A stretch of DNA of 64,000 nucleotides. Origin: Pseudonocardia sp. ICBG1293. GTDB lineage: Bacteria; Actinomycetota; Actinomycetes; Mycobacteriales; Pseudonocardiaceae. The notes beneath the pieces were generated by a model that was not told the origin of the DNA, searched no databases, and saw nothing but the letters and a program-made list of their open reading frames with translations. The translations under genes and the position numbers were made by a program. Positions 1 to 64,000 of this stretch are shown one piece after another. The stretch is taken from the NCBI RefSeq assembly GCF_020131355.1, contig NZ_JAHLEL010000064.1, forward strand, positions 1-64,000, read 5' to 3'. Each line of letters opens with the position of its first letter. Position 1 is the stretch's first letter.

Positions 1-862
1 CCCACGCTTGTTGTTGGTCGCGGCAGCCGTGCAGCGGGGACCACGGCAGCACCGCGGGCCAGGCGGTGGTGCCGGTCAGATCGAACACGAGAACGGGTCC
101 CGCGTCGGGCCGGCGAGCGCGGGACAACGCCGACAGCTCCAACAGATCCGGTTTCGTGGTCGAGCACAGCAACGCGCCCGGGGCGTCGATGCAGATCCCG
201 CACAGCCAGCAGCGGGTCTTCCCGGACTGGGTCGGTGCCAGCACCCCGGTCGGGTTCGTAAACGGCGCCCACAACTGACCGCACGCCGCACACGTCGGTA
301 GCGGGATCCCCACCTCCCCCGGCGCCGCCGCACGGACCTGGGCGGCACTCATACCCGGCCGAGTCCGAGCGGCGGAGGCCCGGCACGCCTTCACCGACAG
401 CTCCGCGGCGATCTCAGCAGTGGTGGCATGCCCAGCCGGGACCGGCGCCACCCGCGCCAGCGCGGTGCTGACCAGCCCCGGACGGGACCGCCGCGACCGG
501 CGACCACCCCGACGCCGTCGTGCGGCGGCCCAGCCCGCGATCATCATCGCGGCCACGAGCACCGTCGCGGCACCAATCAGGCAATTCCGGAACAAGCCCG
601 GCACCACGAACAGATGTGCAGTGGTCGACCCGGCCGGGGCCGGAACCCGCAACAGCCGCCCCACCAGATCGACAACATCCGCAGGCCCAAGGAATAGCCA
701 CCGCGGCGCACCGGAAATCAGCCCGGCGACCAGGGCAGCGGTCTCGACACACACCAAGACACAGGCACCGAGGAACACGGTGATCATCAGGTGGGCGTAG
801 TCGTCTTTCCACGACGAGGCTCCTGGTGTAGTGCTCACACCTGCTCCCTCACTGTTGTACAC
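1..862 (-). CDS. VirD4/TraG-type coupling protein, N-terminal part (cut by window edge)
   Basis: This is the first part of the coupling ATPase that is complete at 55282-57237. About 287 residues are present. They include two hydrophobic segments (about 25-50 and 92-114), an Arg-rich linker and the P-loop APTQSGKT (207-216 region). The protein would sit in the inner membrane and feed relaxase-bound DNA to the secretion channel. The start is GTG at 862, with a second GTG eight codons later. It lies only 54 bp downstream of the amidohydrolase on the same strand, so it may be the last gene of the operon that starts with the XRE regulator. Confidence 0.85.
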   Translation of the reverse strand, partial: MYNSEGAGVSTTPGASSWKDDYAHLMITVFLGACVLVCVETAALVAGLISGAPRWLFLGPADVVDLVGRLLRVPAPAGSTTAHLFVVPGLFRNCLIGAATVLVAAMMIAGWAAARRRRGGRRSRRSRPGLVSTALARVAPVPAGHATTAEIAAELSVKACRASAARTRPGMSAAQVRAAAPGEVGIPLPTCAACGQLWAPFTNPTGVLAPTQSGKTRCWLCGICIDAPGALLCSTTKPDLLELSALSRARRPDAGPVLVFDLTGTTAWPAVLPWSPLHGCRDQQQAW

Positions 863-916
863 GATCGCACCAGCCCGATTGTGGTTGCTCGTGTGTGATT
901 GCGACTATGGCCTGAG

Positions 917-2125
917 TCAGACGACACGGTGCCCGCGCGTCATGACGAGGTGCAGGCGGCGCAGGTAGTCAAGATCGTCGCGCGGGTCCCCGGACGCAAC
1001 AATAAGGTCAGCATAGAGTCCTGCACGGATCCTGCCGGTCTGTTCGCTGATTCTGAGATTATCGGCTGCTGTCCCGGTTACGTGGGTGATGACTTCGGAG
1101 CGTGTGAATCCGCGCTCTACGTAATGCTCCAAGGAGGTCGGGAAGTCGTCAAAAATAGCATTGGGCAGGCCGGAATCGCTGCCGATGAGAATTGGCACCC
1201 CATGTGCTCGGAGCCATGGCAGGTGGTCACCGATCCGGTGGTCATCGGGGAACGGTAAAAGATCGGCTAGCATCCGCCACTGAGGCGGTGCGGTATCGCC
1301 TGCAATAATTGATGCAGTGGCCATCTTGCTTGCGATCTCATCGGAAAGGTCCATCTTTTTCTTAGCTGCCCACCAGCCGCAGTGCTCAATAGTGTGCACG
1401 CCAGCATCAACGCATACCTTGATCGTTTTTGTGGCGTGCGCGTGGGCGGCTACAGGGGTCCCATAAGCGCTCGCTCGCCGGACGATGTAGGCCAGGTCGG
1501 AAGAAGAGAACTGGGAGTCGAACATCGACGGTCCGCGCGGCGTCATCTGGCCGCCACCAGCCATGACCTTGATCCAGTCCGCTTTCGCTGCAGCGAGTCC
1601 TTCGATATGTTTGTCGATTTGGCTGTGGTTAGCGACTTCCCCGCCGAGGAACCAGCAGTGACCTTGGGGGATGGTGAGTGGGGTTCCTGAGGAAAGGATA
1701 CGAGGCCCCAGGGTTTCGCCTCGGTCAATCTGATCTCTGAGCGAGATCACGAGTCCCCGACTGTCTCCGAGATCTCGCACTGTTGTGCACCCACCTGTGA
1801 GCACTGATAGGGCGTTCCTCTGGATCAGATTTGTCAGCGTGGTGTGATCGCCGTCAGCGGCGGTAGCGAAAGGCTGTGGGCTCAGGTCACCGCAGAGGTG
1901 TACGTGGGCGTTGATCAGGCCGGGCAGTAGCGTTCCGCCCGGAAAGTCCAGCCGTGTAGCGCTGGGTTCAGCATGAATACTGACGTCTGCAAGGTCGCCG
2001 ACAACGTGGATCACGTTGTCACGGACAAGTACCGCCGCGGGGCGAGGCGCGGTGGCCCGCTGTCCGCCTGCGATTGTTTCCGGATCTCCATCGATGATGT
2101 TGGCGGCGGTGATGAGAGTGTCCAT
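917..2125 (-). CDS. Amidohydrolase family protein (metal-dependent)
   Basis: A 402-residue amidohydrolase-superfamily enzyme of the imidazolonepropionase/prolidase-like type. Visible metal-site features are HVH at 74-76, the probable carboxylated lysine K187 in WIKVMAGGG, histidines near 228-230, H248 in TIEHCG and D317 in GSDSGLP. Members hydrolyse C-N bonds in cyclic amides or peptides; the substrate here is unknown. No signal peptide is seen. I prefer ATG 2125 (GGAAAG upstream) over an in-frame TTG at 2134. It follows the MAB_1171c-like gene by 26 bp and precedes the coupling-protein gene by 54 bp. Its place in a regulator/protease operon suggests signal turnover rather than housekeeping metabolism; that is inference. 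Confidence 0.85.
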   Translation of the reverse strand: MDTLITAANIIDGDPETIAGGQRATAPRPAAVLVRDNVIHVVGDLADVSIHAEPSATRLDFPGGTLLPGLINAHVHLCGDLSPQPFATAADGDHTTLTNLIQRNALSVLTGGCTTVRDLGDSRGLVISLRDQIDRGETLGPRILSSGTPLTIPQGHCWFLGGEVANHSQIDKHIEGLAAAKADWIKVMAGGGQMTPRGPSMFDSQFSSSDLAYIVRRASAYGTPVAAHAHATKTIKVCVDAGVHTIEHCGWWAAKKKMDLSDEIASKMATASIIAGDTAPPQWRMLADLLPFPDDHRIGDHLPWLRAHGVPILIGSDSGLPNAIFDDFPTSLEHYVERGFTRSEVITHVTGTAADNLRISEQTGRIRAGLYADLIVASGDPRDDLDYLRRLHLVMTRGHRVV

Positions 2126-2151
2126 TGGCGGCAACTTTCCGAACTATGAGG

Positions 2152-3320
<1,169 letters not shown>

Positions 3321-3324
<4 letters not shown>

Positions 3325-3884
3325 CGGAACCCCCGCAGGGCGCGCCCGCCGACGGCACGTGCGTAAAGACGTTCACTCTCACTAAGACCGCTAGCGTCGA
3401 TATCAATCAAAGGAGCTGGTCGATTTGCCATCTCAACGAGGATAGCGGCGGAGGTCTCCGCCTCCCACTCTTTCCAGGAGCTGAAATACTTGCCCGCCCC
3501 GGGCTCCTGATTTTCTTTGTCGATCTCTGTGAAGTTTCCACAGAGCATCTCCCCGCCGCGGGGGTGATTCCGCGCGATATGAGTCAGCTCATGACATATT
3601 ATGTAGCTTTGGTAAGGAATTGACACGTCCGCAGCATGGACGATGAGGTACTCGTCAGGGAACGGAACTAGCGATCCGAACCCGACTCCGGATACTCCTG
3701 GAATCGTGTGGCCTTCAACGTTGATACTCTTGCCCAAACGTTCGGCTAGTCTCTGACACAGGATCCATGGGTCCAGCCTGCTCACGATTCCGAGATCCTT
3801 TAAAAGCGTCCGCCAAAATTTTCTGAGCTCGGCATCTGTCATCGGGATCTGCAGGCAATCATCATGGGGCGTCGGTGCGACCAT
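3321..3884 (-). CDS. ImmA/IrrE family metallo-endopeptidase
   Basis: A 187-residue protease with the zinc motif HELTH at 98-102 and a downstream glutamate-rich helix (EWEAE, about 139-143) supplying the likely third ligand. ImmA of ICEBs1 and IrrE/PprI of Deinococcus cleave XRE-type repressors, and an XRE gene lies two genes upstream here. The ATG at 3884 is chosen because AGGAGA lies 8 nt upstream. The longer open frame to 3983 would overlap the preceding gene. The 4-bp overlap with the membrane-protein gene indicates one transcript. The predicted target is the regulator at 4458-4910. Confidence 0.85.
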
Positions 3885-3939
3885 TGGGCGGCGGTCTCCT
3901 GCATGTCGTGGTGACGGTCCGTAGGGCGGTGTGGCACGA

Positions 3940-4407
3940 TCAGTTCTGCTGCAGCTGGTATTGACGATTTCGAGATATTTCAACCAACTTCACGCAGATG
4001 GCTGCTCGGATGGGACGAGCTGGCTGAACACGACACACCACCGGCCTATCCACGCCACTCTCAGAGAGAAGACGTACTAGCAATTCCTCCTCTGCTCGTT
4101 CCGCCACCGCGCTGTCGGTGATATATCCGTCTGCCACCCCAAGTGTCCGCGTAAAAAATTCCGTAAACTCTGGCGCTATGACGCGATCGCGACCGCGCAT
4201 CACATCGTCGAGTGCGTCCAAATCAGCTCTTCGAAAAGTGCCGTCAGTGATCCGCTCCAGTCGCGCACGGAGTCGCCGACTCGTGGTTCCGCTGGCGGCA
4301 TCATCGAAACGTCCACCCTCGCACAGAAACCCGAGCCGCCGGAGCCGATCCAACGGACCGAGCAACGCAACCGAATCATAGAGAAGGCGCTCGACCTCAG
4401 CATCCAT
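3940..4407 (-). CDS. Hypothetical protein between XRE regulator and ImmA
   Basis: About 156 residues, acidic and helical, with no domain I recognise. It starts at ATG 4407 (MDAEVERLL); an in-frame TTG at 4452, just after the regulator stop, is the alternative and would allow translational coupling. Residues such as LDALDDVMRGRDRVIAPEF and EEELLVRLLSE suggest an all-alpha fold. Its position between repressor and protease makes it a candidate co-regulator or adaptor of repressor cleavage, but nothing in the sequence proves this. Confidence 0.65.
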   Translation of the reverse strand: MDAEVERLLYDSVALLGPLDRLRRLGFLCEGGRFDDAASGTTSRRLRARLERITDGTFRRADLDALDDVMRGRDRVIAPEFTEFFTRTLGVADGYITDSAVAERAEEELLVRLLSESGVDRPVVCRVQPARPIRAAICVKLVEISRNRQYQLQQN

Positions 4408-4457
4408 GCCAGACCCGGTTCGTGAAGACTCTTCCGCGCAGCCGATAGCCAACGTGT

Positions 4458-4910
4458 TCAGACGTCATCCGCACTGCTGCTCTCCTTCGTTCGACTCCGC
4501 TTCTGGATGAGGTCGGTCAGCAACTCATCGAACGCGACTCGCTGGCTCGCATTAAGAGCCGCGGCGCGATAAGCAACATCCTGCACCTGGGCATCCCGCA
4601 TAGCGGCGCGAAGACTTATCTGTGCCTCCACCGCACGGACTGCCTCGGGATCATCCAGCAGGTACCCGACACGCACTCCGAAAAAGTCCGCGATGCCCTT
4701 CAGGACCCGAAGCGTCGGGTTCCCCGTCATCCCCCGCCGCAGCTGAGACAGGTACGACTCCGACAACTCGACGTCAGCCTCATTGACCGCCGCAACGAGC
4801 TCTCGCCCGCTGTACCGACGGTCCTCGCCCTCCGGACGAACATGCTCGAACAGGTAGTTCAGCCGCGCGGTCAAGCCACCATCTGAGCTGCCGTCCGTCG
4901 TCGCTGCCAT
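4458..4910 (-). CDS. XRE-family helix-turn-helix regulator
   Basis: A 150-residue protein with an N-terminal Cro/C1-type HTH (about 33-77: SESYLSQLRRG as recognition region, followed by ADFFGV) and a C-terminal helical extension that could hold the ImmA cleavage or dimerisation site. The SD GAGGAGG lies 11 nt before ATG 4910. It is transcribed divergently from the transfer operon at 5086, the classic position for a repressor of conjugation such as ImmR. It heads the leftward operon and so probably autoregulates. Confidence 0.85.
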   Translation of the reverse strand: MAATTDGSSDGGLTARLNYLFEHVRPEGEDRRYSGRELVAAVNEADVELSESYLSQLRRGMTGNPTLRVLKGIADFFGVRVGYLLDDPEAVRAVEAQISLRAAMRDAQVQDVAYRAAALNASQRVAFDELLTDLIQKRSRTKESSSADDV

Positions 4911-5085
4911 CGCGCGCTGCCTCCTCGCTGAGCGGCGCCCGCCACCCCCGAGCGAGGCTACGGGATTTATCGGCGTGCATGTCTGGTTGATGAAGTTCTG
5001 GCGAAGTGCCCGTCTGGTCCTGTACCTTCACTATCGTGATTTGATCAGATACATCCAGCGGTGCACCTCAGAGGGAGGTTGAGCG
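4911..5085. promoter_or_regulatory. Divergent control region between XRE repressor and transfer operon
   Basis: A 175-bp gap between two divergent operons. Around 5030-5060 lies an AT-richer stretch with TATC...GATA ends and the palindrome TGATCA, a plausible operator. The rightward operon has a good SD (GGGAGG) ending about 9 nt before ATG 5086. No -10/-35 pair is clear enough to name. The same sequence is present in copy 2 at 61286-61460. Confidence 0.5.
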
Positions 5086-5205
5086 ATGGAGGACCCGTCC
5101 AGCAGTCACGTGCTACACCAGAGAGCTGGCGACCTTACCCCTGGTGGAAGCACATGGAGGCCGCAGTCTCAGCTTCTCGGCACCGTCCATGGGGCGTCGG
5201 TTTGA
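5086..5205 (+). CDS. 39-residue leader ORF of the transfer operon
   Basis: The ATG at 5086 has the best SD in this region (GGGAGGTTGAGCG before it). The frame encodes 39 residues, starting MEDPSSSHVLHQ, and stops at TGA 5203-5205. That TGA overlaps the ATG of the next gene as TGATG. It looks like a translated leader coupling expression of the 274-residue protein. Alternatively it is the true N-terminus of the next gene displaced by a frameshift. The peptide has no recognisable domain. Confidence 0.5.
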   Translation: MEDPSSSHVLHQRAGDLTPGGSTWRPQSQLLGTVHGASV

Positions 5206-6029
5206 TGCCGCGCCGGCGCGTCCCGACGCCCCCAACGACTTCGTCCACATGGCGAACAGCCCCAGGACTTGGCGAGAGCCCAGGCCTCCCCGCCATCCCG
5301 ATCGACGAGACCTCACCACCAGCGGCCGTGCACGTCATCACACCGAGAGGTCCACGCTCCACAGCTCTCGCCGAAGTCACAGCGCCTGATGAGACCGAGA
5401 CGGATGCCGAACTGACTCCACCACAGATCCGCCTCGATGAGGAGATTTCTCCGACGAAGCCTCAGGCCCGCCGGCGATCCCTGACTCGTGTGTCCGTCGA
5501 GCCGTCGTTCACCCGGTCGGTTCGGTCGTGGGAGCGGGTGTCCGATGTGGAGGCGTCGTCGTTCGCGGGACGGTTCGCGTGTGATTTCCAGTCGTTCGAC
5601 GAGGACGATCCGTGGCGGCGTGCCGAGGTCCTCCGCGAAGTCCTCGCGGACGCGCAGGCCTCTACGTGGGGCTGGTCGGGTGTCGGTCGTCAGCGGGCGG
5701 ATGCGCCGTTGCCGGGGCGGTTGTATCGGCGGTCGGACACGGTGGTGTTCGTCGAGGTGCTCGTCCGCGCCACCCCGTACATCCGTGCTCCGGTGCCTGG
5801 TCCTGGCGCCGATCCCGAGAACGAGAGTGAACGCGGCGGCCTGGCGGAGCCGCCGGGGACGATCGGCCGCTCCTGCGCCCCACCGGAAGCGGATGCGTCG
5901 TGGACCGCGGCCGAGCCGCGCTGGGTGCGGATGACGGTGCCGGTCACTCGTGCCCCGGAGGACGGCCGTCTGGTCGTCGATCCTGGTCTGTTGTCCGGGC
6001 CTGTCGATGAGCAGGCAGGTAGCCGCTGA
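5205..6029 (+). CDS. Hypothetical protein, first large gene of the transfer operon
   Basis: 274 residues. The N-terminal 90 are Pro/Thr-rich and probably disordered. The C-terminal half is a compact unknown domain (SFTRSVRSWERVSDVE onward) with VFVEVLVRATPYIR and a terminal VPVTRAPEDGRLVVDPG segment. No membrane span or catalytic motif is visible. It starts at ATG 5205 inside TGATG and ends with another TGATG overlap at 6029. Position suggests a conserved accessory of this conjugation family; function unknown. Confidence 0.7.
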   Translation: MPRRRVPTPPTTSSTWRTAPGLGESPGLPAIPIDETSPPAAVHVITPRGPRSTALAEVTAPDETETDAELTPPQIRLDEEISPTKPQARRRSLTRVSVEPSFTRSVRSWERVSDVEASSFAGRFACDFQSFDEDDPWRRAEVLREVLADAQASTWGWSGVGRQRADAPLPGRLYRRSDTVVFVEVLVRATPYIRAPVPGPGADPENESERGGLAEPPGTIGRSCAPPEADASWTAAEPRWVRMTVPVTRAPEDGRLVVDPGLLSGPVDEQAGSR

Positions 6030-7357
6030 TGTCGAGCAGTAATCACGTGCCGTCTCCGGTGGAGACCGCGGCGACGACGGCGCCGTCGTGGCTGGCCGAT
6101 GGGGCTGCGGCGTGGGCCGCTCCCGGCGCCCCGAGCACGCCCGAGTCGATGGCGGCCGCAGCGGCGGCTCCGGAAGTCCCCGTCGAGCAGCCGGCGCCGA
6201 GCGAGTCCCCAGAGCAGCTGTTGTCTGCTGCCCCTGGCGCTGGCCCGCGGCCCGTTCGGCCTGCGGCCGAGCCGCCGGGAACGGCGGCGGCGCCGTTCTG
6301 GAACACCGACGACGCCGTAGGCTCTGTCGGCCAGGACACTCCGGTGGTCGGTTTCTCTGACGGTGGTGCGTTCGCCGATGTGGTGCGCCCGAAACTCGTG
6401 GCGCCGACCCGCGGCTGGCGGGCCGCCGTCTACGCCGTAACCGGTGGGCGGTGGAATCCCGGGCTGTCCGAGGCCGAACTCCGCCGGAAGGACCAGGTCC
6501 GCCGCATCACGACACCGCTGTCGGGGCCCTACAGCGTCGCGGTCGGGTCGATCAAAGGTGGTGTCGGGAAGACGACGTGCACCGGTCTGCTCGGGTTGGC
6601 GATGGCCGAGCACCGCGGGGACCGGGTCATCGCGATCGACGCAAATCCCGATGCCGGGACGCTCGGGGATCGTCTCGTTGGGGAGGTCCAGGCGGGTAAG
6701 CGGACGGTGCGGGACCTGTTGCGCGATCTGGACCAGGTCCGTACTTCTACGCAGTTGTCGGGTTACACCCATCTCGCCGGACGCCTGCGTGTCCTCACCA
6801 GTGAGCAGGCGCCGGAGTTGTCGGAGATGTTCTCCGAGCGCGACTACGAGCGTGTCCTACACCTGTTGTCGATCTACCACGAGCTGCTCCTCACCGACTG
6901 TGGGACGGGTCTGGTGCACTCGGCGATGCAGGGCACCCTGCGCCACGCCGATTCCCTGGTGGTGGTGGGGGCCCCGACCAAGGACGGTGCATCGCGGGCG
7001 GCCCGGACGTTGCAGTGGCTCGCCACCCACCAGACCGCGCCCGGCCGGTTCCCGTACCAAGACCTGGTCCGTGACGCCGTGGTCGTCCTGTCCTGTGACC
7101 GGCAGTCCCGCTACGTCGACGACACCGTCATCCACGACTACTTCGCCTCCCGGGTCCGAGCAGTGGTCGAACTTCCCGCCGACCCGCACCTGGCAACCGG
7201 GGACATCATCGATCTGGATGCCCTGGCCCCGGCCACCCGCGATGCGGTTCTCGAGCTCGCCGCCGTGGTCGCCGACGGCTTCCAGGGCCGCCGCACGCAC
7301 GGCCTGGCCGCACACGGCTTCCGCGACGACCATGCCGGTCGCGAGGTGGGCCGGTGA
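6029..7357 (+). CDS. MinD/ParA-like P-loop ATPase of the transfer operon
   Basis: 442 residues. Residues 1-165 are Ala/Pro-rich linker. The deviant Walker A KGGVGKT (176-182) starts a MinD/ParA fold, with DANPDAGTLGDRL (switch I), DCGTG (Walker B region) and VVVGAPTKDGASRAARTL. Similar long-N-terminus MinD-like ATPases occur in type VII secretion and in actinobacterial conjugation loci, where they may position the machinery. No ParB gene or parS-like repeat lies beside it, so canonical partition is not supported. It overlaps the next GTG by 4 bp. Confidence 0.8.
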   Translation: MSSSNHVPSPVETAATTAPSWLADGAAAWAAPGAPSTPESMAAAAAAPEVPVEQPAPSESPEQLLSAAPGAGPRPVRPAAEPPGTAAAPFWNTDDAVGSVGQDTPVVGFSDGGAFADVVRPKLVAPTRGWRAAVYAVTGGRWNPGLSEAELRRKDQVRRITTPLSGPYSVAVGSIKGGVGKTTCTGLLGLAMAEHRGDRVIAIDANPDAGTLGDRLVGEVQAGKRTVRDLLRDLDQVRTSTQLSGYTHLAGRLRVLTSEQAPELSEMFSERDYERVLHLLSIYHELLLTDCGTGLVHSAMQGTLRHADSLVVVGAPTKDGASRAARTLQWLATHQTAPGRFPYQDLVRDAVVVLSCDRQSRYVDDTVIHDYFASRVRAVVELPADPHLATGDIIDLDALAPATRDAVLELAAVVADGFQGRRTHGLAAHGFRDDHAGREVGR

Positions 7358-8475
7358 TCGGGTCCGGGCTGGTCGGTGCGGTGGTGGGGGCGGTGACGTC
7401 GTTGGCGGTCGCGGTCGCCCCGCCCGCTCCCGTACCCGCAGATACCCAGGTCGAGTGCGGGTGGCGCATTACAGCGGTGCACGTGCTGGCCGAACTCACC
7501 GACGACACCAGCGACCGGGCCGCGATGTGGCGGGCGGCGTTGACCAGCGTCGGCGCCCACCGGCCCGGGTTCGTCCCCGCCACCTGCTACCAGACCGGGG
7601 ATCGGTCGGGTAATCATGAAAACGGATCCAATGATCATCCAGAACAGAACGAACAGAACGGGCAGGTGCCGGCGCAGGCACCGGACCCGGCCGCGCCTGG
7701 CTCGTCTGATCCGCCAGCCGCACAGGACCAGAGCGGCAGCGCTGGTGAGGTGTTCGGGTGGGGTACCCCGGATGTCGTCGACGACTTCACCGGCCAGCAG
7801 TTGGGCCCGGGCTGGAATGCCTATGACGGCCCCGGACACGCCGGGAACGGCGTCCGCTCCCCGGCAGCGGCGACCATCGCTGACGGCGTCCTGACGATCG
7901 ACGGCACCGGGGACGGCACGACCGCCGGCCTGGCCTGGACCTCGAACGCGCAGAAATACGGACGCTGGGAAGTCCGGATGCGCGCACCCACTGGGTCCCC
8001 CTCCTACAACGCGCTGGCCCTGCTCTGGCCCACTGAAGAAAATTTCCCGGTCGGTGGGGAGATCGACTTCGCCGAGATCATGGACCCGGCCCGGGACAAG
8101 GTCGAGTTGTTCCTGCACTACGGGGCGGACAACTCCCAGGTCCACGGCGAACTCCAGGTGGATGCCACCCGGTGGCACAACTACGCCGTCGAATGGACAC
8201 CGCAGGGCGTGACCGCGTTCGTCGACGGCCGCGAGTGGTGGAAGACAGAAGACACTTCCATCCTGCCGCCCGGGCCGATGCACTTGTGCCTACAGCTGGA
8301 CTGGTTCCCCCGCGGGGACAACGAGTCCGGGCAGATGCAGGTCGATTGGGTCAAGCAGTGGGGCCTCGCCGCCGGCGACGGTGCCTCCACCGACTCGGCG
8401 GGCAGCAAGGGCTCCACCGATGCCGACTCCAGCACGTCGATCACCGACGAGATCAACAACGTGGGTAGGTCCTAG
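7354..8475 (+). CDS. GH16 family glycoside hydrolase, exported
   Basis: 373 residues. A hydrophobic N-terminus (1-29, ending PPAPVPA) suggests export. A small Cys-containing domain (30-85), a Gln/Asn/Pro linker and a GH16 beta-jelly-roll (about 138-340) follow. The catalytic signature EIDFAE (236-241) matches ExDxxE, with E236 as nucleophile and E241 as acid/base. GH16 enzymes cleave beta-1,3/1,4-glucans and galactans. Inside a conjugation operon it may trim capsule or exopolysaccharide, as Rpf and NlpC/P60 proteins trim peptidoglycan. The GTG start at 7354 overlaps the ATPase stop by 4 bp. Confidence 0.8.
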   Translation: MIGSGLVGAVVGAVTSLAVAVAPPAPVPADTQVECGWRITAVHVLAELTDDTSDRAAMWRAALTSVGAHRPGFVPATCYQTGDRSGNHENGSNDHPEQNEQNGQVPAQAPDPAAPGSSDPPAAQDQSGSAGEVFGWGTPDVVDDFTGQQLGPGWNAYDGPGHAGNGVRSPAAATIADGVLTIDGTGDGTTAGLAWTSNAQKYGRWEVRMRAPTGSPSYNALALLWPTEENFPVGGEIDFAEIMDPARDKVELFLHYGADNSQVHGELQVDATRWHNYAVEWTPQGVTAFVDGREWWKTEDTSILPPGPMHLCLQLDWFPRGDNESGQMQVDWVKQWGLAAGDGASTDSAGSKGSTDADSSTSITDEINNVGRS

Positions 8476-8540
8476 ACGCCCACCACCAGCCCGTTCGCCC
8501 GTGACTCGTCCGCTCCCCTGCTGACCTGGAGGTTCCCCGA

Positions 8541-10507
8541 ATGTCTCCGCTTCCGCGCTCGGCTCGACGGCGTTCGTTTCGTGGTCGTGCTGCGCGGCCG
8601 TCGTGGGCCGACCACGTCCCGCAACACCGTCTGCCGGGCCGTCTGCCTGCGCGGGCGTCGTCGGCGCCGGTGGTGGCGCGCCGGTCCGCGGTCGCGGTCC
8701 TGACCGCGACCGCGCTACTCGGCGCCAGCGCCTACACCGCCACCGCCCTCACCACCGACCCACGCCAGAGCCCGGTGACGGTGCTCGAGCTGACCGCCAA
8801 CGGAACTTGCGATAATCGCAAGGCCGCCCGTCAACACGCAGCCGCGACCGCGACCCGTGACCAGGCGCGGGCGCTGCTCACCGATCTCACCGTGTCCGAC
8901 GACCCGGCCGACCACGCCCTCGCCGACGAGATATCTGGTCTCGGGTTCCGGCCCGCGACCCAGCCAGTCGGCTGGCGGCAGCACGCCGTCGACGTCTCCG
9001 ACCAGCTACACCACCTGAACACCACCGACCCACAGCTCAGCGAGGTCGGTGTGCGGCTGGCCGCGGCCGGGCTCGGCCCCACCCCCGCCGACCTGATCAC
9101 CCCCGCCGCCTGCGGCGGACCTGCTCGACGACAACCACGCCGCCGCCGCGGTCGGCGCTCTGGACCAGGCCCGCGCCGCTGCCGCAGCACCACCAGCCGC
9201 GCCACCCGTCGCACCGGCGGCGCCGGTGGAACGGTCGCGGGCGGCTGTGCCGCCGGTCCCGGCGGCCTGCACCGACCACAACCGCCCGGCCCCGGCTGCG
9301 CCGGGACCGCCACCCGCGGGGGACAAGAACACGCAGACCAGCGCCACTCCGGCCGCTGAACCGGCAGCACCACCGCCCTCGGCTCTACCTACGGCAGCCG
9401 CACCGACCACGCCGATACCGACGACCACCGCTGCCCCTGCCCCCGACACCGAGAAGACGACCGCAACCGACAGCGGCAACGACACCGACGACAACAGCCA
9501 GGACACGACCGCTCTCACCCCAAGCAGCAGGGCATCCGGGCCACCGCCCTCAGCACCGGACACAGCACCGCGCTCGACCTCGGCGACGGCAAACAGCGTC
9601 GTCACCGACATCCAGACCAGCCCAAGGCAGGCCCCATCGACCGAGGACATCGCGACGGCGCGGGCGGCGATCAGCATGGTCAGCGACCTGATGGCCGCCA
9701 TCACCGCCTCCGGTGACACCGACGCCACCCGGATCGGCACGTCGGTCCTCGACGCTCTGGACCGAGACCATCTCGCGGCGCTGGGCGCCGACCCCGCTGA
9801 CCTGGACGCCCTCGACCGCCTCCGCGCCACCACCAGCAGCCGAGACGGCGACACCACGATGGCCCCGACCCAGGCGTCCGGCGCGCAGGTCCCGTCGCCG
9901 GACAGGCCCTCGGCTCCGCTCTCGACCCCGGCTGCAGAGACACCGACGGAGACGTCGTCCAGCGCGGCCAGTGTCCAGCCCGGGGCGCCGATCAACCGCA
10001 CCCAGACCAGCAACAGCAGCACCGACGACAGCACGTCCGGTTCCGCTATCGGTGCTGGCCAGACGGCTGCGGAAAGCGCTGGCCAGGACGCGAGCACGGC
10101 CTCCGGGCCGCAGACAGGTAGCAGCTCACCGGCGCCGGGTTCGGTGTCGTCGAGTATCGCGGCGTTGACCGCCCAGGCCCGCGCCGCTGCCGCAGTCGAC
10201 CCGGTCGCGGCGGACCTCCTCGATGCCCTCGACCGCAACACCACCAGCGCTGACCTGACCCAGGGCCGGGCCGGTGACACGCCCAGCAGCACCGATCCCG
10301 ACGGGAACGACACCGTTGAGAACGACACCGTTGAGAACGGCACTGCTGGTGAGCAGCCGCACAGGACCACGCCGCGGGACGAGCCGCCGCCGAAGGCGAC
10401 GGATAGAGGAGTGACAACCCCGGCGACGGACTCGACCTTCGACAAGCTAGCCCACTGCGAATCCGGCGGTGACTGGAGCACCAACACCGGTAACGGCTAC
10501 CACGGTG
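8541..10507 (+). pseudogene. Rpf/transglycosylase-like secreted protein, N-terminal part (frameshifted and split)
   Basis: ATG 8541 follows TGGAGGT. The product has a TM/signal segment (SAVAVLTATALLGASAYTA), then an alpha-helical Ala/Thr-rich region. Near 9113 the reading frame moves by +1: frame-0 ...LITPAACG continues as DLLDDNHAAAAVG in frame +1. A long Pro/Thr/Ser linker then leads to FDKLAHCESGGDWSTNTGNGYHG, the start of a resuscitation-promoting-factor/transglycosylase domain. A transposon interrupts it at 10508; the rest lies at 13917-14078. The catalytic Glu of CESGG is present. The frameshift may be real or a base error. Confidence 0.8.
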
Positions 10508-10541
10508 TTATCCGAACAGATCTGCAGCGGGATGACGTAGA

Positions 10542-12693
10542 TCACTGCTCGTCGGGGCTGGGTGGAGTGTTCGCAGGGATCTGGACGTCGATCAGCGCGA
10601 CGTTGCTCTCGAAGTTGGTGTCATGAGGGCATCCGCAAGTGTCAAGCTCATCCAGGAGTTCCTGGACCCGCCGCGCCGTCCGTTGGTGTCGCTCAGCCTC
10701 CCGATCCCAGCCGCGAGTCTCTGCGTCGCAGATGAGCTGTTGCTCGGTCTCGAGCCGGATGCGGAGTCGGGGGGCGTAGTCGGGGGTGGTGACGAACTTC
10801 GAGCAGGTCAGGTAGAGGTCGCACTCACAGGGCCCCTCCTGGGGCAGGCGCAGGCAGCGGCCGAGTTCGAGCTCGGTCTTGAAGAAGTTCGTCGACAACC
10901 AGTTCACGGCCTCCGTGGTGAGATCGCCGCTGCGGATGGCCTCGGCCTGCGGGCCGGCCAGGACCGCGCCGGGAGCGAGGACGGCCTGGTAGTCGGCGAG
11001 GACGACGGGATCGGACAGACTGGTGTAGGTCATCGACATGCCCGCGGAGCGGTGTCCGAGGACCTTCATGATGGTCTGGATCTTCGCGCCGCGTTCACCG
11101 AGCTGGGTGCCCATGGTGTGCCGGAAGCGGTGCGGGTGGACCAGCGCCTTGCCATCGTCGTCGACCAGGCCCAACGCGCGGCAGACCTCGGTCAGCCCGA
11201 CCTTGAACAGGTAGTCCGGGCTGGCCAGGCGCCCGTTGCGCAGGAACAGGTAGCGAACCGTCCGGCCGAGTCGCTGGTCGAACAGCGGCTGGTCGGTCTG
11301 CGCGCAGCGACGCGCGGCCAGGTCGCGGACGGCCTCGGCTGCCTCGGGGTGGATCGGGACGACCCGTTCCTTGGCCGACTTGCCCGCGGCCAGGCGCAGG
11401 CGGTGGGTGCCGTCGGGGTAGGTGTCGAGGCAGTCCAGCTCGAGCTTGCGGATCTCCCCGCTGCGGGCCCCGCTCCAGCGGGCGACCAACAGTGCAGTGC
11501 GCTGCAGCGGATCAGCCAGGGCGCGGATGCCGTCCATGAGCGGGTCGAGCTGCTCGGCGGGGATGAACCGTGGGACGCGCTCGATCCTGCGAGGAACGTC
11601 AGAGCTGGTCAGCGGAGGTTTGGTGGGCATGTGGGGCCACTCATTGATCGCGGCGTGGCGGAAGAACCGCGCGACGTTGCCGATGACGCCGTCGCGATAG
11701 ACCGCCGAGAGCGGCTGCTCGGGATGCTTCCACTTGCGCTGGTGGGGCAACCAGGCCAGGAACTCCAGCAGGGCAGGCCGGTCGAGCCCGGCCAAGGTGG
11801 TCTGCTCGGGTCGGGTCTCAGCGTGCCAGGCAGCCAGCCGCAGCAGGCCCGAGCGGACCTGGGTGACGGTGCCGGGCGCGCGTCGGACGGCGAGCTCGCG
11901 CAGATAGCGCCCCATCGCCTCCTCGACCGCGGGGACCGCGCTGAGCGCGGCCGGCGGGCGGGGTTGCTTGCGCAGCGGCAGGGCCTCGATGAACCCGGCG
12001 TGGAACAGCGCGACCCCGGTCTGGGTGACGCTGCTGTGCCAAGCCTGCGGGAACCCGGACTGCATCCGGACCTTCAGGTCGAGCTGCTCGATCTCGGGCA
12101 GCGAGGTAACGGTGCGGATGGCCGTGCGCAACTCGTCGATCTCGGCCAGGGACAACGTCGTGAGGTCGGGGTCGGCGCGGTGCAGGATCAGCCGCGGCAG
12201 CGCCCAGGGCAGGCTCTTGTTGACGCTGGGGACCGACAGACCCCGTCCGAGCTCCTGCTCACGCAGGGCGGCCATCTGCGCGCGCAGCGGCAGGCTCAGC
12301 CCGTCGGCGATGGCGAGGATCCGCAGGTTCGCCGCCCCGAACAGCCACGGCCAGTCCAGGCGCCGCCGCCCGGTCAACGACAGGTAGAACAGGTAGGGCC
12401 GCGCTCGGAAGCTCACCGTCGCGCCCGCCGGGTCGACCAGCGTGCCCGACGGGACGGGGCGCGCGTTGATCGTAGGACCGACCCGTTCCGCCAACGGACG
12501 ACGGGCCCATCGCGTCATCGACGGGTAGTGGGCGACGAACTCCGCCCGGGCCTGCAAGCAGCATCGGTGCCCAGTTCCTCGAGCCGCGCAGCCCGCCGTG
12601 GACGAATCGCTCGTACTCATCGACCGAGGCGTGCGAGGGACCCGAGTAGCCGTCGGTGGTGCGCAGTGACCCCGAACGTCGTGGCGCGCTCAT
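10542..12693 (-). CDS. TnpB-like large tyrosine recombinase (apparent frameshift near its N-terminus)
   Basis: About 716 residues if one base is skipped near 12552, joining frame ATG 12693 (MSAPRRSGSLR...RNWAPMLL) to the main frame (QARAEFVAHYPS...). Without the shift the main frame would start near 12620. Catalytic features are the Arg in WSGARSGEIRKL, HPHRFRHTMGTQL, and the His/Tyr of LGHRSAGMSMTY. A Cys-rich tail (CECDLYLTCSKF, CGCPHD) is typical of Tn554 TnpB-like proteins. The ATG overlaps the TnpA stop by 4 bp. Confidence 0.75.
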
Positions 12694-13838
12694 CGCGCCA
12701 TGTCCGGCTGCGGGGCCTGCTCCAAAGCGGTCCGGTAGTCGTCGCGGACCTGATGGTCGGTGAGCCGGACGTAGACCTTGGTCGAGCCCGGGTGGGCGTG
12801 CCCGAGGCGGCGCATCAAGGTCAGCTCTCGCATCCCGAGCTCGGCCATCCGGGTGGCGTGGGTGTGGCGCAGGCTGTGCGGCGTCAGCCAGGGCTCGCGC
12901 ACCCCGGCACGGGTCGCGGCCCGCTGGAACAGTCGGACCAGGCCGTCGTAGCTCAGCGCGTGATCTCTGCGGGCGCCTCTGCCACCGATCAGGAACAGCA
13001 GCGGGGTCTGGGCCTCCGGTGGGCGTTCGAGCAGCACGTAGCGGTTCAGGGTCGGGAGTGCCCTGTCCTCGAGCAAGTCCACCACCCGATCACGGCGGGA
13101 CTTCTGCCGTGCGCCCTGCGGGTGATCGTCGCGGTGGCAGACGGTGACCCGTTTCCGACCGTAGGAGATGTCCTCCAGATGCAAGCCCAGCACCTCGCCC
13201 GGACGCAGGCCACCTTCGTGCATGAGCTCGAGCAGCGCCCGATCGCGCAGCTTGTCCAGCTGCCCCAGCAGCACCAGGTAGGTCTCGTCCGGGACCGGGC
13301 GCGGCAGCGTGTCAACGGTGCGGACCCGCAGGACCCGACGGACCGGGCGCTGATCGGCACTGGTCAGCAGCGGCGGCCGATACCGGCCCAGCACACGGGC
13401 CGAAGCCTGATCGGCCTCACGCAGGATCGGGTTCTCCACCTGCGAGTAGCCGCCGCAGCTGATCAGGAACTCATAGAACGACGACACCGCAGCCAGCACC
13501 CGATTGCAGGTTCGCGCCGACAACCGCCGCCCGTCCCCACTGACCAGACCGAGCTGGCTGCGCTGCGCCCTCCCAGCCGAGGACTGGACTCTCAGCCAAG
13601 CCAGGAACTCCGTGGCCAGCATCGGGGAGAACCCGCTGACTGGCTCGCCGCGCTCGTCGAGGAACTGCAGCAGTTTCATCAGATCGTAGGCATAAGCCCG
13701 GACCGTGTTCGGAGAGAAATCCCGCACGGCCAACGACGACAGGAACGCCGAGACCTCCGACACCGGTACACCGGAGTCCTCGACCAGCATCACCGCCGGC
13801 TCTCCCAGCCGCTCCGGCTCGCACTTCACCACTCGCAT
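12690..13838 (-). CDS. TnpA-like tyrosine recombinase
   Basis: 382 residues, close to Tn554 TnpA (about 361). An N-terminal SAM-like DNA-binding domain (SPNTVRAYAYDLMKLLQFL) precedes the catalytic domain: Arg in EGGLRPGEVLGL, HSLRHTHATRM, and LGHAHPGSTKVYVRL with the nucleophilic Tyr. It forms an overlapping pair with the TnpB-like gene. Together they would cut and join at the TTATC ends without a resolvase or DDE enzyme. Confidence 0.85.
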   Translation of the reverse strand: MRVVKCEPERLGEPAVMLVEDSGVPVSEVSAFLSSLAVRDFSPNTVRAYAYDLMKLLQFLDERGEPVSGFSPMLATEFLAWLRVQSSAGRAQRSQLGLVSGDGRRLSARTCNRVLAAVSSFYEFLISCGGYSQVENPILREADQASARVLGRYRPPLLTSADQRPVRRVLRVRTVDTLPRPVPDETYLVLLGQLDKLRDRALLELMHEGGLRPGEVLGLHLEDISYGRKRVTVCHRDDHPQGARQKSRRDRVVDLLEDRALPTLNRYVLLERPPEAQTPLLFLIGGRGARRDHALSYDGLVRLFQRAATRAGVREPWLTPHSLRHTHATRMAELGMRELTLMRRLGHAHPGSTKVYVRLTDHQVRDDYRTALEQAPQPDMAR

Positions 13839-13916
13839 GACCGCGAACTAGATCATGAAACGCGGTCGTCTGACCTGCAGCTTCCTCGGAGTGCAGGAGA
13901 AAGTGTCCAGATAAAG

Positions 13917-14078
13917 GGTGGCCTGCAGTTCAGCCCGCCGACCTGGCGGGCGTTCGGTGGGGAAGGCGAAGCGCACGAGGCGTCCCGGGCCGAGCAGATC
14001 GAGGTCGCCGAGCGGGTCCAGGCCGTGCAGGGCTGGCAGGCGTGGCCGGCCTGTTCGAAGCGCCTCGGCCTCCGATGA
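13917..14078 (+). pseudogene. Rpf/transglycosylase domain, C-terminal remainder
   Basis: The sequence GGLQFSPPTWRAFGGEGEA and the tail QAVQGWQAWPACSKRLGLR are the missing half of the Rpf fold that begins before 10507. Removing 10508-13914 plus the hexamer difference restores NGYHGGLQFSPPTW in frame. It has no start of its own and is almost certainly untranslated unless the transposon excises. The TGA at 14076-14078 overlaps an ATG of a short downstream frame. Confidence 0.85.
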
Positions 14079-14230
14079 TGGCCGCCGCCGCAGCAGAACG
14101 TGTCCCCGCCCCAGGTCAGGGCGAACAGGACGTCGTCGGGGTGGTCGCGGTCGCTACCGGTGCTCTATCACCTGCTCGGCGCCGCCGTTCGTGCCGTCGT
14201 CCGTGCTCTCGGCGAGGGGTCATCCGGTGA
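14075..14230 (+). CDS. Small hypothetical ORF bridging Rpf and the next transfer gene
   Basis: 51 residues from ATG 14075 (overlapping the Rpf stop) to TGA 14228-14230, which itself overlaps the GTG of the next gene. Composition is Ala/Val then Arg-rich, with no domain. The stop/start overlaps on both sides fit the operon pattern and may only serve to keep ribosomes coupled. Weak support otherwise. Confidence 0.3.
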   Translation: MMAAAAAERVPAPGQGEQDVVGVVAVATGALSPARRRRSCRRPCSRRGVIR

Positions 14231-15276
14231 CCTCGTCCCGCAGCGCGGCCGACCTGCACGACCGCTGGGTCGCCGCCCCTGCGCCGCCGCGTAGCCCGTA
14301 CGAGCTCAACCAGCTCCTCGGGTCGGCGGCGCGCTCGCGCGCTCCGGGTGGGTTGGAGATCGTCGACAACGAATTACTGGTCGACGCCACCTCCGCCGCT
14401 GCTGCGGCGGGCGGGGGTGACGGCCTGGACCCGGTCGATGCCGCCGCCGAGCTCGGCGCCACCGTCGAGACGGTGCAGGCCCGGGCGCGCACAGTGTTCC
14501 CCGATACCCGCCCGGTGTCCTGGGCGGCGTTCGGAGCCCTGATCCCGGTGTTGGCCGGATCCGCCGGAGCAGGGGCGTCGTGTGTCGCGGTGGCGATCGT
14601 CGATGCGCTGCAGGCCGATCAGCGGTGCGCGCTGCTGGTCGACGCCGATGACCCGGCCCGGTCCGGGCTCGCGTGCGCGGCCTCGTGGGAGGGGCCGTGG
14701 CTGCGCCAGGTCAACGACCACATCTCGGTGCGTTACAGCTGGCGCGCCGACGCCCTACTCGCCCGCCTGGAAACCGGGTTGCCGGCGATCACGCCGGGGA
14801 TGGTGCCGGTCCCCCCGGACTGGCTCCCGGACCCGGCGCCGGAGCCGCTGCACACCACGGTGGTCGACCTCGGCCACGGCGGCTGGCGCGCCACCGCCAC
14901 ACCCGTCTACGGCGCCGGGGGCTGGCTACGGCGCGGCCTCCCGTCCCAACGCCCGATCCTCGTCATCCGCGCCACCCGACCCTCACTACGCCAAGCCGAA
15001 CAACTCCTCGCCCGCCTGGAGCCCTGGGTACAGCGCGGGGTCGCGACCCCGATCTACCAGCTCGTGGTCAACGGCACCCGCAAATGGCCCACCGGTGTCA
15101 CCGGCGCAGCCGGCCCCCGGATCGCAGCGCTGCTCGACGAAGCCCTGTTCGTGCCGCACGTCCCCGCGTGGGAGATCGGCGGGGTCACCGACGACCCCAG
15201 CCCCCCGAGGGCGGTCGACGCGTTGCGACCGCTGCTGGCCTCCTGGGGCCTGGTCACCTCCCCACGACACCGCTAA
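14227..15276 (+). CDS. ParA-like protein with degenerate P-loop (DUF6668-type), conjugation operon
   Basis: 349 residues from GTG 14227. Residues 100-140 resemble a MinD/ParA beginning (PVLAGSAGAGASCVAVAIVDAL, then LLVDADDPARSG), but the GxxGxGKT lysine is absent, so nucleotide binding is doubtful. VVDLGHGGWRATA and PILVIRATRPSLRQAEQLL follow the ParA fold order. Such catalytically dead ParA paralogues accompany actinobacterial transfer loci. It probably pairs with the ATPase at 6029-7357 or scaffolds the machine; this is inference. Confidence 0.65.
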   Translation: MTSSRSAADLHDRWVAAPAPPRSPYELNQLLGSAARSRAPGGLEIVDNELLVDATSAAAAAGGGDGLDPVDAAAELGATVETVQARARTVFPDTRPVSWAAFGALIPVLAGSAGAGASCVAVAIVDALQADQRCALLVDADDPARSGLACAASWEGPWLRQVNDHISVRYSWRADALLARLETGLPAITPGMVPVPPDWLPDPAPEPLHTTVVDLGHGGWRATATPVYGAGGWLRRGLPSQRPILVIRATRPSLRQAEQLLARLEPWVQRGVATPIYQLVVNGTRKWPTGVTGAAGPRIAALLDEALFVPHVPAWEIGGVTDDPSPPRAVDALRPLLASWGLVTSPRHR

Positions 15277-15323
15277 CCACCCCTGCCACCTGCTGAAACC
15301 CACTTCCTGCGGAGGCACCCCTG

Positions 15324-15644
15324 ATGTCTATCCCCCACCTACTCACCGACACACTGCTCAGCCAGATCGCGGTGCCTGCGCAGGCCATTCCGAACCCCGG
15401 GCCGCAGGCCCCGCCCGGTGCGGGTGCGATCGAGAACGTCGTCAGCTACGTCCGCTGGATCGCCGGGATCGCCGTACTCGGGCTGTTCTTCGGCGGGATC
15501 GTCGCCGCGACCGCCGGACGGATGTGGGACCACCACGGCTCCGGACGTCTCGGCGCCCGCATGATCGTCGGCAGCCTCGCCCTCGCCGTGCTGTTCGGCC
15601 TGGGCTACACCCTGGTCTCCCAGTTCGCCGCCTCCGCCGCCTGA
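15324..15644 (+). CDS. Small two-TM VirB2/TrbC-like protein
   Basis: 106 residues. SD GGAGG lies about 8 nt before ATG 15324. Two hydrophobic helices (about 43-62 and 80-103) are separated by a short polar loop (GRMWDHHGSGRLGAR). Size, topology and place just before the TcpC-like and TrbL-like genes fit a VirB2/TrbC-type pilin or small channel subunit. There is no classical signal peptide. The stop overlaps the next ATG (TGATG). Confidence 0.65.
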   Translation: MSIPHLLTDTLLSQIAVPAQAIPNPGPQAPPGAGAIENVVSYVRWIAGIAVLGLFFGGIVAATAGRMWDHHGSGRLGARMIVGSLALAVLFGLGYTLVSQFAASAA

Positions 15645-16489
15645 TGCCCGGCCTGATGAACACCGACCAGCCGCCCGGCAGTGGTAGTCGGCGCCGCGCG
15701 CTGCTGATCCTCGGCGGCGCCGCACTGCTGGTGCTGGCCTTGTTGGTCGGCGTGGCCGTGTCAGTGACCAGCATGTTCACCAGCGACAGCCCGGACAGCC
15801 CGGTGTCTTTCGGTCCGGGTTCGTCGGCCGCGCCCGCACCGGGCGGGGCGAGCGTGGGTAGCGGGCCGGCGGCTGAGGCGGCGCTGGCCCGGCGCCCGAT
15901 GCTCGACATCCCCGCCCAGGCCGCGATGCCGCACACCCTCTCGACACGCACCGCGGGCCCTCCGATCTCGCTGCCCCAGCCGGAGCAGGTGTCAGGCGTG
16001 CTCGTCCCGACCGGGTTCCCCGACAGCGAAGAAGGCGCGATCGCCCAGGTGATCGAGCTGGCCCGGGTGGGGCTCTCCGGCGCTGATCCGCAAGTCTGGG
16101 CCCAGGCTTACAACTCGATGGCCGAGCCCGGTGCCGCCGTAGCGGAGCAGACGCCCGCCGCGCGGAACCTCGTAGGCCTGCGCCGCGCGGCGAACATGCG
16201 CGAGACCGGGCCGCTGCGCCCCGGGATGACGATCTCCTGGACCCCGACCAGCGCGATGGTCAAGGGCAGCACCGACGACGGCACCTACACCGTGGCGTGT
16301 GTCCTCGGCGAGCTCGTCGCCGACAACAAGGGCCGCGTGGTCACCGCCGGATGGGGCACCTGCCTACCGATGCGCCGCGTCGACGACCAATGGCGGATCG
16401 CCTCCGGCCCAGCCGCGGCCGACGCCCCCGCAGCCTGGCCGGGCAGCGACGAGGCCGTCGCCGCCGGATACCGGGACCTCATCCGATGA
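15644..16489 (+). CDS. Conjugal transfer protein, TcpC/VirB8-like
   Basis: 281 residues with one N-terminal TM helix (about 19-42: RRALLILGGAALLVLALLVGV region), a Pro/Gly linker and an exported alpha+beta domain (about 110-281) of NTF2-like appearance, ending with CLPMRRVDDQWRIASGPA. This is the architecture of TcpC/VirB8 channel scaffolds in Gram-positive conjugation. It starts at ATG 15644 inside TGATG and overlaps the next gene by 4 bp. Confidence 0.7.
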   Translation: MPGLMNTDQPPGSGSRRRALLILGGAALLVLALLVGVAVSVTSMFTSDSPDSPVSFGPGSSAAPAPGGASVGSGPAAEAALARRPMLDIPAQAAMPHTLSTRTAGPPISLPQPEQVSGVLVPTGFPDSEEGAIAQVIELARVGLSGADPQVWAQAYNSMAEPGAAVAEQTPAARNLVGLRRAANMRETGPLRPGMTISWTPTSAMVKGSTDDGTYTVACVLGELVADNKGRVVTAGWGTCLPMRRVDDQWRIASGPAAADAPAAWPGSDEAVAAGYRDLIR

Positions 16490-18171
16490 CCACCCTGCAC
16501 CGGCCGGCCCAAGATCCGACGCAGCCCCCGGCCGGCGACGGTGGAGGCGGCTGGAACCCGGTCTCGGATCTGGTCGGCGGCTCCCTGAGCAACATCGCCC
16601 AGAACGCATTCAGCTCCGCGATGCAGGCAGTGTGGGACTCGGCGATCTGGCTGCTCAAAGGCGGTTTCGACCTCGCCGACACCGTCTCACAGGTCTCCCC
16701 CGCCACGATCACCGGCAATCCCGCCGACAACCCCGACCCCATCCCCGGGGCCGCTGCCCCACCGGCCGGTGCCGCGAGTGCGGTGGAGCTGGGTTCGTTG
16801 TGGCCGACCATGATCTGGCTGGCCGCGTTGATCGCACTCGGGCTGTTCTTCTCCCAGCTCGCCTCGGTCGCGCTGCGGTGCGGGCGGGGCATGTTCCGGG
16901 CGGTCACCGGCCCCGCACAGTTCGGGATCGCCCTGGCGGTGACCACCGGCGCGGTCGCGGCCCTGTTGACCGGCGCTGACGGGCTCACCACCCTGTTCCT
17001 GTCGATCCTGGGTGAGCAGGGCAGCTTCACCGCGATCCTGGACAACCCCGCCGTCGCCGACCGCTTCGGCGACAACCCCGACCTCGGCGCGGATGTCGAG
17101 GACGGGGTCCAGTCGATGATCCTGGGCATCGCCGCGGTGTTCGGGGTCATCCCCGCCGCGATCGGCTTCGCCCTCGCGATGATCTTCCGCGCCGCAGCGA
17201 TCATGGTGCTGATCGCGACCATCCCCCTCGCCGCAGCCTGCCTGATCTCCGACTCCACCGCGTCAATGTTCTGGCGCACGGTGCGCTGGCTGATCGCCGC
17301 GGTCCTGATGAAACCCGCCCTCGCTCTGGTCGTGGTCATCGGCGTTGCCATCATGTCGCGCACCCACGGAGTCGCCGGGCTACTCGCCGGCACCGCGGTG
17401 CTGCTGATCAGCCTGTTCAGCCCGTTCGTGCTCTACCGGCTGCTGGCCTTCGTCGACCCCGGCACCAGCGCCGGGATGGCCGTGCGCTCCGCCGGCAGCT
17501 CCCGCGCGGCGGGTGAGCCGGGCGCCGACAACGGCACCAGCGAGGCGATCAACACCGCGCGGGCCACCCAGAAGGCCTACGACATCGGCAGCACCAGCGG
17601 CGCCGGTGGTGGTGCCGCGGGCGGAGAGCTCGGCGGCAGCACCGCCGCGACCAGAGGAGCCTCCGGCAGCGCAGGAACCGGCACCGCCGCGACCGGCGGG
17701 GGCGGCGCTGCCGCAGGTGGCGGCGTTGCGGCCGGGGCGGGCGCGGTGGGCGGTGCGGCGGCGGCAGCCGTCGTCGGCGGCTACCTGGCCACCAAGGCCG
17801 CCGCGGGTGCTGCGGGGGCCTACGGGTCATCGCAGATGGCCCAGACCGGCATCGGTCACCCCGGACCCGCCCCCGCCGCCGGGGCCAGCGGCGGGCAGAT
17901 CCGCTCCGCCGCGGGCGGCGCCTACAACGCGACGTCGAACCGGATCGCCCAGACCTCGAACAGCAGCAGCGACCCAGACGCACCCGGCGACTCCAGCGAT
18001 GGTGACGGCGGCGGTGGCCCGGAGCCGCCGCCGGTAGACCCGGGCCCGACCGAGCCCACACCACCCGACGGCGCCGGCCCCACCACCGATACCGGTAGGC
18101 CGGCACCCGACCCGGCCCCCGGATCCGAGGAGCCGGCCCAGGCTGGCGCCGATCGAGAGGACGGCCGCTGA
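16486..18171 (+). CDS. TrbL/VirB6-like polytopic channel protein
   Basis: 561 residues. Hydrophobic helices occur at about 100-120, 140-165, 215-250, 265-285 and 290-330; the first 95 residues hold an amphipathic region (FSSAMQAVWDSAIWLLKGGFDLAD). The C-terminal 200 residues are Gly/Ala-rich then Pro/Glu-rich and likely cytoplasmic. This matches the TrbL/VirB6 membrane subunit of T4SS-like machines. ATG 16486 overlaps the upstream stop. Confidence 0.75.
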   Translation: MTTLHRPAQDPTQPPAGDGGGGWNPVSDLVGGSLSNIAQNAFSSAMQAVWDSAIWLLKGGFDLADTVSQVSPATITGNPADNPDPIPGAAAPPAGAASAVELGSLWPTMIWLAALIALGLFFSQLASVALRCGRGMFRAVTGPAQFGIALAVTTGAVAALLTGADGLTTLFLSILGEQGSFTAILDNPAVADRFGDNPDLGADVEDGVQSMILGIAAVFGVIPAAIGFALAMIFRAAAIMVLIATIPLAAACLISDSTASMFWRTVRWLIAAVLMKPALALVVVIGVAIMSRTHGVAGLLAGTAVLLISLFSPFVLYRLLAFVDPGTSAGMAVRSAGSSRAAGEPGADNGTSEAINTARATQKAYDIGSTSGAGGGAAGGELGGSTAATRGASGSAGTGTAATGGGGAAAGGGVAAGAGAVGGAAAAAVVGGYLATKAAAGAAGAYGSSQMAQTGIGHPGPAPAAGASGGQIRSAAGGAYNATSNRIAQTSNSSSDPDAPGDSSDGDGGGGPEPPPVDPGPTEPTPPDGAGPTTDTGRPAPDPAPGSEEPAQAGADREDGR

Positions 18172-19700
18172 TGTCCACCAACTCCGCGCCCGGCCCGCGG
18201 GTGTATCGGGGTCTCAACCACGCCGAAGGCATCGGCTGGATCGCCGGGATGACCCCGGTCCAAGCCTTTCTGCTGATCGGCGTGTGTGCCCCGGCGTTGA
18301 TCGCGATGTCACGCAACCAGTGGTCGACCGCCCTGAGCTGGGGGGTGTTCGCCGCCATCACGGTCGTGCTGATCGTCGTCCCCGTCCACGGCCGCCCCGC
18401 CTTCCGCTGGTGCGCTGACCTGGTCATGTTCCAGACAGGAGTCCTCATGCGCTGGTCACCCTGGCAATCCCGCGCCGCCGCCGGCCTCACCGGCGACCCA
18501 GGCGAACCCGACCTCCCGGGCGTGTTGGCCCGCCTGGAGTTCCCCGACGGCCCGGAGCTCCACGGGACGCGGATCTGCCTGATCCACGACACCACCGAAG
18601 GACGGTGGGGCGCCACCGCGCGGCTGACCCACTCCGGGGTCGGGATGCTGTCCGACGACGAGTGCGAACGCCTCGCCGCCCGCCTCGGGTCGCTACTGGT
18701 CGGGCTCGGTCACCGCGAGATCGTCGACCGGGTCTCCCTGCTGGTGCGCACCGTCCCCGACGACGGCACCGAATACACCGTGTGGCGCGAACGCCACCAA
18801 CACCCCGACGCCCCCGCCCTCGCCCGGCAGGTGACCGCGGAGATCGACCGCGACGTCGCCTCGGTGTCGGTGCGGACCGAGCTGTTCGTGACCGTCTCCG
18901 GCACCGAAGAGGCACTACGCCGCCCAGCGAAGGCCGCCGGCGGCGGCATCGCCGGACGCGCGTATGCCCTGTACCGCGTTCTGGAGGGTGTCGCCGACGG
19001 GCTACGCGGTCTCGGTGTCACCTCGGTGACGTGGCTGTCCTCCACCGGCGTGGCGGAGGCGATCAAGACCGGGTTCAACCCCGCCGCCGCCGCGAGCCTG
19101 TCGTTCCGGCATCTGACCAGCCCCGACCCCGACGGCACCGTCGGACTCCCGATCTCCCAGGCCGGCCCCGCCCACGCCCCGACCCCGACCCCGCGGGCGT
19201 ATCACCACGACGGCTACTCCTCGGTCGCCTACGCCGTGCAGCCACCCGAGTCCGGGACGATCTTCGGCTCCCTCGGCCCGCTGCTGGCGGTCCGGACTGC
19301 TGGGGAGCGGCGCACGCTGCAGATCCACTACGAGATCCTCTCCGCCGCCGCCGGCGCCCGGGTGGTCAAGTCGGATCGGTTCCGCAACAACGTGCTCGTC
19401 GACGCCAAGGCCCAGCGCGGGTTCACCACCACCGCGGTCGACTCCCGGCGCCAGCGCGGCGCCCGCGATCAGGAAGCCGCCGTCGCTGCCGGACACGCCG
19501 TCGTCCGCTTCACCGTCGCCTCCGCCATCACCGTCCCCGTCGGCTGGAACGTCGAAGACCACGCCGCCCGCCTGGAAAACGACGCCTCCGGCCGGTTTCA
19601 CCTGCTTCGCCTGGAACTCGCCCAAGACTCCGCCTTCGTCGCCGCCGCCCTCCCGGTCGGGATCGGGCTGCCCCGACAGAAGAGGGCCTTCGACGCATGA
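18171..19700 (+). CDS. SCO6880-type conjugation protein (PrgI-like N-terminus)
   Basis: 509 residues. Two TM helices at the N-terminus (about 25-65: TPVQAFLLIGVCAPALIAM and WGVFAAITVVLIVVPV) resemble PrgI, followed by a large cytoplasmic domain. In Streptomyces the SCO6880 family precedes a VirB4-like ATPase, as here, and is thought to anchor it. Overlaps of 1-4 bp with both neighbours indicate strict co-translation. Confidence 0.75.
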   Translation: MSTNSAPGPRVYRGLNHAEGIGWIAGMTPVQAFLLIGVCAPALIAMSRNQWSTALSWGVFAAITVVLIVVPVHGRPAFRWCADLVMFQTGVLMRWSPWQSRAAAGLTGDPGEPDLPGVLARLEFPDGPELHGTRICLIHDTTEGRWGATARLTHSGVGMLSDDECERLAARLGSLLVGLGHREIVDRVSLLVRTVPDDGTEYTVWRERHQHPDAPALARQVTAEIDRDVASVSVRTELFVTVSGTEEALRRPAKAAGGGIAGRAYALYRVLEGVADGLRGLGVTSVTWLSSTGVAEAIKTGFNPAAAASLSFRHLTSPDPDGTVGLPISQAGPAHAPTPTPRAYHHDGYSSVAYAVQPPESGTIFGSLGPLLAVRTAGERRTLQIHYEILSAAAGARVVKSDRFRNNVLVDAKAQRGFTTTAVDSRRQRGARDQEAAVAAGHAVVRFTVASAITVPVGWNVEDHAARLENDASGRFHLLRLELAQDSAFVAAALPVGIGLPRQKRAFDA

Positions 19701-21400
19701 ACATCTTCGGTAAGCGCCGCCGCCGGATCGAGCCACGCAGCACCGGCGAGCTGCTCAGCCAATTCACCGACCTCGACGGCATCCCCACCAGCCTCCCCAC
19801 ACCGGACCAGGACCCGGCCGACGAACCCACCGGCCGCGCCGCACGCGGCCAGCGGGTCAACCAGGCCACCGCCCCGCGCCAGGGCCCGCGCGAGCACGGC
19901 CGCGGCTGGTCCGCGGTCGATGCCGCCCGGCGGGCTCCGGTCTATAAGGCCACCACCGCCGAGGTGGGTGGGCTGTTCCCGCTGCTGGCTTCCAACGGCG
20001 TCCCGGCCATCGGGGCGCGGCTGGGTTACGACACCCAGTCCGGGGGCGCGTTCTACGTCCACCCCACCGAATGGGTGCTGCGCGGCATGGTCACCAACCC
20101 GAACCTGGTGGTGTTCGGCGAACCCGGCCGCGGAAAGTCCTCGACGGTCGTGGCGCTGATGCTGCGGATGATGCTCTTCGGGGTCCGCTCCCTGATCTCC
20201 GGCGATGTGAAGGGCGAGTACACCCCGCTGCTGCGCTCGCTCGGGATCACCCCGATCGCGCTCGGGCGCGGTAGCCCGCACCGCCTCAACGCCCTCGACC
20301 TCGGCCCGCTACGGGTCCGCTGGAACACCTGGGGTGCCGAGCGCCAGAACGAGGAGCTCATCGGGATCCTGGCCCGCTGGACCCGGCTGCTCACCGCGCT
20401 GGCCGAGGCTCAGGGCTACTTGCCCACGGTGACTGACGAGCTGGTCATCTCCACCGTCCTGCGCCGCCTCGTCGGTGCCGCGGACGGCTATTCCGAGCTG
20501 CGTCCGATCACGATCCCGCAGGTCGTGGCCCAGCTCGCCGACCCCGACGACGACCTGTGGCAGGCCACCCGCTTCGCCTCGCACCGCCAGTTCGTCGACC
20601 ACACCCGGCCGATCACCGACGCCCTCTCCAACCTCGTCGTCGGCCCCCTGTCCGGGCTGTTCGACGAACCCACCAACTTCGACCTCGACTGGGACGCCCC
20701 GGTTCAGTCGATGGACCTGTCGCTGCTGCGCAGCCGGGGCGACCAGGCGATCGCGGTCGCCCTGACCTGCCTCGGGTCCTGGTCGGCGATGATCACCGAC
20801 CTCCAAGACGACGGCGACATCCGCATCGTCGTCCGCGACGAGGTCTGGCGCCAGATGCGCCTCGGGCTACGCGCGGTTCAGGCCGTCGACTCCGACCTCC
20901 GGCTGTCCCGGGCCGAACGCAAAATCCAGCTCCTGGTCATGCACAAGCCCTCCGACCTGCTCTCCGTCGGCGCCGCCGGATCCCAGGAGGTCTCCATCGC
21001 CAAAGACCTCCTCGCCCTGTGCTCCACGAGGATCCTGCTCGGCCAGTCCACGAGGGTCGGCGACGAACTCGCCGAGGACCTCGGCCTGACCGAACGCGAG
21101 CAGGCCGTGATCACCGGCTGGGCGATGGAAAGCCCCGGCCGGGCGCTGTGGAAGCTGGAGAACCGGCCCGGCATGAAAATTCAGACGGTGCTGTCCGCGA
21201 CCGAGAAAACGATCTTCGACACCAACTCGGGATTGCGCCCGAACCGGCGGCCCACGCCCAGCAGCCCAGCCAGCGTAGAGACCCTGACCAGTAACAACAC
21301 CACCGACAGTCCGGGCGGCGAGGCCACACACAGCAGCTCCGGCGGCATCGATCCCCGACCCGCTGGCGTCAATGGAACATTGACAGAGGAGAGGCCGTGA
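19697..21400 (+). CDS. VirB4-like conjugation ATPase
   Basis: 567 residues. The P-loop GEPGRGKSS lies at 141-149, followed by LRMMLFGVRSLISGDVKGEY. A Walker B-like stretch (IRIVVRDEVWRQM) and an arginine-finger-type motif near ILLGQSTRVGDELAEDLGL complete a VirB4/TraC fold. The usual N-terminal VirB4 domain is short and is probably supplied by the upstream SCO6880-type protein. It powers assembly and substrate movement at the inner membrane. ATG 19697 overlaps the previous stop. Confidence 0.85.
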   Translation: MNIFGKRRRRIEPRSTGELLSQFTDLDGIPTSLPTPDQDPADEPTGRAARGQRVNQATAPRQGPREHGRGWSAVDAARRAPVYKATTAEVGGLFPLLASNGVPAIGARLGYDTQSGGAFYVHPTEWVLRGMVTNPNLVVFGEPGRGKSSTVVALMLRMMLFGVRSLISGDVKGEYTPLLRSLGITPIALGRGSPHRLNALDLGPLRVRWNTWGAERQNEELIGILARWTRLLTALAEAQGYLPTVTDELVISTVLRRLVGAADGYSELRPITIPQVVAQLADPDDDLWQATRFASHRQFVDHTRPITDALSNLVVGPLSGLFDEPTNFDLDWDAPVQSMDLSLLRSRGDQAIAVALTCLGSWSAMITDLQDDGDIRIVVRDEVWRQMRLGLRAVQAVDSDLRLSRAERKIQLLVMHKPSDLLSVGAAGSQEVSIAKDLLALCSTRILLGQSTRVGDELAEDLGLTEREQAVITGWAMESPGRALWKLENRPGMKIQTVLSATEKTIFDTNSGLRPNRRPTPSSPASVETLTSNNTTDSPGGEATHSSSGGIDPRPAGVNGTLTEERP

Positions 21401-22539
21401 GCCGCCCGGTGCTGATCGCCGGCGGACTCGGGCTGTCGGTAGTCCTTCTGGTGACCGCCGCGATCGGCGCCCTGGCCGTGGTCGCCGCGCTCGGAATCAC
21501 CGGGGGCCGCTTCGGATGCGGACCCGACGGTGGGCTCGGCGGCGGGGCGCAGGCCGTGGACGGGGTCGACTGGAGCGCCGAGCAGACCGAGAACGCCGCC
21601 ACCATCGTCGCCCGCACCGTCGAACGCGGCCTCCCCAGGAGAGCGGCGGTGATCGCGATCTCGACCGCGATCGTCGAATCCCGACTGGTCAACGTCACCC
21701 ACGGCGACCGCGACTCCCTCGGTTTGTATCAACAACGCCCGTCACAAGGGTGGGGCCCACCCGCCCAGGTCCTGAACCCGGTCGCGGCCACCGACAGCTT
21801 CCTCGACCGCCTCCTGAACCTGCCCGGCTGGTCGACCATGCCGCCCGGCACCGCAGCCCAGGCGGTACAGCGCTCGGCGTTCCCCGACCGCTACGCACCC
21901 CAAGAAGCACCGGCCGCCGAGCTGGTCGAGCAGCTCTGGGTCGGCGAGGACAATCCCGTACCGCTACCACCGGGCACCAACAGTTCCCACGCCGAGAACA
22001 TCCAGCTCGCAGCAAGCGTCTACGCCTGCCCGGACACCGGCGGCGCCGGAATACCGTTGCCACCCGGGAACATCGACCCGACGAAGCTTCCGGCCGGGTT
22101 CACCGCCCCTGCCGATCCGGTGGCGCGGGCCGCGGTCGGCTACGCCCTATCCCAGCTCGGCAAACCCTACGTGTGGGGCGGGAAAGGCTCGCACGGCTTC
22201 GACTGTTCCGGACTCGTACTCGCCTCCTGGGCCTCAGCGGGTGTCGCCCTCCCTGCCGGCACGGTCAGTCAGAAACACGCCGGGACACCGGTCCAGATCG
22301 CCGACATCGAGCCCGGCGACATCGTGTTCATCCCCGGCTCCCTCGGCAGCAGAGGCAACCCGCGGCACAACGGCATGTATGTCGGCCACGGCCTGATCGT
22401 CAACGCCTACGACTCTTCCAGGGGCGTGGTGCTGCAGCCGCTCACCGAGTGGGCGGGCGAGGTCACCCACATCCGCCGCGTCCACACACCCGCGGGCGCT
22501 CCTGCTCCGGCGACGCCGGAAGTGCGAGCAGCGCCATGA
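21397..22539 (+). CDS. Bifunctional wall hydrolase: lysozyme-like domain plus NlpC/P60
   Basis: 380 residues: TM anchor (about 6-34), a lysozyme/transglycosylase-like helical domain (60-180, with TAIVESRLVN carrying the probable catalytic Glu94), a linker, and NlpC/P60 (240-365) with Cys270 in DCSG and His324 in RHNGMYVG. It would open peptidoglycan for the conjugation channel, like VirB1 and Tn916 Orf14. The GTG start at 21397 overlaps the VirB4 stop. Confidence 0.85.
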   Translation: MSRPVLIAGGLGLSVVLLVTAAIGALAVVAALGITGGRFGCGPDGGLGGGAQAVDGVDWSAEQTENAATIVARTVERGLPRRAAVIAISTAIVESRLVNVTHGDRDSLGLYQQRPSQGWGPPAQVLNPVAATDSFLDRLLNLPGWSTMPPGTAAQAVQRSAFPDRYAPQEAPAAELVEQLWVGEDNPVPLPPGTNSSHAENIQLAASVYACPDTGGAGIPLPPGNIDPTKLPAGFTAPADPVARAAVGYALSQLGKPYVWGGKGSHGFDCSGLVLASWASAGVALPAGTVSQKHAGTPVQIADIEPGDIVFIPGSLGSRGNPRHNGMYVGHGLIVNAYDSSRGVVLQPLTEWAGEVTHIRRVHTPAGAPAPATPEVRAAP

Positions 22540-22628
22540 CCCACGACCACCACCTCCGCGCCGGCGCCCACGGCCTCACCGCCGACGACTGGACCTTCTA
22601 CCTGCGCGGAGACCTCTTCACATGGTGA
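22536..22628 (+). CDS. 30-residue ORF in overlap chain
   Basis: ATG 22536 overlaps the NlpC/P60 stop (ATGA), and its TGA lies inside the start region of the thioesterase-like gene (ATGGTGA). The peptide starts MTHDHHLRAGAHGLTADDW and is His/Asp-rich. The double overlap fits the operon pattern; no domain can be assigned. Confidence 0.45.
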   Translation: MTHDHHLRAGAHGLTADDWTFYLRGDLFTW

Positions 22629-23092
22629 CCACCACCTGTACGCGGCCGAGCAACACCGACGACTCCAGCGACGACGTGTCGCTGTTCTACGTCGTCCCGC
22701 CCGACCAGCTCGTCCCCGACCTGCACCCGCACCTGGGGGCGTTCCGGGCGGGCGAGCACGTGTTCGCCACCGGATACCTCGTCGGCCTTCTGGAAGCACC
22801 GTGTCTGACCTACCTCCGCCGTCGGGCTCGGGCCGGGCAAACACCGGTCGGCACCCGCGTGGAAGTCACGCATCGGGCGCCGTCCATCCCCGGGGACCGC
22901 CTCCACGTCATCGCCCGGCGCACCAGCACCACCGGTAACCGATGTCGCTTCATCGTGGCTGCCCGGGATCAGCGCGGGGTCCTGGTCGCCGACGGCCACG
23001 TCACGGCGCAGCTGGTCGACACCACCGCGTTCCGCGCGCAGCTCCGACACCGCGCACGAGACCACCCACAACCCACGGCTCCGAGCCACTGA
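22622..23092 (+). CDS. FlK-like hot-dog thioesterase
   Basis: 156 residues. FATGYLVGLLEAPC, GTRVEVTHRAPSIPGD and RFIVAARDQRGVLVADG follow the hot-dog fold order of FlK-type acyl-CoA thioesterases; the Glu in LLEAP and the His in VTHRAP match expected active-site positions. Family members hydrolyse acyl-CoA thioesters, and FlK itself detoxifies fluoroacetyl-CoA. Why such an enzyme closes a conjugation operon is unclear. It could be cargo conferring resistance or an adapted fold with a binding role. Confidence 0.7.
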   Translation: MVTTTCTRPSNTDDSSDDVSLFYVVPPDQLVPDLHPHLGAFRAGEHVFATGYLVGLLEAPCLTYLRRRARAGQTPVGTRVEVTHRAPSIPGDRLHVIARRTSTTGNRCRFIVAARDQRGVLVADGHVTAQLVDTTAFRAQLRHRARDHPQPTAPSH

Positions 23093-23118
23093 CCAGCTGA
23101 TCTGTGAAGGAGATACCG

Positions 23119-23328
23119 GTGAGGACACGACGACGAACGCAGCGGCGCGGCACGTGGCGATGGAAGCCGCGCCCGCGCCCTGACACACCGGCCACCGAAG
23201 TGGCCGCCGACGCCGAGGACCGGGACGAGTACACGACCGGGCAGCTGACCTGGTGCCTGGGCGAACACGGCTTCCGGGTCCCGCGCCACGAGCACCACAT
23301 CGAGCAGGACGGAGACACAGCAGCATGA
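23119..23328 (+). CDS. Small basic hypothetical protein
   Basis: 69 residues from GTG 23119, preceded by GAAGGAGA five bases upstream. The first 25 residues are Arg/Lys-rich, then acidic (AADAEDRDEY), ending GEHGFRVPRHEHH. No known domain. The stop overlaps the next ATG (ATGA). Confidence 0.55.
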   Translation: MRTRRRTQRRGTWRWKPRPRPDTPATEVAADAEDRDEYTTGQLTWCLGEHGFRVPRHEHHIEQDGDTAA

Positions 23329-23633
23329 TCAACTATCTGAGCTTCCCTACCACCGAACATCCCGTGAACGGCCTGCGATGGGATACCGCCAGCAGCAGCT
23401 ACCGGTGCCCGACCTGCACGAACGAGCCACGCACGTTGATGTTCGGTCCGGTCGAGGCGTTCGTCTGCGGGGCCTGCGCCAGCTACTGGCTCACACCTAC
23501 CACCGGCCGCCGGGACCTGGAGGTCATCGAAGACAGCTACCGCGCGGCGGGATGCCTGGACAGCAACCTGGTCGGCTCTGCCCGCGATGATGCCGCTGAC
23601 GGTGCGGTATCGGCGCCAGTGTGGGCAGCGTAA
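23325..23633 (+). CDS. Small zinc-ribbon-like protein
   Basis: 102 residues with two Cys pairs, CPTC (about 26-29) and CGAC (about 50-53), spaced as a zinc ribbon around residues 25-55. The rest is short alpha-helical tail. It probably binds zinc and perhaps nucleic acid; function unknown. ATG 23325 overlaps the previous stop. Confidence 0.6.
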   Translation: MINYLSFPTTEHPVNGLRWDTASSSYRCPTCTNEPRTLMFGPVEAFVCGACASYWLTPTTGRRDLEVIEDSYRAAGCLDSNLVGSARDDAADGAVSAPVWAA

Positions 23634-23799
23634 CGCCGGTGGACCAGCACGATCCCGGTGCAGACGGTGCGGCCGGTTCCGAGGGGATCTTCGCCCGCTA
23701 CTGTCTGCGTCCAAAGTAATGACTGCGGCGCCCCTACTTTCTGCCAAAGAGGAAAAGGCGCCGCAGCCACCCACCGAGCAGCCGGGCTGGTTGCTCTGA
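23587..23799 (+). CDS. Possible small Cys/Arg-rich ORF
   Basis: 70 residues from ATG 23587, overlapping the preceding gene by 47 bp. It contains QCGQRNAGGPARSRCRRCGRF, which resembles a short zinc-binding knuckle. No SD is obvious, and the large overlap counts against it. The second half crosses a long hairpin (23725-23764). Confidence 0.25.
   Translation: MMPLTVRYRRQCGQRNAGGPARSRCRRCGRFRGDLRPLLSASKVMTAAPLLSAKEEKAPQPPTEQPGWLL
23725..23764 (+). other. Long stem-loop downstream of the transfer operon
   Basis: GCGGCGCC (23725-23732) pairs with GGCGCCGC (23757-23764). Inside it CCT pairs with AGG and CTTT with AAAG around a CTGCC loop. No U-tract follows. It may be an operon-end terminator or a processed RNA structure ahead of the next cistron. 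Confidence 0.5.
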
Positions 23800-23840
23800 A
23801 AGCAGGCGCCGCGCGAGCGGTGACTGCACAAGGAGGCACC

Positions 23841-23990
23841 TTGCAAAACCGCACCTTACCCGTGACCCGTCGACCGTTCGACTTCGACTTCGACTTCGAC
23901 TTCGACCGGCTGTACTCGCCGGGGTCGGTGGTTGCCTCGTTTGTTGCTGTTGACCTGGCCGCTCTTGTCCTGGCCGGGGGTGCGCGATGA
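23841..23990 (+). CDS. 49-residue DF-repeat leader-like ORF
   Basis: TTG 23841 follows AGGAGG by 4 nt; a GTG nine codons on is an alternative. The product contains a (Asp-Phe)n tract encoded by tandem GACTTC hexamers at about 23879-23908 and ends with a hydrophobic segment (SVVASFVAVDLAALVLAGG). It overlaps the next gene by 4 bp, so it may act as a leader or small membrane peptide. The microsatellite could vary in length. Confidence 0.45.
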   Translation: MQNRTLPVTRRPFDFDFDFDFDRLYSPGSVVASFVAVDLAALVLAGGAR

Positions 23991-24583
23991 GTGTGAAGGC
24001 GGTGGAGGCGGTGTTCCGGTCTGATCTGGGGTCGCGGGAGCGGATGGTGTTGCTCGCGCTCGCCGATCATGTGAACGCCGATGACGGCAGGAACGTGTGT
24101 TGGCCGAGTGTTCGGCTGCTGGCGCGGAAGACGGGGTCGTCGCGGTCGACGGTGCAGCGGGCGATCCGGGAGTTGCGGGAGCTGGAGCTGCTGCAGGTGG
24201 TGCGTCGGTTCCGGCCGAACCGGTCGCAGCGCTCGAACGGCTACCGGGTGATGCTCTCGGAGCTTCAGCGTCGCGAGCTGGCCGCAGCGCAGGCGAAGGC
24301 TCAAACCGAGGCCGAGGAGCTCGAAGCGCTGTTCGAGCGCGAGTACCCGTCCTGCTCCGGCGCCGATCCGGCGCTGGAGGCAGCGGCCGCAGCGGAGGTC
24401 TCGGCGGTGGCCGCAGTGGGCTCGGGAACGCTCCAGGCTGAGGGCCTGATAGGTGAAGATCTGCAGGTTAGGGGGGGTGTCAGCCTGACACGGGGGGGGT
24501 GTCACACAGACATCCCACGGGGGTGTCAGCCCCGGTGGGCCCGAATCGGAAAAGAACCGTCACGGGGGAAGCCACGCGCGTGA
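23987..24583 (+). CDS. Winged-helix DNA-binding protein (helix-turn-helix_36-like)
   Basis: 198 residues. Residues 10-85 form a wHTH of the phage/plasmid replication-regulator kind: LGSRERMVLLALADHVN, WPSVRLLARKTGSSRSTVQRAIRELREL. A Glu/Ala-rich coiled region follows. The C-terminal coding region contains three GGGGTGTCA repeats that may be DNA sites rather than protein features. Similar proteins act as plasmid replication or transcription regulators. ATGA and GTGA overlaps tie it to its neighbours. Confidence 0.7.
   Translation: MSVKAVEAVFRSDLGSRERMVLLALADHVNADDGRNVCWPSVRLLARKTGSSRSTVQRAIRELRELELLQVVRRFRPNRSQRSNGYRVMLSELQRRELAAAQAKAQTEAEELEALFEREYPSCSGADPALEAAAAAEVSAVAAVGSGTLQAEGLIGEDLQVRGGVSLTRGGCHTDIPRGCQPRWARIGKEPSRGKPRA
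24474..24528. repeat. Three GGGGTGTCA direct repeats
   Basis: GGGGTGTCA occurs at 24474, 24496 and 24520, spaced 22 and 24 bp, about two helical turns. The first forms an inverted repeat with TGACAC at 24486. They lie in the 3' end of the wHTH gene, just before the next start at 24580. The spacing suggests binding sites on one DNA face, perhaps for the wHTH protein itself. Confidence 0.5.
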
Positions 24584-25326
24584 GCGCGCCCGCGACCACC
24601 CCCGGCCCGGACCCGTCGGGCACCGCTCGTCCGGACCCCGACCCGGTCACCCCGCCCGACGCCCCCCGCCAAGAGCCCCCGGACGACACCCCGCGCCCCG
24701 AGCCGACACCAGCAGAAGCCGCCGCGCCGGCGACGGACGCCCCGGCCGCGGCAGCCGTTGTCGCGCCGGGCGTTGCTGCTCCGGTCGTGTCTGACCTGGT
24801 CACCGCAGCCGCCGCGCAAGCACAGACGCCCCCACCGCCCGCGGCACCGGCGCTGGTGCCGGACCCGGCCCGGCGCGAGACCTGGCGCTGCCCACGCCAC
24901 CTCGCCACCCCCGACCCCTACGATCTGCCCTGTGGCGGCTGCGGAGCAGCCCGCAAGCGGATGCAGGCACAGGAAGACCACCAGGCCGCGCAAGCCGCTC
25001 AGAAACGCTCTGAGGCCGCGCAACAGGCCCGCGCAGCGCGGGACGGCTGCACCGAGTGCGACGAGTACGGCTACGTCCTCGACCCGACCGACCCCGCCGG
25101 CGGCTCCTACGACCCACCGTTGCGCTGCACCCACGACCGCCCAGCCATCGACCGCATCACCGAAGACGAACAGCGCCAGGCCGCCCAGGCCGCCGCCGCG
25201 CGACCCGCCCCGATCTCGCCCGCCACCCGCGACCTGATCGAGTCCGCCCGCGTCCACCTGCTGTCCCGCACCAGCAACCCGGCACCGAACCGGCGCCGCC
25301 GCATCAACCCGAAAGTCTGGAAATAA
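24580..25326 (+). CDS. Hypothetical Cys-containing protein
   Basis: 248 residues from GTG 24580 overlapping the previous TGA. The first 100 are Pro/Ala/Thr-rich. Then CPRHLATPDPYDLPCGGCG and CTECDEYGYVLDP...RCTH form two possible zinc sites with a charged helix (KRMQAQEDHQAAQAAQKR) between. Probably a DNA- or RNA-associated plasmid protein; function unknown. Confidence 0.6.
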   Translation: MSAPATTPGPDPSGTARPDPDPVTPPDAPRQEPPDDTPRPEPTPAEAAAPATDAPAAAAVVAPGVAAPVVSDLVTAAAAQAQTPPPPAAPALVPDPARRETWRCPRHLATPDPYDLPCGGCGAARKRMQAQEDHQAAQAAQKRSEAAQQARAARDGCTECDEYGYVLDPTDPAGGSYDPPLRCTHDRPAIDRITEDEQRQAAQAAAARPAPISPATRDLIESARVHLLSRTSNPAPNRRRRINPKVWK

Positions 25327-25359
25327 CCCGACATAACCGATCAAACCGGATATATCCAG

Positions 25360-25590
25360 ATGAACCAGGCGGAGGCGGTGGTGGAAGGCGGTGCTGCCGC
25401 GCCGCTTCCGGTCCTCGCCCGCCCCGAAGGGGGGCGGCGCCGCGCCGCGACCCGACCAGACACGAACACCGTCACCACGCCCGCCGCGGTAGCGGTGTCA
25501 CGAGCCGATACCGGCCCGTGGCTCGCGCTGGTCATCCTCGGACTGGGCATCGTCGCAGCGATGCTCATCCTCACTACGACCTGGACCTGA
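25360..25590 (+). CDS. Small single-TM protein, paralogue of 46783-47085
   Basis: 76 residues: a polar Arg/Thr-rich N-terminus and a C-terminal TM helix ending VAAMLILTTTWT. The gene at 46783-47085 ends VTAMLIITVTWT, so the two tails are clearly related. The 5' part of this gene overlaps one copy of a dispersed hairpin element (25393-25440). No strong SD is seen. Tail-anchored membrane protein of unknown role. Confidence 0.5.
   Translation: MNQAEAVVEGGAAAPLPVLARPEGGRRRAATRPDTNTVTTPAAVAVSRADTGPWLALVILGLGIVAAMLILTTTWT
25393..25440. repeat. Dispersed hairpin element, copy 1
   Basis: The conserved core GCTGCCGCNNCGCTTCCGGT is followed by a GC hairpin (CCGCCCC/GGGGCGG with a short loop). Related copies are at 39822-39873 and 46275-46327. 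The stem bases differ between copies but pairing is kept. Confidence 0.5.
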
Positions 25591-25637
25591 CGCTCCTCAG
25601 CAAGCACGGCCTGAGCGCGGTCAGGGAACAGCGCTGG

Positions 25638-26957
25638 TCAGGAGGTTGCGGGGGCAGCGACCGCCTGACCAGACGCGCCGCTCATGCGCTCCATCGGTGA
25701 GCCGACAGCGGCGATCCCGAAGTACTCGTTGACCAGAAACGGTGCGATAGAAGCAGCCGGCGTGCGGTCAGCGCCGGTTCGGGCGTCGAGGACGACCGGG
25801 ACACCGTCCCGGGTGTAGCCGTAGATCGCCCCGTGCCAGACCGCGGAAACCGCCGGTGGAACCCGGCGCCCACCGGTTTGGTTGACGATGCGCCACAGCT
25901 CGGTGCCGGAATCATCGAGGCCGAGCAGGATCTCGACCGACCGTCCACCACCACGCTGGCAGACGGTGACCGTGCGCTGGTCGTGGAAGCAGCTCCACCC
26001 GCGCCGGGCTCCGTGCAACGGGACCGCCGGCGCCGGTTGCCCGGTCGTGGCGTTGAGGACCACCGAAGTGCTGGAGCCGTCGAGCAGGAGCATGTCTCGC
26101 CCGACGCGGTGCGCGGTCCCGGTCGAGGTGCTGACCCAGCGTTGACGACCGTCGGCAATCGACAACCCACGTGTGTCCCACCTGCCGGCACTCCGGTCGG
26201 AGGCGGCGACGATCACGGTGTCGCCGACGATCATCTGGCCGGCCCGGTCCGGCGCGGTCCAGAGGACCCGGCGGGAGGCAAGGTCGACCGCGGCGGTGAA
26301 CGCGTACTCGCTGGTATGGGCGGTGACGACCGCAGTCGCCCCATGGACGCCGATCACGCCGACGTACTCGAACCGCGGCCAGGCACCGGGCGCCTGGCTT
26401 CCAGGCAGCGGGATCAGCGTGCTCTGTGTCTTCTGCCCGGTCGAGGAGTCCGCGGCGACGAGCTCGACTCCGATGCCACCGGGGCTCGTGCCCCGGTCGG
26501 GGATCTTGATCGGGAACGCGGCCAGCGCCAGCCGCCCGACCGGAGTGTCGGCGACGACCGGAGGGCCGGTCGGATCTGCGGTGCTGAAGCCGGTGTTGAC
26601 CCGGTCGAGATCGACCTCCGGGGACGGAGCGTGGTCGGGGAACAGACCTTCGTGTACCTCGCCGGTCGTGAGATCGACCCGGACCAGGCCTTTCGCCCCG
26701 AGCAACCACCCGTGCACGCCGTCGAGGACCTCGACGATCGGGATGTCACCAGTGCCGCGACCCATCTCACCTGTCCGCGGCCCGAAATCAGCGGGCGGAT
26801 CGAACGCCTCCCGCGCAGCAGCCGGAGGAAACACCACTTCGGTCACCGCCCCATCGTCGGTCCTGGACGGCCCGCAACCGGCCAGGACCAGCAGCACCGC
26901 GACTGCGGCCAGAGGAACTCGTCCACCGCGGCTGAGTCCCGCACCCCTACCAGTCAT
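25638..26957 (-). CDS. Lipoprotein with PQQ/WD40-like beta-propeller
   Basis: 439 residues. A signal peptide with lipobox LAGC (Cys28) means it is lipid-anchored outside the membrane. The body has repeated beta segments of the PQQ-binding/BamB type (LVRVDLTTGEVHEG, AAVDLASRRVLWTAP, LSIADGRQRWVS, VVLDARTGADRTP). Such propellers mediate protein contacts. It is transcribed against the preceding operon and may be independently regulated. Possible role: surface exclusion or mating contact, not provable here. Confidence 0.75.
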   Translation of the reverse strand: MTGRGAGLSRGGRVPLAAVAVLLVLAGCGPSRTDDGAVTEVVFPPAAAREAFDPPADFGPRTGEMGRGTGDIPIVEVLDGVHGWLLGAKGLVRVDLTTGEVHEGLFPDHAPSPEVDLDRVNTGFSTADPTGPPVVADTPVGRLALAAFPIKIPDRGTSPGGIGVELVAADSSTGQKTQSTLIPLPGSQAPGAWPRFEYVGVIGVHGATAVVTAHTSEYAFTAAVDLASRRVLWTAPDRAGQMIVGDTVIVAASDRSAGRWDTRGLSIADGRQRWVSTSTGTAHRVGRDMLLLDGSSTSVVLNATTGQPAPAVPLHGARRGWSCFHDQRTVTVCQRGGGRSVEILLGLDDSGTELWRIVNQTGGRRVPPAVSAVWHGAIYGYTRDGVPVVLDARTGADRTPAASIAPFLVNEYFGIAAVGSPMERMSGASGQAVAAPATS

Positions 26958-27080
26958 GGTTCCCAGTATCGCTGTTCCCGGTATCGCTGGTGATCATCAC
27001 CGGTCGCAGGCCACGGTCCGGCTCCCCCGCCCCCGGCGCCGCGCCTGCGCCTTGTCTGTGCCCGGGGCGGTGTGGTCGGG

Positions 27081-28193
27081 TCAGGCAGGAGCGAGACGGG
27101 TACTCGCCGGGCCTGCGTCGACCCGCTGTGCGGGCAGGAGATCCTCGGTCGGAGGTAGAAGACCGCGATCACGCAGGCTGCGCTTGGCCTTGGCCGCGGT
27201 CCGGTTCCCGCCGATCAGCCGATCGACCTCCGACAACGACGGGTCCTCCCCGCGGGTCCAGGCGGCCACGAACAGTGCTTCGGCCTTAGCCTGCTTCGTC
27301 GCTCCCGGCTCAAGCTCGAGGACAGCGCCGGCTACCTGATCGACGCCCTCGGCCGTGGTGTCGATCTTGGTGGTGCCGCCTCGCCGCGCCGGGTGCGGTG
27401 TCACCACGGGCAGCGGCGCTGTGTCGTCCTTGTCGTCGTCGCCCTGGCCGGCGGGTTCGTCTGCCGCTCGCACCGCCTGCACCGGCTGAGTCTGGAGCGT
27501 CGAGGAGCGGGATTCGTCAGTACACGGGGTCGCCTGGGCCGTGGCCGCGGCGGGAGCCGCCGGTGGGCTGGTGTGGGTACTCGGAGCCGTCCAGCCCGTC
27601 CGGTCGACGACGCCGGTCCGGGCCCCCGCGCGAGCCGCGGCTCGGGTGGGTCGCAGCACGATCGCGATCAATTCCAGACTGATTGCGAACGCAACCGGCG
27701 GGAACAACGCCACCATCCACGCCGCCACCGCCGCCAAAAGTGATCCGGTGCGCGACCATTCACTTTCCGGGACCACGGAGGCGGCGTTCGCCAGCAACGT
27801 GACAATCATGCCGAAGGAGAATGCTGCCCACGGGCCGAACCCGACACGCTCACCCCGGGTCCGCCGCGACCACACCACCACCAATGCTGCGGCGAGGAGT
27901 CCGTCCACTGACAGCGGCAGCCAGTACGCCAACGCCGACCCCGGATTGAACCGCGCCACGACCTCCTGCAAATGCCAATACGACGCTACTGCTGCGGGAA
28001 GACCGACAGAGACGACCACGAGAACCGCGAGCACACGCGGCCACACCGACGCCCACAACGTCTGCGAATCACGCACAGACGGCGATGAGATTTCCTCTGA
28101 GGCCGCCGGGGACTCCGTCGGGGCCACATCACCGGCAGAGTCCGCGCCGCCCGTGGCGTTGTCGCGGGTGGGCCTGAGTTCGTGGACGGTCAT
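27081..28193 (-). CDS. DUF2637 membrane protein with C-terminal HTH-like region
   Basis: 370 residues. Four TM helices (about 40-170: VLAVLVVVSVGLPAAVASYWH, ALAYWLPLSVDGLLAAALVVVW, GPWAAFSFGMIVTLLANAASV, VAAWMVALFPPVAFAISLELIAI) form the DUF2637 domain found on actinobacterial plasmids. The C-terminal SEVDRLIGGNRTAAKAKRSLRD looks like an HTH. I use ATG 28193 (GAGAGGA upstream). A near-perfect inverted repeat at 28219-28244 sits just before it. DUF2637 proteins are linked to plasmid spread (SpdB-like) or regulation. Confidence 0.75.
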   Translation of the reverse strand: MTVHELRPTRDNATGGADSAGDVAPTESPAASEEISSPSVRDSQTLWASVWPRVLAVLVVVSVGLPAAVASYWHLQEVVARFNPGSALAYWLPLSVDGLLAAALVVVWSRRTRGERVGFGPWAAFSFGMIVTLLANAASVVPESEWSRTGSLLAAVAAWMVALFPPVAFAISLELIAIVLRPTRAAARAGARTGVVDRTGWTAPSTHTSPPAAPAAATAQATPCTDESRSSTLQTQPVQAVRAADEPAGQGDDDKDDTAPLPVVTPHPARRGGTTKIDTTAEGVDQVAGAVLELEPGATKQAKAEALFVAAWTRGEDPSLSEVDRLIGGNRTAAKAKRSLRDRGLLPPTEDLLPAQRVDAGPASTRLAPA

Positions 28194-28218
28194 GACCGGG
28201 TCCTCTCCCCTGCCGCAT

Positions 28219-28244
28219 GTGTAGTGGCACACGCGACATTACAC
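28219..28244. promoter_or_regulatory. Putative operator upstream of the DUF2637 gene
   Basis: GTGTAGTG (28219-28226) and CATTACAC (28237-28244) form a 7-of-8 inverted repeat with a 10-bp spacer, 25 bp before the DUF2637 start. The half-site spacing suits a dimeric HTH protein such as one of the XRE regulators on this element. Confidence 0.45.
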
Positions 28245-28377
28245 GACCCAGGACACCACGAATTCGCGGAGCCCACGAGAGAGAAAAACCCGCCCCCCGC
28301 CATCGAGAACCGCAGAGGACAAGCACAGCCCGAGCCCGCGACATCCTGAGTAGAACCGGCCCACCGCCAGCCTTCCC

Positions 28378-29001
28378 GCCGAGGGGGTGCGCCGAGGGGG
28401 TGCGCCGAGGGGGTGCGCCGAGGGGGTGCGCCGAGGGGGTGCGCCGAGGGGGTGCGCCGAGGGGGTGCGCCGAGGGGGTGCGCCGAGGGGGTGCGCCGAG
28501 GGGGTGCGCCGAGGGGGTGCGCCGAGGGGGTGCGCCGAGGGGGTGCGCCGAGGGGGTGCGCCGAGGGGGTGCGCCGAGGGGGTGCGCCGAGGGGGTGCGC
28601 CGAGGGGGTGCGCCGAGGGGGTGCGCCGAGGGGGTGCGCCGAGGGGGTGCGCCGAGGGGGTGCGCCGAGGGGGTGCGCCGAGGGGGTGCGCCGAGGGGGT
28701 GCGCCGAGGGGGTGCGCCGAGGGGGTGCGCCGAGGGGGTGCGCCGAGGGGGTGCGCCGAGGGGGTGCGCCGAGGGGGTGCGCCGAGGGGGTGCGCCGAGG
28801 GGGTGCGCCGAGGGGGTGCGCCGAGGGGGTGCGCCGAGGGGGTGCGCCGAGGGGGTGCGCCGAGGGGGTGCGCCGAGGGGGTGCGCCGAGGGGGTGCGCC
28901 GAGGGGGTGCGCCGAGGGGGTGCGCCGAGGGGGTGCGCCGAGGGGGTGCGCCGAGGGGGTGCGCCGAGGGGGTGCGCCGAGGGGGTGCGCCGAGGGGGTG
29001 C
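28378..29001. repeat. Minisatellite: 48 perfect copies of a 13-bp unit
   Basis: The unit GCCGAGGGGGTGC repeats head-to-tail for 624 bp, exactly 48 units, with no variant seen. Because 13 is not a multiple of three, each of the three frames on a strand cycles through the same 13-codon series, and all stay open. This explains several long open frames that I do not accept as genes. The GGGGG run is strand-biased. There are no spacers, so it is not CRISPR. It lies between the DUF2637 gene and the CTGGACAA array. Confidence 0.97.
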
Positions 29002-29088
29002 GTACGGGCTGAGCAGCGCCCCATCAGTGATCGACCGGGAAGAGCCGCCCCTGGCGGGCTCCGTGCTCACCTGCGTCACGCTCTGTGC

Positions 29089-29228
29089 TTGTCCAGTAGG
29101 TAGACAAACCACTGGACAAAGACTGGACAAGTAGCTGGACTTCGGCGCCCTATGCGCGCGCGTGCACGCACGCGCATAGGGCGCACGCTAGCACGCCCGC
29201 TCCGTTGTCCAGCTGGACAACTGGACAA
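29089..29228. promoter_or_regulatory. CTGGACAA repeat array flanking a 40-bp palindrome (candidate clt/ori site)
   Basis: Six full octamers CTGGACAA or their complement occur at 29089, 29112, 29123, 29205, 29213 and 29221, with partial ones at 29101 and 29135. Those at 29205-29220 form the perfect palindrome TTGTCCAGCTGGACAA. In the middle, 29145-29184 is a near-perfect 40-bp palindrome with arms GCGCCCTATGCGCG (29145) and CGCGCATAGGGCGC. TraB-type translocases of Streptomyces plasmids recognise tandem 8-bp repeats at clt, and iteron origins look similar. No gene is seen from 29002 to 29238. Confidence 0.65.
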
Positions 29229-29238
29229 TCACGCACCG

Positions 29239-30126
29239 TCACCACTCCCTGGTGTCGTCGATGCTGCTGGGCTTGTCGCTGCTCATTTCCCGAGCGAGAC
29301 CCTCGACGAACTCGATCGCCTGGTCCCCACGCCAGCTGTGTCGCCGGTAGGTGTGGAACTGATCGATGTAGCGCTGCACGTCCTCTGATCTAGCTTCAGG
29401 GGTAATTATTCCATCATTAGAAAGTTGAGCGACTAAATCGTCGACACTCTCGTGGGGGGACATATAAATCGTGAAACTTGAACTGCGATCGAGGGGTGGC
29501 TCAGAATCTACAGGCAGGATGCCTAGGTTGAATTTTCTGCGACGCGCCAGAGAGGCGATCCAATACAGCTGGTCAACTATAATCTCTCTATTTTCGCCGC
29601 AGAATATCAGGGCTTCCTCGGAGATGACCACGTCGAGGTGCCCGGGAGCATCGTACAGAATTCTTTGACGAGCTATCTTCGCGAGAATGGCTGCCGCTAC
29701 GCGCTGCTTAACCCCCGACGTCGAGGCGAGCCAGTGCATGTAGGTGCCGGTCTGGAGAATATCAGGGATTCCTGAGGCCTGCCACACGCAAACTCGCGCG
29801 GCGGCGCTTTCTAGCGCGGCAATATCTCTTGGCTGGACATTCCAGCCGCTAATAGGAATGTTCCTCCATAATACGGGCGAATTATGCGCTCGTCGGGAAA
29901 TGCCTGCTATTTTCGCAGCCACTCCTGGCGGGGTTGATGTTTCTTTGAGCCATCTCTGCAGCTCGGGATCAGATATTCTCAGACGTCCTGATTCGATTCT
30001 GCTAATCCGCGATTGATCGAGACCAATCAGTGCGGCGAGGGCGTGGCCGGTCAGTCCAGCTGCGTGTCGCTGGATTCGAAGTTCTTCGCCTAGATGGCGT
30101 TGGGCGTCGGCTCGGTCGTCGATCAT
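29239..30126 (-). CDS. XRE regulator with DUF5753
   Basis: 295 residues: N-terminal HTH (about 10-65: HLGEELRIQRHAAGLTGHAL, LIGLDQSRISRIESG) and a DUF5753 domain (about 95-270, with WQASGIPDILQTGTYMHWL). This architecture is abundant in actinobacteria and often works with small DUF397 or WhiB-type partners. ATG 30126 follows GGAGG. It is divergent from WhiB at 30386 and ends beside the CTGGACAA array. Its codon use is less GC-biased than its neighbours, hinting at separate acquisition. Confidence 0.85.
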   Translation of the reverse strand: MIDDRADAQRHLGEELRIQRHAAGLTGHALAALIGLDQSRISRIESGRLRISDPELQRWLKETSTPPGVAAKIAGISRRAHNSPVLWRNIPISGWNVQPRDIAALESAAARVCVWQASGIPDILQTGTYMHWLASTSGVKQRVAAAILAKIARQRILYDAPGHLDVVISEEALIFCGENREIIVDQLYWIASLARRRKFNLGILPVDSEPPLDRSSSFTIYMSPHESVDDLVAQLSNDGIITPEARSEDVQRYIDQFHTYRRHSWRGDQAIEFVEGLAREMSSDKPSSIDDTREW

Positions 30127-30318
30127 GCCCTTGCCTCCGTGACTTCGGGCTCTGGCTTGGCTTGCGTTCCTCTGAGGCTTGCACTGAAGGGCTGCTTGAG
30201 TCGGTCGGCGCGACCTGCCTGGGAGACCTCTTGACGACTGGCGACCACTGCGCCATGCTCGGATGCATGTCGCTTCTATGCACTCGAGTGATGCGGCAGT
30301 CAAGATCCCAAATGGTCG

Positions 30319-30349
30319 GGCCTCGACGGGTTGCGCCCCCGTCGAGGCC
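30319..30349 (+). other. 12-bp stem-loop in the whiB leader
   Basis: GGCCTCGACGGG (30319-30330) pairs perfectly with CCCGTCGAGGCC (30338-30349) around a 7-nt loop, ending 36 bp before the WhiB start. No U-run follows. It could be an attenuator, a transcript stabiliser or a protein-binding hairpin. The remaining 30127-30385 region should hold the divergent promoters. Confidence 0.55.
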
Positions 30350-30385
30350 CTGCGAGTCACCACCTGCATCGAGGAGGAGACCCAC

Positions 30386-30700
30386 ATGGTCGAGCGTATA
30401 CCTGTCTTTGACGATGATTCGGGACCTGTAATCTCGGTCCCGCCCGAGCTGTCATCCCATCCTGGGCGGCACTGTCGCGGTGTCGATACCGAGGTGTTCT
30501 TCCCGGTCAGTGAGCTGGGTGTGTTGCAGGCCCGGGTGGTGTGTACTGGTTGCCCGGTGCGTGTCGCGTGCCGGGCGTGGGCAACAGCGACGGGCCAGTA
30601 CGGCATATGGGGCGGTACGACGCGTGAGCAGCGCATGGCGCACCGCCATGCGGTCGAGGGTCCGGCGTCCGAGCCTGTCCGTCCGGTGGTCGCAGCATGA
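30386..30700 (+). CDS. WhiB-family iron-sulfur regulator
   Basis: 104 residues with the four WhiB cysteines C30, C53, C56 and C62 and the GIWGG turn (73-77) followed by a basic Arg-containing tail. WhiB proteins bind a [4Fe-4S] cluster and partner with sigma factors. ATG 30386 has GAGGAGG about 9 nt upstream. It overlaps the next gene by 4 bp and probably controls the downstream Spd/TraB-like block. Confidence 0.9.
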   Translation: MVERIPVFDDDSGPVISVPPELSSHPGRHCRGVDTEVFFPVSELGVLQARVVCTGCPVRVACRAWATATGQYGIWGGTTREQRMAHRHAVEGPASEPVRPVVAA

Positions 30701-31092
30701 GTATCGGGATCGAGACGGAGTCGTCTGCGGGTGAGGGGGTGAAGGCGCGCAGCGCCCACGCGGCTTTGCGGCGGATCACGGCGCAGCGCCGCATCTTCGC
30801 GACCGCTTACGGGCGGGCCCGGACCCCCGGTGACCGCGCGTCGGCGGCGCTCACCGCTGTCCGTGCGGCGATCCCGGCGATGACCAGCATCCGCACGACG
30901 CTGCCCCCGGAGGTCGAGCGGCGCCTGGAGCGCATCGCCGACGATCTCGCGGACCTGTTCGTCGAGCTGCACGCCGTCCAGGAAGCTGCAGCACGGAAGG
31001 CGGTCCGAGCGAAGGAACATCAAGCCGCCCGGAGCCAGGCCCGGCGCGAGCAGCGCCCGGCCGCCGTGATCGACACGGGCGGTGCGCGGTGA
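30697..31092 (+). CDS. Hypothetical helical protein after WhiB
   Basis: 131 residues, mostly alpha-helical with heptad-like stretches (LPPEVERRLERIADDLADLFVELHAV) and a basic C-terminus. No known domain. It overlaps WhiB (ATGA) and the next small ORF. Perhaps a plasmid-spread accessory protein. Confidence 0.6.
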   Translation: MSIGIETESSAGEGVKARSAHAALRRITAQRRIFATAYGRARTPGDRASAALTAVRAAIPAMTSIRTTLPPEVERRLERIADDLADLFVELHAVQEAAARKAVRAKEHQAARSQARREQRPAAVIDTGGAR

Positions 31093-31235
31093 TGCAGGTG
31101 CGTGCGCGGTGTGTGGTGTGTCGCAGGTCGATCGAGATTCCACGGGACGGCAGCGTGCCGCCGCGGACCTGCGGCCGGTGCCGTCACCGTCAGACGCAGA
31201 AGGGAGGTGGGCGTCGTGCCGCAGCCCGTATCTGA
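31092..31235 (+). CDS. 47-residue zinc-ribbon micro-protein
   Basis: ATG 31092 overlaps the preceding TGA. The peptide contains CVVC (7-10) and CGRC (27-30) about 17 residues apart, a compact zinc-ribbon pattern, followed by a basic tail (RHRQTQKGGGRRAAAR). It ends at TGA 31235, inside the next gene. Confidence 0.55.
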   Translation: MQVRARCVVCRRSIEIPRDGSVPPRTCGRCRHRQTQKGGGRRAAARI

Positions 31236-31641
31236 CCAGCAGGAGCAGGAGGGCGCTGCCCGGCCGGGGCTCTACATCGTCGAGACGACCGCTGCGCCGG
31301 CTGATAGCGGCGCGGAGCAGGGCGCGGCCCCGGGCGAGCGGCCCGTGACGCCCCTGGTTCCGTGGGATCAGCGCCTCATCGAGGCGGTCCGCGATGTGGT
31401 GGAAGCCCGCCCACGCTGGAACGAGCAACCGCCGTCCTACGCCCAGACCTGGGCGTATTCCCGCACCGGTGACTGGACCACGGCGTCGAATCCGCTGGTC
31501 CGTGCGGTGCACGCGGCACTGACCCTGGCCGCCCTGACGGTCGTCTTCCCGCTGGACTGGCTGGCGAACGTCATCCGAGACAAGCCATCCGGCTTCGCGA
31601 TCACCGTCGTGGTGATCGTCCTACTCGCCCTCGCCATCTAG
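31216..31641 (+). CDS. Hypothetical membrane protein
   Basis: 141 residues from GTG 31216 (AGGGAGG upstream). A polar N-terminal part (VPWDQRLIEAVRDVVEARPRWNEQP) is followed by two hydrophobic segments (about 95-115 and 122-141). Likely inner-membrane, in the series of small proteins preceding the FtsK/TraB-like gene, as Spd proteins are in Streptomyces plasmids. Confidence 0.6.
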   Translation: MPQPVSDQQEQEGAARPGLYIVETTAAPADSGAEQGAAPGERPVTPLVPWDQRLIEAVRDVVEARPRWNEQPPSYAQTWAYSRTGDWTTASNPLVRAVHAALTLAALTVVFPLDWLANVIRDKPSGFAITVVVIVLLALAI

Positions 31642-31657
31642 AAGGAGGCGATTCGTC

Positions 31658-32116
31658 ATGTCGTGGTCGATGTTCATTCCGTCGTCGATGTCCGCACTCG
31701 GCGCCCTGGCGCTGATCCTGGCGATCGTCCTGGTCTATCTGGATGTTCCGGGCAAGGGCGTGGACTGGGAGAAAGTCGCCGCCGTCCTCGCCGTTGTCGG
31801 CGGGTTCGGCGTCGGCGGCGCCTCGGCCGGCTGGTTCGGCGGCCTGTTCACCGCGTTGTCGGGTGGCGCGCTGACCGGGGCCGGACAGGCCACCGCCCAA
31901 CTCGTCGGTGTGTCCGCGGTCGGTGCGGTCGCTGCTGGGTCGGGTCTGTGGGCGTATTCGCGGCTGCGCGGGTCGGGTATTACGGCGGCGACGCGAACGA
32001 AGTCGCTGCTGGTCGTCGCCGCCCTCGCCCTGGTCGGCACCGTCCTGGCCGGTGTCCCGCGGCTCTACAGCGCGGCGGACACCTTCATCGCCGCGCTCGC
32101 GGCGTCCCTGTCCTGA
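31658..32116 (+). CDS. Spd-like integral membrane protein
   Basis: 152 residues with four hydrophobic segments (about 10-28, 38-66, 84-100 and 115-135) and Gly-rich loops. SD GAAGGAGG lies about 9 nt before ATG 31658. Size and place fit a plasmid-spread (Spd) type membrane protein; no sequence family is certain. Confidence 0.6.
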   Translation: MSWSMFIPSSMSALGALALILAIVLVYLDVPGKGVDWEKVAAVLAVVGGFGVGGASAGWFGGLFTALSGGALTGAGQATAQLVGVSAVGAVAAGSGLWAYSRLRGSGITAATRTKSLLVVAALALVGTVLAGVPRLYSAADTFIAALAASLS

Positions 32117-32183
32117 TGTCGGGGACGTCCTCGGTCCCGGTCGATGCAGGCCGATACGACGCTAGAGAAGAAGGGAGTGGCTG

Positions 32184-33191
32184 GTGGAGGCGTTCTTCCT
32201 GACCTGTGTGGTGGTGGCGTTCTTCGTGACCAAGGGCCGTACCGACACCGCCGCCTACAGCAACGGCAAAGAACCACCCGGCCTCACCCGAGCCCGCATG
32301 CGACACGAAAACGCAGGCGGAGCACGCTCAGCGTCCGGACGGCCGACCGGCCGCGGGGCGTTCGGACTGCTCCTCGCCTCCCGCTGGGCGAACGCCTGCC
32401 AGGCCGCCCAGCACCGGGGCGAGCACCGTGCGGCGCGGCGCCGTGCGTGGTTCGACGCCACCGCCCCGGGCAGGGACGAGCGGTGGCGTACTACCCAGCA
32501 GCGGCGCCTGGACAGGGTGGATCGGGCGCGGGCGCGGTGGGCCCAGGCCCGCGGCCTGCTCCCCGTCGCGGGCTCCGGCAGCGCGAGCGGCGCCAGCTCG
32601 GCGATCGGTACCGGTTCGGCCGGGCCTGCGGGGACGAAGAATCCGGAGCTGTGGGGCTGTCGGCGCCCCGCCACCCGTCACGCCGTCGGCCCTGCTGCCG
32701 GGGCGTCGGGTGGTGCGGTGGTGTCGACCGATGATCCCGGCCTGCCCGCCCCGCCGGCGGCGGAGCAGGTTCCGGCGCGGCAAGCCCCGGCCGGAGCCGC
32801 CGAGGTCGACGACGTACCCGGTGACACCGCTGATCCGGACGTGCCCGCGGCGGGCACTCCCCCGACGTCATCACCTGCGGCGTCGGCTCCCAGTACGACT
32901 ACTTCTTCTTCTGGAGGTTGCGGAATGTATGAGACTGCTGTTGCCCGGTTGATCGCCGCGGCGGACGCGTGTGGCGCCTACCAGTCGCAGCTGTCCGGGT
33001 TCACTGATCGGCTGTCCGGGGACGGCTGGGGCGTCGAGGTCACCGGCCCGCTGTCGGACTCACTGTCCGGGCTGGCCGAGGCCGAAGCGTCGTATCGCGC
33101 CCTGGCCGAGCAGATGCGCGCTCAGGGCGACCGCGGCCGCGCCGCCTACGAGGCGGCGCCGTTCGTGCCGGGCCCGCACGTCGTCCTCTGA
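32184..33191 (+). CDS. Hypothetical protein with N-terminal anchor and C-terminal helical domain
   Basis: 335 residues from GTG 32184 (AAGGGAG upstream). A short hydrophobic start (MEAFFLTCVVVAFFVTK) anchors an Arg/Ala-rich helical region (about 40-130). A Pro/Ala/Thr linker (150-245) follows. The final 85 residues are helical (ETAVARLIAAADACGAYQSQL, GLAEAEASYRALAEQMRAQG). Modular, possibly a scaffold in transfer; no known domain. Confidence 0.55.
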   Translation: MEAFFLTCVVVAFFVTKGRTDTAAYSNGKEPPGLTRARMRHENAGGARSASGRPTGRGAFGLLLASRWANACQAAQHRGEHRAARRRAWFDATAPGRDERWRTTQQRRLDRVDRARARWAQARGLLPVAGSGSASGASSAIGTGSAGPAGTKNPELWGCRRPATRHAVGPAAGASGGAVVSTDDPGLPAPPAAEQVPARQAPAGAAEVDDVPGDTADPDVPAAGTPPTSSPAASAPSTTTSSSGGCGMYETAVARLIAAADACGAYQSQLSGFTDRLSGDGWGVEVTGPLSDSLSGLAEAEASYRALAEQMRAQGDRGRAAYEAAPFVPGPHVVL

Positions 33192-33237
33192 AACCGGCAC
33201 AGATCACTACCTGACCAGCACGAAGAGAGGAAGAGAG

Positions 33238-33534
33238 ATGGCGGCATTGGACGGGGACGGCAACTTCGAGTTCGCGGCGGCGGCGTTGCGGGACGCAGCG
33301 TCGGATCTGGAGCAGCTGATCGGCATCCACCGAGGACTGGTCGATGAGTTCGAAGGTCATGGCTGGACCGGCCTGGACGGCCTCGACAGCGCGGGCACCC
33401 ATGTCGGCGCGGTGATCGACAACCTGACCGTGGTGGCGGAGCGGATCGGGGTGGGCGGGCAGGTCGTCCACGACGCCCTGACGAGCAATCACATGATCAC
33501 GCGGGCGTCGAAGGCGTCTCTGGGCCACGGCTGA
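33238..33534 (+). CDS. Small helical protein, WXG100-like size
   Basis: 98 residues with GAAGAGAGGAAGAGAG upstream of ATG 33238. Two predicted helices flank a turn containing GHGWTGLDGL, which recalls the helix-turn-helix hairpin of WXG100/ESX proteins but without a clean WXG. Together with the preceding C-terminal helical domain it may form a complex. Confidence 0.5.
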   Translation: MAALDGDGNFEFAAAALRDAASDLEQLIGIHRGLVDEFEGHGWTGLDGLDSAGTHVGAVIDNLTVVAERIGVGGQVVHDALTSNHMITRASKASLGHG

Positions 33535-33658
33535 GAGCGGTTGGTGGGTGTCGAGTCCTGCCCAGGTATCCCCGGGTTCCCGGTGGTGTCTGGGCGGGCG
33601 CTCCGGGTCCATCACCTGTGTTCTGACCAGCGGGAAAAGGTAGGAGGGACACGAAGTC

Positions 33659-35869
33659 ATGGCGACGTCGAGGTCGACCTCGTCGACGGTCACGCGGAAG
33701 ACGCGGTTCGAGCACGCCACCCGGCTCGCCGCTGAGCGGGCGGCTGCCCGGGAGAAGGCCCATGGTGGCGGTGCCGGTGAGTCGGCGGCGTCAGGTGCCG
33801 AGACGGTGTCGTTCTGGGAACGGGTGAAGGGCACGGTCGTGCCCGCCGGCGCCGACGCTGGTGGTGCCGGTGGTGATGATCGGGTGGAGAACGCCCGGCG
33901 GGTCCTGGTCGCGGACCGGAACCGGCGGCGTCGGTGGCCGTGGATCCCGGCTGCGGTCGGTGGCGCGTCGGGCATGGCCGGGTACTGGCTCGGCGTGGCC
34001 GGGTCGGTGGTGGCCGATGTCGACCCGACGGTGCTGGCCGTGCCGGCCGCGGCGGTGCCGCTGGGTGGTGCGGCGCTGGTCGCGGCCCGTTACCGGGGCC
34101 AGGTCGGCCGGTGGTGGCCGGAGCTGCTCGGTAGTGGTGCGAGTGCATCAGTTCTGGCCTATCAGCTTGCCGTGGCCGGCCCGTCGCCGCTGCTCGGGCT
34201 GGCCGCGGTGATCGGGACGACGGCGGTCGGGTCCCGCTGGTGGCGAGCACACCCGATCGGCCCGCGCGTCGCGCCGCTGACCGCGCCGGTGGTGCCGCCG
34301 CCGGCGCCGCGGGACCCCGACCTGGATGCGTATTGCCGGGCGTGGGCGGAGCACAACGGGTCCAAGGAGGGGAAGGCGCCCGGGTCGCGGTTGACCGGCC
34401 GGGCTGATGACGCGTACACCACGACTTTCGATGTGGTTCTGCGTCCGGGCGCGCACACCGTCGATGACCTGGTCGCCCATCGGGTGCGCCTCGCAGGTGG
34501 GCTCGGTGTCGACGCCGAGCGGGTGCTGTTCGCGCCCGGCCGCCGCGGGCAGGGCGCAGCCCGGGCCCGGTTGACGATCATCCACACCGACCCGGTCGCG
34601 CAGACCCGGTTGTTCACCGCCCCCCGTGTCGTCGACGGCGGCATCCGCGGGGTGGGTCGGTCGATCGACGGTTCGGGTGAGGTGGATGTGCTCATGTGGG
34701 ATGACGGCGGGACCGTCCCGACCGGGATCGTCGGCTCCACCGGCGGCGGGAAGTCCGGAGCGACGAACATCCTGACGACCGCCGCCCTGTCCACCGGCGT
34801 GCTCAACCTGCTCTACGCCGACCCGAAAGGGAACTCCTCGACCGCCCTCGCTGCACGGGCGCGGATCGCGGTCATCGGCAAACAGAACGTCCTCGCCCTC
34901 CCGCGGCTGGTGACCGCGATCCTGGCCGCGCGTGCCCGGATCGCCGCGGAGGCCGGCTCGGACCTGATCTTCCCCAGCTCGGACATCCCTGGGTGGATGT
35001 TCCTGCATGACGAGTACTCCTTCGTCGCCCACGACCCGAAGGTCGCCCAGCTCTGGACCGAGACGGTCAACACCGTCCGCGCGCTCGGGATCTGGCTGGT
35101 CGGGTGCAACCAGTCCCAGGGCCAGGCAGCGTGGGGCGGCGATCACGCCCGGTCGGCGTTCGCCTCGCAGGTGATCGCGTTCCGCACCAACTCCAAATCC
35201 AGCTCGGATCTGGTGCCCGGGTTGTTGTTCGACCCGGCCGAGCTCCCCCTCGACGACGGGCGCCCGCGGCGGCCGGTGCCCGGGATGGCCGTCCACGCGC
35301 ACCTCGACGCGCCGGTCCGCTGGGACTGGCTGCCCAGCGACGCCGACGCCGACCGAATGCTCAGCAAGGGCCTCCCGGCGCCGGCGTTGACAGCGTCGAC
35401 CTCGTTCGACCGCTACTTCCACCAACCCGAGCTGCACCCGCTCGACGAGCAGGCGATCACCTCGGTACTCGGGCCACCCGTTCACGGGCGCTGGCAGGTC
35501 GGCGGGCTCGGTGGCACCCACCACCTCGACGGCGACAGCAGCGCCGGCGGCGCCCGCACCGTCGTCGTCCCGGCCGGCCCGGCGGCCCGGCGGGTCCCCT
35601 GGGGAGCACGCGCCAGCGAGTCCGGCACCGCGGTGGAGTCGGCGGAGGTCGTGTTGTCGCCGGTGCAGGTCGAGGTCCTCGCCCTCATCCAGGGCGGGAC
35701 CGCGACGACCGGGAGCTTGGTGGACGCGGCGTCGGTGTCGAAGGCCGCCGTGCACGAGGCGCTGGAGGTGTTGATCGGGCACGGCCGCATCAGCCGTGTC
35801 GCCCGGGGCCGCTACCAGGCCACCCCGGATGATCGGGATGATCGGGATGGTGAGGACTCGACATCATGA
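33659..35869 (+). CDS. FtsK/SpoIIIE (TraB-like) DNA translocase with C-terminal winged helix
   Basis: 736 residues. Two or three TM helices (about 100-185), a linker, then the FtsK motor with Walker A GSTGGGKSG (about 359-367), LLYADPKGNS and FLHDEYSF as Walker B region. The C-terminal 60 residues (SPVQVEVLALIQGGTATTGSLV, VHEALEVLIGHGRIS) form a winged helix comparable to the gamma domain of FtsK or the TRS-binding domain of Streptomyces TraB. It could move double-stranded plasmid DNA between cells. SD TAGGAGGG precedes ATG 33659. Confidence 0.85.
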   Translation: MATSRSTSSTVTRKTRFEHATRLAAERAAAREKAHGGGAGESAASGAETVSFWERVKGTVVPAGADAGGAGGDDRVENARRVLVADRNRRRRWPWIPAAVGGASGMAGYWLGVAGSVVADVDPTVLAVPAAAVPLGGAALVAARYRGQVGRWWPELLGSGASASVLAYQLAVAGPSPLLGLAAVIGTTAVGSRWWRAHPIGPRVAPLTAPVVPPPAPRDPDLDAYCRAWAEHNGSKEGKAPGSRLTGRADDAYTTTFDVVLRPGAHTVDDLVAHRVRLAGGLGVDAERVLFAPGRRGQGAARARLTIIHTDPVAQTRLFTAPRVVDGGIRGVGRSIDGSGEVDVLMWDDGGTVPTGIVGSTGGGKSGATNILTTAALSTGVLNLLYADPKGNSSTALAARARIAVIGKQNVLALPRLVTAILAARARIAAEAGSDLIFPSSDIPGWMFLHDEYSFVAHDPKVAQLWTETVNTVRALGIWLVGCNQSQGQAAWGGDHARSAFASQVIAFRTNSKSSSDLVPGLLFDPAELPLDDGRPRRPVPGMAVHAHLDAPVRWDWLPSDADADRMLSKGLPAPALTASTSFDRYFHQPELHPLDEQAITSVLGPPVHGRWQVGGLGGTHHLDGDSSAGGARTVVVPAGPAARRVPWGARASESGTAVESAEVVLSPVQVEVLALIQGGTATTGSLVDAASVSKAAVHEALEVLIGHGRISRVARGRYQATPDDRDDRDGEDSTS

Positions 35870-36566
35870 ACCGGATGAATCAGGTGCGCAGGTGTAGCCC
35901 GGTCGGGGAACGGCGGGCCGCGACGCTGCTGATGGCAGTCCTCGCTCTGACCGTGTTCGTGCTGGTCGAGCTCTGGACCCTCCGCGACGAGACCGACACC
36001 GGCACCGGTTCAGGCCCGGCGGGGTCGGCGGCGGGGTCGGCGACGGTGACTGCGGCCGGCCCGGTGGATGTGTCCGCGCTGCGGGTCGCCCCGGACCGGC
36101 ACGGGCGCGACTACCGCCGGGAGGCGTTCGGGCCCGGCTGGGCCCCGGCGCTCGGGCCGGGCTGCGATATCCGCGACGCCGTCCTGGCCCGCGACCTGAC
36201 CGACACCACCGTGAAGAACAGCTGCGATGTGACCTCAGGCACACTGCGGGATCCTTACAGCGGGCAGACCGTGACCGGCCCGACGAGACAGATCGACATC
36301 GACCACGTCATCCCCTCGCCCTGGCCCACCGCCCTGGCGCGCACGCCTGGACCGATGCTCGTCGGGAGGAGTTCGCGAACGACCCAGACAACCTCCGCGC
36401 GACCACCGCCCAGGTGAACAGGTCGAAGTCCGACCACGGCCCCGAGCGCTGGATGCCTGACGTCGACGGGTGCGCCTACGCCCATGACTTCGTCCGGGTC
36501 GCGGCCCGCTACCAGCTCACCGTCACCGCGCAACGGGTGGCGGCGCTACAGCAGGCCTGCGCATGA
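35866..36566 (+). pseudogene. HNH-type secreted nuclease, frameshifted
   Basis: The first frame (ATG 35866) has a TM/signal segment (LLMAVLALTVFVLVEL) and DVSALRVAPDRHGRDYRREAFGPGW...RDAVLARDLTD, then QIDIDHVIP. After that a C appears to be missing in a CCCC run near 36316. The other frame continues LALAHRPGAHAWTDARREEFANDPDNLRATTAQVNRSK and ends ...VAALQQACA at 36566. This order matches DUF1524/HNH exported nucleases (DHV...NDPDNL...N). A sequencing error would make it intact. The overlap with the translocase suggests a role in transfer or competition. Confidence 0.75.
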
Positions 36567-36720
36567 CCGGCCGCCGGGGGCCTCCAGCATCGGCGAAGGT
36601 GAACGACTCGACTACGGTCTGTCCCTGAATACGACAAACGACGCCCCCTTCGCAAGGAAATGGCGCCGGATGTCGTCAACAACCACCAGCCGTGAAGGCT
36701 GAGATAGGAGAACTGTACCT

Positions 36721-38115
36721 ATGACCGGCTACCCCGGCTACCCCGGCCACAAGGCGTCTACGCCCGCTGACCTGGGTATTGACCCGGGCGATCGGTTCGT
36801 CTCGCTTGCCGGTGACTCGCCGGTGGATGCGGCGGTGCCGTTCTGGGTCACCGCGTGCGTCCGCTTGTCGCCGCCGCGGCGGCGGGACGGCAGCATCATG
36901 GGTACTGCGGCGGACAAGGTCGTGACCGCTGCGCAGGTCCTGGTGGCCGACCGGGTCCGGTCGGCGGATCCGGAGCGGGTCGTGCTGGACCGCACGAAGC
37001 TGGCTCGTTGGTGCGGTTATGAGTCGGCGAACAAGGCCGGATGGCTGCTCGACTATCTCTCGGAGATCGGGTTCCTGCGGATCGATCGGCACTACGTGTC
37101 CGGGCAGCGCGGCCGTTCGGTGGACACGTTCACGATCTTCACCCGCCCGCCGGTCGGGTATGTCGGGCCGCGGACCTACGCCGAGCTCGACCTGGCCCTG
37201 TCCGACCCGACGACACCGGGTCGCTTATTCGTCGCGTCGCCCCGTCCGCGACCGGCCGCCCCGGGTGCCCAGATGGGCATGAAGACCGGTGTTTCCGCAG
37301 GTCAGGGTCTTGATGCCCAAATGGGCATGAAGACTCCCGGTCTAGGTGCCCAGATGGGCATGAAGACCGGTGTTTCCGCAGGTCAGGGTCTTGATGCCCA
37401 AATGGGCATGAAGACTCCCGGTCTAGGTGCCCAGATGGGCATGAAGACCGGTGTTTCCGCAGGTCAGGGTCTTGATGCCCAAATGGGCACCTTCTCTAGA
37501 TCGATCGACTCCTCTCCGAGGAGTCGGAGAGGAGAGGAGTCGATCGAGCCCGTGCCGGGCGGGTCGGCTGCGCCGCCCGCCCCGGGCCAGGGCGACGCGC
37601 AGGCCGCGGAGGTCGCGGCTCTGGTCGCGCGGTTGCCGTGGGTGGAGTGGGCGCAGACCTCGAAGCGGGCTTCGTCGTCGTGGCGGCCGTCTGTGAACGA
37701 CGTGGAGCAGGTCCAGTCGGCGATCCGGTCTGGTCTAGACGCCGGAATCACCCTCGTAGAGGCGGCTGAGATCGCGTGTGCGGCGATGAGCGAGGCCACG
37801 GGTACTCAGCCGGTCACCTATGTGTCTCAGGCGTTCACGCGGCATCTGAGCCGGTGGTTGCGGGTCATTCAGGTCGCGCCTCTCGCCGATGACCCGCTAC
37901 CGCTCGCGCAGGTGTCGTCCTCAGCCGGCTCTGTGCCGGGGTCCGGGTCGTCGGCGAAGGAGGCGTCCGTGCCGGCGGTGCCGTCGATGGTGGTGCGGCC
38001 GTCGTGTGCGCGGTGCGGTGCGGCTGAGGGTGATGGTCCTGGCCTGCGGTTCTGGTGTGATGTCGATGGTCAGATGCGGGCGTGTGAGTGCCGTCCCGGA
38101 GCGGTGTCGTGCTGA
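36721..38115 (+). CDS. Putative plasmid replication initiator with internal iterons
   Basis: 464 residues; SD ATAGGAGA precedes ATG 36721. An N-terminal wHTH-like region (about 55-150: TKLARWCGYESANKAGWLLDYLSEIGFLRID) is followed by a repeated insert (27-residue unit AQMGMKTGVSAGQGLD + AQMGMKTPGLG, 2.7 copies, about 180-257). A helical domain (300-385) and a Cys-rich tail (CARCG...CECRPG) close it. The repeat DNA carries six GCCCANATGGGC palindromes. The next gene is DnaB. I infer a replication protein with an in-gene origin; a transcription factor is the alternative. Confidence 0.6.
   Translation: MTGYPGYPGHKASTPADLGIDPGDRFVSLAGDSPVDAAVPFWVTACVRLSPPRRRDGSIMGTAADKVVTAAQVLVADRVRSADPERVVLDRTKLARWCGYESANKAGWLLDYLSEIGFLRIDRHYVSGQRGRSVDTFTIFTRPPVGYVGPRTYAELDLALSDPTTPGRLFVASPRPRPAAPGAQMGMKTGVSAGQGLDAQMGMKTPGLGAQMGMKTGVSAGQGLDAQMGMKTPGLGAQMGMKTGVSAGQGLDAQMGTFSRSIDSSPRSRRGEESIEPVPGGSAAPPAPGQGDAQAAEVAALVARLPWVEWAQTSKRASSSWRPSVNDVEQVQSAIRSGLDAGITLVEAAEIACAAMSEATGTQPVTYVSQAFTRHLSRWLRVIQVAPLADDPLPLAQVSSSAGSVPGSGSSAKEASVPAVPSMVVRPSCARCGAAEGDGPGLRFWCDVDGQMRACECRPGAVSC
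37267..37488. repeat. Six GCCCANATGGGC iteron-like palindromes in an 81-bp tandem repeat
   Basis: Copies start at 37267, 37315, 37348, 37396, 37429 and 37477, with alternating 48- and 33-bp spacing. N alternates G, A, G, A, G, A. The 81-bp unit is present about 2.7 times inside the putative rep gene. Regular spacing and palindromic cores suggest binding by the encoded protein. Confidence 0.7.
37501..37547. other. 17-bp perfect-stem hairpin in the rep gene
   Basis: TCGATCGACTCCTCTCC (37501-37517) and GGAGAGGAGTCGATCGA (37531-37547) are exact reverse complements around a 13-nt loop. It begins 12 bp after the last iteron. A long perfect inverted repeat inside coding DNA next to iterons suggests an origin element, a nicking structure or a melted region. 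Confidence 0.7.
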
Positions 38116-39551
38116 CCGGCTGGGCGGTGCCGGAGCTGTCGGTGTCGTCGCGGGCTGTCCGGGCGGCGGTCGAGCATCGATCACCGCGAGCGGGTGAGGA
38201 CGCAGCGGCTGGTGCGGAGTTGTTGCCGCCGGAGGATCTCGCGGCGGAGCAGGCGGTGCTCGGGGCGATGCTGCTGTCGGAGACCGCGATCGGAGAGGTC
38301 TGCGAGGTGCTGGTCGCGGCGGATTTTTATCGGCCGGCGCATGAGGTGATCTTCCGTGCGGTCGTGGAGCAGTTTGGGGAGTCGAGGCCGGTGGATCCGG
38401 TGACGATCGCCGCTGCGTTGGAGCGGTCGGGTGATCTTGTCCGGGTGGGTGGTGCGGGATATCTGCACACGGTGATCGCGGCGGTCCCGACGGCGTCGAA
38501 TGCTGGTTTCTACGCTGAGCGGGTGCGGGAGAAAGCGGTAGCGCGTCGTCTGGTGGAGACCGGGACGCGGATCAGCCAGCTCGGTTATCACGGGGGCGGT
38601 GACGGTGCGGGGATCGATGACGTCGTCGATCGGGCGCAGAACGCGTTGGATGCGGTGACCGGCGGGTCGGGGACCGATGCCGGGCAGGCCCGGGTGGATG
38701 AGCTGTTCGATGATCAGCTCGCTGTGTTGGCTGAGGTGCAGGCGGGCCGGGTCGCTCCGGGGTTGGCGACACCGTATGCGGATTTGACGCGGGTGACCGG
38801 CGGCTGGCGCCCGGGTCAGTTGATCGTGGTGGCGGGTCGGCCCGGGCTGGGGAAGTCGACGGTCGCGGTGGACGCGGCCCGCCATGCGGCGTTCGGGGAA
38901 GGTCAGCCGGTGGTGCTCTTCTCGTTGGAGATGAGCCGTACCGAGTTGTGGTCGCGGATCGTGTGCGCCGAAGCTCGGGTGAACTACCGGACGCTGTCCA
39001 CGCCGCACGGGTTGACCTCGGCCGACTGGCAGCGTCTGGACACGGCGCGCTGGGAGCGGATCGCCGCGACCTGCGCGGGGCCGCTGGTGATCGATGACAG
39101 CGCGTCGATCACGATGACGCAGATCCGGGCCCGGTCGCGCCGTTTGAAGCAGAAACACGGCCTGGGCCTGGTCGTGGTGGACTATCTGCAGTTGATGAGC
39201 TCCGGGCGACGGTCGGAGTCGCGGCAGCTGGAGATCAGCGAGTTCTCCCGGCAGTTGAAGGTCCTGGCGAAAGAGCTGGAGGTGCCGGTGATCGCGTTGT
39301 CGCAGCTGAACCGGGGCCCGGAGCAGCGCCTGGATAAGCGGCCGTTGTTGTCGGATTTGCGGGAGTCCGGCGCGATCGAGCAGGACGCCGATATGGTGAT
39401 CTTGTTGCACCGTCCGGACGCTTATGATCCGGAGGATGCTCGTGCGGGCGAGGCCGATTTGATTCTGGCGAAGAACCGGGGCGGCCCGACGTCGACGGTG
39501 ACGGTGTGCAGCCAGCTGCATTACTGCCGATTTGCGAGCTTGGCGTCATGA
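38109..39551 (+). CDS. dnaB: DnaB-type replicative helicase, plasmid-encoded
   Basis: 480 residues from GTG 38109, overlapping the rep gene stop. The N-terminal DnaB domain (EQAVLGAMLLSETAIGEV) and the RecA-like domain are present: Walker A GRPGLGKST (about 242-250), VVLFSLEMSRTEL, Walker B GLVVVDYLQLM, SQLNRGPEQR and the Arg-finger region DLRESGAIEQDADMVILLHR. It is full length and appears functional. A helicase translationally coupled to the initiator suggests loading directly at the plasmid origin. Confidence 0.92.
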   Translation: MLTGWAVPELSVSSRAVRAAVEHRSPRAGEDAAAGAELLPPEDLAAEQAVLGAMLLSETAIGEVCEVLVAADFYRPAHEVIFRAVVEQFGESRPVDPVTIAAALERSGDLVRVGGAGYLHTVIAAVPTASNAGFYAERVREKAVARRLVETGTRISQLGYHGGGDGAGIDDVVDRAQNALDAVTGGSGTDAGQARVDELFDDQLAVLAEVQAGRVAPGLATPYADLTRVTGGWRPGQLIVVAGRPGLGKSTVAVDAARHAAFGEGQPVVLFSLEMSRTELWSRIVCAEARVNYRTLSTPHGLTSADWQRLDTARWERIAATCAGPLVIDDSASITMTQIRARSRRLKQKHGLGLVVVDYLQLMSSGRRSESRQLEISEFSRQLKVLAKELEVPVIALSQLNRGPEQRLDKRPLLSDLRESGAIEQDADMVILLHRPDAYDPEDARAGEADLILAKNRGGPTSTVTVCSQLHYCRFASLAS

Positions 39552-39766
39552 CTGGTTCGGGGTCCGAGTTCGAGAAGGTGGGTCGGGCCTGCGGGTATCG
39601 GATCGAGGCCGATGTGGAGTTGTCCAGCGACTGGCTACCTGCGTCGGCGTTCACGATGATCTACCCGACGATGGACGCCTCGATCGCGACCGCGATCGAG
39701 GGTGTCGAGGACCCGGAGATCGATGAGGTGCGGATCGTGCACGTGGCCACCGGCTGGGTGGTATAG
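39548..39766 (+). CDS. Small hypothetical protein after DnaB
   Basis: 72 residues; ATG 39548 overlaps the DnaB stop (ATGA). Mixed alpha/beta composition, acidic C-terminal half (GVEDPEIDEVRIVHVATGW). Possibly a small helicase or replication accessory; no domain recognised. Confidence 0.55.
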   Translation: MTGSGSEFEKVGRACGYRIEADVELSSDWLPASAFTMIYPTMDASIATAIEGVEDPEIDEVRIVHVATGWVV

Positions 39767-40075
39767 CGGTCCACCGACGAGGAATTCGAAGGACCTTCCG
39801 AGCGCCCCGCGGAATAGAGCCGCTGCCGCACCGCTTCCGGTCCTCGCCGCCTCTGGGGGCGGCTGCGGTCCGGGTCGGCTTGCCGACGACTCGTTCGGTG
39901 CGCCTCCTGTGCGGCGCCGGTCGGTGTGGCTGTTCGACTCGACGCGGCCTCGCCGCTCCTGCACGTTCAGGCCTGGTCGGTCTCCGACCGCTACTCGCCT
40001 CTCCCCGACCACCGCCAGATCAAGAGCCGCCCAGACCCATGCATCATCTGATGATCTTTGGCCCGGCGGGGTAGG
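39767..40075. other. Gap before the relaxase gene; candidate oriT region
   Basis: About 310 bp without a convincing gene. It contains the second copy of the dispersed hairpin element (39822-39873: GCCGCC/GGCGGC stem). MobF oriT sites usually lie close to the relaxase gene, so the nick site may be here, but I recognise no consensus nic sequence. A short AT-richer stretch near 40040 may hold the relaxase promoter. Confidence 0.35.
39822..39873. repeat. Dispersed hairpin element, copy 2
   Basis: Same core (GCTGCCGCACCGCTTCCGGT) as at 25393 and 46275, followed by a GCCGCC/GGCGGC hairpin and TGCGGTCCGGGTCG. It shares this 3' extension with copy 3 but not with copy 1. Confidence 0.5.
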
Positions 40076-43000
40076 GTGTTGCGGGTGTTGCGGGTGACGG
40101 CGATTGGCGCGGGTGCGGTGGAGTATCTCGTCCGCGGGTCGGGTTGCGCCGTGCATCGGTCCGTTCGGGCGGGTGGGGAGGCTCCCGGTTACTACGCGAA
40201 GGCGGTGGCTGCGGGTGAGCCGGCCGGTTACTGGTTTGGTACTGGTATGGCGGGGCTGGGGTTGTCGTTCGTTTCCGGCGAGACCGTCGATGCTGATGAT
40301 GTTCGGGCGGTGTTCGGGCAGCTCCGTCATCCGGATTCGTCAGAGAAGGACCCGGAGTTCATTGGGTCGCGTCCGCGACGGTATTTGTCGGCGGCGGAGC
40401 GTGTTGAGCGTGCTCTTGCTCGGGAGAAGGGTTCGCCGAGCGCGGAGCGGGTGGAGGAGATCCGGCGTAGCGCGGAGTCGGATGGTCGCCGGTCGGTGGC
40501 CTATTACGACTGGACGTTCTCGGCGCCGAAGTCGGTGAGTGTGTATTACGCGGCGCTGTTGGCGGCGGGTGCGGTGGAGGACGCGGAGAAGGTCCGGGCT
40601 GCGCATGCGAGGGCTGTCGAGACCGCGGTGGCGTTCGCTGATTCACGGGTGGCGGTGACGCGAACGGGGCGTCATTCGGGTCCGCGGTCGGCGGCGGGGA
40701 TGGGGACTTTTGAGCAGGGTGTGGGGACGGTGTGGTCGGTGTGGGGGCACTCGACGAGTCGTGCCGATGAGCCGCAGTTGCACACACATGCGGCGTTGCT
40801 GAATCGGACTGTGACTTCCGGGGGGAAGGTCGGCGCTCTGGATGGGGCGTCGTTTTCCGGGATCAAGCAGGCTGTGGATGCGGTGTATCAGCAGACCCTG
40901 GAACAGCTGGTCACTGAAGCGACCGGGGTCGGGTGGCGGGACCGTCCGGATGGTCTGGTGCGGGAGATCGCGGGGATCGATCAGGGCTTGCTGGACGCGG
41001 CGTCGACGCGCACTGCGCAGGTCAATGAGCGGATCGAAGCGTTGAAGACGGCGCTGGTGGCGCGTGCCGGTGGGGAGGTGCTGTCGCAGTCGGCGCTGCA
41101 CCGGATCGCTCGGATGGCGGTGTTGGATACGCGTGCGCCGAAGTCGTCGGATGCTGGTCCGGCCGCGTTGAACCGGTGGGTTCAGGGGCATGTCGGGGAG
41201 CTGACCGGGGCGTTGTCGGATGTCGCTGAGGCCGCCGTCGTTGACACCGGGTCGGGTGGGCGGTTGACCCGGGATGCGTTGCTGGCCGGTGCGGTGGAGC
41301 GGGTGTCGGCACGGTATGCGGTGTGGACGTTCGGGACGTTGGTGTGGGCGGTCAAGGCCGGTGTCGGGGACCGGTGGGCTGATCTTGGGCTAGAGGATGC
41401 GTCTGCGGCTGAGCGTGGGGCGGCGCTGGAAGCGCTGGCTTGGGAGGCGGTGGGGCGGTCGGATGTGGTGCAGGTGTCGATGACCGAGCCTGCTCCGGTC
41501 CCGGATGAGTTGCGCCGTGACCGGGGTGCGCGGGTGGGCGCCGATGGGGTGGCGGTGGTCGGGGACGGTGGGTATGTGCTGCGTGGTGCGTATCGGGAGC
41601 GTTACACCTCCGCGGCGCATCTGGGGCGGGAGGAGGCCGTGGTCGCGCGGGTGTCCTCGGCGCTGGATGTCGGTCTGGCTGCGGAGAAGACTGCGGGGGT
41701 GCGGGCGGAGCTGTCCGGGCACGGCCTGAGTGACGACCAGGTCCAGGCCGCCCTGAGGGTGCTGACCTCCCGGGTCGCTGGCGATGTGATCGTGGGTCCG
41801 GCGGGGGCGGGGAAGTCCCGGACGATGTCGTCGCTGGCGCAGGTGTGGACCCGTGAGGTCGGTGGCCGGGTGCTGGGGTTGACGACGTCGCAGATCGCGG
41901 CGAACAACCTCGCCGATGACCACATCGACGCGGTCAACACCGCCGTGTTCGCGGGCCGGTTCATCCCGGGTGAAGGCGGGCAGGTTCGGGACCGGCTCCA
42001 GCGGGGCGATCTGGTGATCGTGGATGAGGCGGGGATGACCTCCACCGCAGATCTGCACCTGATCACCGAGCTTGCCGCTGGGGCGGGGGCGAAGGTCGTG
42101 CTCACCGGGGACCCGGAGCAGTTAGGTGCGATCGGTGCGGGTGGGCTGTTCTCCCATCTCGTCGGTATGGCGTCGTCGGTGACCGAGTTGCAGACGGTGC
42201 ACCGGTTCGTCGAAGACTGGGAGACGGCGGCGTCGTTGCAGGTCCGGGCGGGTGACACGGCTGCGGTGGCGGAGTATCTGTCCCGTGGTCGGTTGCACGC
42301 CGGGACTGTGGAGGAGATGGAGGCGGGGGCGTCGCGGGCGTGGCTGGCCGACACCGTCGCCGGCCGGCGGTCGTTGTTGATCGTGGCGGGCAATGAGCAG
42401 GCCGCGGTGCTGTCGGAGCGGTTGCGGGAGGAGCTGATCGGACTCGGCCGCGTCGATGGCGTGTCGGTCGGGTGGGTGCATGGCCGCGAGCCGGGTGGGC
42501 AGCCGGTGTCGGTGGGGGATCGGGTGCAGGCCCGGCTCAACGACCGATCGCTGAGGGTCGACCTCCCGGCCGGTTTCCACGGGAAGGAGGGTGGTGCGGT
42601 CACCAACCGGGAGATCTACACGATCGTCGGTGCGGTCCGGGATGAAAACAATGATCACTTTCTTCTCGGACAGGACAGCAGTGGAGCAACCGCCCACTTC
42701 CCTGCGAGTTACGTTGCTCACAATCTCCGGTTGGCCTATGCGGGGACGGTGCATGCGGCGCAGTCGCTGACCGTCGATACCGGGCATGCGGTGATCGGTG
42801 AGGGTGTGGGGCGGGAGTCGGTGTATCCGGCGATCACCCGGGGGCGCCTCGAGAATCATGTGTGGCTGGTCGCGGCCCGGCCCGCGGATGAGCACACGCC
42901 GGAAGCCCTGCGGGAGACGGCGCGGTCGCGGTTCTCGGCGGTGGTCGAGTATTCCGGGGCGCAGGTGTCCGCGGTCGCCGCCCGCGCTGAGGGCCGCGCG

Positions 43001-44326
43001 CAGGCCGGCTCGTTGGTGACGTTGGCTGGGGACTGGTTCGACCTGGCCCGCATCGGGCAGCGGGAGCGGGCCGACCGGCTGTTGACCGGTGCGTTGGGTG
43101 CGGTGAACGCGGCCCGGGTCGAGGCGGAGGGGGGTCGCGGGTCACTGCTCACGGTCCTCGCCGAGGCCGAGCTGGGTGGTCATGACCCAGGCCGGTTGCT
43201 GGGGCAGGTCGCGGGTGTTCGGGAGCTCGACAGTGCCGACAATGTGTCGGATGTGCTGCGCTGGCGCATCGCCGGAGCAGTCGGGACGCGGGTGCCGGAG
43301 GATCCGGTCGGTGCGGCGGGGCGGTTCGACACCTGGACCGTCCTCGATGATGGTGTTCATGATCGGCAGCGGAATGTGTTGGCGCCGTTGATCGTCGACC
43401 GGATCGGCCAGCTCGGGCAGCGGGCCGCGGTCCAGCGGGTCGGGTGGGCGGTGGAGCACCTCGGAGACGTCCCCGCCCCTGGCGCCGACGATCGTGCGGA
43501 GTGGGTGCGTCGGGCCGGTGTCGCGGCCGGGTACCGCGAGTACGCCGGGATCGACGGGGCTGCGGTCAGTCTGGGTCCGGCGCCGGCTGCGGATGACGTG
43601 TATGCGCGGGCGTGGTGGTCCCGGGCGGTCGAGGCCCTGGGCGCCGACGCCGCTCTGGTCGAGCATCGTCGGTTGCCGGATGCGGTGCTCGTAGAAAAAG
43701 TGCAGGTGTGGGAGCGGGTCCACGCGGGCGCGCCGGTCTACGCCGCCGACGAGTTGTGGAAGGCGCATGAGCGGTTGCATGCCGCGCGGGTGAGTGCGCA
43801 TCTTGCTGAGGCGTCGCGGGACAACCCGACTGGGAATGCGGTGCTCCGGGATCTGGCTGGGGTCAGCGCGGGGACTGCGCACGTCCTGGTCGATATCGCT
43901 GCCGGGCAGGTCGCCACGTGGTCGGCCGCGCATGAGCGCCGCACCGGCTGGTATGACGGTGTCCGTGACCTGGCCGAGGATGCCCGGCTGGCTGCGGATG
44001 AGCTGCACCGCCGCGGCCGCTCTCAGGACACGACGCCTGTGGTTGCGGCTGAGGACCGGCCTCGCCCGACGCGTGAGTATGCGATGCGGACCGGCGCTGA
44101 TCGTCTCCGTGCCGGCAGCAGTGCCGCGGCTGGGCAGGCGGCCGGGCAGAAGGTGGATGGGCAGGAGGTGGATGGGGTGGGGGCTCGGGAACGTGTCCGG
44201 GCGGAGGAAGCGTCTCGGCGGCACGGCCTCGACCAGTACGACGCTCAGCGTCTCGGGCACCGTCTCGGGGAGCACGTCGCGCAGCGGCTCGGGCCTGAGC
44301 GTGGTCACGGTGTGGGGTACAGCTGA
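40076..44326 (+). CDS. MobF/TrwC-type relaxase-helicase
   Basis: About 1416 residues. The N-terminal HUH relaxase domain (1-300) has TyrTyr in GYYAK, YDWTFSAPKSVSV and the metal histidines in HSTSRADEPQLHTH (about 225-238). A RecD/TraI-like helicase follows: Walker A GPAGAGKSR (about 574-581), LVIVDEAGMTS, VVLTGDPEQL and motif VI region VYPAITRGRLENHVWLV. The C-terminus is helical and charged. It nicks oriT, stays bound to the 5' end and unwinds the plasmid. The start is uncertain; GTG 40076 or 40085 fits the VLRVTAIGAG beginning. Confidence 0.9.
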   Translation: MLRVLRVTAIGAGAVEYLVRGSGCAVHRSVRAGGEAPGYYAKAVAAGEPAGYWFGTGMAGLGLSFVSGETVDADDVRAVFGQLRHPDSSEKDPEFIGSRPRRYLSAAERVERALAREKGSPSAERVEEIRRSAESDGRRSVAYYDWTFSAPKSVSVYYAALLAAGAVEDAEKVRAAHARAVETAVAFADSRVAVTRTGRHSGPRSAAGMGTFEQGVGTVWSVWGHSTSRADEPQLHTHAALLNRTVTSGGKVGALDGASFSGIKQAVDAVYQQTLEQLVTEATGVGWRDRPDGLVREIAGIDQGLLDAASTRTAQVNERIEALKTALVARAGGEVLSQSALHRIARMAVLDTRAPKSSDAGPAALNRWVQGHVGELTGALSDVAEAAVVDTGSGGRLTRDALLAGAVERVSARYAVWTFGTLVWAVKAGVGDRWADLGLEDASAAERGAALEALAWEAVGRSDVVQVSMTEPAPVPDELRRDRGARVGADGVAVVGDGGYVLRGAYRERYTSAAHLGREEAVVARVSSALDVGLAAEKTAGVRAELSGHGLSDDQVQAALRVLTSRVAGDVIVGPAGAGKSRTMSSLAQVWTREVGGRVLGLTTSQIAANNLADDHIDAVNTAVFAGRFIPGEGGQVRDRLQRGDLVIVDEAGMTSTADLHLITELAAGAGAKVVLTGDPEQLGAIGAGGLFSHLVGMASSVTELQTVHRFVEDWETAASLQVRAGDTAAVAEYLSRGRLHAGTVEEMEAGASRAWLADTVAGRRSLLIVAGNEQAAVLSERLREELIGLGRVDGVSVGWVHGREPGGQPVSVGDRVQARLNDRSLRVDLPAGFHGKEGGAVTNREIYTIVGAVRDENNDHFLLGQDSSGATAHFPASYVAHNLRLAYAGTVHAAQSLTVDTGHAVIGEGVGRESVYPAITRGRLENHVWLVAARPADEHTPEALRETARSRFSAVVEYSGAQVSAVAARAEGRAQAGSLVTLAGDWFDLARIGQRERADRLLTGALGAVNAARVEAEGGRGSLLTVLAEAELGGHDPGRLLGQVAGVRELDSADNVSDVLRWRIAGAVGTRVPEDPVGAAGRFDTWTVLDDGVHDRQRNVLAPLIVDRIGQLGQRAAVQRVGWAVEHLGDVPAPGADDRAEWVRRAGVAAGYREYAGIDGAAVSLGPAPAADDVYARAWWSRAVEALGADAALVEHRRLPDAVLVEKVQVWERVHAGAPVYAADELWKAHERLHAARVSAHLAEASRDNPTGNAVLRDLAGVSAGTAHVLVDIAAGQVATWSAAHERRTGWYDGVRDLAEDARLAADELHRRGRSQDTTPVVAAEDRPRPTREYAMRTGADRLRAGSSAAAGQAAGQKVDGQEVDGVGARERVRAEEASRRHGLDQYDAQRLGHRLGEHVAQRLGPERGHGVGYS

Positions 44327-44940
44327 TGCCCGCCCGCATCGGGCCCCCGGAGCCGGAACAGCTCGTCGCGCTGGTCACTGCGCTGGATGCCCGGATCACC
44401 CATCTCGAAACCACCCTCACCAGCGACGGTGACGGTGGGGCCGAGTCGGGCACTGCGGAGGGGCTACAGCCGGTGGCCTGGCCCGAGCTCGACGCTGCCG
44501 CCGCGGCGGCAGCGTGGGATGAGCTCGGGACGTGGGTCGCGGCGGTGCTGGTCCCGTCGGTGGCGCCGTCGGTGCGGCAGATCCCGCCGTGCTGGCCCGC
44601 TCACACCTGGGGCCGCGAAACCCTGTCCTGGCTACACACCGCCTACCGGCAGGCTTACGGCCGGCTCGGCTCCGGTTTCCAGGCCGCGGAGTGGCACACC
44701 CGCTGGGTGGCACATGCCTACGCTGCGTTCGATGCCCCCGACACCGCGCGCGGTGGTGTCTGCGACCGCCCGGAGCACCGAGCCCCCGGACGGGACCCCG
44801 GACGGCGGCTGGAAACTGTCGAGTGGCGGCCGTGGTTCGATCGCGCCCGCACCGAAGACCTGGCCTGGCGCGCGGCCCTGCAGCCAGAAGCACCGGATGA
44901 GCCCGTTCCGGAGGCAGGCCACGGTGCCTCGCACGGGTGA
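44326..44940 (+). CDS. Relaxase-adjacent accessory protein (DUF4913-like)
   Basis: 204 residues; ATG 44326 overlaps the relaxase stop (TGATG). The central stretch PPCWPAHTWGRETLSWLHTAYRQAYGR and ...WHTRWVAHAYAAF is Trp-rich and resembles DUF4913 proteins of actinobacterial plasmids. A short coiled-coil (LVTALDARITHLETTL) lies near the start. Probably part of the relaxosome; inference from position. Confidence 0.55.
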   Translation: MPARIGPPEPEQLVALVTALDARITHLETTLTSDGDGGAESGTAEGLQPVAWPELDAAAAAAAWDELGTWVAAVLVPSVAPSVRQIPPCWPAHTWGRETLSWLHTAYRQAYGRLGSGFQAAEWHTRWVAHAYAAFDAPDTARGGVCDRPEHRAPGRDPGRRLETVEWRPWFDRARTEDLAWRAALQPEAPDEPVPEAGHGASHG

Positions 44941-44985
44941 AGATGGTCAGCAGCCCGGTCCGGAATGAGATACGGATACCGGGTG

Positions 44986-45561
44986 ATGAGTACAACAACG
45001 ATGACACGGCAGGCAGGGGCACGACCGGTGCTGAGGATGGTCGCAGGGGCAGCGGTGCTGCTGGCTGCTGCGGGGTGCAGCTCGGGTGAGCAGGAGCACG
45101 CTGGACATGCCCATCCTGCGGAGTCGGCGTCACCGGTTTCGACGTCGGCTCCGGTGCCGGTCGGGAGTAACGCGAAGCTGGTCACCGATTTCTACACCCA
45201 AGCGTTCGTCCACCGCGACGTTGCCGGGGCGTCGCAGATCTATGTCGCGGAGAGCTACATCCAGCACAATCCGCAGGTCCCCAACGGGCGGGCGGCGTTC
45301 GTGGACACGATGGGCCCGTATGTGAAAGACGGGGTGACATTCAGAATCGGCCGCGTGGTCGCCGAAGGCGACATCGTGGTGGTGCATGCCGAGTCCATCG
45401 AGAAGGACGGGCAGCGGTCCGCGGTCGCGGACTTCTTCCGCGTGGAGAACGGGAAGATCGTCGAGCACTGGGACGTCATCCAAGCCATCCCCGCCGACAC
45501 CGCCAACGGCAACCCGATGGTCCCCGGCACTGCGACCTCACAGGCTCCGGGGCATCGGTAA
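44986..45561 (+). CDS. NTF2/SnoaL-like lipoprotein
   Basis: About 191 residues. Signal peptide with lipobox LAAAGC, then a His-rich stretch (EQEHAGHAHP), then a SnoaL-like NTF2 domain: NAKLVTDFYTQAFVHRDV, YIQHNPQVPNGRAAF, VVHAESIEKDG, FFRVENGKIVEHWDVIQ. Related soluble enzymes act as polyketide cyclases or isomerases; this one is surface-anchored. ATG 44986 is preferred to ATG 44965. Cargo gene of unknown substrate. Confidence 0.75.
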   Translation: MSTTTMTRQAGARPVLRMVAGAAVLLAAAGCSSGEQEHAGHAHPAESASPVSTSAPVPVGSNAKLVTDFYTQAFVHRDVAGASQIYVAESYIQHNPQVPNGRAAFVDTMGPYVKDGVTFRIGRVVAEGDIVVVHAESIEKDGQRSAVADFFRVENGKIVEHWDVIQAIPADTANGNPMVPGTATSQAPGHR

Positions 45562-45573
45562 AGGCGTTCCCGT

Positions 45574-46068
45574 TCACCTTGGCCGCGGTGGTCGCGCCGG
45601 GAGACGCCCTGTACTGAGGGACTGGTGCGCTCGGCGATCGCCGCTGGCGCGGCTGTCGTGGTGGGTGGTGACCTGGAGGTCGTCGGCGCCGATGATCCTG
45701 CTGGCGAGGTGTTCGATCTCGGTGGTGGTGAACTGGTCGGGCAGCGCGGCCGGGAGCAGGCGGAAACCGTCGCGGATGGTGTTGAGCGCGGTCGCGAGCC
45801 CGGCGACGGTGTCGCGGGCGACGACGTCGATCTGCACGGTGAGGAGGAGACGCTTGTGGCCCCAGCGGGCCGGGTTTCCGATCACCTCGGCGACCGCGCG
45901 GGACAGAACGCCGCGGCGCAGCAGCCCGGTGAAGTGCCCGGCGAGCACCTCCGCAGCCTGGTGGAGGTCTTTACCAGGCAGATCGAAATCTTGGCGGGCG
46001 ATGACCAGCGCCTCACGAGCCCGGCCCGGCGGCCGGGTGGGTGGCGGTGAAGTGAGCACGGCGATCAT
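45574..46068 (-). CDS. Hypothetical protein, convergent with the NTF2 lipoprotein
   Basis: 164 residues from ATG 46068. Core AREALVIARQDFDLPGKDLHQAAEVLAGHFTGLLRRGVL, RWGHKRLLLTVQIDVVARDTVAG. It is helical with a hydrophobic centre but no clear TM. It ends 12 bp from the convergent lipoprotein gene. No family recognised. Confidence 0.5.
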   Translation of the reverse strand: MIAVLTSPPPTRPPGRAREALVIARQDFDLPGKDLHQAAEVLAGHFTGLLRRGVLSRAVAEVIGNPARWGHKRLLLTVQIDVVARDTVAGLATALNTIRDGFRLLPAALPDQFTTTEIEHLASRIIGADDLQVTTHHDSRASGDRRAHQSLSTGRLPARPPRPR

Positions 46069-46091
46069 TCTATTCACCGGCCGTTGTTCAC

Positions 46092-46166
46092 TCACTCTGG
46101 GTGATCGAGGTGCCCGGTTTCGGTGATCGGGATGTTCCCGGCGGCGATGGTCCGGAGCACCCATCA
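46092..46166 (-). pseudogene. Short traG 3'-end-like remnant
   Basis: The reverse strand encodes RTIAAGNIPITETGHLDHPE followed by TGA. The intact coupling protein ends VIASGTVPITQDGYLRPGESTVS. The match covers about 15 residues only. It lies with no upstream body of the gene, so it is at most a decayed tail. Confidence 0.3.
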
Positions 46167-46274
46167 CACAGGCCCCGACCCACCCGTACAAGGCCCCGAC
46201 AGGGCGGCCCTGACGGACGGCCGCGGCAGGGTGGGAGCGGCACCGTCTGGCTGGTGAGGTGTGGACACCGCGGT

Positions 46275-46327
46275 GCTGCCGCGTCGCTTCCGGTCCTGGC
46301 CCGCCCGGGGGCGGGCTGCGGTCCGGG
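46275..46327. repeat. Dispersed hairpin element, copy 3
   Basis: Core GCTGCCGCGTCGCTTCCGGT followed by an 8-bp stem GCCCGCCC/GGGCGGGC and TGCGGTCCGGGTCG. It lies in the gene-poor stretch 46069-46472. The perfect GC stem here differs in sequence from the other two copies, yet pairing is kept. Confidence 0.5.
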
Positions 46328-46472
46328 TCGACGTGCCCACGACCCAGATCCAGACCAGGACTCGGCGTGCCCTGGCCCTCTGCTGAACCGCACGGGTTCG
46401 TTGCACAGGCCTCACTCTGTGGTGGTCATGAACTGGTCGCGGCGTAGTGGGGACGCTGTCTGCTGGCGGCCT

Positions 46473-46691
46473 CTACTTCGGCACGATGTGCAGGGTGAAG
46501 GTGCCGTCGGGCTGTTCGTCGCAGATCCCGATGTCGGGCGTGGTGCGTTCGGCCTCGGCGCAGGCGTGGATGGTCGGGTAGTTCCCGATTTTCTCGATGC
46601 TGAGAGAGTCGACGGCGGCGATCCCGGTCTGGATGAGCGCGACGACAGCAGCGCTCGTTCCGACGACGCGCAGAGCGTGCCCGATTTTCAT
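46473..46691 (-). CDS. Small exported or membrane protein
   Basis: 72 residues, starting MKIGHALRVVGTSAAVVALIQTG, a basic then hydrophobic N-terminus like a signal peptide or anchor. The exported part contains two Cys (IHACAEAERT, GICDEQPDGT). Weak SD. Function unknown. Confidence 0.5.
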   Translation of the reverse strand: MKIGHALRVVGTSAAVVALIQTGIAAVDSLSIEKIGNYPTIHACAEAERTTPDIGICDEQPDGTFTLHIVPK

Positions 46692-46782
46692 GCAATCGTT
46701 CCCGTTCCCGGCCCGCGGTGGCGAAGGCCGGTGACGTCGAGTTCCAGGAGGTCAGCGCTGCCCTGGGCTCTGGTGGTGTTGG

Positions 46783-47085
46783 TCAGGTCCAGGTGACGGT
46801 GATGATCAGCATGGCGGTCACGAGAGCGAGCCCGACGGCGACGACGGCGAGCCAGATCCCGGCGTTGGCTGGTACGGGCGTCGCTCCGGGCGCGGTGGGT
46901 GCGTGGGTGGCGGCGGTGGTGTCGTGGGGGCCGCGGTCACGGCGGGTCCCGTTCTTGCGGCGGCGCCGGTCAGCGCTGCGACCGGTGCCGCGTTCGACGC
47001 GTCGGGGTGGGGTGGCCAGGGCGTCGTCGAGCGCGGCCCGGTTGAGCACGATGGTCGCGACCTCATCATCGCTCCCGCTGCTCAT
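46783..47085 (-). CDS. Small single-TM protein, paralogue of 25360-25590
   Basis: 100 residues from ATG 47085 (MSSGSDDEVATIVLNRAAL). Arg-rich middle and a C-terminal TM helix ending VTAMLIITVTWT, matching the tail of the protein at 25360-25590. Shared tails on opposite sides of the element suggest duplication. A longer frame to 47202 exists without a better start. No SD is obvious. Confidence 0.45.
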   Translation of the reverse strand: MSSGSDDEVATIVLNRAALDDALATPPRRVERGTGRSADRRRRKNGTRRDRGPHDTTAATHAPTAPGATPVPANAGIWLAVVAVGLALVTAMLIITVTWT

Positions 47086-47275
47086 GCGAGCGGGCCGGTA
47101 GCTGCTTGCGCTGTCGCTGCCGGTATTGCCGTGTCGCGGCAGTGGTGCTGGTGGGCGCGGGTCGCTGCGATGGTGCGGGGCCGTGTTGCGGCGGGTGTCC
47201 ACCGGCTCACTGTGCGCGATATGTGCGTTGTTGACCAGATTGTCGGAGTGAAGTCACCTCGATGGATCGGCAGAG

Positions 47276-47321
47276 TCACGACGCCGTGGACTCCCCGGGC
47301 CGCGGGCGTGCCCTGCTGTTG
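47276..47321 (-). pseudogene. traG 3'-end remnant, distal part (split by Tn3 element)
   Basis: On the reverse strand, this piece encodes ...RPRPGESTAS followed by TGA, matching the coupling protein end LRPGESTVS. Joined to 50715-50836 after removal of the transposon and one TSD, it reads through in frame. The rest of this second traG copy is gone. Confidence 0.5.
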
Positions 47322-50300
47322 GGGGCGCCGTAGTATCCGGAATTTTTCGGGCGGATATGGAGGATGCAGGGCTGTGACCTCGTGGTTCGTGGGGATAGGT
47401 CAGATAAGCCGCGATTATCGCGTGTCTCAATCTATCGAGGCGGAAGCGACCATGGACTCGTCTCGACAGCAGTGGCCACGGAGTGCGCTGCCAGAGACGA
47501 CAGTGGGTCTGAGCAGCGACGATGGGTGCTGTGGTGGCTGGCCAGTGAGTGAAACTTGCCCGATGACGGGGGCGTCGCGTCGTGAGGACGGCGAACCTGA
47601 TCAGAACAGGGTGTCGCGGACACGTAGTGGTCGGTAGCCGGTCGGGCTGAGTTGGGCGAGTTCGCCGTCGATGTCGACCTCGATGGCGCCGAAGAAGTTG
47701 ATGTTCTCCGAGTGGGCCGGGGAGATGTGGGCCAGGACCTCGTCGTCGATGCGGCGACCGGCGGCGCGCATCTGCTCGACGGCCAGGCCGTAGTACTCGG
47801 TCGTCCAGGTGACCACGGCGTTGGTGACGAGGGTGAGGCACCACGCCTGCTCGGTCTGTCCCTCCAGGTGTCGGGCGCGGATCATGCCCTCGTGGGCGTA
47901 GAGCAGGTCCCGCTTGAGCGCGTGCAGCGACTCGCCCTTGTTCAGCTGCCGGGAGATCTTGCGCCGGTAGGCCGGATCGGACAGGTACCGGGCGGTGTAG
48001 ACGGTTCTGCGCAGCGCGCCGTACTCCTTGAGCGCCGCGGCGAGCGCGTTCTGCCGCCCGGACGCCGAGAGTTTCCCGACCAGTAGCGATGCGGTGGCGT
48101 GCCCGAACTTCAGCGACCCGGCCAGGCGCAGCAGGTCGTCCCAGTGCTCGGCGATCAGGTCGGTGTTGAGCTTGCGAGCCAACAGCGGCCCCGTCAGGGG
48201 GAACGCCGTCTCGGCCGCCGCCTTCGCACCCGTCCGGTAGAGAGTGATCTTGCCCAGGTCCCGGATCCGCGGTGAGAGCTGCAACCCGAGCAGGTCGAAC
48301 AGCCCGAAGTTGACCAGGGTGACGCCGTGCGTGTCGGTGGCGTGCTCGGTGATCGGGATGTCGGTCGCGTTGCCGAGGATCTCGTCCAGGACGTAGTGCG
48401 CCTCGCGTTTCGTGGCGACGATGATCTTCGTGCCGTAGGTGGTATGCTGATCGGTCACGTGCGTGTAGGTCGACAGGCCCTCGTGCGCAAAATACCTGCT
48501 CAGAGCCCTGGCGGTGACCGACTTACCTCGCGTCGGGAACCGCTGACCGTCCGAAGAGGACAGCGTGCCGGTGCCGAACACCGGGGTCAGCGGCAGGCGC
48601 TGGTGGTAGCCGATCAGCGCCAGGTTCGCCGCCCGCAGCGTTTCCTCCCGTACGTACCACTCGGCGGTCCAGGCCAGGATGTCGTAGGAGATCCCGCACG
48701 CGTCCGCCATCCGTGTGAGCCCGAGGTTGGTGGACTGGGCGAGCAACACCGCGATCAGGTTCCGCTTCAGCTCGCGCGTGCGGGCCTGCTTGCCGCCGGC
48801 GTGGGTGAAGCAGTCCAGGAACCCGGTGCGCTTGTCCATCTCGATCAGCAGCGACACGATCGGCGCGAACGGCAGCATCTCGGTCAGCTCCGCCTTCAAC
48901 GCTCTCGCCTCGGCCGGGATGTCCTCCGCGGTCAGCGGGGAGATCACCAGATCGCCGTCGTCGTCCAGGCGGACCGGGCCGTCGCCGTGGGCGAGCGTCG
49001 TTTCCAGCTTGCCCAGCGCGGTGTGCAGCTCGTCTTCGGCCTCGGCCAGGCCGGTGGCGGCGTCGGAGGGTTTGCCGACCAGTCGGCAGAACTCCGCCCG
49101 CTGATCCGCCCACTTGTCCTCGGTGAGCAGGTAGGCGGCCGGGTCGGAGTAACGGCGGCTGCCCGGCACGAACACGTCCCCGGTGCGCAGCCCGTCCCGC
49201 AGGGCCAGCAGCACGCACAGCTCCCAGTAATGCCGATACGCCGTCGCGCTGCGGTTCGCCGCGGCGGTGTCCAGGTAGCCGCGGAAGCGGGCCGGGACGA
49301 ACCCGCTCGGCGCGTCGTCGGGGACCTTGCGGGCGCCGGTGGCGTTGAGCTCCCGCAGGATCGCCACCGCCTCCAGCAGCTCGGCCGCGGCGGTGCCGCC
49401 GGCGAAGGTCACGGCGTCGAGGACGTTCGGGGTGAACTGGCGCAGGTACCCGTACGAGCCGTCCAGCGCGGCGAGGTGCCCGTGATCGCGCGGCAGCGGC
49501 GGCAACGCGCTCGACTGCGCCGAACGCAGCCGGTCCCAGCCGACCCGCTCGCCCCGGATCAGACCGCCGACATCGCCGTCCGGCACCGCCGGGTCGGCCA
49601 CGATGGCCAAGATCGCGTCCAAAAGCTCCTGGCGGTCCTCCCCGGACTTGGCGCGTTCGGCCAGATAGTCCCGCATCCTGTGCGCGGCCTTGCTCTCCCG
49701 CGCCGAGAGCGCCTGGTCGAACAGCGCCACCACCTCGTCGAGCACCTCGGTCGCCGACTGGGCCAGCAACGTCAGCAAGATCGGGTACCGGCGTTCCGGC
49801 TCCCGCCGTTCCAGCGCTTGGGCGGTGAGGCGGCGACCGACCGTGGCCAGGAACCGGCGGCGTTCGGCCGGCAGCACCGACAGGTCCAACGCGTGGGCGT
49901 CCATTCCGCGCAGGAACTCCAGCTTCGCGATCTCGGCCTTCACCGCCGCGGGCGAGGCCTCCACCGGCCCCTTCCCCAGCCACCGCAGCCGGGTCATCCC
50001 GATCTCCGAATCCACCACCAGCAGCCCGTCCAGCCCGACGCGGCGGGCGTCGGTGAACTCGTGCGCCAACCGGTCGAACGTCTCCTGCCGGGCCACCTCG
50101 CGGGCGTGGGCGACCCGCTTGACCACCGTCACCGGTCCCGGCCGGATCACCCGCGCCGAGATCAGGAACTCGCACGCCAGCCGGAACAGCAGCGTCGGCG
50201 AATCATGCTCCATCGCCCGCGCCAGCAGGAACTCGTCGAGCTCCTTGATCTCCAGCGTCGTCGGCGGCCGCCACCCCAGATACTGCGCCGCCAGCCGAAG

Positions 50301-50709
50301 ATGCTCGGTGCGGGTCTTCGCCCGGCGCCCATACGAACCGATCACGGCCGGATCCACGCGCAACTGCTCAGCCAGGCGCACCACCGCCGCCTGCGGCGCC
50401 GACGCCACCTCATCCGGCACGAACCCCAACCACGACAACGAGCACACCGCGACCGCCAGACCCAGCCGATCCGCCGCGCCCCGGCCCCGACCGGGATCAA
50501 CAAACGCAACGTCCGCCGGGGCCAGCGTGAAGAACCGGAACAACTCCTCCCGGCCGATCTCCGGGAACCGCCGCAGCCTCTCCAGCTCGACGTCTGTGAA
50601 CACCGGAGCGACCACCCGACAACCTCCCGACCAGAACCCCAGAAACCCCCTGGTCAGGAGCCTACCCAGCCATATCCGCCCGATTATTCCCGGATACTAC
50701 GGCGACCCC
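47322..50709 (-). mobile_element. TnpA-only Tn3-family transposon (3.4 kb)
   Basis: Terminal inverted repeats of about 38 bp begin GGGGCGCCGTAGTATCCGG (left) and GGGGTCGCCGTAGTATCCGG (right, inward), then share TCGGGCGGATATGG. The 5-bp target duplication TGTTG is intact at 47317-47321 and 50710-50714. The only gene is the transposase; 47322-47600 and 50616-50709 hold no resolvase, res site that I can recognise, or cargo. Without a resolvase, cointegrates would need host recombination to resolve. Confidence 0.93.
47601..50615 (-). CDS. tnpA: Tn3-family transposase TnpA
   Basis: 1004 residues, full length for Tn3 TnpA. N-terminal DNA-binding region (FTDVELERLRRFPEIGREELFRFF), and DDE catalytic core including GTGTLSSSDGQRFPT (first Asp), ITEHATDTHGVTLVNFGLFDLLG (second Asp region) and NKGESLHALKRDLLYAHEG (Glu). 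No frameshift is seen, so the element is probably active. Its coding DNA shows long antisense open frames that are only shadows. Confidence 0.95.
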   Translation of the reverse strand: MVAPVFTDVELERLRRFPEIGREELFRFFTLAPADVAFVDPGRGRGAADRLGLAVAVCSLSWLGFVPDEVASAPQAAVVRLAEQLRVDPAVIGSYGRRAKTRTEHLRLAAQYLGWRPPTTLEIKELDEFLLARAMEHDSPTLLFRLACEFLISARVIRPGPVTVVKRVAHAREVARQETFDRLAHEFTDARRVGLDGLLVVDSEIGMTRLRWLGKGPVEASPAAVKAEIAKLEFLRGMDAHALDLSVLPAERRRFLATVGRRLTAQALERREPERRYPILLTLLAQSATEVLDEVVALFDQALSARESKAAHRMRDYLAERAKSGEDRQELLDAILAIVADPAVPDGDVGGLIRGERVGWDRLRSAQSSALPPLPRDHGHLAALDGSYGYLRQFTPNVLDAVTFAGGTAAAELLEAVAILRELNATGARKVPDDAPSGFVPARFRGYLDTAAANRSATAYRHYWELCVLLALRDGLRTGDVFVPGSRRYSDPAAYLLTEDKWADQRAEFCRLVGKPSDAATGLAEAEDELHTALGKLETTLAHGDGPVRLDDDGDLVISPLTAEDIPAEARALKAELTEMLPFAPIVSLLIEMDKRTGFLDCFTHAGGKQARTRELKRNLIAVLLAQSTNLGLTRMADACGISYDILAWTAEWYVREETLRAANLALIGYHQRLPLTPVFGTGTLSSSDGQRFPTRGKSVTARALSRYFAHEGLSTYTHVTDQHTTYGTKIIVATKREAHYVLDEILGNATDIPITEHATDTHGVTLVNFGLFDLLGLQLSPRIRDLGKITLYRTGAKAAAETAFPLTGPLLARKLNTDLIAEHWDDLLRLAGSLKFGHATASLLVGKLSASGRQNALAAALKEYGALRRTVYTARYLSDPAYRRKISRQLNKGESLHALKRDLLYAHEGMIRARHLEGQTEQAWCLTLVTNAVVTWTTEYYGLAVEQMRAAGRRIDDEVLAHISPAHSENINFFGAIEVDIDGELAQLSPTGYRPLRVRDTLF

Positions 50710-50714
50710 TGTTG

Positions 50715-50836
50715 CGGTGGTCGGGGTTGATGCGTCCGATCGGGGTGATCGGGACGTTCCCGGAGGTGACAGTGTCGACATCGCTGCCCGCCGTGATCGG
50801 CAGGCCTACGGCCCGCGCGGCTCCTGTTTCTGGAGT
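50715..50836 (-). pseudogene. traG 3'-end remnant, proximal part
   Basis: The reverse strand reads ITAGSDVDTVTSGNVPITPIGRINPDHRN up to the transposon target site. Compare VGVIASGTVPITQDGYLRPG of the intact protein. The frame opens after a TAG near 50837, so no start is present. Its distal part is at 47276-47321. Confidence 0.5.
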
Positions 50837-50907
50837 AGATCCAGACTAGAATCGCGGGGACCGCCGATCGGCTTTGACAGGCCGCGCTGTCGCTGCTGAC
50901 AGCTGTG

Positions 50908-50942
50908 GCCCCCGTAGCCCAATGGCAGAGGCAGACCCCTTA
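50908..50942 (+). pseudogene. tRNA gene (Leu-UAA-like), 5' half
   Basis: GCCCCCG acceptor strand, then TAGCCCAATGGCAGAGGCA forming a D-arm, then GACCC and CTTA of the anticodon arm. The 3' half resumes at 52667. Together they give a 74-nt cloverleaf with GACCC/GGGTC anticodon stem and loop CTTAAAC (anticodon UAA). The variable loop is short, unlike normal class II tRNA-Leu, but similar short forms are familiar from phage and plasmid tRNAs. One acceptor mismatch (C-A) is seen. Confidence 0.7.
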
Positions 50943-51063
50943 GAGGTCATTTCAGAACGAGGTCGACGTGTCTGTTGTAGACGACAAGCGGCTATCTGAC
51001 CTGCCGTTTGATCTGTCGTCGAGGGGTCAATGGAAACTCGACAAGTCGTTCTGAAACGACCTC
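50943..51063. mobile_element. 121-bp MITE, copy 1, inside the tRNA
   Basis: Ends GAGGTCATTTCAGAA and, inward from the right, GAGGTCGTTTCAGAA, with TTA on both sides as 3-bp target duplication (50940-50942, 51064-51066). The sequence matches the copy at 54674-54794. The ends match those of the adjacent IS5-type element, so that transposase probably mobilises it. Confidence 0.92.
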
Positions 51064-51130
51064 TTAGACGTCGTTTCAGAAGTGGTGGGCCCGGTTCTGC
51101 CGGTGACGGCGGGGCTGGCAGCATCGGCTG

Positions 51131-51724
51131 ATGGTCGCGCCTCGTGTGTCTGAGAAGACGAAGATTTTCGAGTTGGAGATCGTCCTGACCGAGGTGGTGC
51201 CGGCGGTCCGGCGTCGGGTGCAGGTGCCGGGCGAGGTCGACTTGGCGGTGTTACACGAGGTGGTGCAGTCAGTGATGGGCTGGACGAACTCTCATCTGCA
51301 CGAGTTCGAGATCGTCGGGCGCCGCTACGGGATCCCAGACCCGGACTGGCCCGGACAGGATGTCGCCGACGAGACGAAAGAGAAGCTGTTTCGGCTGGTC
51401 AAGGCTGGTGACCGGTTCGGTTACGTCTACGACTTCGGTGACAACTGGGCCCACGAGATCACCGTCGAGGCGGTCGCGGCCGTCGAGCCGGGAGTGTGCT
51501 ATCCGCGATGCGTCGCCGGGCAGGGGGCGTGCCCGCCCGAGGACGTCGGCGGGATCGGGGGGTATGAGGACTTCCAGGCCGTGCTCGCCGACCCTGACCA
51601 TCCCGACCGCGCCGAGCGCCTGGAGTGGGCGGGCGGGCCGTTCGACCCGCACCGCTTCGACCCTGACGAGGCCGACCGGGCCTTGGAGTGGCTGGCCTGG
51701 CGGCCGCTGGCCCCGACCTCGTAG
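51131..51724 (+). CDS. pRiA4b ORF-3 family passenger protein
   Basis: 197 residues of the PF07929 type: KIFELEIVLTEVVPAVRRRVQVP, MGWTNSHLHEFEIVGRRYGIP, DRFGYVYDFGDNWAHEITVE, CVAGQGACPPEDVGGIGGYEDF. The family is common near transposases but has no assigned activity. It lies within the IS, convergent with the transposase, so it moves with it. Confidence 0.9.
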   Translation: MVAPRVSEKTKIFELEIVLTEVVPAVRRRVQVPGEVDLAVLHEVVQSVMGWTNSHLHEFEIVGRRYGIPDPDWPGQDVADETKEKLFRLVKAGDRFGYVYDFGDNWAHEITVEAVAAVEPGVCYPRCVAGQGACPPEDVGGIGGYEDFQAVLADPDHPDRAERLEWAGGPFDPHRFDPDEADRALEWLAWRPLAPTS

Positions 51725-51755
51725 GCGAGTGCCTCAGCGAGGGCTGGGTCGACCA

Positions 51756-52595
51756 TCACTTCGGCTTCGGCTTGGTGAGGCGGCGGTGGCAGATCAGGGC
51801 GCAGGCCAGCGATAACAGCGCGGTGATCGTGGATTCGGCGCGGTCGTAGCGCAGCGCGAGGCGGCGGAAGTCCAGCAGCCAGGACATGGTGCGCTCGACG
51901 ACCCAGCGGACCCGCCCGAGCCGGGTGGAGTCCTCGATCCCGCGCCGGGCGATCCGCACCCCGATCCCACGCCCACTCAGGTAGCGGCGGCAGCGGGGAT
52001 AGTCGTAGCCCTTGTCGGCGTGCACCTTGTCCGGCCGACGTCGCGGACGCCCCGGCTGTCCCGCCCGTTCGCGGACGCCGGGGTTGGTGTCCAGCAGCGG
52101 GGCGAGCATCCGACTGTCGTGGGTGTTCGCCCCGGTGACCAGCGCATGCAGCGGGAGCCCGCCTCGGTCGCAGAGCACGTGGTACTTGCTGCCCGCCTTC
52201 CCGCGATCGGTCGGCGAGGGCCCGGTGGCCTCGCCGCGGCGCTTGGCCCGCACGCTCACGCTGTCCACCGCCGCCCGCGACCAGTCCAGCAGGCCCTGCT
52301 GGGCGAGGCGGTCGAGCATCACCCGGTGCAGCTGGGCCCAGACCCCGGCCTGCTGCCACTGCCGTAGCCGCCGCCAGCAGGTCACTCCGGACCCACAGCC
52401 GAGCTCGGCGGGCAGCGCGTTCCAGCTGATCCCGGTCTTGAGCACGAACACGATCCCGGCCAGAGCGGCCCGATCCGGCACCCGCGGACGGCCTGTCCGT
52501 CCCCGCTTGTGCTTGCGCGGCTTGGGCAGCAGCGGCTCCACCAGCGCCCACAGCTCGTCGCTCACCAATCGCTCGACACAAGATCGCCGCGCCAC
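51756..52595 (-). CDS. IS5-family (IS427-group) transposase
   Basis: 279 residues, single frame. N-terminal VSDELWALVEPLLPKPRKHK, and the DDE core with D in AAVDSVSVRAKRRG, D in HADKGYDYPR, and E in RWVVERTMSWLLDFRRLALRYD (the R-x3-E-x6-K/R type signature). Intact; likely also acts on the MITE ends. Confidence 0.93.
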   Translation of the reverse strand: MARRSCVERLVSDELWALVEPLLPKPRKHKRGRTGRPRVPDRAALAGIVFVLKTGISWNALPAELGCGSGVTCWRRLRQWQQAGVWAQLHRVMLDRLAQQGLLDWSRAAVDSVSVRAKRRGEATGPSPTDRGKAGSKYHVLCDRGGLPLHALVTGANTHDSRMLAPLLDTNPGVRERAGQPGRPRRRPDKVHADKGYDYPRCRRYLSGRGIGVRIARRGIEDSTRLGRVRWVVERTMSWLLDFRRLALRYDRAESTITALLSLACALICHRRLTKPKPK

Positions 52596-52666
52596 GACCG
52601 GACATGATCAGCTACCAGCGCCGATCCACACAGGACCGACACGCCGACTTCTGAAACGACCTCTTA

Positions 52667-52705
52667 AACGGGTCACCGGTGTCGGTTCGACTCCGACCAG
52701 GGGCA
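52667..52705 (+). pseudogene. tRNA gene (Leu-UAA-like), 3' half
   Basis: AACGGGTC completes the anticodon arm, ACCG is a short variable loop, GTCGGTTCGACTCCGAC is a perfect T-arm (TTCGACT loop), then CAGGGGC and the discriminator A. It is separated from the 5' half by the MITE and IS, so no functional tRNA can be made. 52706-52893 holds only the presumed lsr2 promoter region. Confidence 0.7.
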
Positions 52706-52893
52706 CCGTCGGGGTGCTGCGCAGATGTCATTTCAGCCGGTCACCTCTCCGGACCACCGTGCCCAGGCGGACGGTTTCAGGGGGCTCGGCGCGGTCGCGC
52801 CGGCCGACTTATTTCTGTAGTGTTTATTCTTGTTCGGGTTGCTCCGATTTGCGGTGGCTTCCACGGTGCGGTTCGGGATGTGAGGTCAGGGTT

Positions 52894-53223
52894 ATGGCTC
52901 AGGTGACTCGGGTGGAGTTGGTGGATGACCTGGAGGGGGGTCCGGCGGATGAGACGGTGCGGTTCGGGGTGGAGGGGAAGTCGTATGTGATTGATTTGAA
53001 GTCGGAGAACGTGGAGCTGTTCCGGTCAGCGGTGGCGGATTTCGTGGCGGCGGCGCGGCGGGACACGGGGACCGGCGTGAAGAGTGTGCGGCGCAGCGGG
53101 TCGGGGCTGGGGCGTGCGGAGAATCGGGCGATCCGGGAGTGGGCTCGCAACAACGACTATCCGATTTCTGAGCGGGGCAGGATCCCGGCGCACGTGGCCA
53201 CCGCCTACCACCAGAGCAACTGA
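52894..53223 (+). CDS. lsr2: Lsr2-family nucleoid-associated protein
   Basis: 109 residues: N-terminal dimerisation beta-strands (VTRVELVDDLEGGPADETVRFGVEGKSYVIDL), linker, and C-terminal DNA-binding domain with the AT-hook-like RGR at 94-96 (ISERGRIPAHVATAYHQ). Lsr2 binds and silences AT-rich foreign DNA. A plasmid copy may hide the element from the host or tune transfer genes. The ATG lies in an AT-richer leader. Confidence 0.92.
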   Translation: MAQVTRVELVDDLEGGPADETVRFGVEGKSYVIDLKSENVELFRSAVADFVAAARRDTGTGVKSVRRSGSGLGRAENRAIREWARNNDYPISERGRIPAHVATAYHQSN

Positions 53224-53235
53224 GCAAGGGCAGCG

Positions 53236-53388
53236 ATGGTCATCGAAGACGACCGAGAGAGCGCCGCTGAGGCCCTCGGCGAGGGCGTCGTCGGGGATCT
53301 GACGGTGGGAGTGGATGCCGATGATCGACGGGTCGGGTTCGGCGATGACGACTACGACTACGGGTTCGGTGGCGGTGTTGGTGAGTGA
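53236..53388 (+). CDS. 50-residue acidic protein
   Basis: ATG 53236, 12 bp after lsr2. The product is highly acidic (MVIEDDRESAAEALGEG, GFGDDDYDYGFGGG). DNA-mimic or Lsr2-interacting roles are conceivable from charge and position, but there is no domain evidence. SD is weak. Confidence 0.4.
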   Translation: MVIEDDRESAAEALGEGVVGDLTVGVDADDRRVGFGDDDYDYGFGGGVGE

Positions 53389-53412
53389 GGTCCGGGTGGC
53401 GAGTGTGAAGAG

Positions 53413-53982
53413 GTGTGGGTGGTGACGCCGACGGCGGCGTTCCCGGAGTTCAACCCCGCGGTCCCCGCCGCGCAGGGTTCACAGGGGTCGTCTGCGGTGC
53501 GGTCGATTCAGGGTGAGCAGGCCGACCGGGCGGGTGTGGTGCGGCCGCGGGCCTCAGATGATGATGTCGATGCCTACGTGGATGGGGTGTCGGATGAGGT
53601 CCTGGCGTGTCGGGAGCGGGGGCGGCATTTGTTCCCGACGATCCGGCAGGCGGGTATCCATTTCACCGGTGTCGATGAGACCGGGCTGTTGCTGCGGAGG
53701 TTGCGGTGTGGGTGTTGCCGGTTGGCGGTGAAGGTGGAGAAGTGGGAGGGCGCCCAGGTCGGGGGCCGGACCCGGTTCCGCCGTGTCGCCTCGAATCTGG
53801 AATACCGGGTGGGCGTTGATGGGGAGCAGTATCTGGCGCCGGCGGGGTCGGGGTTCATGACGCCGCGGCAGGTGGGGGACTCGGTCGCGTCGAAGGCGTT
53901 GTCGGGGTCCACGCTGGCGGCGGTGCAACGCGCCGCCGCCGAAGCCGCTGTGTCCGAAGCCGCTGTGTCGGACGAGCAGTGA
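53413..53982 (+). CDS. Hypothetical protein with Cys cluster
   Basis: About 189 residues from GTG 53413 (GTG 53422 also possible). The centre has LLLRRLRCGCCRLAVKVEKWEG, a CxCC cluster, then RRVASNLEYRVGVDGEQYLAPAG and a helical C-terminus with repeated EAAVSEAAVS. Unknown; same strand as lsr2. Confidence 0.5.
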   Translation: MWVVTPTAAFPEFNPAVPAAQGSQGSSAVRSIQGEQADRAGVVRPRASDDDVDAYVDGVSDEVLACRERGRHLFPTIRQAGIHFTGVDETGLLLRRLRCGCCRLAVKVEKWEGAQVGGRTRFRRVASNLEYRVGVDGEQYLAPAGSGFMTPRQVGDSVASKALSGSTLAAVQRAAAEAAVSEAAVSDEQ

Positions 53983-54026
53983 TGCGCCCGCACGGCCGGG
54001 CGTCTGTGTGTGGTGGTTGATCGGTC

Positions 54027-54785
54027 GTGGGTGTTCGCACGGTACGATTCTGTGACATCACCGGTGTCGAGTCTGATGATGTTGTGCATCATGAGTTGCA
54101 GATCGATCAGATGCGGGTGGAGATCGATCTCGTCGACACCGAGTATGAACGGCTCCTGGAAGTGTTGCGGCCGTTCATCGACGCTGGCCGGGTCGAAGCG
54201 TCCATCCCTGCCGGTCCCGCCGTTTCTGCTTCTGAGCCCGCTGCATCCGCTGTCGTTCCTGAGTTGATGTCGAACGGTAGTGCTGGGCGCCCTGTTGCTG
54301 CGGCTGGGGCTGTAGCGGCCCTACCCGTAACGGCGGCGCCGGTTGATTCGGACGCCGGCCTCAGCGCCCTCGGGGATGGTGGGGATCGGGATTTGTTGGC
54401 TGATTTGACGGTGATCGCGGCGGGGCGTGTGCGGGTGGGTTTGGTGGAGGCGGCGTCGTCGTTGCGGCAGTTGGATCCGGTGGCGTATGCGGGGTGGGCG
54501 GATCGGGTGTTGGCTCGGGAGCTGCCGGAGGCGGCGAAGCCGTATAATGATCAGTCGGGGCGGTGGGTTTCGACGAAGAAAATTCTTACGGCGCGCGGTC
54601 TTGTGCGTCACCGCCGGAAGTCCTCGAAGTCGCGTAAGTCGCTGAACTCTGCGTCGAGGTCCGGCGTGGCTAAGAGGTCATTTCAGAACGAGGTCGACGT
54701 GTCTGTTGTAGACGACAAGCGGCTATCTGACCTGCCGTTTGATCTGTCGTCGAGGGGTCAATGGAAACTCGACAAGTCGTTCTGA
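54027..54785 (+). CDS. Lsr2-like N-terminal domain protein with MITE-derived C-terminus
   Basis: 252 residues from GTG 54027. Residues 1-55 (RTVRFCDITGVESDDVVHHELQIDQMRVEIDLVDTEY) resemble the Lsr2 dimerisation fold. A linker and a helical middle domain follow (ADLTVIAAGRVRVGLVEAASSL), then a Lys/Arg/Ser-rich basic stretch. The last 37 residues (KRSFQNEVDVS onward) are encoded by an inserted MITE. Without it the gene would end GVAKSGLF. Likely DNA-binding partner of Lsr2; effect of the new tail unknown. Confidence 0.65.
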   Translation: MGVRTVRFCDITGVESDDVVHHELQIDQMRVEIDLVDTEYERLLEVLRPFIDAGRVEASIPAGPAVSASEPAASAVVPELMSNGSAGRPVAAAGAVAALPVTAAPVDSDAGLSALGDGGDRDLLADLTVIAAGRVRVGLVEAASSLRQLDPVAYAGWADRVLARELPEAAKPYNDQSGRWVSTKKILTARGLVRHRRKSSKSRKSLNSASRSGVAKRSFQNEVDVSVVDDKRLSDLPFDLSSRGQWKLDKSF

Positions 54786-54794
54786 AACGACCTC
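54674..54794. mobile_element. 121-bp MITE, copy 2
   Basis: Same sequence and length as 50943-51063, flanked by the 3-bp duplication TAA (54671-54673 and 54795-54797). It inserted near the 3' end of the Lsr2-like gene and supplies 37 codons plus the stop. Confidence 0.93.
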
Positions 54795-54867
54795 TAAATC
54801 TGGATTGTTCTGAGGAATATTTTCAGGGTTTTGTTGATGTCTATGTAGGAGTGGTTGCGGGGTTTCG

Positions 54868-55077
54868 ATGCCGGGCGGGAGCGATCCGAGTTATATGTAT
54901 TCGAATGGTTGGTCAGGTAGCAGCGCGGATCATGATCCGGTTGTCGCGGCTCGGGCGGCGGGTGTGGTGGTATCGTTCGCCCGGGACGCGGATGATGCGC
55001 GGTTGTTGTTGGAGATGCTGGACCTTGTCGACGGTGCGTCCCGGTTGGCGCACTCTTTCCGGAGTGTAGAAGCATAG
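54868..55077 (+). CDS. Small hypothetical protein
   Basis: 69 residues from ATG 54868, ending DADDARLLLEMLDLVDGASRLAHSFRSVEA, which looks helical. No SD of note. Plausible but weakly supported. The stretch 55078-55281 holds no accepted gene. Confidence 0.4.
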   Translation: MPGGSDPSYMYSNGWSGSSADHDPVVAARAAGVVVSFARDADDARLLLEMLDLVDGASRLAHSFRSVEA

Positions 55078-55281
55078 TTGCTGCGTGGCTCGTTCTGCAT
55101 GCGCGGTCATCCCACTCCGCTGGCAGCAGCCGTCGTTGACTCTGCAGGCCCTTCGTTGTTGTTGTTTGTTGCTGACGAGGGGGATCCGGCTGCCCCTTCC
55201 GGAATGTTCGGGGTGTTGGCGCCGGGACACGACAACGATAACGCGCAGAATGTATTTCGCGTGTATTTCCTTGCCCGCTGG

Positions 55282-57237
55282 TCACGACACCGTGGACTCC
55301 CCGGGTCGGAGATAGCCGTCCTGGGTGATCGGGACGGTGCCGGAGGCGATGACGCCGACATCACGGCGTAGCTGGTCGCCGTCGGGGCGGTGGTAGGCGT
55401 CGATGGTGGTGGCGCGGATGACCGGCAGGTGCCGGTAGAGCAGCAACACCTCACCGCGCGGCAACGTGCGGATCGCCGCGGGTGGGTAGATCGGGACACG
55501 CTCGGTGGTGCGGGTTCCGCCGTGCGTGGCCGGGAGTAGCCCGCCGGTCGGATGAGTGTGGCGGTGGGAGATGCGATCGCCGATGATCTTTGAGAGCCAG
55601 GTCAGGGTGTCGTCGTCTTTGATGCCGCCCCACACGGCGAAGACCGTGGAGTTCTCGATCAGGTCGCGGGCTCGGGTGCCGTAGACGGCTTCGAGCTGGG
55701 ACAACGATTGAGCGGCCCAGTGGATGAGGACACCGCGGCCGGCGGAGTCGGCCTGCATGGTCGGCAGGTCCGGTACCGGTGTGGCGGAGGGGAGTTCGTC
55801 GAGGACGATCGTGGCGGGCGGGTCCAGCCGCCGACCGGGGCGGGTGAGGGCGAGCCGCCGGGCGGTGGTGATCCACTCGTCGACGATGGTGGTCAGGATC
55901 GGGATCGCCGCAGCGTCGTTTTCCTCGGCGATCAGATACAGCGCACCGCCCTCGGTGATGAACTGCTCCAGGTCGTAGGAGGTGGCCGGGTCGATGTCAC
56001 ACAGCGCCTGAACGCGTGGATCGGAGAACGGTTCCAGGGCGCGGCGCACTGACATCCAGACCGCGTCAGCGGTCTCGGCGACCATCCCGAGTTCAGCGAC
56101 CAGGGCGGCCCCGAGGTGCTGGAATTCGTCGTGGCTGGTGAGGATCGTGACCGCTTCCCGGGCGGCGGCGCGGTCGGTGGCCCAGCGCGCGACCTGTCCC
56201 AGCCCGCTGACGTTCCTGCCCCCGCTGCTGCTGGTGGGGGCGTGGGCGGCGGCGAGGAGGTAGGCGCCGACCACACCGATCGCTCGTTGGCGGAAGACGC
56301 GGTCGTTCCCGGCGCCGCGCCCACCACCGGCTTCGATGCCGGTGGCGGCGGCCTCGACCAGGCGTTTCGCGGTCGCCCACGCTTGTTGTTGGTCGCGGCA
56401 GCCGTGCAGCGGGGACCACGGCAGCACCGCGGGCCAGGCGGTGGTGCCGGTCAGATCGAACACGAGAACGGGTCCCGCGTCGGGCCGGCGAGCGCGGGAC
56501 AACGCCGACAGCTCCAACAGATCCGGTTTCGTGGTCGAGCACAGCAACGCGCCCGGGGCGTCGATGCAGATCCCGCACAGCCAGCAGCGGGTCTTCCCGG
56601 ACTGGGTCGGTGCCAGCACCCCGGTCGGGTTCGTAAACGGCGCCCACAACTGACCGCACGCCGCACACGTCGGTAGCGGGATCCCCACCTCCCCCGGCGC
56701 CGCCGCACGGACCTGGGCGGCACTCATACCCGGCCGAGTCCGAGCGGCGGAGGCCCGGCACGCCTTCACCGACAGCTCCGCGGCGATCTCAGCAGTGGTG
56801 GCATGCCCAGCCGGGACCGGCGCCACCCGCGCCAGCGCGGTGCTGACCAGCCCCGGACGGGACCGCCGCGACCGGCGACCACCCCGACGCCGTCGTGCGG
56901 CGGCCCAGCCCGCGATCATCATCGCGGCCACGAGCACCGTCGCGGCACCAATCAGGCAATTCCGGAACAAGCCCGGCACCACGAACAGATGTGCAGTGGT
57001 CGACCCGGCCGGGGCCGGAACCCGCAACAGCCGCCCCACCAGATCGACAACATCCGCAGGCCCAAGGAATAGCCACCGCGGCGCACCGGAAATCAGCCCG
57101 GCGACCAGGGCAGCGGTCTCGACACACACCAAGACACAGGCACCGAGGAACACGGTGATCATCAGGTGGGCGTAGTCGTCTTTCCACGACGAGGCTCCTG
57201 GTGTAGTGCTCACACCTGCTCCCTCACTGTTGTACAC
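55282..57237 (-). CDS. VirD4/TraG-type conjugation coupling protein (complete)
   Basis: 651 residues. Two N-terminal TM segments, P-loop GVLAPTQSGKTR (207-217), Walker B TIVLDELPSATPV, and the TraM-recognition/AAD-like region (IHWAAQSLSQLEAVYG, FAVWGGIKDDDTLTWLSKIIGD). It links the MobF relaxosome to the VirB4-type machine and pumps DNA. GTG 57237 lies 54 bp downstream of the amidohydrolase. The first 287 codons lie inside the direct repeat. Confidence 0.9.
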   Translation of the reverse strand: MYNSEGAGVSTTPGASSWKDDYAHLMITVFLGACVLVCVETAALVAGLISGAPRWLFLGPADVVDLVGRLLRVPAPAGSTTAHLFVVPGLFRNCLIGAATVLVAAMMIAGWAAARRRRGGRRSRRSRPGLVSTALARVAPVPAGHATTAEIAAELSVKACRASAARTRPGMSAAQVRAAAPGEVGIPLPTCAACGQLWAPFTNPTGVLAPTQSGKTRCWLCGICIDAPGALLCSTTKPDLLELSALSRARRPDAGPVLVFDLTGTTAWPAVLPWSPLHGCRDQQQAWATAKRLVEAAATGIEAGGGRGAGNDRVFRQRAIGVVGAYLLAAAHAPTSSSGGRNVSGLGQVARWATDRAAAREAVTILTSHDEFQHLGAALVAELGMVAETADAVWMSVRRALEPFSDPRVQALCDIDPATSYDLEQFITEGGALYLIAEENDAAAIPILTTIVDEWITTARRLALTRPGRRLDPPATIVLDELPSATPVPDLPTMQADSAGRGVLIHWAAQSLSQLEAVYGTRARDLIENSTVFAVWGGIKDDDTLTWLSKIIGDRISHRHTHPTGGLLPATHGGTRTTERVPIYPPAAIRTLPRGEVLLLYRHLPVIRATTIDAYHRPDGDQLRRDVGVIASGTVPITQDGYLRPGESTVS

Positions 57238-57291
57238 GATCGCACCAGCCCGATTGTGGTTGCTCGTGTGTGATTGCGACTATGGCCTGAG

Positions 57292-58500
57292 TCAGACGAC
57301 ACGGTGCCCGCGCGTCATGACGAGGTGCAGGCGGCGCAGGTAGTCAAGATCGTCGCGCGGGTCCCCGGACGCAACAATAAGGTCAGCATAGAGTCCTGCA
57401 CGGATCCTGCCGGTCTGTTCGCTGATTCTGAGATTATCGGCTGCTGTCCCGGTTACGTGGGTGATGACTTCGGAGCGTGTGAATCCGCGCTCTACGTAAT
57501 GCTCCAAGGAGGTCGGGAAGTCGTCAAAAATAGCATTGGGCAGGCCGGAATCGCTGCCGATGAGAATTGGCACCCCATGTGCTCGGAGCCATGGCAGGTG
57601 GTCACCGATCCGGTGGTCATCGGGGAACGGTAAAAGATCGGCTAGCATCCGCCACTGAGGCGGTGCGGTATCGCCTGCAATAATTGATGCAGTGGCCATC
57701 TTGCTTGCGATCTCATCGGAAAGGTCCATCTTTTTCTTAGCTGCCCACCAGCCGCAGTGCTCAATAGTGTGCACGCCAGCATCAACGCATACCTTGATCG
57801 TTTTTGTGGCGTGCGCGTGGGCGGCTACAGGGGTCCCATAAGCGCTCGCTCGCCGGACGATGTAGGCCAGGTCGGAAGAAGAGAACTGGGAGTCGAACAT
57901 CGACGGTCCGCGCGGCGTCATCTGGCCGCCACCAGCCATGACCTTGATCCAGTCCGCTTTCGCTGCAGCGAGTCCTTCGATATGTTTGTCGATTTGGCTG
58001 TGGTTAGCGACTTCCCCGCCGAGGAACCAGCAGTGACCTTGGGGGATGGTGAGTGGGGTTCCTGAGGAAAGGATACGAGGCCCCAGGGTTTCGCCTCGGT
58101 CAATCTGATCTCTGAGCGAGATCACGAGTCCCCGACTGTCTCCGAGATCTCGCACTGTTGTGCACCCACCTGTGAGCACTGATAGGGCGTTCCTCTGGAT
58201 CAGATTTGTCAGCGTGGTGTGATCGCCGTCAGCGGCGGTAGCGAAAGGCTGTGGGCTCAGGTCACCGCAGAGGTGTACGTGGGCGTTGATCAGGCCGGGC
58301 AGTAGCGTTCCGCCCGGAAAGTCCAGCCGTGTAGCGCTGGGTTCAGCATGAATACTGACGTCTGCAAGGTCGCCGACAACGTGGATCACGTTGTCACGGA
58401 CAAGTACCGCCGCGGGGCGAGGCGCGGTGGCCCGCTGTCCGCCTGCGATTGTTTCCGGATCTCCATCGATGATGTTGGCGGCGGTGATGAGAGTGTCCAT
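57292..58500 (-). CDS. Amidohydrolase family protein, copy 2
   Basis: Identical to the protein at 917-2125: HVH at 74-76, K187, H248, D317. Same ATG choice and same spacing to the coupling-protein gene, which is complete here. The second copy means dosage may be doubled if the repeat is real. Confidence 0.83.
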   Translation of the reverse strand: MDTLITAANIIDGDPETIAGGQRATAPRPAAVLVRDNVIHVVGDLADVSIHAEPSATRLDFPGGTLLPGLINAHVHLCGDLSPQPFATAADGDHTTLTNLIQRNALSVLTGGCTTVRDLGDSRGLVISLRDQIDRGETLGPRILSSGTPLTIPQGHCWFLGGEVANHSQIDKHIEGLAAAKADWIKVMAGGGQMTPRGPSMFDSQFSSSDLAYIVRRASAYGTPVAAHAHATKTIKVCVDAGVHTIEHCGWWAAKKKMDLSDEIASKMATASIIAGDTAPPQWRMLADLLPFPDDHRIGDHLPWLRAHGVPILIGSDSGLPNAIFDDFPTSLEHYVERGFTRSEVITHVTGTAADNLRISEQTGRIRAGLYADLIVASGDPRDDLDYLRRLHLVMTRGHRVV

Positions 58501-58526
58501 TGGCGGCAACTTTCCGAACTATGAGG

Positions 58527-59695
<1,169 letters not shown>

Positions 59696-59699
<4 letters not shown>

Positions 59700-60259
59700 C
59701 GGAACCCCCGCAGGGCGCGCCCGCCGACGGCACGTGCGTAAAGACGTTCACTCTCACTAAGACCGCTAGCGTCGATATCAATCAAAGGAGCTGGTCGATT
59801 TGCCATCTCAACGAGGATAGCGGCGGAGGTCTCCGCCTCCCACTCTTTCCAGGAGCTGAAATACTTGCCCGCCCCGGGCTCCTGATTTTCTTTGTCGATC
59901 TCTGTGAAGTTTCCACAGAGCATCTCCCCGCCGCGGGGGTGATTCCGCGCGATATGAGTCAGCTCATGACATATTATGTAGCTTTGGTAAGGAATTGACA
60001 CGTCCGCAGCATGGACGATGAGGTACTCGTCAGGGAACGGAACTAGCGATCCGAACCCGACTCCGGATACTCCTGGAATCGTGTGGCCTTCAACGTTGAT
60101 ACTCTTGCCCAAACGTTCGGCTAGTCTCTGACACAGGATCCATGGGTCCAGCCTGCTCACGATTCCGAGATCCTTTAAAAGCGTCCGCCAAAATTTTCTG
60201 AGCTCGGCATCTGTCATCGGGATCTGCAGGCAATCATCATGGGGCGTCGGTGCGACCAT
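59696..60259 (-). CDS. ImmA/IrrE metallo-endopeptidase, copy 2
   Basis: Identical to 3321-3884, with HELTH at 98-102 and the same AGGAGA before ATG 60259. Overlaps the membrane-protein gene by 4 bp. Confidence 0.83.
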
Positions 60260-60314
60260 TGGGCGGCGGTCTCCTGCATGTCGTGGTGACGGTCCGTAGG
60301 GCGGTGTGGCACGA

Positions 60315-60782
60315 TCAGTTCTGCTGCAGCTGGTATTGACGATTTCGAGATATTTCAACCAACTTCACGCAGATGGCTGCTCGGATGGGACGAGCTGGCT
60401 GAACACGACACACCACCGGCCTATCCACGCCACTCTCAGAGAGAAGACGTACTAGCAATTCCTCCTCTGCTCGTTCCGCCACCGCGCTGTCGGTGATATA
60501 TCCGTCTGCCACCCCAAGTGTCCGCGTAAAAAATTCCGTAAACTCTGGCGCTATGACGCGATCGCGACCGCGCATCACATCGTCGAGTGCGTCCAAATCA
60601 GCTCTTCGAAAAGTGCCGTCAGTGATCCGCTCCAGTCGCGCACGGAGTCGCCGACTCGTGGTTCCGCTGGCGGCATCATCGAAACGTCCACCCTCGCACA
60701 GAAACCCGAGCCGCCGGAGCCGATCCAACGGACCGAGCAACGCAACCGAATCATAGAGAAGGCGCTCGACCTCAGCATCCAT
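60315..60782 (-). CDS. Hypothetical protein of the ImmA module, copy 2
   Basis: Identical to 3940-4407; ATG 60782 with TTG 60827 as alternative. Lies between the XRE regulator and ImmA. Confidence 0.63.
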   Translation of the reverse strand: MDAEVERLLYDSVALLGPLDRLRRLGFLCEGGRFDDAASGTTSRRLRARLERITDGTFRRADLDALDDVMRGRDRVIAPEFTEFFTRTLGVADGYITDSAVAERAEEELLVRLLSESGVDRPVVCRVQPARPIRAAICVKLVEISRNRQYQLQQN

Positions 60783-60832
60783 GCCAGACCCGGTTCGTGA
60801 AGACTCTTCCGCGCAGCCGATAGCCAACGTGT

Positions 60833-61285
60833 TCAGACGTCATCCGCACTGCTGCTCTCCTTCGTTCGACTCCGCTTCTGGATGAGGTCGGTCAGCAACT
60901 CATCGAACGCGACTCGCTGGCTCGCATTAAGAGCCGCGGCGCGATAAGCAACATCCTGCACCTGGGCATCCCGCATAGCGGCGCGAAGACTTATCTGTGC
61001 CTCCACCGCACGGACTGCCTCGGGATCATCCAGCAGGTACCCGACACGCACTCCGAAAAAGTCCGCGATGCCCTTCAGGACCCGAAGCGTCGGGTTCCCC
61101 GTCATCCCCCGCCGCAGCTGAGACAGGTACGACTCCGACAACTCGACGTCAGCCTCATTGACCGCCGCAACGAGCTCTCGCCCGCTGTACCGACGGTCCT
61201 CGCCCTCCGGACGAACATGCTCGAACAGGTAGTTCAGCCGCGCGGTCAAGCCACCATCTGAGCTGCCGTCCGTCGTCGCTGCCAT
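60833..61285 (-). CDS. XRE-family regulator, copy 2
   Basis: Identical to 4458-4910, with GAGGAGG before ATG 61285, divergent from a second copy of the first transfer genes. In this copy the downstream operon is truncated at 62819. Confidence 0.83.
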   Translation of the reverse strand: MAATTDGSSDGGLTARLNYLFEHVRPEGEDRRYSGRELVAAVNEADVELSESYLSQLRRGMTGNPTLRVLKGIADFFGVRVGYLLDDPEAVRAVEAQISLRAAMRDAQVQDVAYRAAALNASQRVAFDELLTDLIQKRSRTKESSSADDV

Positions 61286-61460
61286 CGCGCGCTGCCTCCT
61301 CGCTGAGCGGCGCCCGCCACCCCCGAGCGAGGCTACGGGATTTATCGGCGTGCATGTCTGGTTGATGAAGTTCTGGCGAAGTGCCCGTCTGGTCCTGTAC
61401 CTTCACTATCGTGATTTGATCAGATACATCCAGCGGTGCACCTCAGAGGGAGGTTGAGCG

Positions 61461-61580
61461 ATGGAGGACCCGTCCAGCAGTCACGTGCTACACCAGAGAG
61501 CTGGCGACCTTACCCCTGGTGGAAGCACATGGAGGCCGCAGTCTCAGCTTCTCGGCACCGTCCATGGGGCGTCGGTTTGA
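61461..61580 (+). CDS. 39-residue leader ORF, copy 2
   Basis: Identical to 5086-5205, with the same GGGAGG SD and TGATG junction to the next gene. Confidence 0.48.
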   Translation: MEDPSSSHVLHQRAGDLTPGGSTWRPQSQLLGTVHGASV

Positions 61581-62404
61581 TGCCGCGCCGGCGCGTCCCG
61601 ACGCCCCCAACGACTTCGTCCACATGGCGAACAGCCCCAGGACTTGGCGAGAGCCCAGGCCTCCCCGCCATCCCGATCGACGAGACCTCACCACCAGCGG
61701 CCGTGCACGTCATCACACCGAGAGGTCCACGCTCCACAGCTCTCGCCGAAGTCACAGCGCCTGATGAGACCGAGACGGATGCCGAACTGACTCCACCACA
61801 GATCCGCCTCGATGAGGAGATTTCTCCGACGAAGCCTCAGGCCCGCCGGCGATCCCTGACTCGTGTGTCCGTCGAGCCGTCGTTCACCCGGTCGGTTCGG
61901 TCGTGGGAGCGGGTGTCCGATGTGGAGGCGTCGTCGTTCGCGGGACGGTTCGCGTGTGATTTCCAGTCGTTCGACGAGGACGATCCGTGGCGGCGTGCCG
62001 AGGTCCTCCGCGAAGTCCTCGCGGACGCGCAGGCCTCTACGTGGGGCTGGTCGGGTGTCGGTCGTCAGCGGGCGGATGCGCCGTTGCCGGGGCGGTTGTA
62101 TCGGCGGTCGGACACGGTGGTGTTCGTCGAGGTGCTCGTCCGCGCCACCCCGTACATCCGTGCTCCGGTGCCTGGTCCTGGCGCCGATCCCGAGAACGAG
62201 AGTGAACGCGGCGGCCTGGCGGAGCCGCCGGGGACGATCGGCCGCTCCTGCGCCCCACCGGAAGCGGATGCGTCGTGGACCGCGGCCGAGCCGCGCTGGG
62301 TGCGGATGACGGTGCCGGTCACTCGTGCCCCGGAGGACGGCCGTCTGGTCGTCGATCCTGGTCTGTTGTCCGGGCCTGTCGATGAGCAGGCAGGTAGCCG
62401 CTGA
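61580..62404 (+). CDS. Hypothetical transfer-operon protein, copy 2
   Basis: Identical to 5205-6029 (274 residues). It is the last intact gene of copy 2; the following ATPase gene is broken. Confidence 0.68.
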   Translation: MPRRRVPTPPTTSSTWRTAPGLGESPGLPAIPIDETSPPAAVHVITPRGPRSTALAEVTAPDETETDAELTPPQIRLDEEISPTKPQARRRSLTRVSVEPSFTRSVRSWERVSDVEASSFAGRFACDFQSFDEDDPWRRAEVLREVLADAQASTWGWSGVGRQRADAPLPGRLYRRSDTVVFVEVLVRATPYIRAPVPGPGADPENESERGGLAEPPGTIGRSCAPPEADASWTAAEPRWVRMTVPVTRAPEDGRLVVDPGLLSGPVDEQAGSR

Positions 62405-62819
62405 TGTCGAGCAGTAATCACGTGCCGTCTCCGGTGGAGACCGCGGCGACGACGGCGCCGTCGTGGCTGGCCGATGGGCTGCGGCGTGGGCCGCTCCCGG
62501 CGCCCCGAGCACGCCCGAGTCGATGGCGGCCGCAGCGGCGGCTCCGAAGTCCCCGTCGAGCAGCCGGCGCCGAGCGAGTCCCCAGAGCAGCTGTTGTCTG
62601 CTGCCCCTGGCGCTGGCCCGCGGCCCGTTCGGCCTGCGGCCGAGCCGCCGGGAACGGCGGCGGCGCCGTTCTGGAACACCGACGACGCCGTAGGCTCTGT
62701 CGGCCAGGACACTCCGGTGGTCGGTTTCTCTGACGGTGGTGCGTTCGCCGATGTGGTGCGCCCGAAACTCGTGGCGCCGACCCGCGGCTGGCGGGCCGCC
62801 GTCTACGCCGTAACCGGTG
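62404..62819 (+). pseudogene. ParA/MinD-like ATPase, frameshifted and truncated copy 2
   Basis: Starts like 6029 (MSSSNHVPSPVETAATT) but loses one G near 62476 and another near 62546, so the frame is never restored. It is cut at the position of residue 139, before the Walker A of the intact gene. No ATPase domain remains. Confidence 0.9.
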
Positions 62820-62882
62820 CATCCGCTTCGCGCGCTCACGCATCTCGTTGCTGAACTTCCTCGGTGCCGGCACGATCTCCAC
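62820..62882 (-). pseudogene. IS3-family OrfA 5' fragment
   Basis: On the reverse strand a GTG-initiated frame reads VPAPRKFSNEMRERAKRM, the typical beginning of IS3-family OrfA, and stops matching at 62819/62820. Only about 21 codons remain. It abuts the broken ParA-like gene on one side and IS1634-type sequence on the other. Confidence 0.65.
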
Positions 62883-62920
62883 CCTTCCGTGGGATCAGAG
62901 CCTCCACCACTCCCGGGGCG

Positions 62921-63634
62921 CTTCAGGAGGTCAGCGCGAACCTGCGGGTCAAGGAAGTCAAGATCAGCGACACCGAGCGGTTCGTGGTCTGCCACAACCC
63001 CGACGCCGCCGACCGGGACGCCGCGGTCCGCGCGAACCTCGTCGAGCGGCTCGAAACGATGATCGAGACCTCCGATCGGTTGTCGCCGACGAAGCGGGCC
63101 GAGCTGCGCGGGGTGATCTCCACCAAGCCTGGGCTGAACCGGTTCCTGCGCGTCACACCGGGCGGGCTGCTCCGCGTCGACGCCGCAAGGATCACCGCGG
63201 ACGCGAAGCTGGACGGGAAGTACCTGCTGCGCACCTGCGATCCGCACCTGCCGACTGAGGACATCGCGCTGGGCTACAAGCAGCTGCTGGAGGTCGAGCG
63301 CGGCTGGCGGGACATGAAGCAGGTCCTGGACCTGCGGCCGGTCTATCACCGACTCGAGGACCGCATCCGCGCGCACGTCGTGCCCTGCTGGCTCGCACTG
63401 CTCCTGGCCCGCGTCGTCGAGACCCAGGCCGGCGCCCCCGACCAGGCCACGACCTGGCCCCGCGCCCGCGACCAGTTACAGCGCCTGCACGTCGGCATCT
63501 TCACCGGCCCGGCCGGGCTGTTCCGCCAGACCACCCCACCCAGCGCCGAGGTCCGGCGGCTGCACCAGGTCCTCGACATCGCCCTGCCGCCGCGGATCCT
63601 CGACCTCGACACCGAGCCGTCCACAACGCCCTGA
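62921..63634 (+). pseudogene. IS1634-family transposase, C-terminal fragment
   Basis: About 237 residues beginning near LQEVSANLRVKEV and containing RAELRGVISTKPGLNRFLRV, KLDGKYLLRTCDPHLPTEDIALGYKQLLEVERGWRDMK and VYHRLEDRIRAHVVPCWLALLLARV. These are the C-terminal DDE-domain hallmarks of IS1634 transposases, including the Glu of LLEVERGW. The N-terminal half, with the first catalytic Asp residues, is missing. Confidence 0.85.
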
Positions 63635-63791
63635 CCAGGGACAACACCGCCGCCTAGTGACACGACATGTCACCAGGCCGACACCCGTCTCCCCAGCTCA
63701 GACTCCCTATCCGGGCACTTTCATCGGACAGCAGCTGCGGAACCCAGGTCTGCCCACGAACTGCGGAACCCGGGCAGAACGCCCGCACGCA

Positions 63792-63832
63792 CCGGTGGGG
63801 CGGCCCCCGGGGAGTCGAGGCCGCCCCACCGG
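63792..63832 (-). terminator. Strong hairpin, probable terminator of the transporter gene
   Basis: CCGGTGGGGCGGCC (63792-63805) pairs perfectly over 14 bp with GGCCGCCCCACCGG (63819-63832) around a 13-nt loop. It lies 20 bp past the stop of the leftward gene at 63853. No T-run follows, as is common in actinobacteria. The rest of 63635-63791 shows no gene; CTGCGGAACCC occurs twice near 63736 and 63759. Confidence 0.65.
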
Positions 63833-63852
63833 GCGAGGCAACGCAGCACTGG

Positions 63853-64000
63853 TCAGCCGAGGGGGATGACTCCCAGCGCGATCGCCGTTGCCATCATCAC
63901 CAGCGAGCACACCGCAGCCCGCCAGATGACCTTCTTATGGTGATCAGCCAGGTCGACCTTGGCCAACGACACCAACAACAGCATCGCCGGAACCAGCGGG
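63853..64000 (-). CDS. Metabolite transporter C-terminus (CitMHS-like), cut by window end
   Basis: The reverse strand encodes about 49 residues ending the protein: PLVPAMLLLVSLAKVDLADHHKK, then VIWRAAVCSLVMMATAIALGVIPLG and TGA. The pattern of a cytoplasmic VDLxDH loop between two C-terminal TM helices resembles citrate-Mg:H+ symporters. It looks like ordinary chromosomal or cargo sequence, not part of the transfer element. Family assignment from this short piece is tentative. Confidence 0.5.
   Translation of the reverse strand, partial: PLVPAMLLLVSLAKVDLADHHKKVIWRAAVCSLVMMATAIALGVIPLG

What the first reader, a model, noticed from the sequence alone, without database searches (positions are those of the whole stretch)
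862..5205. Candidate signal-gated conjugation switch: XRE, unknown, ImmA, 7-TM protein, amidohydrolase
An XRE repressor faces the transfer operon across 175 bp. It is co-oriented with an HELTH ImmA protease, an unknown helical protein, a MAB_1171c-like polytopic membrane protein and a zinc amidohydrolase, with a 4-bp overlap at the ImmA/membrane-protein pair. ImmA/ImmR of ICEBs1 derepresses transfer by cleaving the repressor. Here two extra components could make, sense or destroy a diffusible amide or peptide. To my knowledge the membrane-protein/amidohydrolase pair has no described role in conjugation. This is my best candidate for an undescribed system.
Basis: partly seen in the sequence, partly recalled or inferred. 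Interest (0 to 1): 0.85.

Follow-up and report, generated by a model that had tools for sequence, protein, structure and literature searches.

The report
Membrane-sensor protease-repressor switch on conjugative plasmid
Next to the DNA-transfer genes of a plasmid from a soil bacterium lies a set of genes that looks like a membrane sensor wired to a protease and a repressor; the same core set recurs across many actinobacteria and appears to be an undescribed kind of signal switch, which some plasmids have recruited beside their transfer genes.

Summary
The five genes are real (917-4910, minus strand) and face a transfer operon on a ~56.4-kb circle, probably a MOBF conjugative plasmid of Pseudonocardia. 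The 'XRE' is EspR-family; the 'unknown' is probably a degenerate EspR-like partner; the HELTH protein is ImmA/M78-type; the membrane protein is a 7-TM relative of the MAB_1171c/DUF6545 family; the amidohydrolase resembles arginine carboxypeptidases/prolidases.
The core is EspR-ImmA-7TM: of 40 loci hand-picked from matches to the 7-TM family, one per genome across the class, 34 have both EspR and ImmA within 3 kb. Only 4 of the 40 show a transfer marker, but the trio lies beside 9 of 18 transfer operons found through their ParA gene. All five genes recur in order beside the same operon in other Pseudonocardia, with the 7-TM protein down to 24% identity. The amidohydrolase is optional; other loci have other enzymes nearby, and one lineage has lost metal ligands.
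Best reading: a 7-TM sensor controls an ImmA-type protease that inactivates an EspR-type repressor, here recruited to gate transfer. Signal, cleavage and the enzyme's role are inferred. My searches of open-licence papers found nothing on the trio.

The parts
917..2134 (-). zinc amidohydrolase (PF01979), arginine carboxypeptidase/prolidase-like; usual metal-site residues present
2152..3324 (-). 7-TM protein related to the MAB_1171c/DUF6545 family; predicted N-out/C-in; GPCR-like seven-helix layout; cytosolic helical C-terminal part
3321..3842 (-). ImmA/IrrE (M78)-type metalloprotease, HELTH plus downstream WEAE; ORF open to 3983, homology start 3842; 4-bp overlap with the 7-TM gene
3940..4407 (-). 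unknown protein, probably an EspR-fold partner without a canonical HTH
4458..4910 (-). EspR-family regulator (cassette type, EspR-1)
   Evidence: (translation)
5035..5050 (.). candidate operator CGTGATTTGATCAGAT (TGA-N5-TCA); weak evidence
5086..5205 (+). 39-codon leader ORF overlapping the next start (TGATG); sequence not conserved
5205..6029 (+). U1, first conserved gene of the transfer operon
6029..7357 (+). MinD/ParA-like ATPase of the transfer operon
7354..8475 (+). GH16 glycoside hydrolase of the transfer operon
10623..14078 (+). transglycosylase-domain protein
16297..18171 (+). TrbL/VirB6-like (21.2 bits, below cut-off 25.9)
21397..22539 (+). NlpC/P60 protein
40058..44326 (+). TrwC-type (MOBF) relaxase-helicase
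55282..57237 (-). TraG/VirD4 coupling protein; in the circle its 5' end is at window 862, 54 bp beyond the amidohydrolase stop and co-directional with it
   Evidence: coordinates by offset 56375
57292..61285 (-). second appearance of the five-gene block in the contig (terminal redundancy of the circle, or a tandem)

Best explanation
A transmembrane-signal switch. The 7-TM protein, with its cytosolic C-terminal domain, senses an extracellular or membrane-borne small molecule and controls the ImmA-type protease encoded just before it (4-bp gene overlap). The protease inactivates the EspR-type repressor, with the EspR-like partner as a likely modulator, and so derepresses the divergent transfer operon and the cassette's own operon. 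The amidohydrolase makes or destroys the signal or handles the compound that is sensed. Shown: gene order, homologies, intact protease motif and amidohydrolase site, conserved EspR-ImmA-7TM linkage, recurrent placement beside transfer operons. Inferred: sensing, 7-TM to ImmA coupling, cleavage, repression of transfer, the enzyme's role.
For: 34 of 40 class loci hand-picked from 7-TM family matches (one per genome) have both EspR and ImmA within 3 kb; ImmA is within 100 bp of the 7-TM gene in 34 of 40. HExxH is kept in 58 of 58 ImmA proteins, taken from the 58 of 66 kept loci in which all three genes were called; distances of the three families correlate (Mantel rho EspR-ImmA 0.31, EspR-7TM 0.20, ImmA-7TM 0.49; p 0.001, 0.008, 0.001), which shared descent alone could also give. 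The window's ImmA and EspR match PADLOC capP and capH, a known protease/repressor pair, weakly (4e-4, 4.6e-5). The 7-TM is predicted N-out/C-in with a cytosolic domain, a receptor-like layout. All five genes recur in order at large divergence. 9 of 18 transfer operons found through ParA carry the trio. An EspR gene lies divergent within 700 bp of U1 in 15 of 26 distinct transfer loci.
Against: No expression, cleavage or transfer data exist here. 36 of 40 class loci have no transfer marker in the fetched stretch, though the markers are window proteins and may miss other transfer systems. On L022, L023, L042, pLS2-2, pBCI2-1 and pBCI1-2 a different EspR subtype (EspR-2) lies nearest U1, so the cassette EspR may act elsewhere. 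The link of amidohydrolase to transfer (8 of 21 vs 4 of 47, Fisher p 0.006) is not significant in phylogenetically independent pairs, of which there are too few to test. The candidate operator is absent from L043, a close relative of L042. The 7-TM scores below the NF042915 cut-off and lacks a Pfam DUF6545 match. Three of the 40 class loci lack ImmA and four lack EspR by my search.
Confidence: 0.5

Rival explanations
1. A general actinobacterial metabolite- or antibiotic-responsive switch carried as cargo: the trio controls mainly its own neighbouring enzyme, and its place beside transfer genes reflects a hotspot for accessory modules rather than control of transfer.
For: The trio is common away from my transfer markers (36 of 40 class loci), and varied enzymes lie nearby in loci I looked at: PAP2-like, luciferase-like monooxygenase, nitroreductase, methyltransferase, alpha/beta hydrolase, FAD oxidoreductase. 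Three of 8 named plasmids carry a different block with a sigma factor at the same place. EspR-2, not EspR-1, lies nearest U1 on several relatives. The cassette is lower in GC (0.57 at 2001-4000) than most of the element.
Against: In the window the cassette EspR itself faces the transfer operon; a divergent EspR within 700 bp of U1 is found in 15 of 26 loci. TraG lies 54 bp downstream in the same direction.
Confidence: 0.3
2. A DNA-damage switch like ICEBs1 (RecA route), CapP/CapH or DdrO/IrrE, with the 7-TM protein and amidohydrolase as bystanders.
For: ImmA-type proteases of known pairs respond to DNA damage or ssDNA (passages of PMC10233336, and PMC6540685); capP/capH profile matches.
Against: The 7-TM gene is tied to ImmA across the class, within 100 bp in 34 of 40 loci, which a bystander would not be.
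Confidence: 0.1
3. The 7-TM protein is a transporter or exporter of the signal, as the NCBI name says, and sensing is intracellular.
For: NCBI names the family a putative transporter. A knockout paper on MAB_1171c labels it a transporter and reports about half the biofilm (PMC8707978, passages). Low down the Foldseek list of the second model stand a nitrate exchanger and TRP channels, at E 1.7-2.5.
Against: Two predicted models show one seven-helix bundle in a GPCR-like layout plus a cytosolic domain; the VIA-align lists hold GPCRs, designed GPCR-like folds and, for the second model, LYCHOS, a cholesterol sensor also named GPR155. These scores are weak.
Confidence: 0.1

Closest known systems
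ImmR/ImmA of ICEBs1 (with RapI/PhrI)
   Same: HTH regulator with an ImmA-type HExxH protease on a conjugative element, next to transfer genes
   Different: EspR-family regulator; a 7-TM protein overlapping the protease gene and an amidohydrolase, where ICEBs1 uses RapI/PhrI; cleavage not shown
CapH/CapP and DdrO/IrrE
   Same: protease/repressor pair; weak profile matches to capP and capH
   Different: no defence-library match among the other cassette proteins; membrane protein present; no evidence of a response to DNA damage
EspR (Mycobacterium tuberculosis nucleoid-associated regulator)
   Same: sequence family of the regulator
   Different: plasmid-borne, paired with an M78-type protease and a 7-TM protein
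MAB_1171c family / DUF6545 proteins
   Same: 7-TM plus C-terminal domain; same neighbours
   Different: window copy scores below the family cut-off; no molecular function found for the family in my searches
Pheromone shutdown by PrgY of pCF10
   Same: analogy only: a plasmid product that lowers the signal in donors, as the amidohydrolase might
   Different: a membrane protein, not an amidohydrolase (not compared by sequence); no signal known here

Membership tests
ImmR/ImmA-type protease-repressor module | M78/ImmA metalloprotease with HExxH and downstream acidic ligand | tested here: met
   HELTH and WEAE; HExxH in 58 of 58; orthologue in L022 at PF06114 22.3 bits, cut-off 22; the window copy itself gives no Pfam match but a weak capP match
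ImmR/ImmA-type protease-repressor module | adjacent HTH regulator | tested here: met
   EspR-family gene two genes upstream in the window; within 3 kb of the 7-TM gene in 36 of 40 class loci
ImmR/ImmA-type protease-repressor module | protease cleaves the repressor | not testable with these tools
   needs biochemistry
EspR family | homology over HTH and C-terminal region | tested here: met
   profile of 5 sequences, E 1.5e-28 to PDB 3qf3, profile positions 10-130
MAB_1171c family (NF042915) | score over curated cut-off of 100 bits | tested here: not met
   92.9 bits; treated as a relative, not a member
Amidohydrolase family PF01979 | score over gathering cut-off | tested here: met
   108.2 bits vs 25; HxH, K189, H231/H233, H251, D320 present (ligand roles recalled)
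Arginine carboxypeptidase/prolidase-like amidohydrolases | substrate: dipeptides or N-acyl amino acids (recalled) | not testable with these tools
   nearest solved relatives Cc2672 and others by profile
GPCR superfamily | common ancestry with GPCRs | tested here: inconclusive
   seven-helix layout aligns with GPCRs at Z 16.8 and 13.9, Foldseek best E 0.03 and 0.4; the tool's note puts helical models without a clear match at about Z 14
RRNPP (Rap-Phr) regulated conjugation | TPR-type peptide receptor and signal peptide | not tested
   no specific search was made for a TPR receptor or signal peptide

The most novel reading that the evidence does not exclude
A widespread, undescribed actinobacterial signalling class: a receptor-like 7-TM protein in a GPCR-like layout acts straight through an ImmA-type protease on an EspR-type regulator, with an exchangeable enzyme that makes or removes the ligand. 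Plasmids have recruited it to gate conjugation, with the amidohydrolase erasing the signal in plasmid-bearing cells so that only plasmid-free neighbours trigger transfer.
Probability: 0.2. Interest if true: 0.92.

Novelty: new variant of a known kind. Interest (0 to 1): 0.7.

Why it matters
In the passages I read, known ImmA-type switches answer DNA damage, an intracellular peptide receptor or another element's protein. A dedicated membrane sensor joined to the protease and regulator would be a further route of bacterial signal transduction; its 7-TM family has a match in 92 of 393 sampled genomes of the class, 58 of them over the family cut-off. It would make the control of conjugation in these plasmids directly testable, and the neighbouring enzymes give a handle for finding the ligand.

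Tried and rejected
Leader peptide as the signal: the 39-codon ORF 5086-5205 is not conserved in sequence, so it was dropped. Operator: the pattern at 5035-5050 recurs within one mismatch in L022, L023 and L042 but in none of the other 16 of 20 loci scanned, L043 included; it was the best of many comparisons and the chance count is not independent, so it is weak. Promoter/terminator scan: about as many as in shuffles. Defence system: only capP, capH and a generic HTH matched. Dual-copy reading of the window: rejected as assembly redundancy. ImmA against solved structures by sequence: nothing significant. Unknown protein versus EspR: the first small alignments gave hhalign probabilities of 21% and 70%, and 97% only after adding same-slot proteins of L044, L047 and L049; the L044 one matches the EspR profile by itself and may drive the result; hence 'probably'. 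Amidohydrolase-transfer association: Fisher p 0.006, not significant in independent pairs. DUF6545 as a wider probe: 15 of 296 genomes of the phylum, and a sub-threshold ring in the control Haloferax volcanii, so it is less sensitive than NF042915 and was not used. Literature: ten searches found one paper naming MAB_1171c (knockout phenotypes, passages only) and none naming DUF6545, and no listed title on the trio; only open-licence PMC papers were searched, and for large result sets only the top of the list was seen.

Limits of the counts: the 40 class loci were picked by hand from the listed matches to spread over families, not drawn at random. The final 7-TM and amidohydrolase profiles (A9, A11) include members of that set, so only the EspR and ImmA counts are independent of it. 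The ParA profile was built from ten operons that all carry the trio, and its output is limited to 80 loci per call, so 9 of 18 may be biased upward. In one search eleven loci came in through the 7-TM family and one (L216) through the amidohydrolase. Neighbouring enzymes were hand-picked for the family searches; 25 of 73 loci had no co-directional gene directly after the 7-TM gene by my gene-picking rule, and others only doubtful ORFs. Dropped rows: near-duplicate 7-TM proteins L045, L066, L083, L115, L131 (68 of 73 kept); for the co-variation test also L023 and L043; five duplicate rows. L053's ImmA was masked by an overlapping ORF but is seen. L107 was missed by the spacing rule and is counted.
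Full report
THE LOCUS. The window is positions 1-64000 of a 68.6-kb contig of a 7.96-Mb genome. Window 1-6446 recurs at 56376-62819 with 99.97% identity, and a second contig of 29.3 kb bridges the end of that repeat back to the start. The simplest reading is a ~56.4-kb circle read past its own end; a tandem is not excluded. The host genus is probably Pseudonocardia: a genome the tool gives as 'same genus' holds a contig of 118,685 bp, the length of Pseudonocardia plasmid pLS2-2, with the cassette at the same place. The circle carries a TrwC (MOBF) relaxase, a TraG coupling protein, NlpC/P60 and transglycosylase proteins, a sub-threshold TrbL match and a DnaB helicase. The relaxase is 64.6% identical over 92% to that of Pseudonocardia plasmid pBCI2-2.

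THE FIVE GENES run from 4910 down to 917 with gaps of about 50, 97, -4 and 17 bp (using starts 4407 and 3842), then 54 bp to the TraG gene, which is in the same direction. The regulator is EspR-family. ImmA keeps HELTH and a downstream WEAE; the L022 orthologue reaches Pfam M78 at threshold, and capP of PADLOC is the only defence-library match. The 7-TM protein scores 92.9 bits to the MAB_1171c family (cut-off 100); relatives in L044, L169 and L172 carry DUF6545 at the C-terminus. The amidohydrolase profile is closest to arginine carboxypeptidase Cc2672 and a prolidase among solved structures, and the window copy keeps the usual metal-site residues (roles recalled). The 'unknown' was found by its own profile in 5 of 73 cassette loci; profile comparison including same-slot proteins links it to EspR (97% probability; EspR structures at E 1e-6). 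This suggests a partner that has lost the canonical HTH. The link is weaker without those added proteins.

CONSERVATION. The same five genes in the same order lie beside the same operon (U1, MinD/ParA, GH16) on pBCI2-2 (L022) and pPA12743CP (L023), on a 108-kb contig (L042), and on pLS2-2 (L043), where an IS110 element separates EspR from the unknown gene. Identities of L022 and L023 to the window are 46-47% (EspR), 27-29% (unknown), 37-39% (ImmA), 24-25% (7-TM) and 44-45% (amidohydrolase). Order kept at such divergence suggests selection for linkage. In L021 (pFRP1-1) ImmA-7TM-amidohydrolase stands without EspR between transposases.

THE CORE TRIO. I hand-picked one locus from each of 40 genomes of the class out of the listed matches to the 7-TM family (92 of 393 genomes had a match, 58 over the cut-off), fetched the surroundings and searched them with my profiles. 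ImmA lies within 3 kb in 37 of 40 and within 100 bp in 34; EspR in 36; both in 34; amidohydrolase in 3. Misses: no ImmA in L171, L174, L178; no EspR in L174, L192, L203, L204. In the window's own genome the three distinct 7-TM loci all have ImmA beside them, and one of four distinct ImmA loci lacks a 7-TM match. HExxH is intact in 58 of 58 ImmA proteins examined, and EspR, ImmA and 7-TM distances correlate, as shared descent would also allow.

LINK TO TRANSFER. Starting from the ParA-like gene instead (profile built from ten trio-linked operons, output limited to 80 loci), 18 loci hold U1 near ParA (with L107). Nine of 18 have the trio, three have EspR alone (L065, L110, L123), one a 7-TM match only (L124), five nothing; one of 18 has the amidohydrolase. 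In a larger but biased set of 26 distinct U1 loci, EspR is divergent within 700 bp of U1 in 15, the trio is present in 16 (17 with L053), the amidohydrolase in 8. Of 8 named plasmids with U1, 5 carry ImmA-7TM-amidohydrolase nearby, two of them near-copies. The other 3 carry a sigma factor and a ~1300-aa protein there, annotated WD40 in two, and two of these three have an EspR. Among the 40 class loci, 4 show a transfer marker: L182, L183, L186, L187. On the 7-TM tree the transfer label needs at least 13 changes and the amidohydrolase label 6 (quick tree, many open forks), so both look repeatedly gained or lost.

TWO EspR TYPES. On L022, L023, L042 and pLS2-2 an EspR-2 faces U1 and the cassette's EspR-1 lies behind it; pBCI2-1 and pBCI1-2 also have an EspR-2 nearest U1, and it persists on two of the three plasmids with the other block. 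In the window only the EspR-1 type was found and it faces the operon itself. This suggests a place upstream of the operon where sensor modules are swapped, and it also warns that EspR-1 need not act directly on U1 elsewhere.

THE 7-TM PROTEIN. The model (pLDDT 85.7, 40 sequences) shows seven membrane helices, the last running into a helical cytosolic part. Positive charge is denser in loops 1, 3, 5 and after helix 7 (1.4-2.2 K+R per 10 residues) than in loops 2, 4, 6 (0.4-0.6), giving N-out/C-in; the N-terminus itself averages 1.3 across the family, though the window has none. The 50 rows shown by Foldseek and by VIA-align for this model are GPCRs or designed GPCR-like folds (best E 0.03; Z 16.8 over 235 residues at 4.2 A). 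A divergent member (pLDDT 90.2, 27 sequences) again gives GPCRs first but at Z 13.9 and E 0.4, with channels, an exchanger and a microbial rhodopsin lower in the Foldseek list; that is about the level helical models reach by chance. I claim a receptor-like seven-helix layout, not homology.

THE ENZYME SLOT. Near other trios, in loci I chose to look at, lie PAP2-like proteins (one of four over the Pfam cut-off), a luciferase-like monooxygenase, mycothiol-dependent nitroreductases, a methyltransferase, an alpha/beta hydrolase, an MpaB-type oxygenase and FAD oxidoreductases. In L044/L045 the amidohydrolase, while staying in place, has lost the metal-site Lys and Asp and one of two neighbouring His, of which I did not settle which binds metal; a non-catalytic role is likely there. 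Relatives of the amidohydrolase on two Nocardia plasmids sit in operons with a cytochrome P450, ferredoxin, methyltransferase and GalE, resembling a biosynthetic cluster. I infer a small-molecule substrate.

MECHANISM AND STATUS. By analogy with ICEBs1, where ImmA cleaves ImmR under control of RapI/PhrI or DNA damage (PMC6540685, passages), and with CapP/CapH (PMC10233336, passages), I propose that the 7-TM protein takes the place of the intracellular sensor. Every functional step is inference. I found nothing on the trio in print with the ten searches named under Tried and rejected.

Noticed in passing
L217, L218, L219 (plasmids pLS1-1, pPaSha1, pFRP1-2): At the place of the cassette these plasmids carry another block: a ~460-aa protein, a ~1300-aa protein (annotated WD40 in two of three) and an RNA polymerase sigma factor, upstream of the same transfer operon; possibly an alternative sensor module.
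   Followed up: partly
L044:8577-9788, L045:6921-8132: Amidohydrolase linked to the trio has lost the metal-site Lys and Asp and one of two neighbouring His: a predicted pseudoenzyme kept in the operon.
   Followed up: partly
L046, L048: A chromosomal EspR/ImmA/7-TM locus recurs in two genomes of the genus between what look by eye like leuB/serA-type and gltX-type genes (names recalled, not from a family search).
   Followed up: no
window 28377-29002: Perfect 13-bp-period tandem repeat of about 620 bp.
   Followed up: no
window 37264-37489: Perfect direct repeats of 81-bp period.
   Followed up: no
window 50939-51064 and 54670-54795: A 126-bp direct repeat (99.2%), the second copy overlapping the end of a gene with a sub-threshold Lsr2 match.
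   Followed up: no
window 47601-50615: Tn3-family transposase whose DNA is 85% identical to a stretch of an Embleya plasmid and about 80% to Rhodococcus plasmids.
   Followed up: no
window 22622-23092: FlK-like (fluoroacetyl-CoA thioesterase family) gene inside the transfer region.
   Followed up: no
G000 contig C64 62820-68617 (L007): Contig tail unlike the circle, with ORFs that look by eye like transposases and a permease; sharp join at 62819, possibly chimeric.
   Followed up: partly
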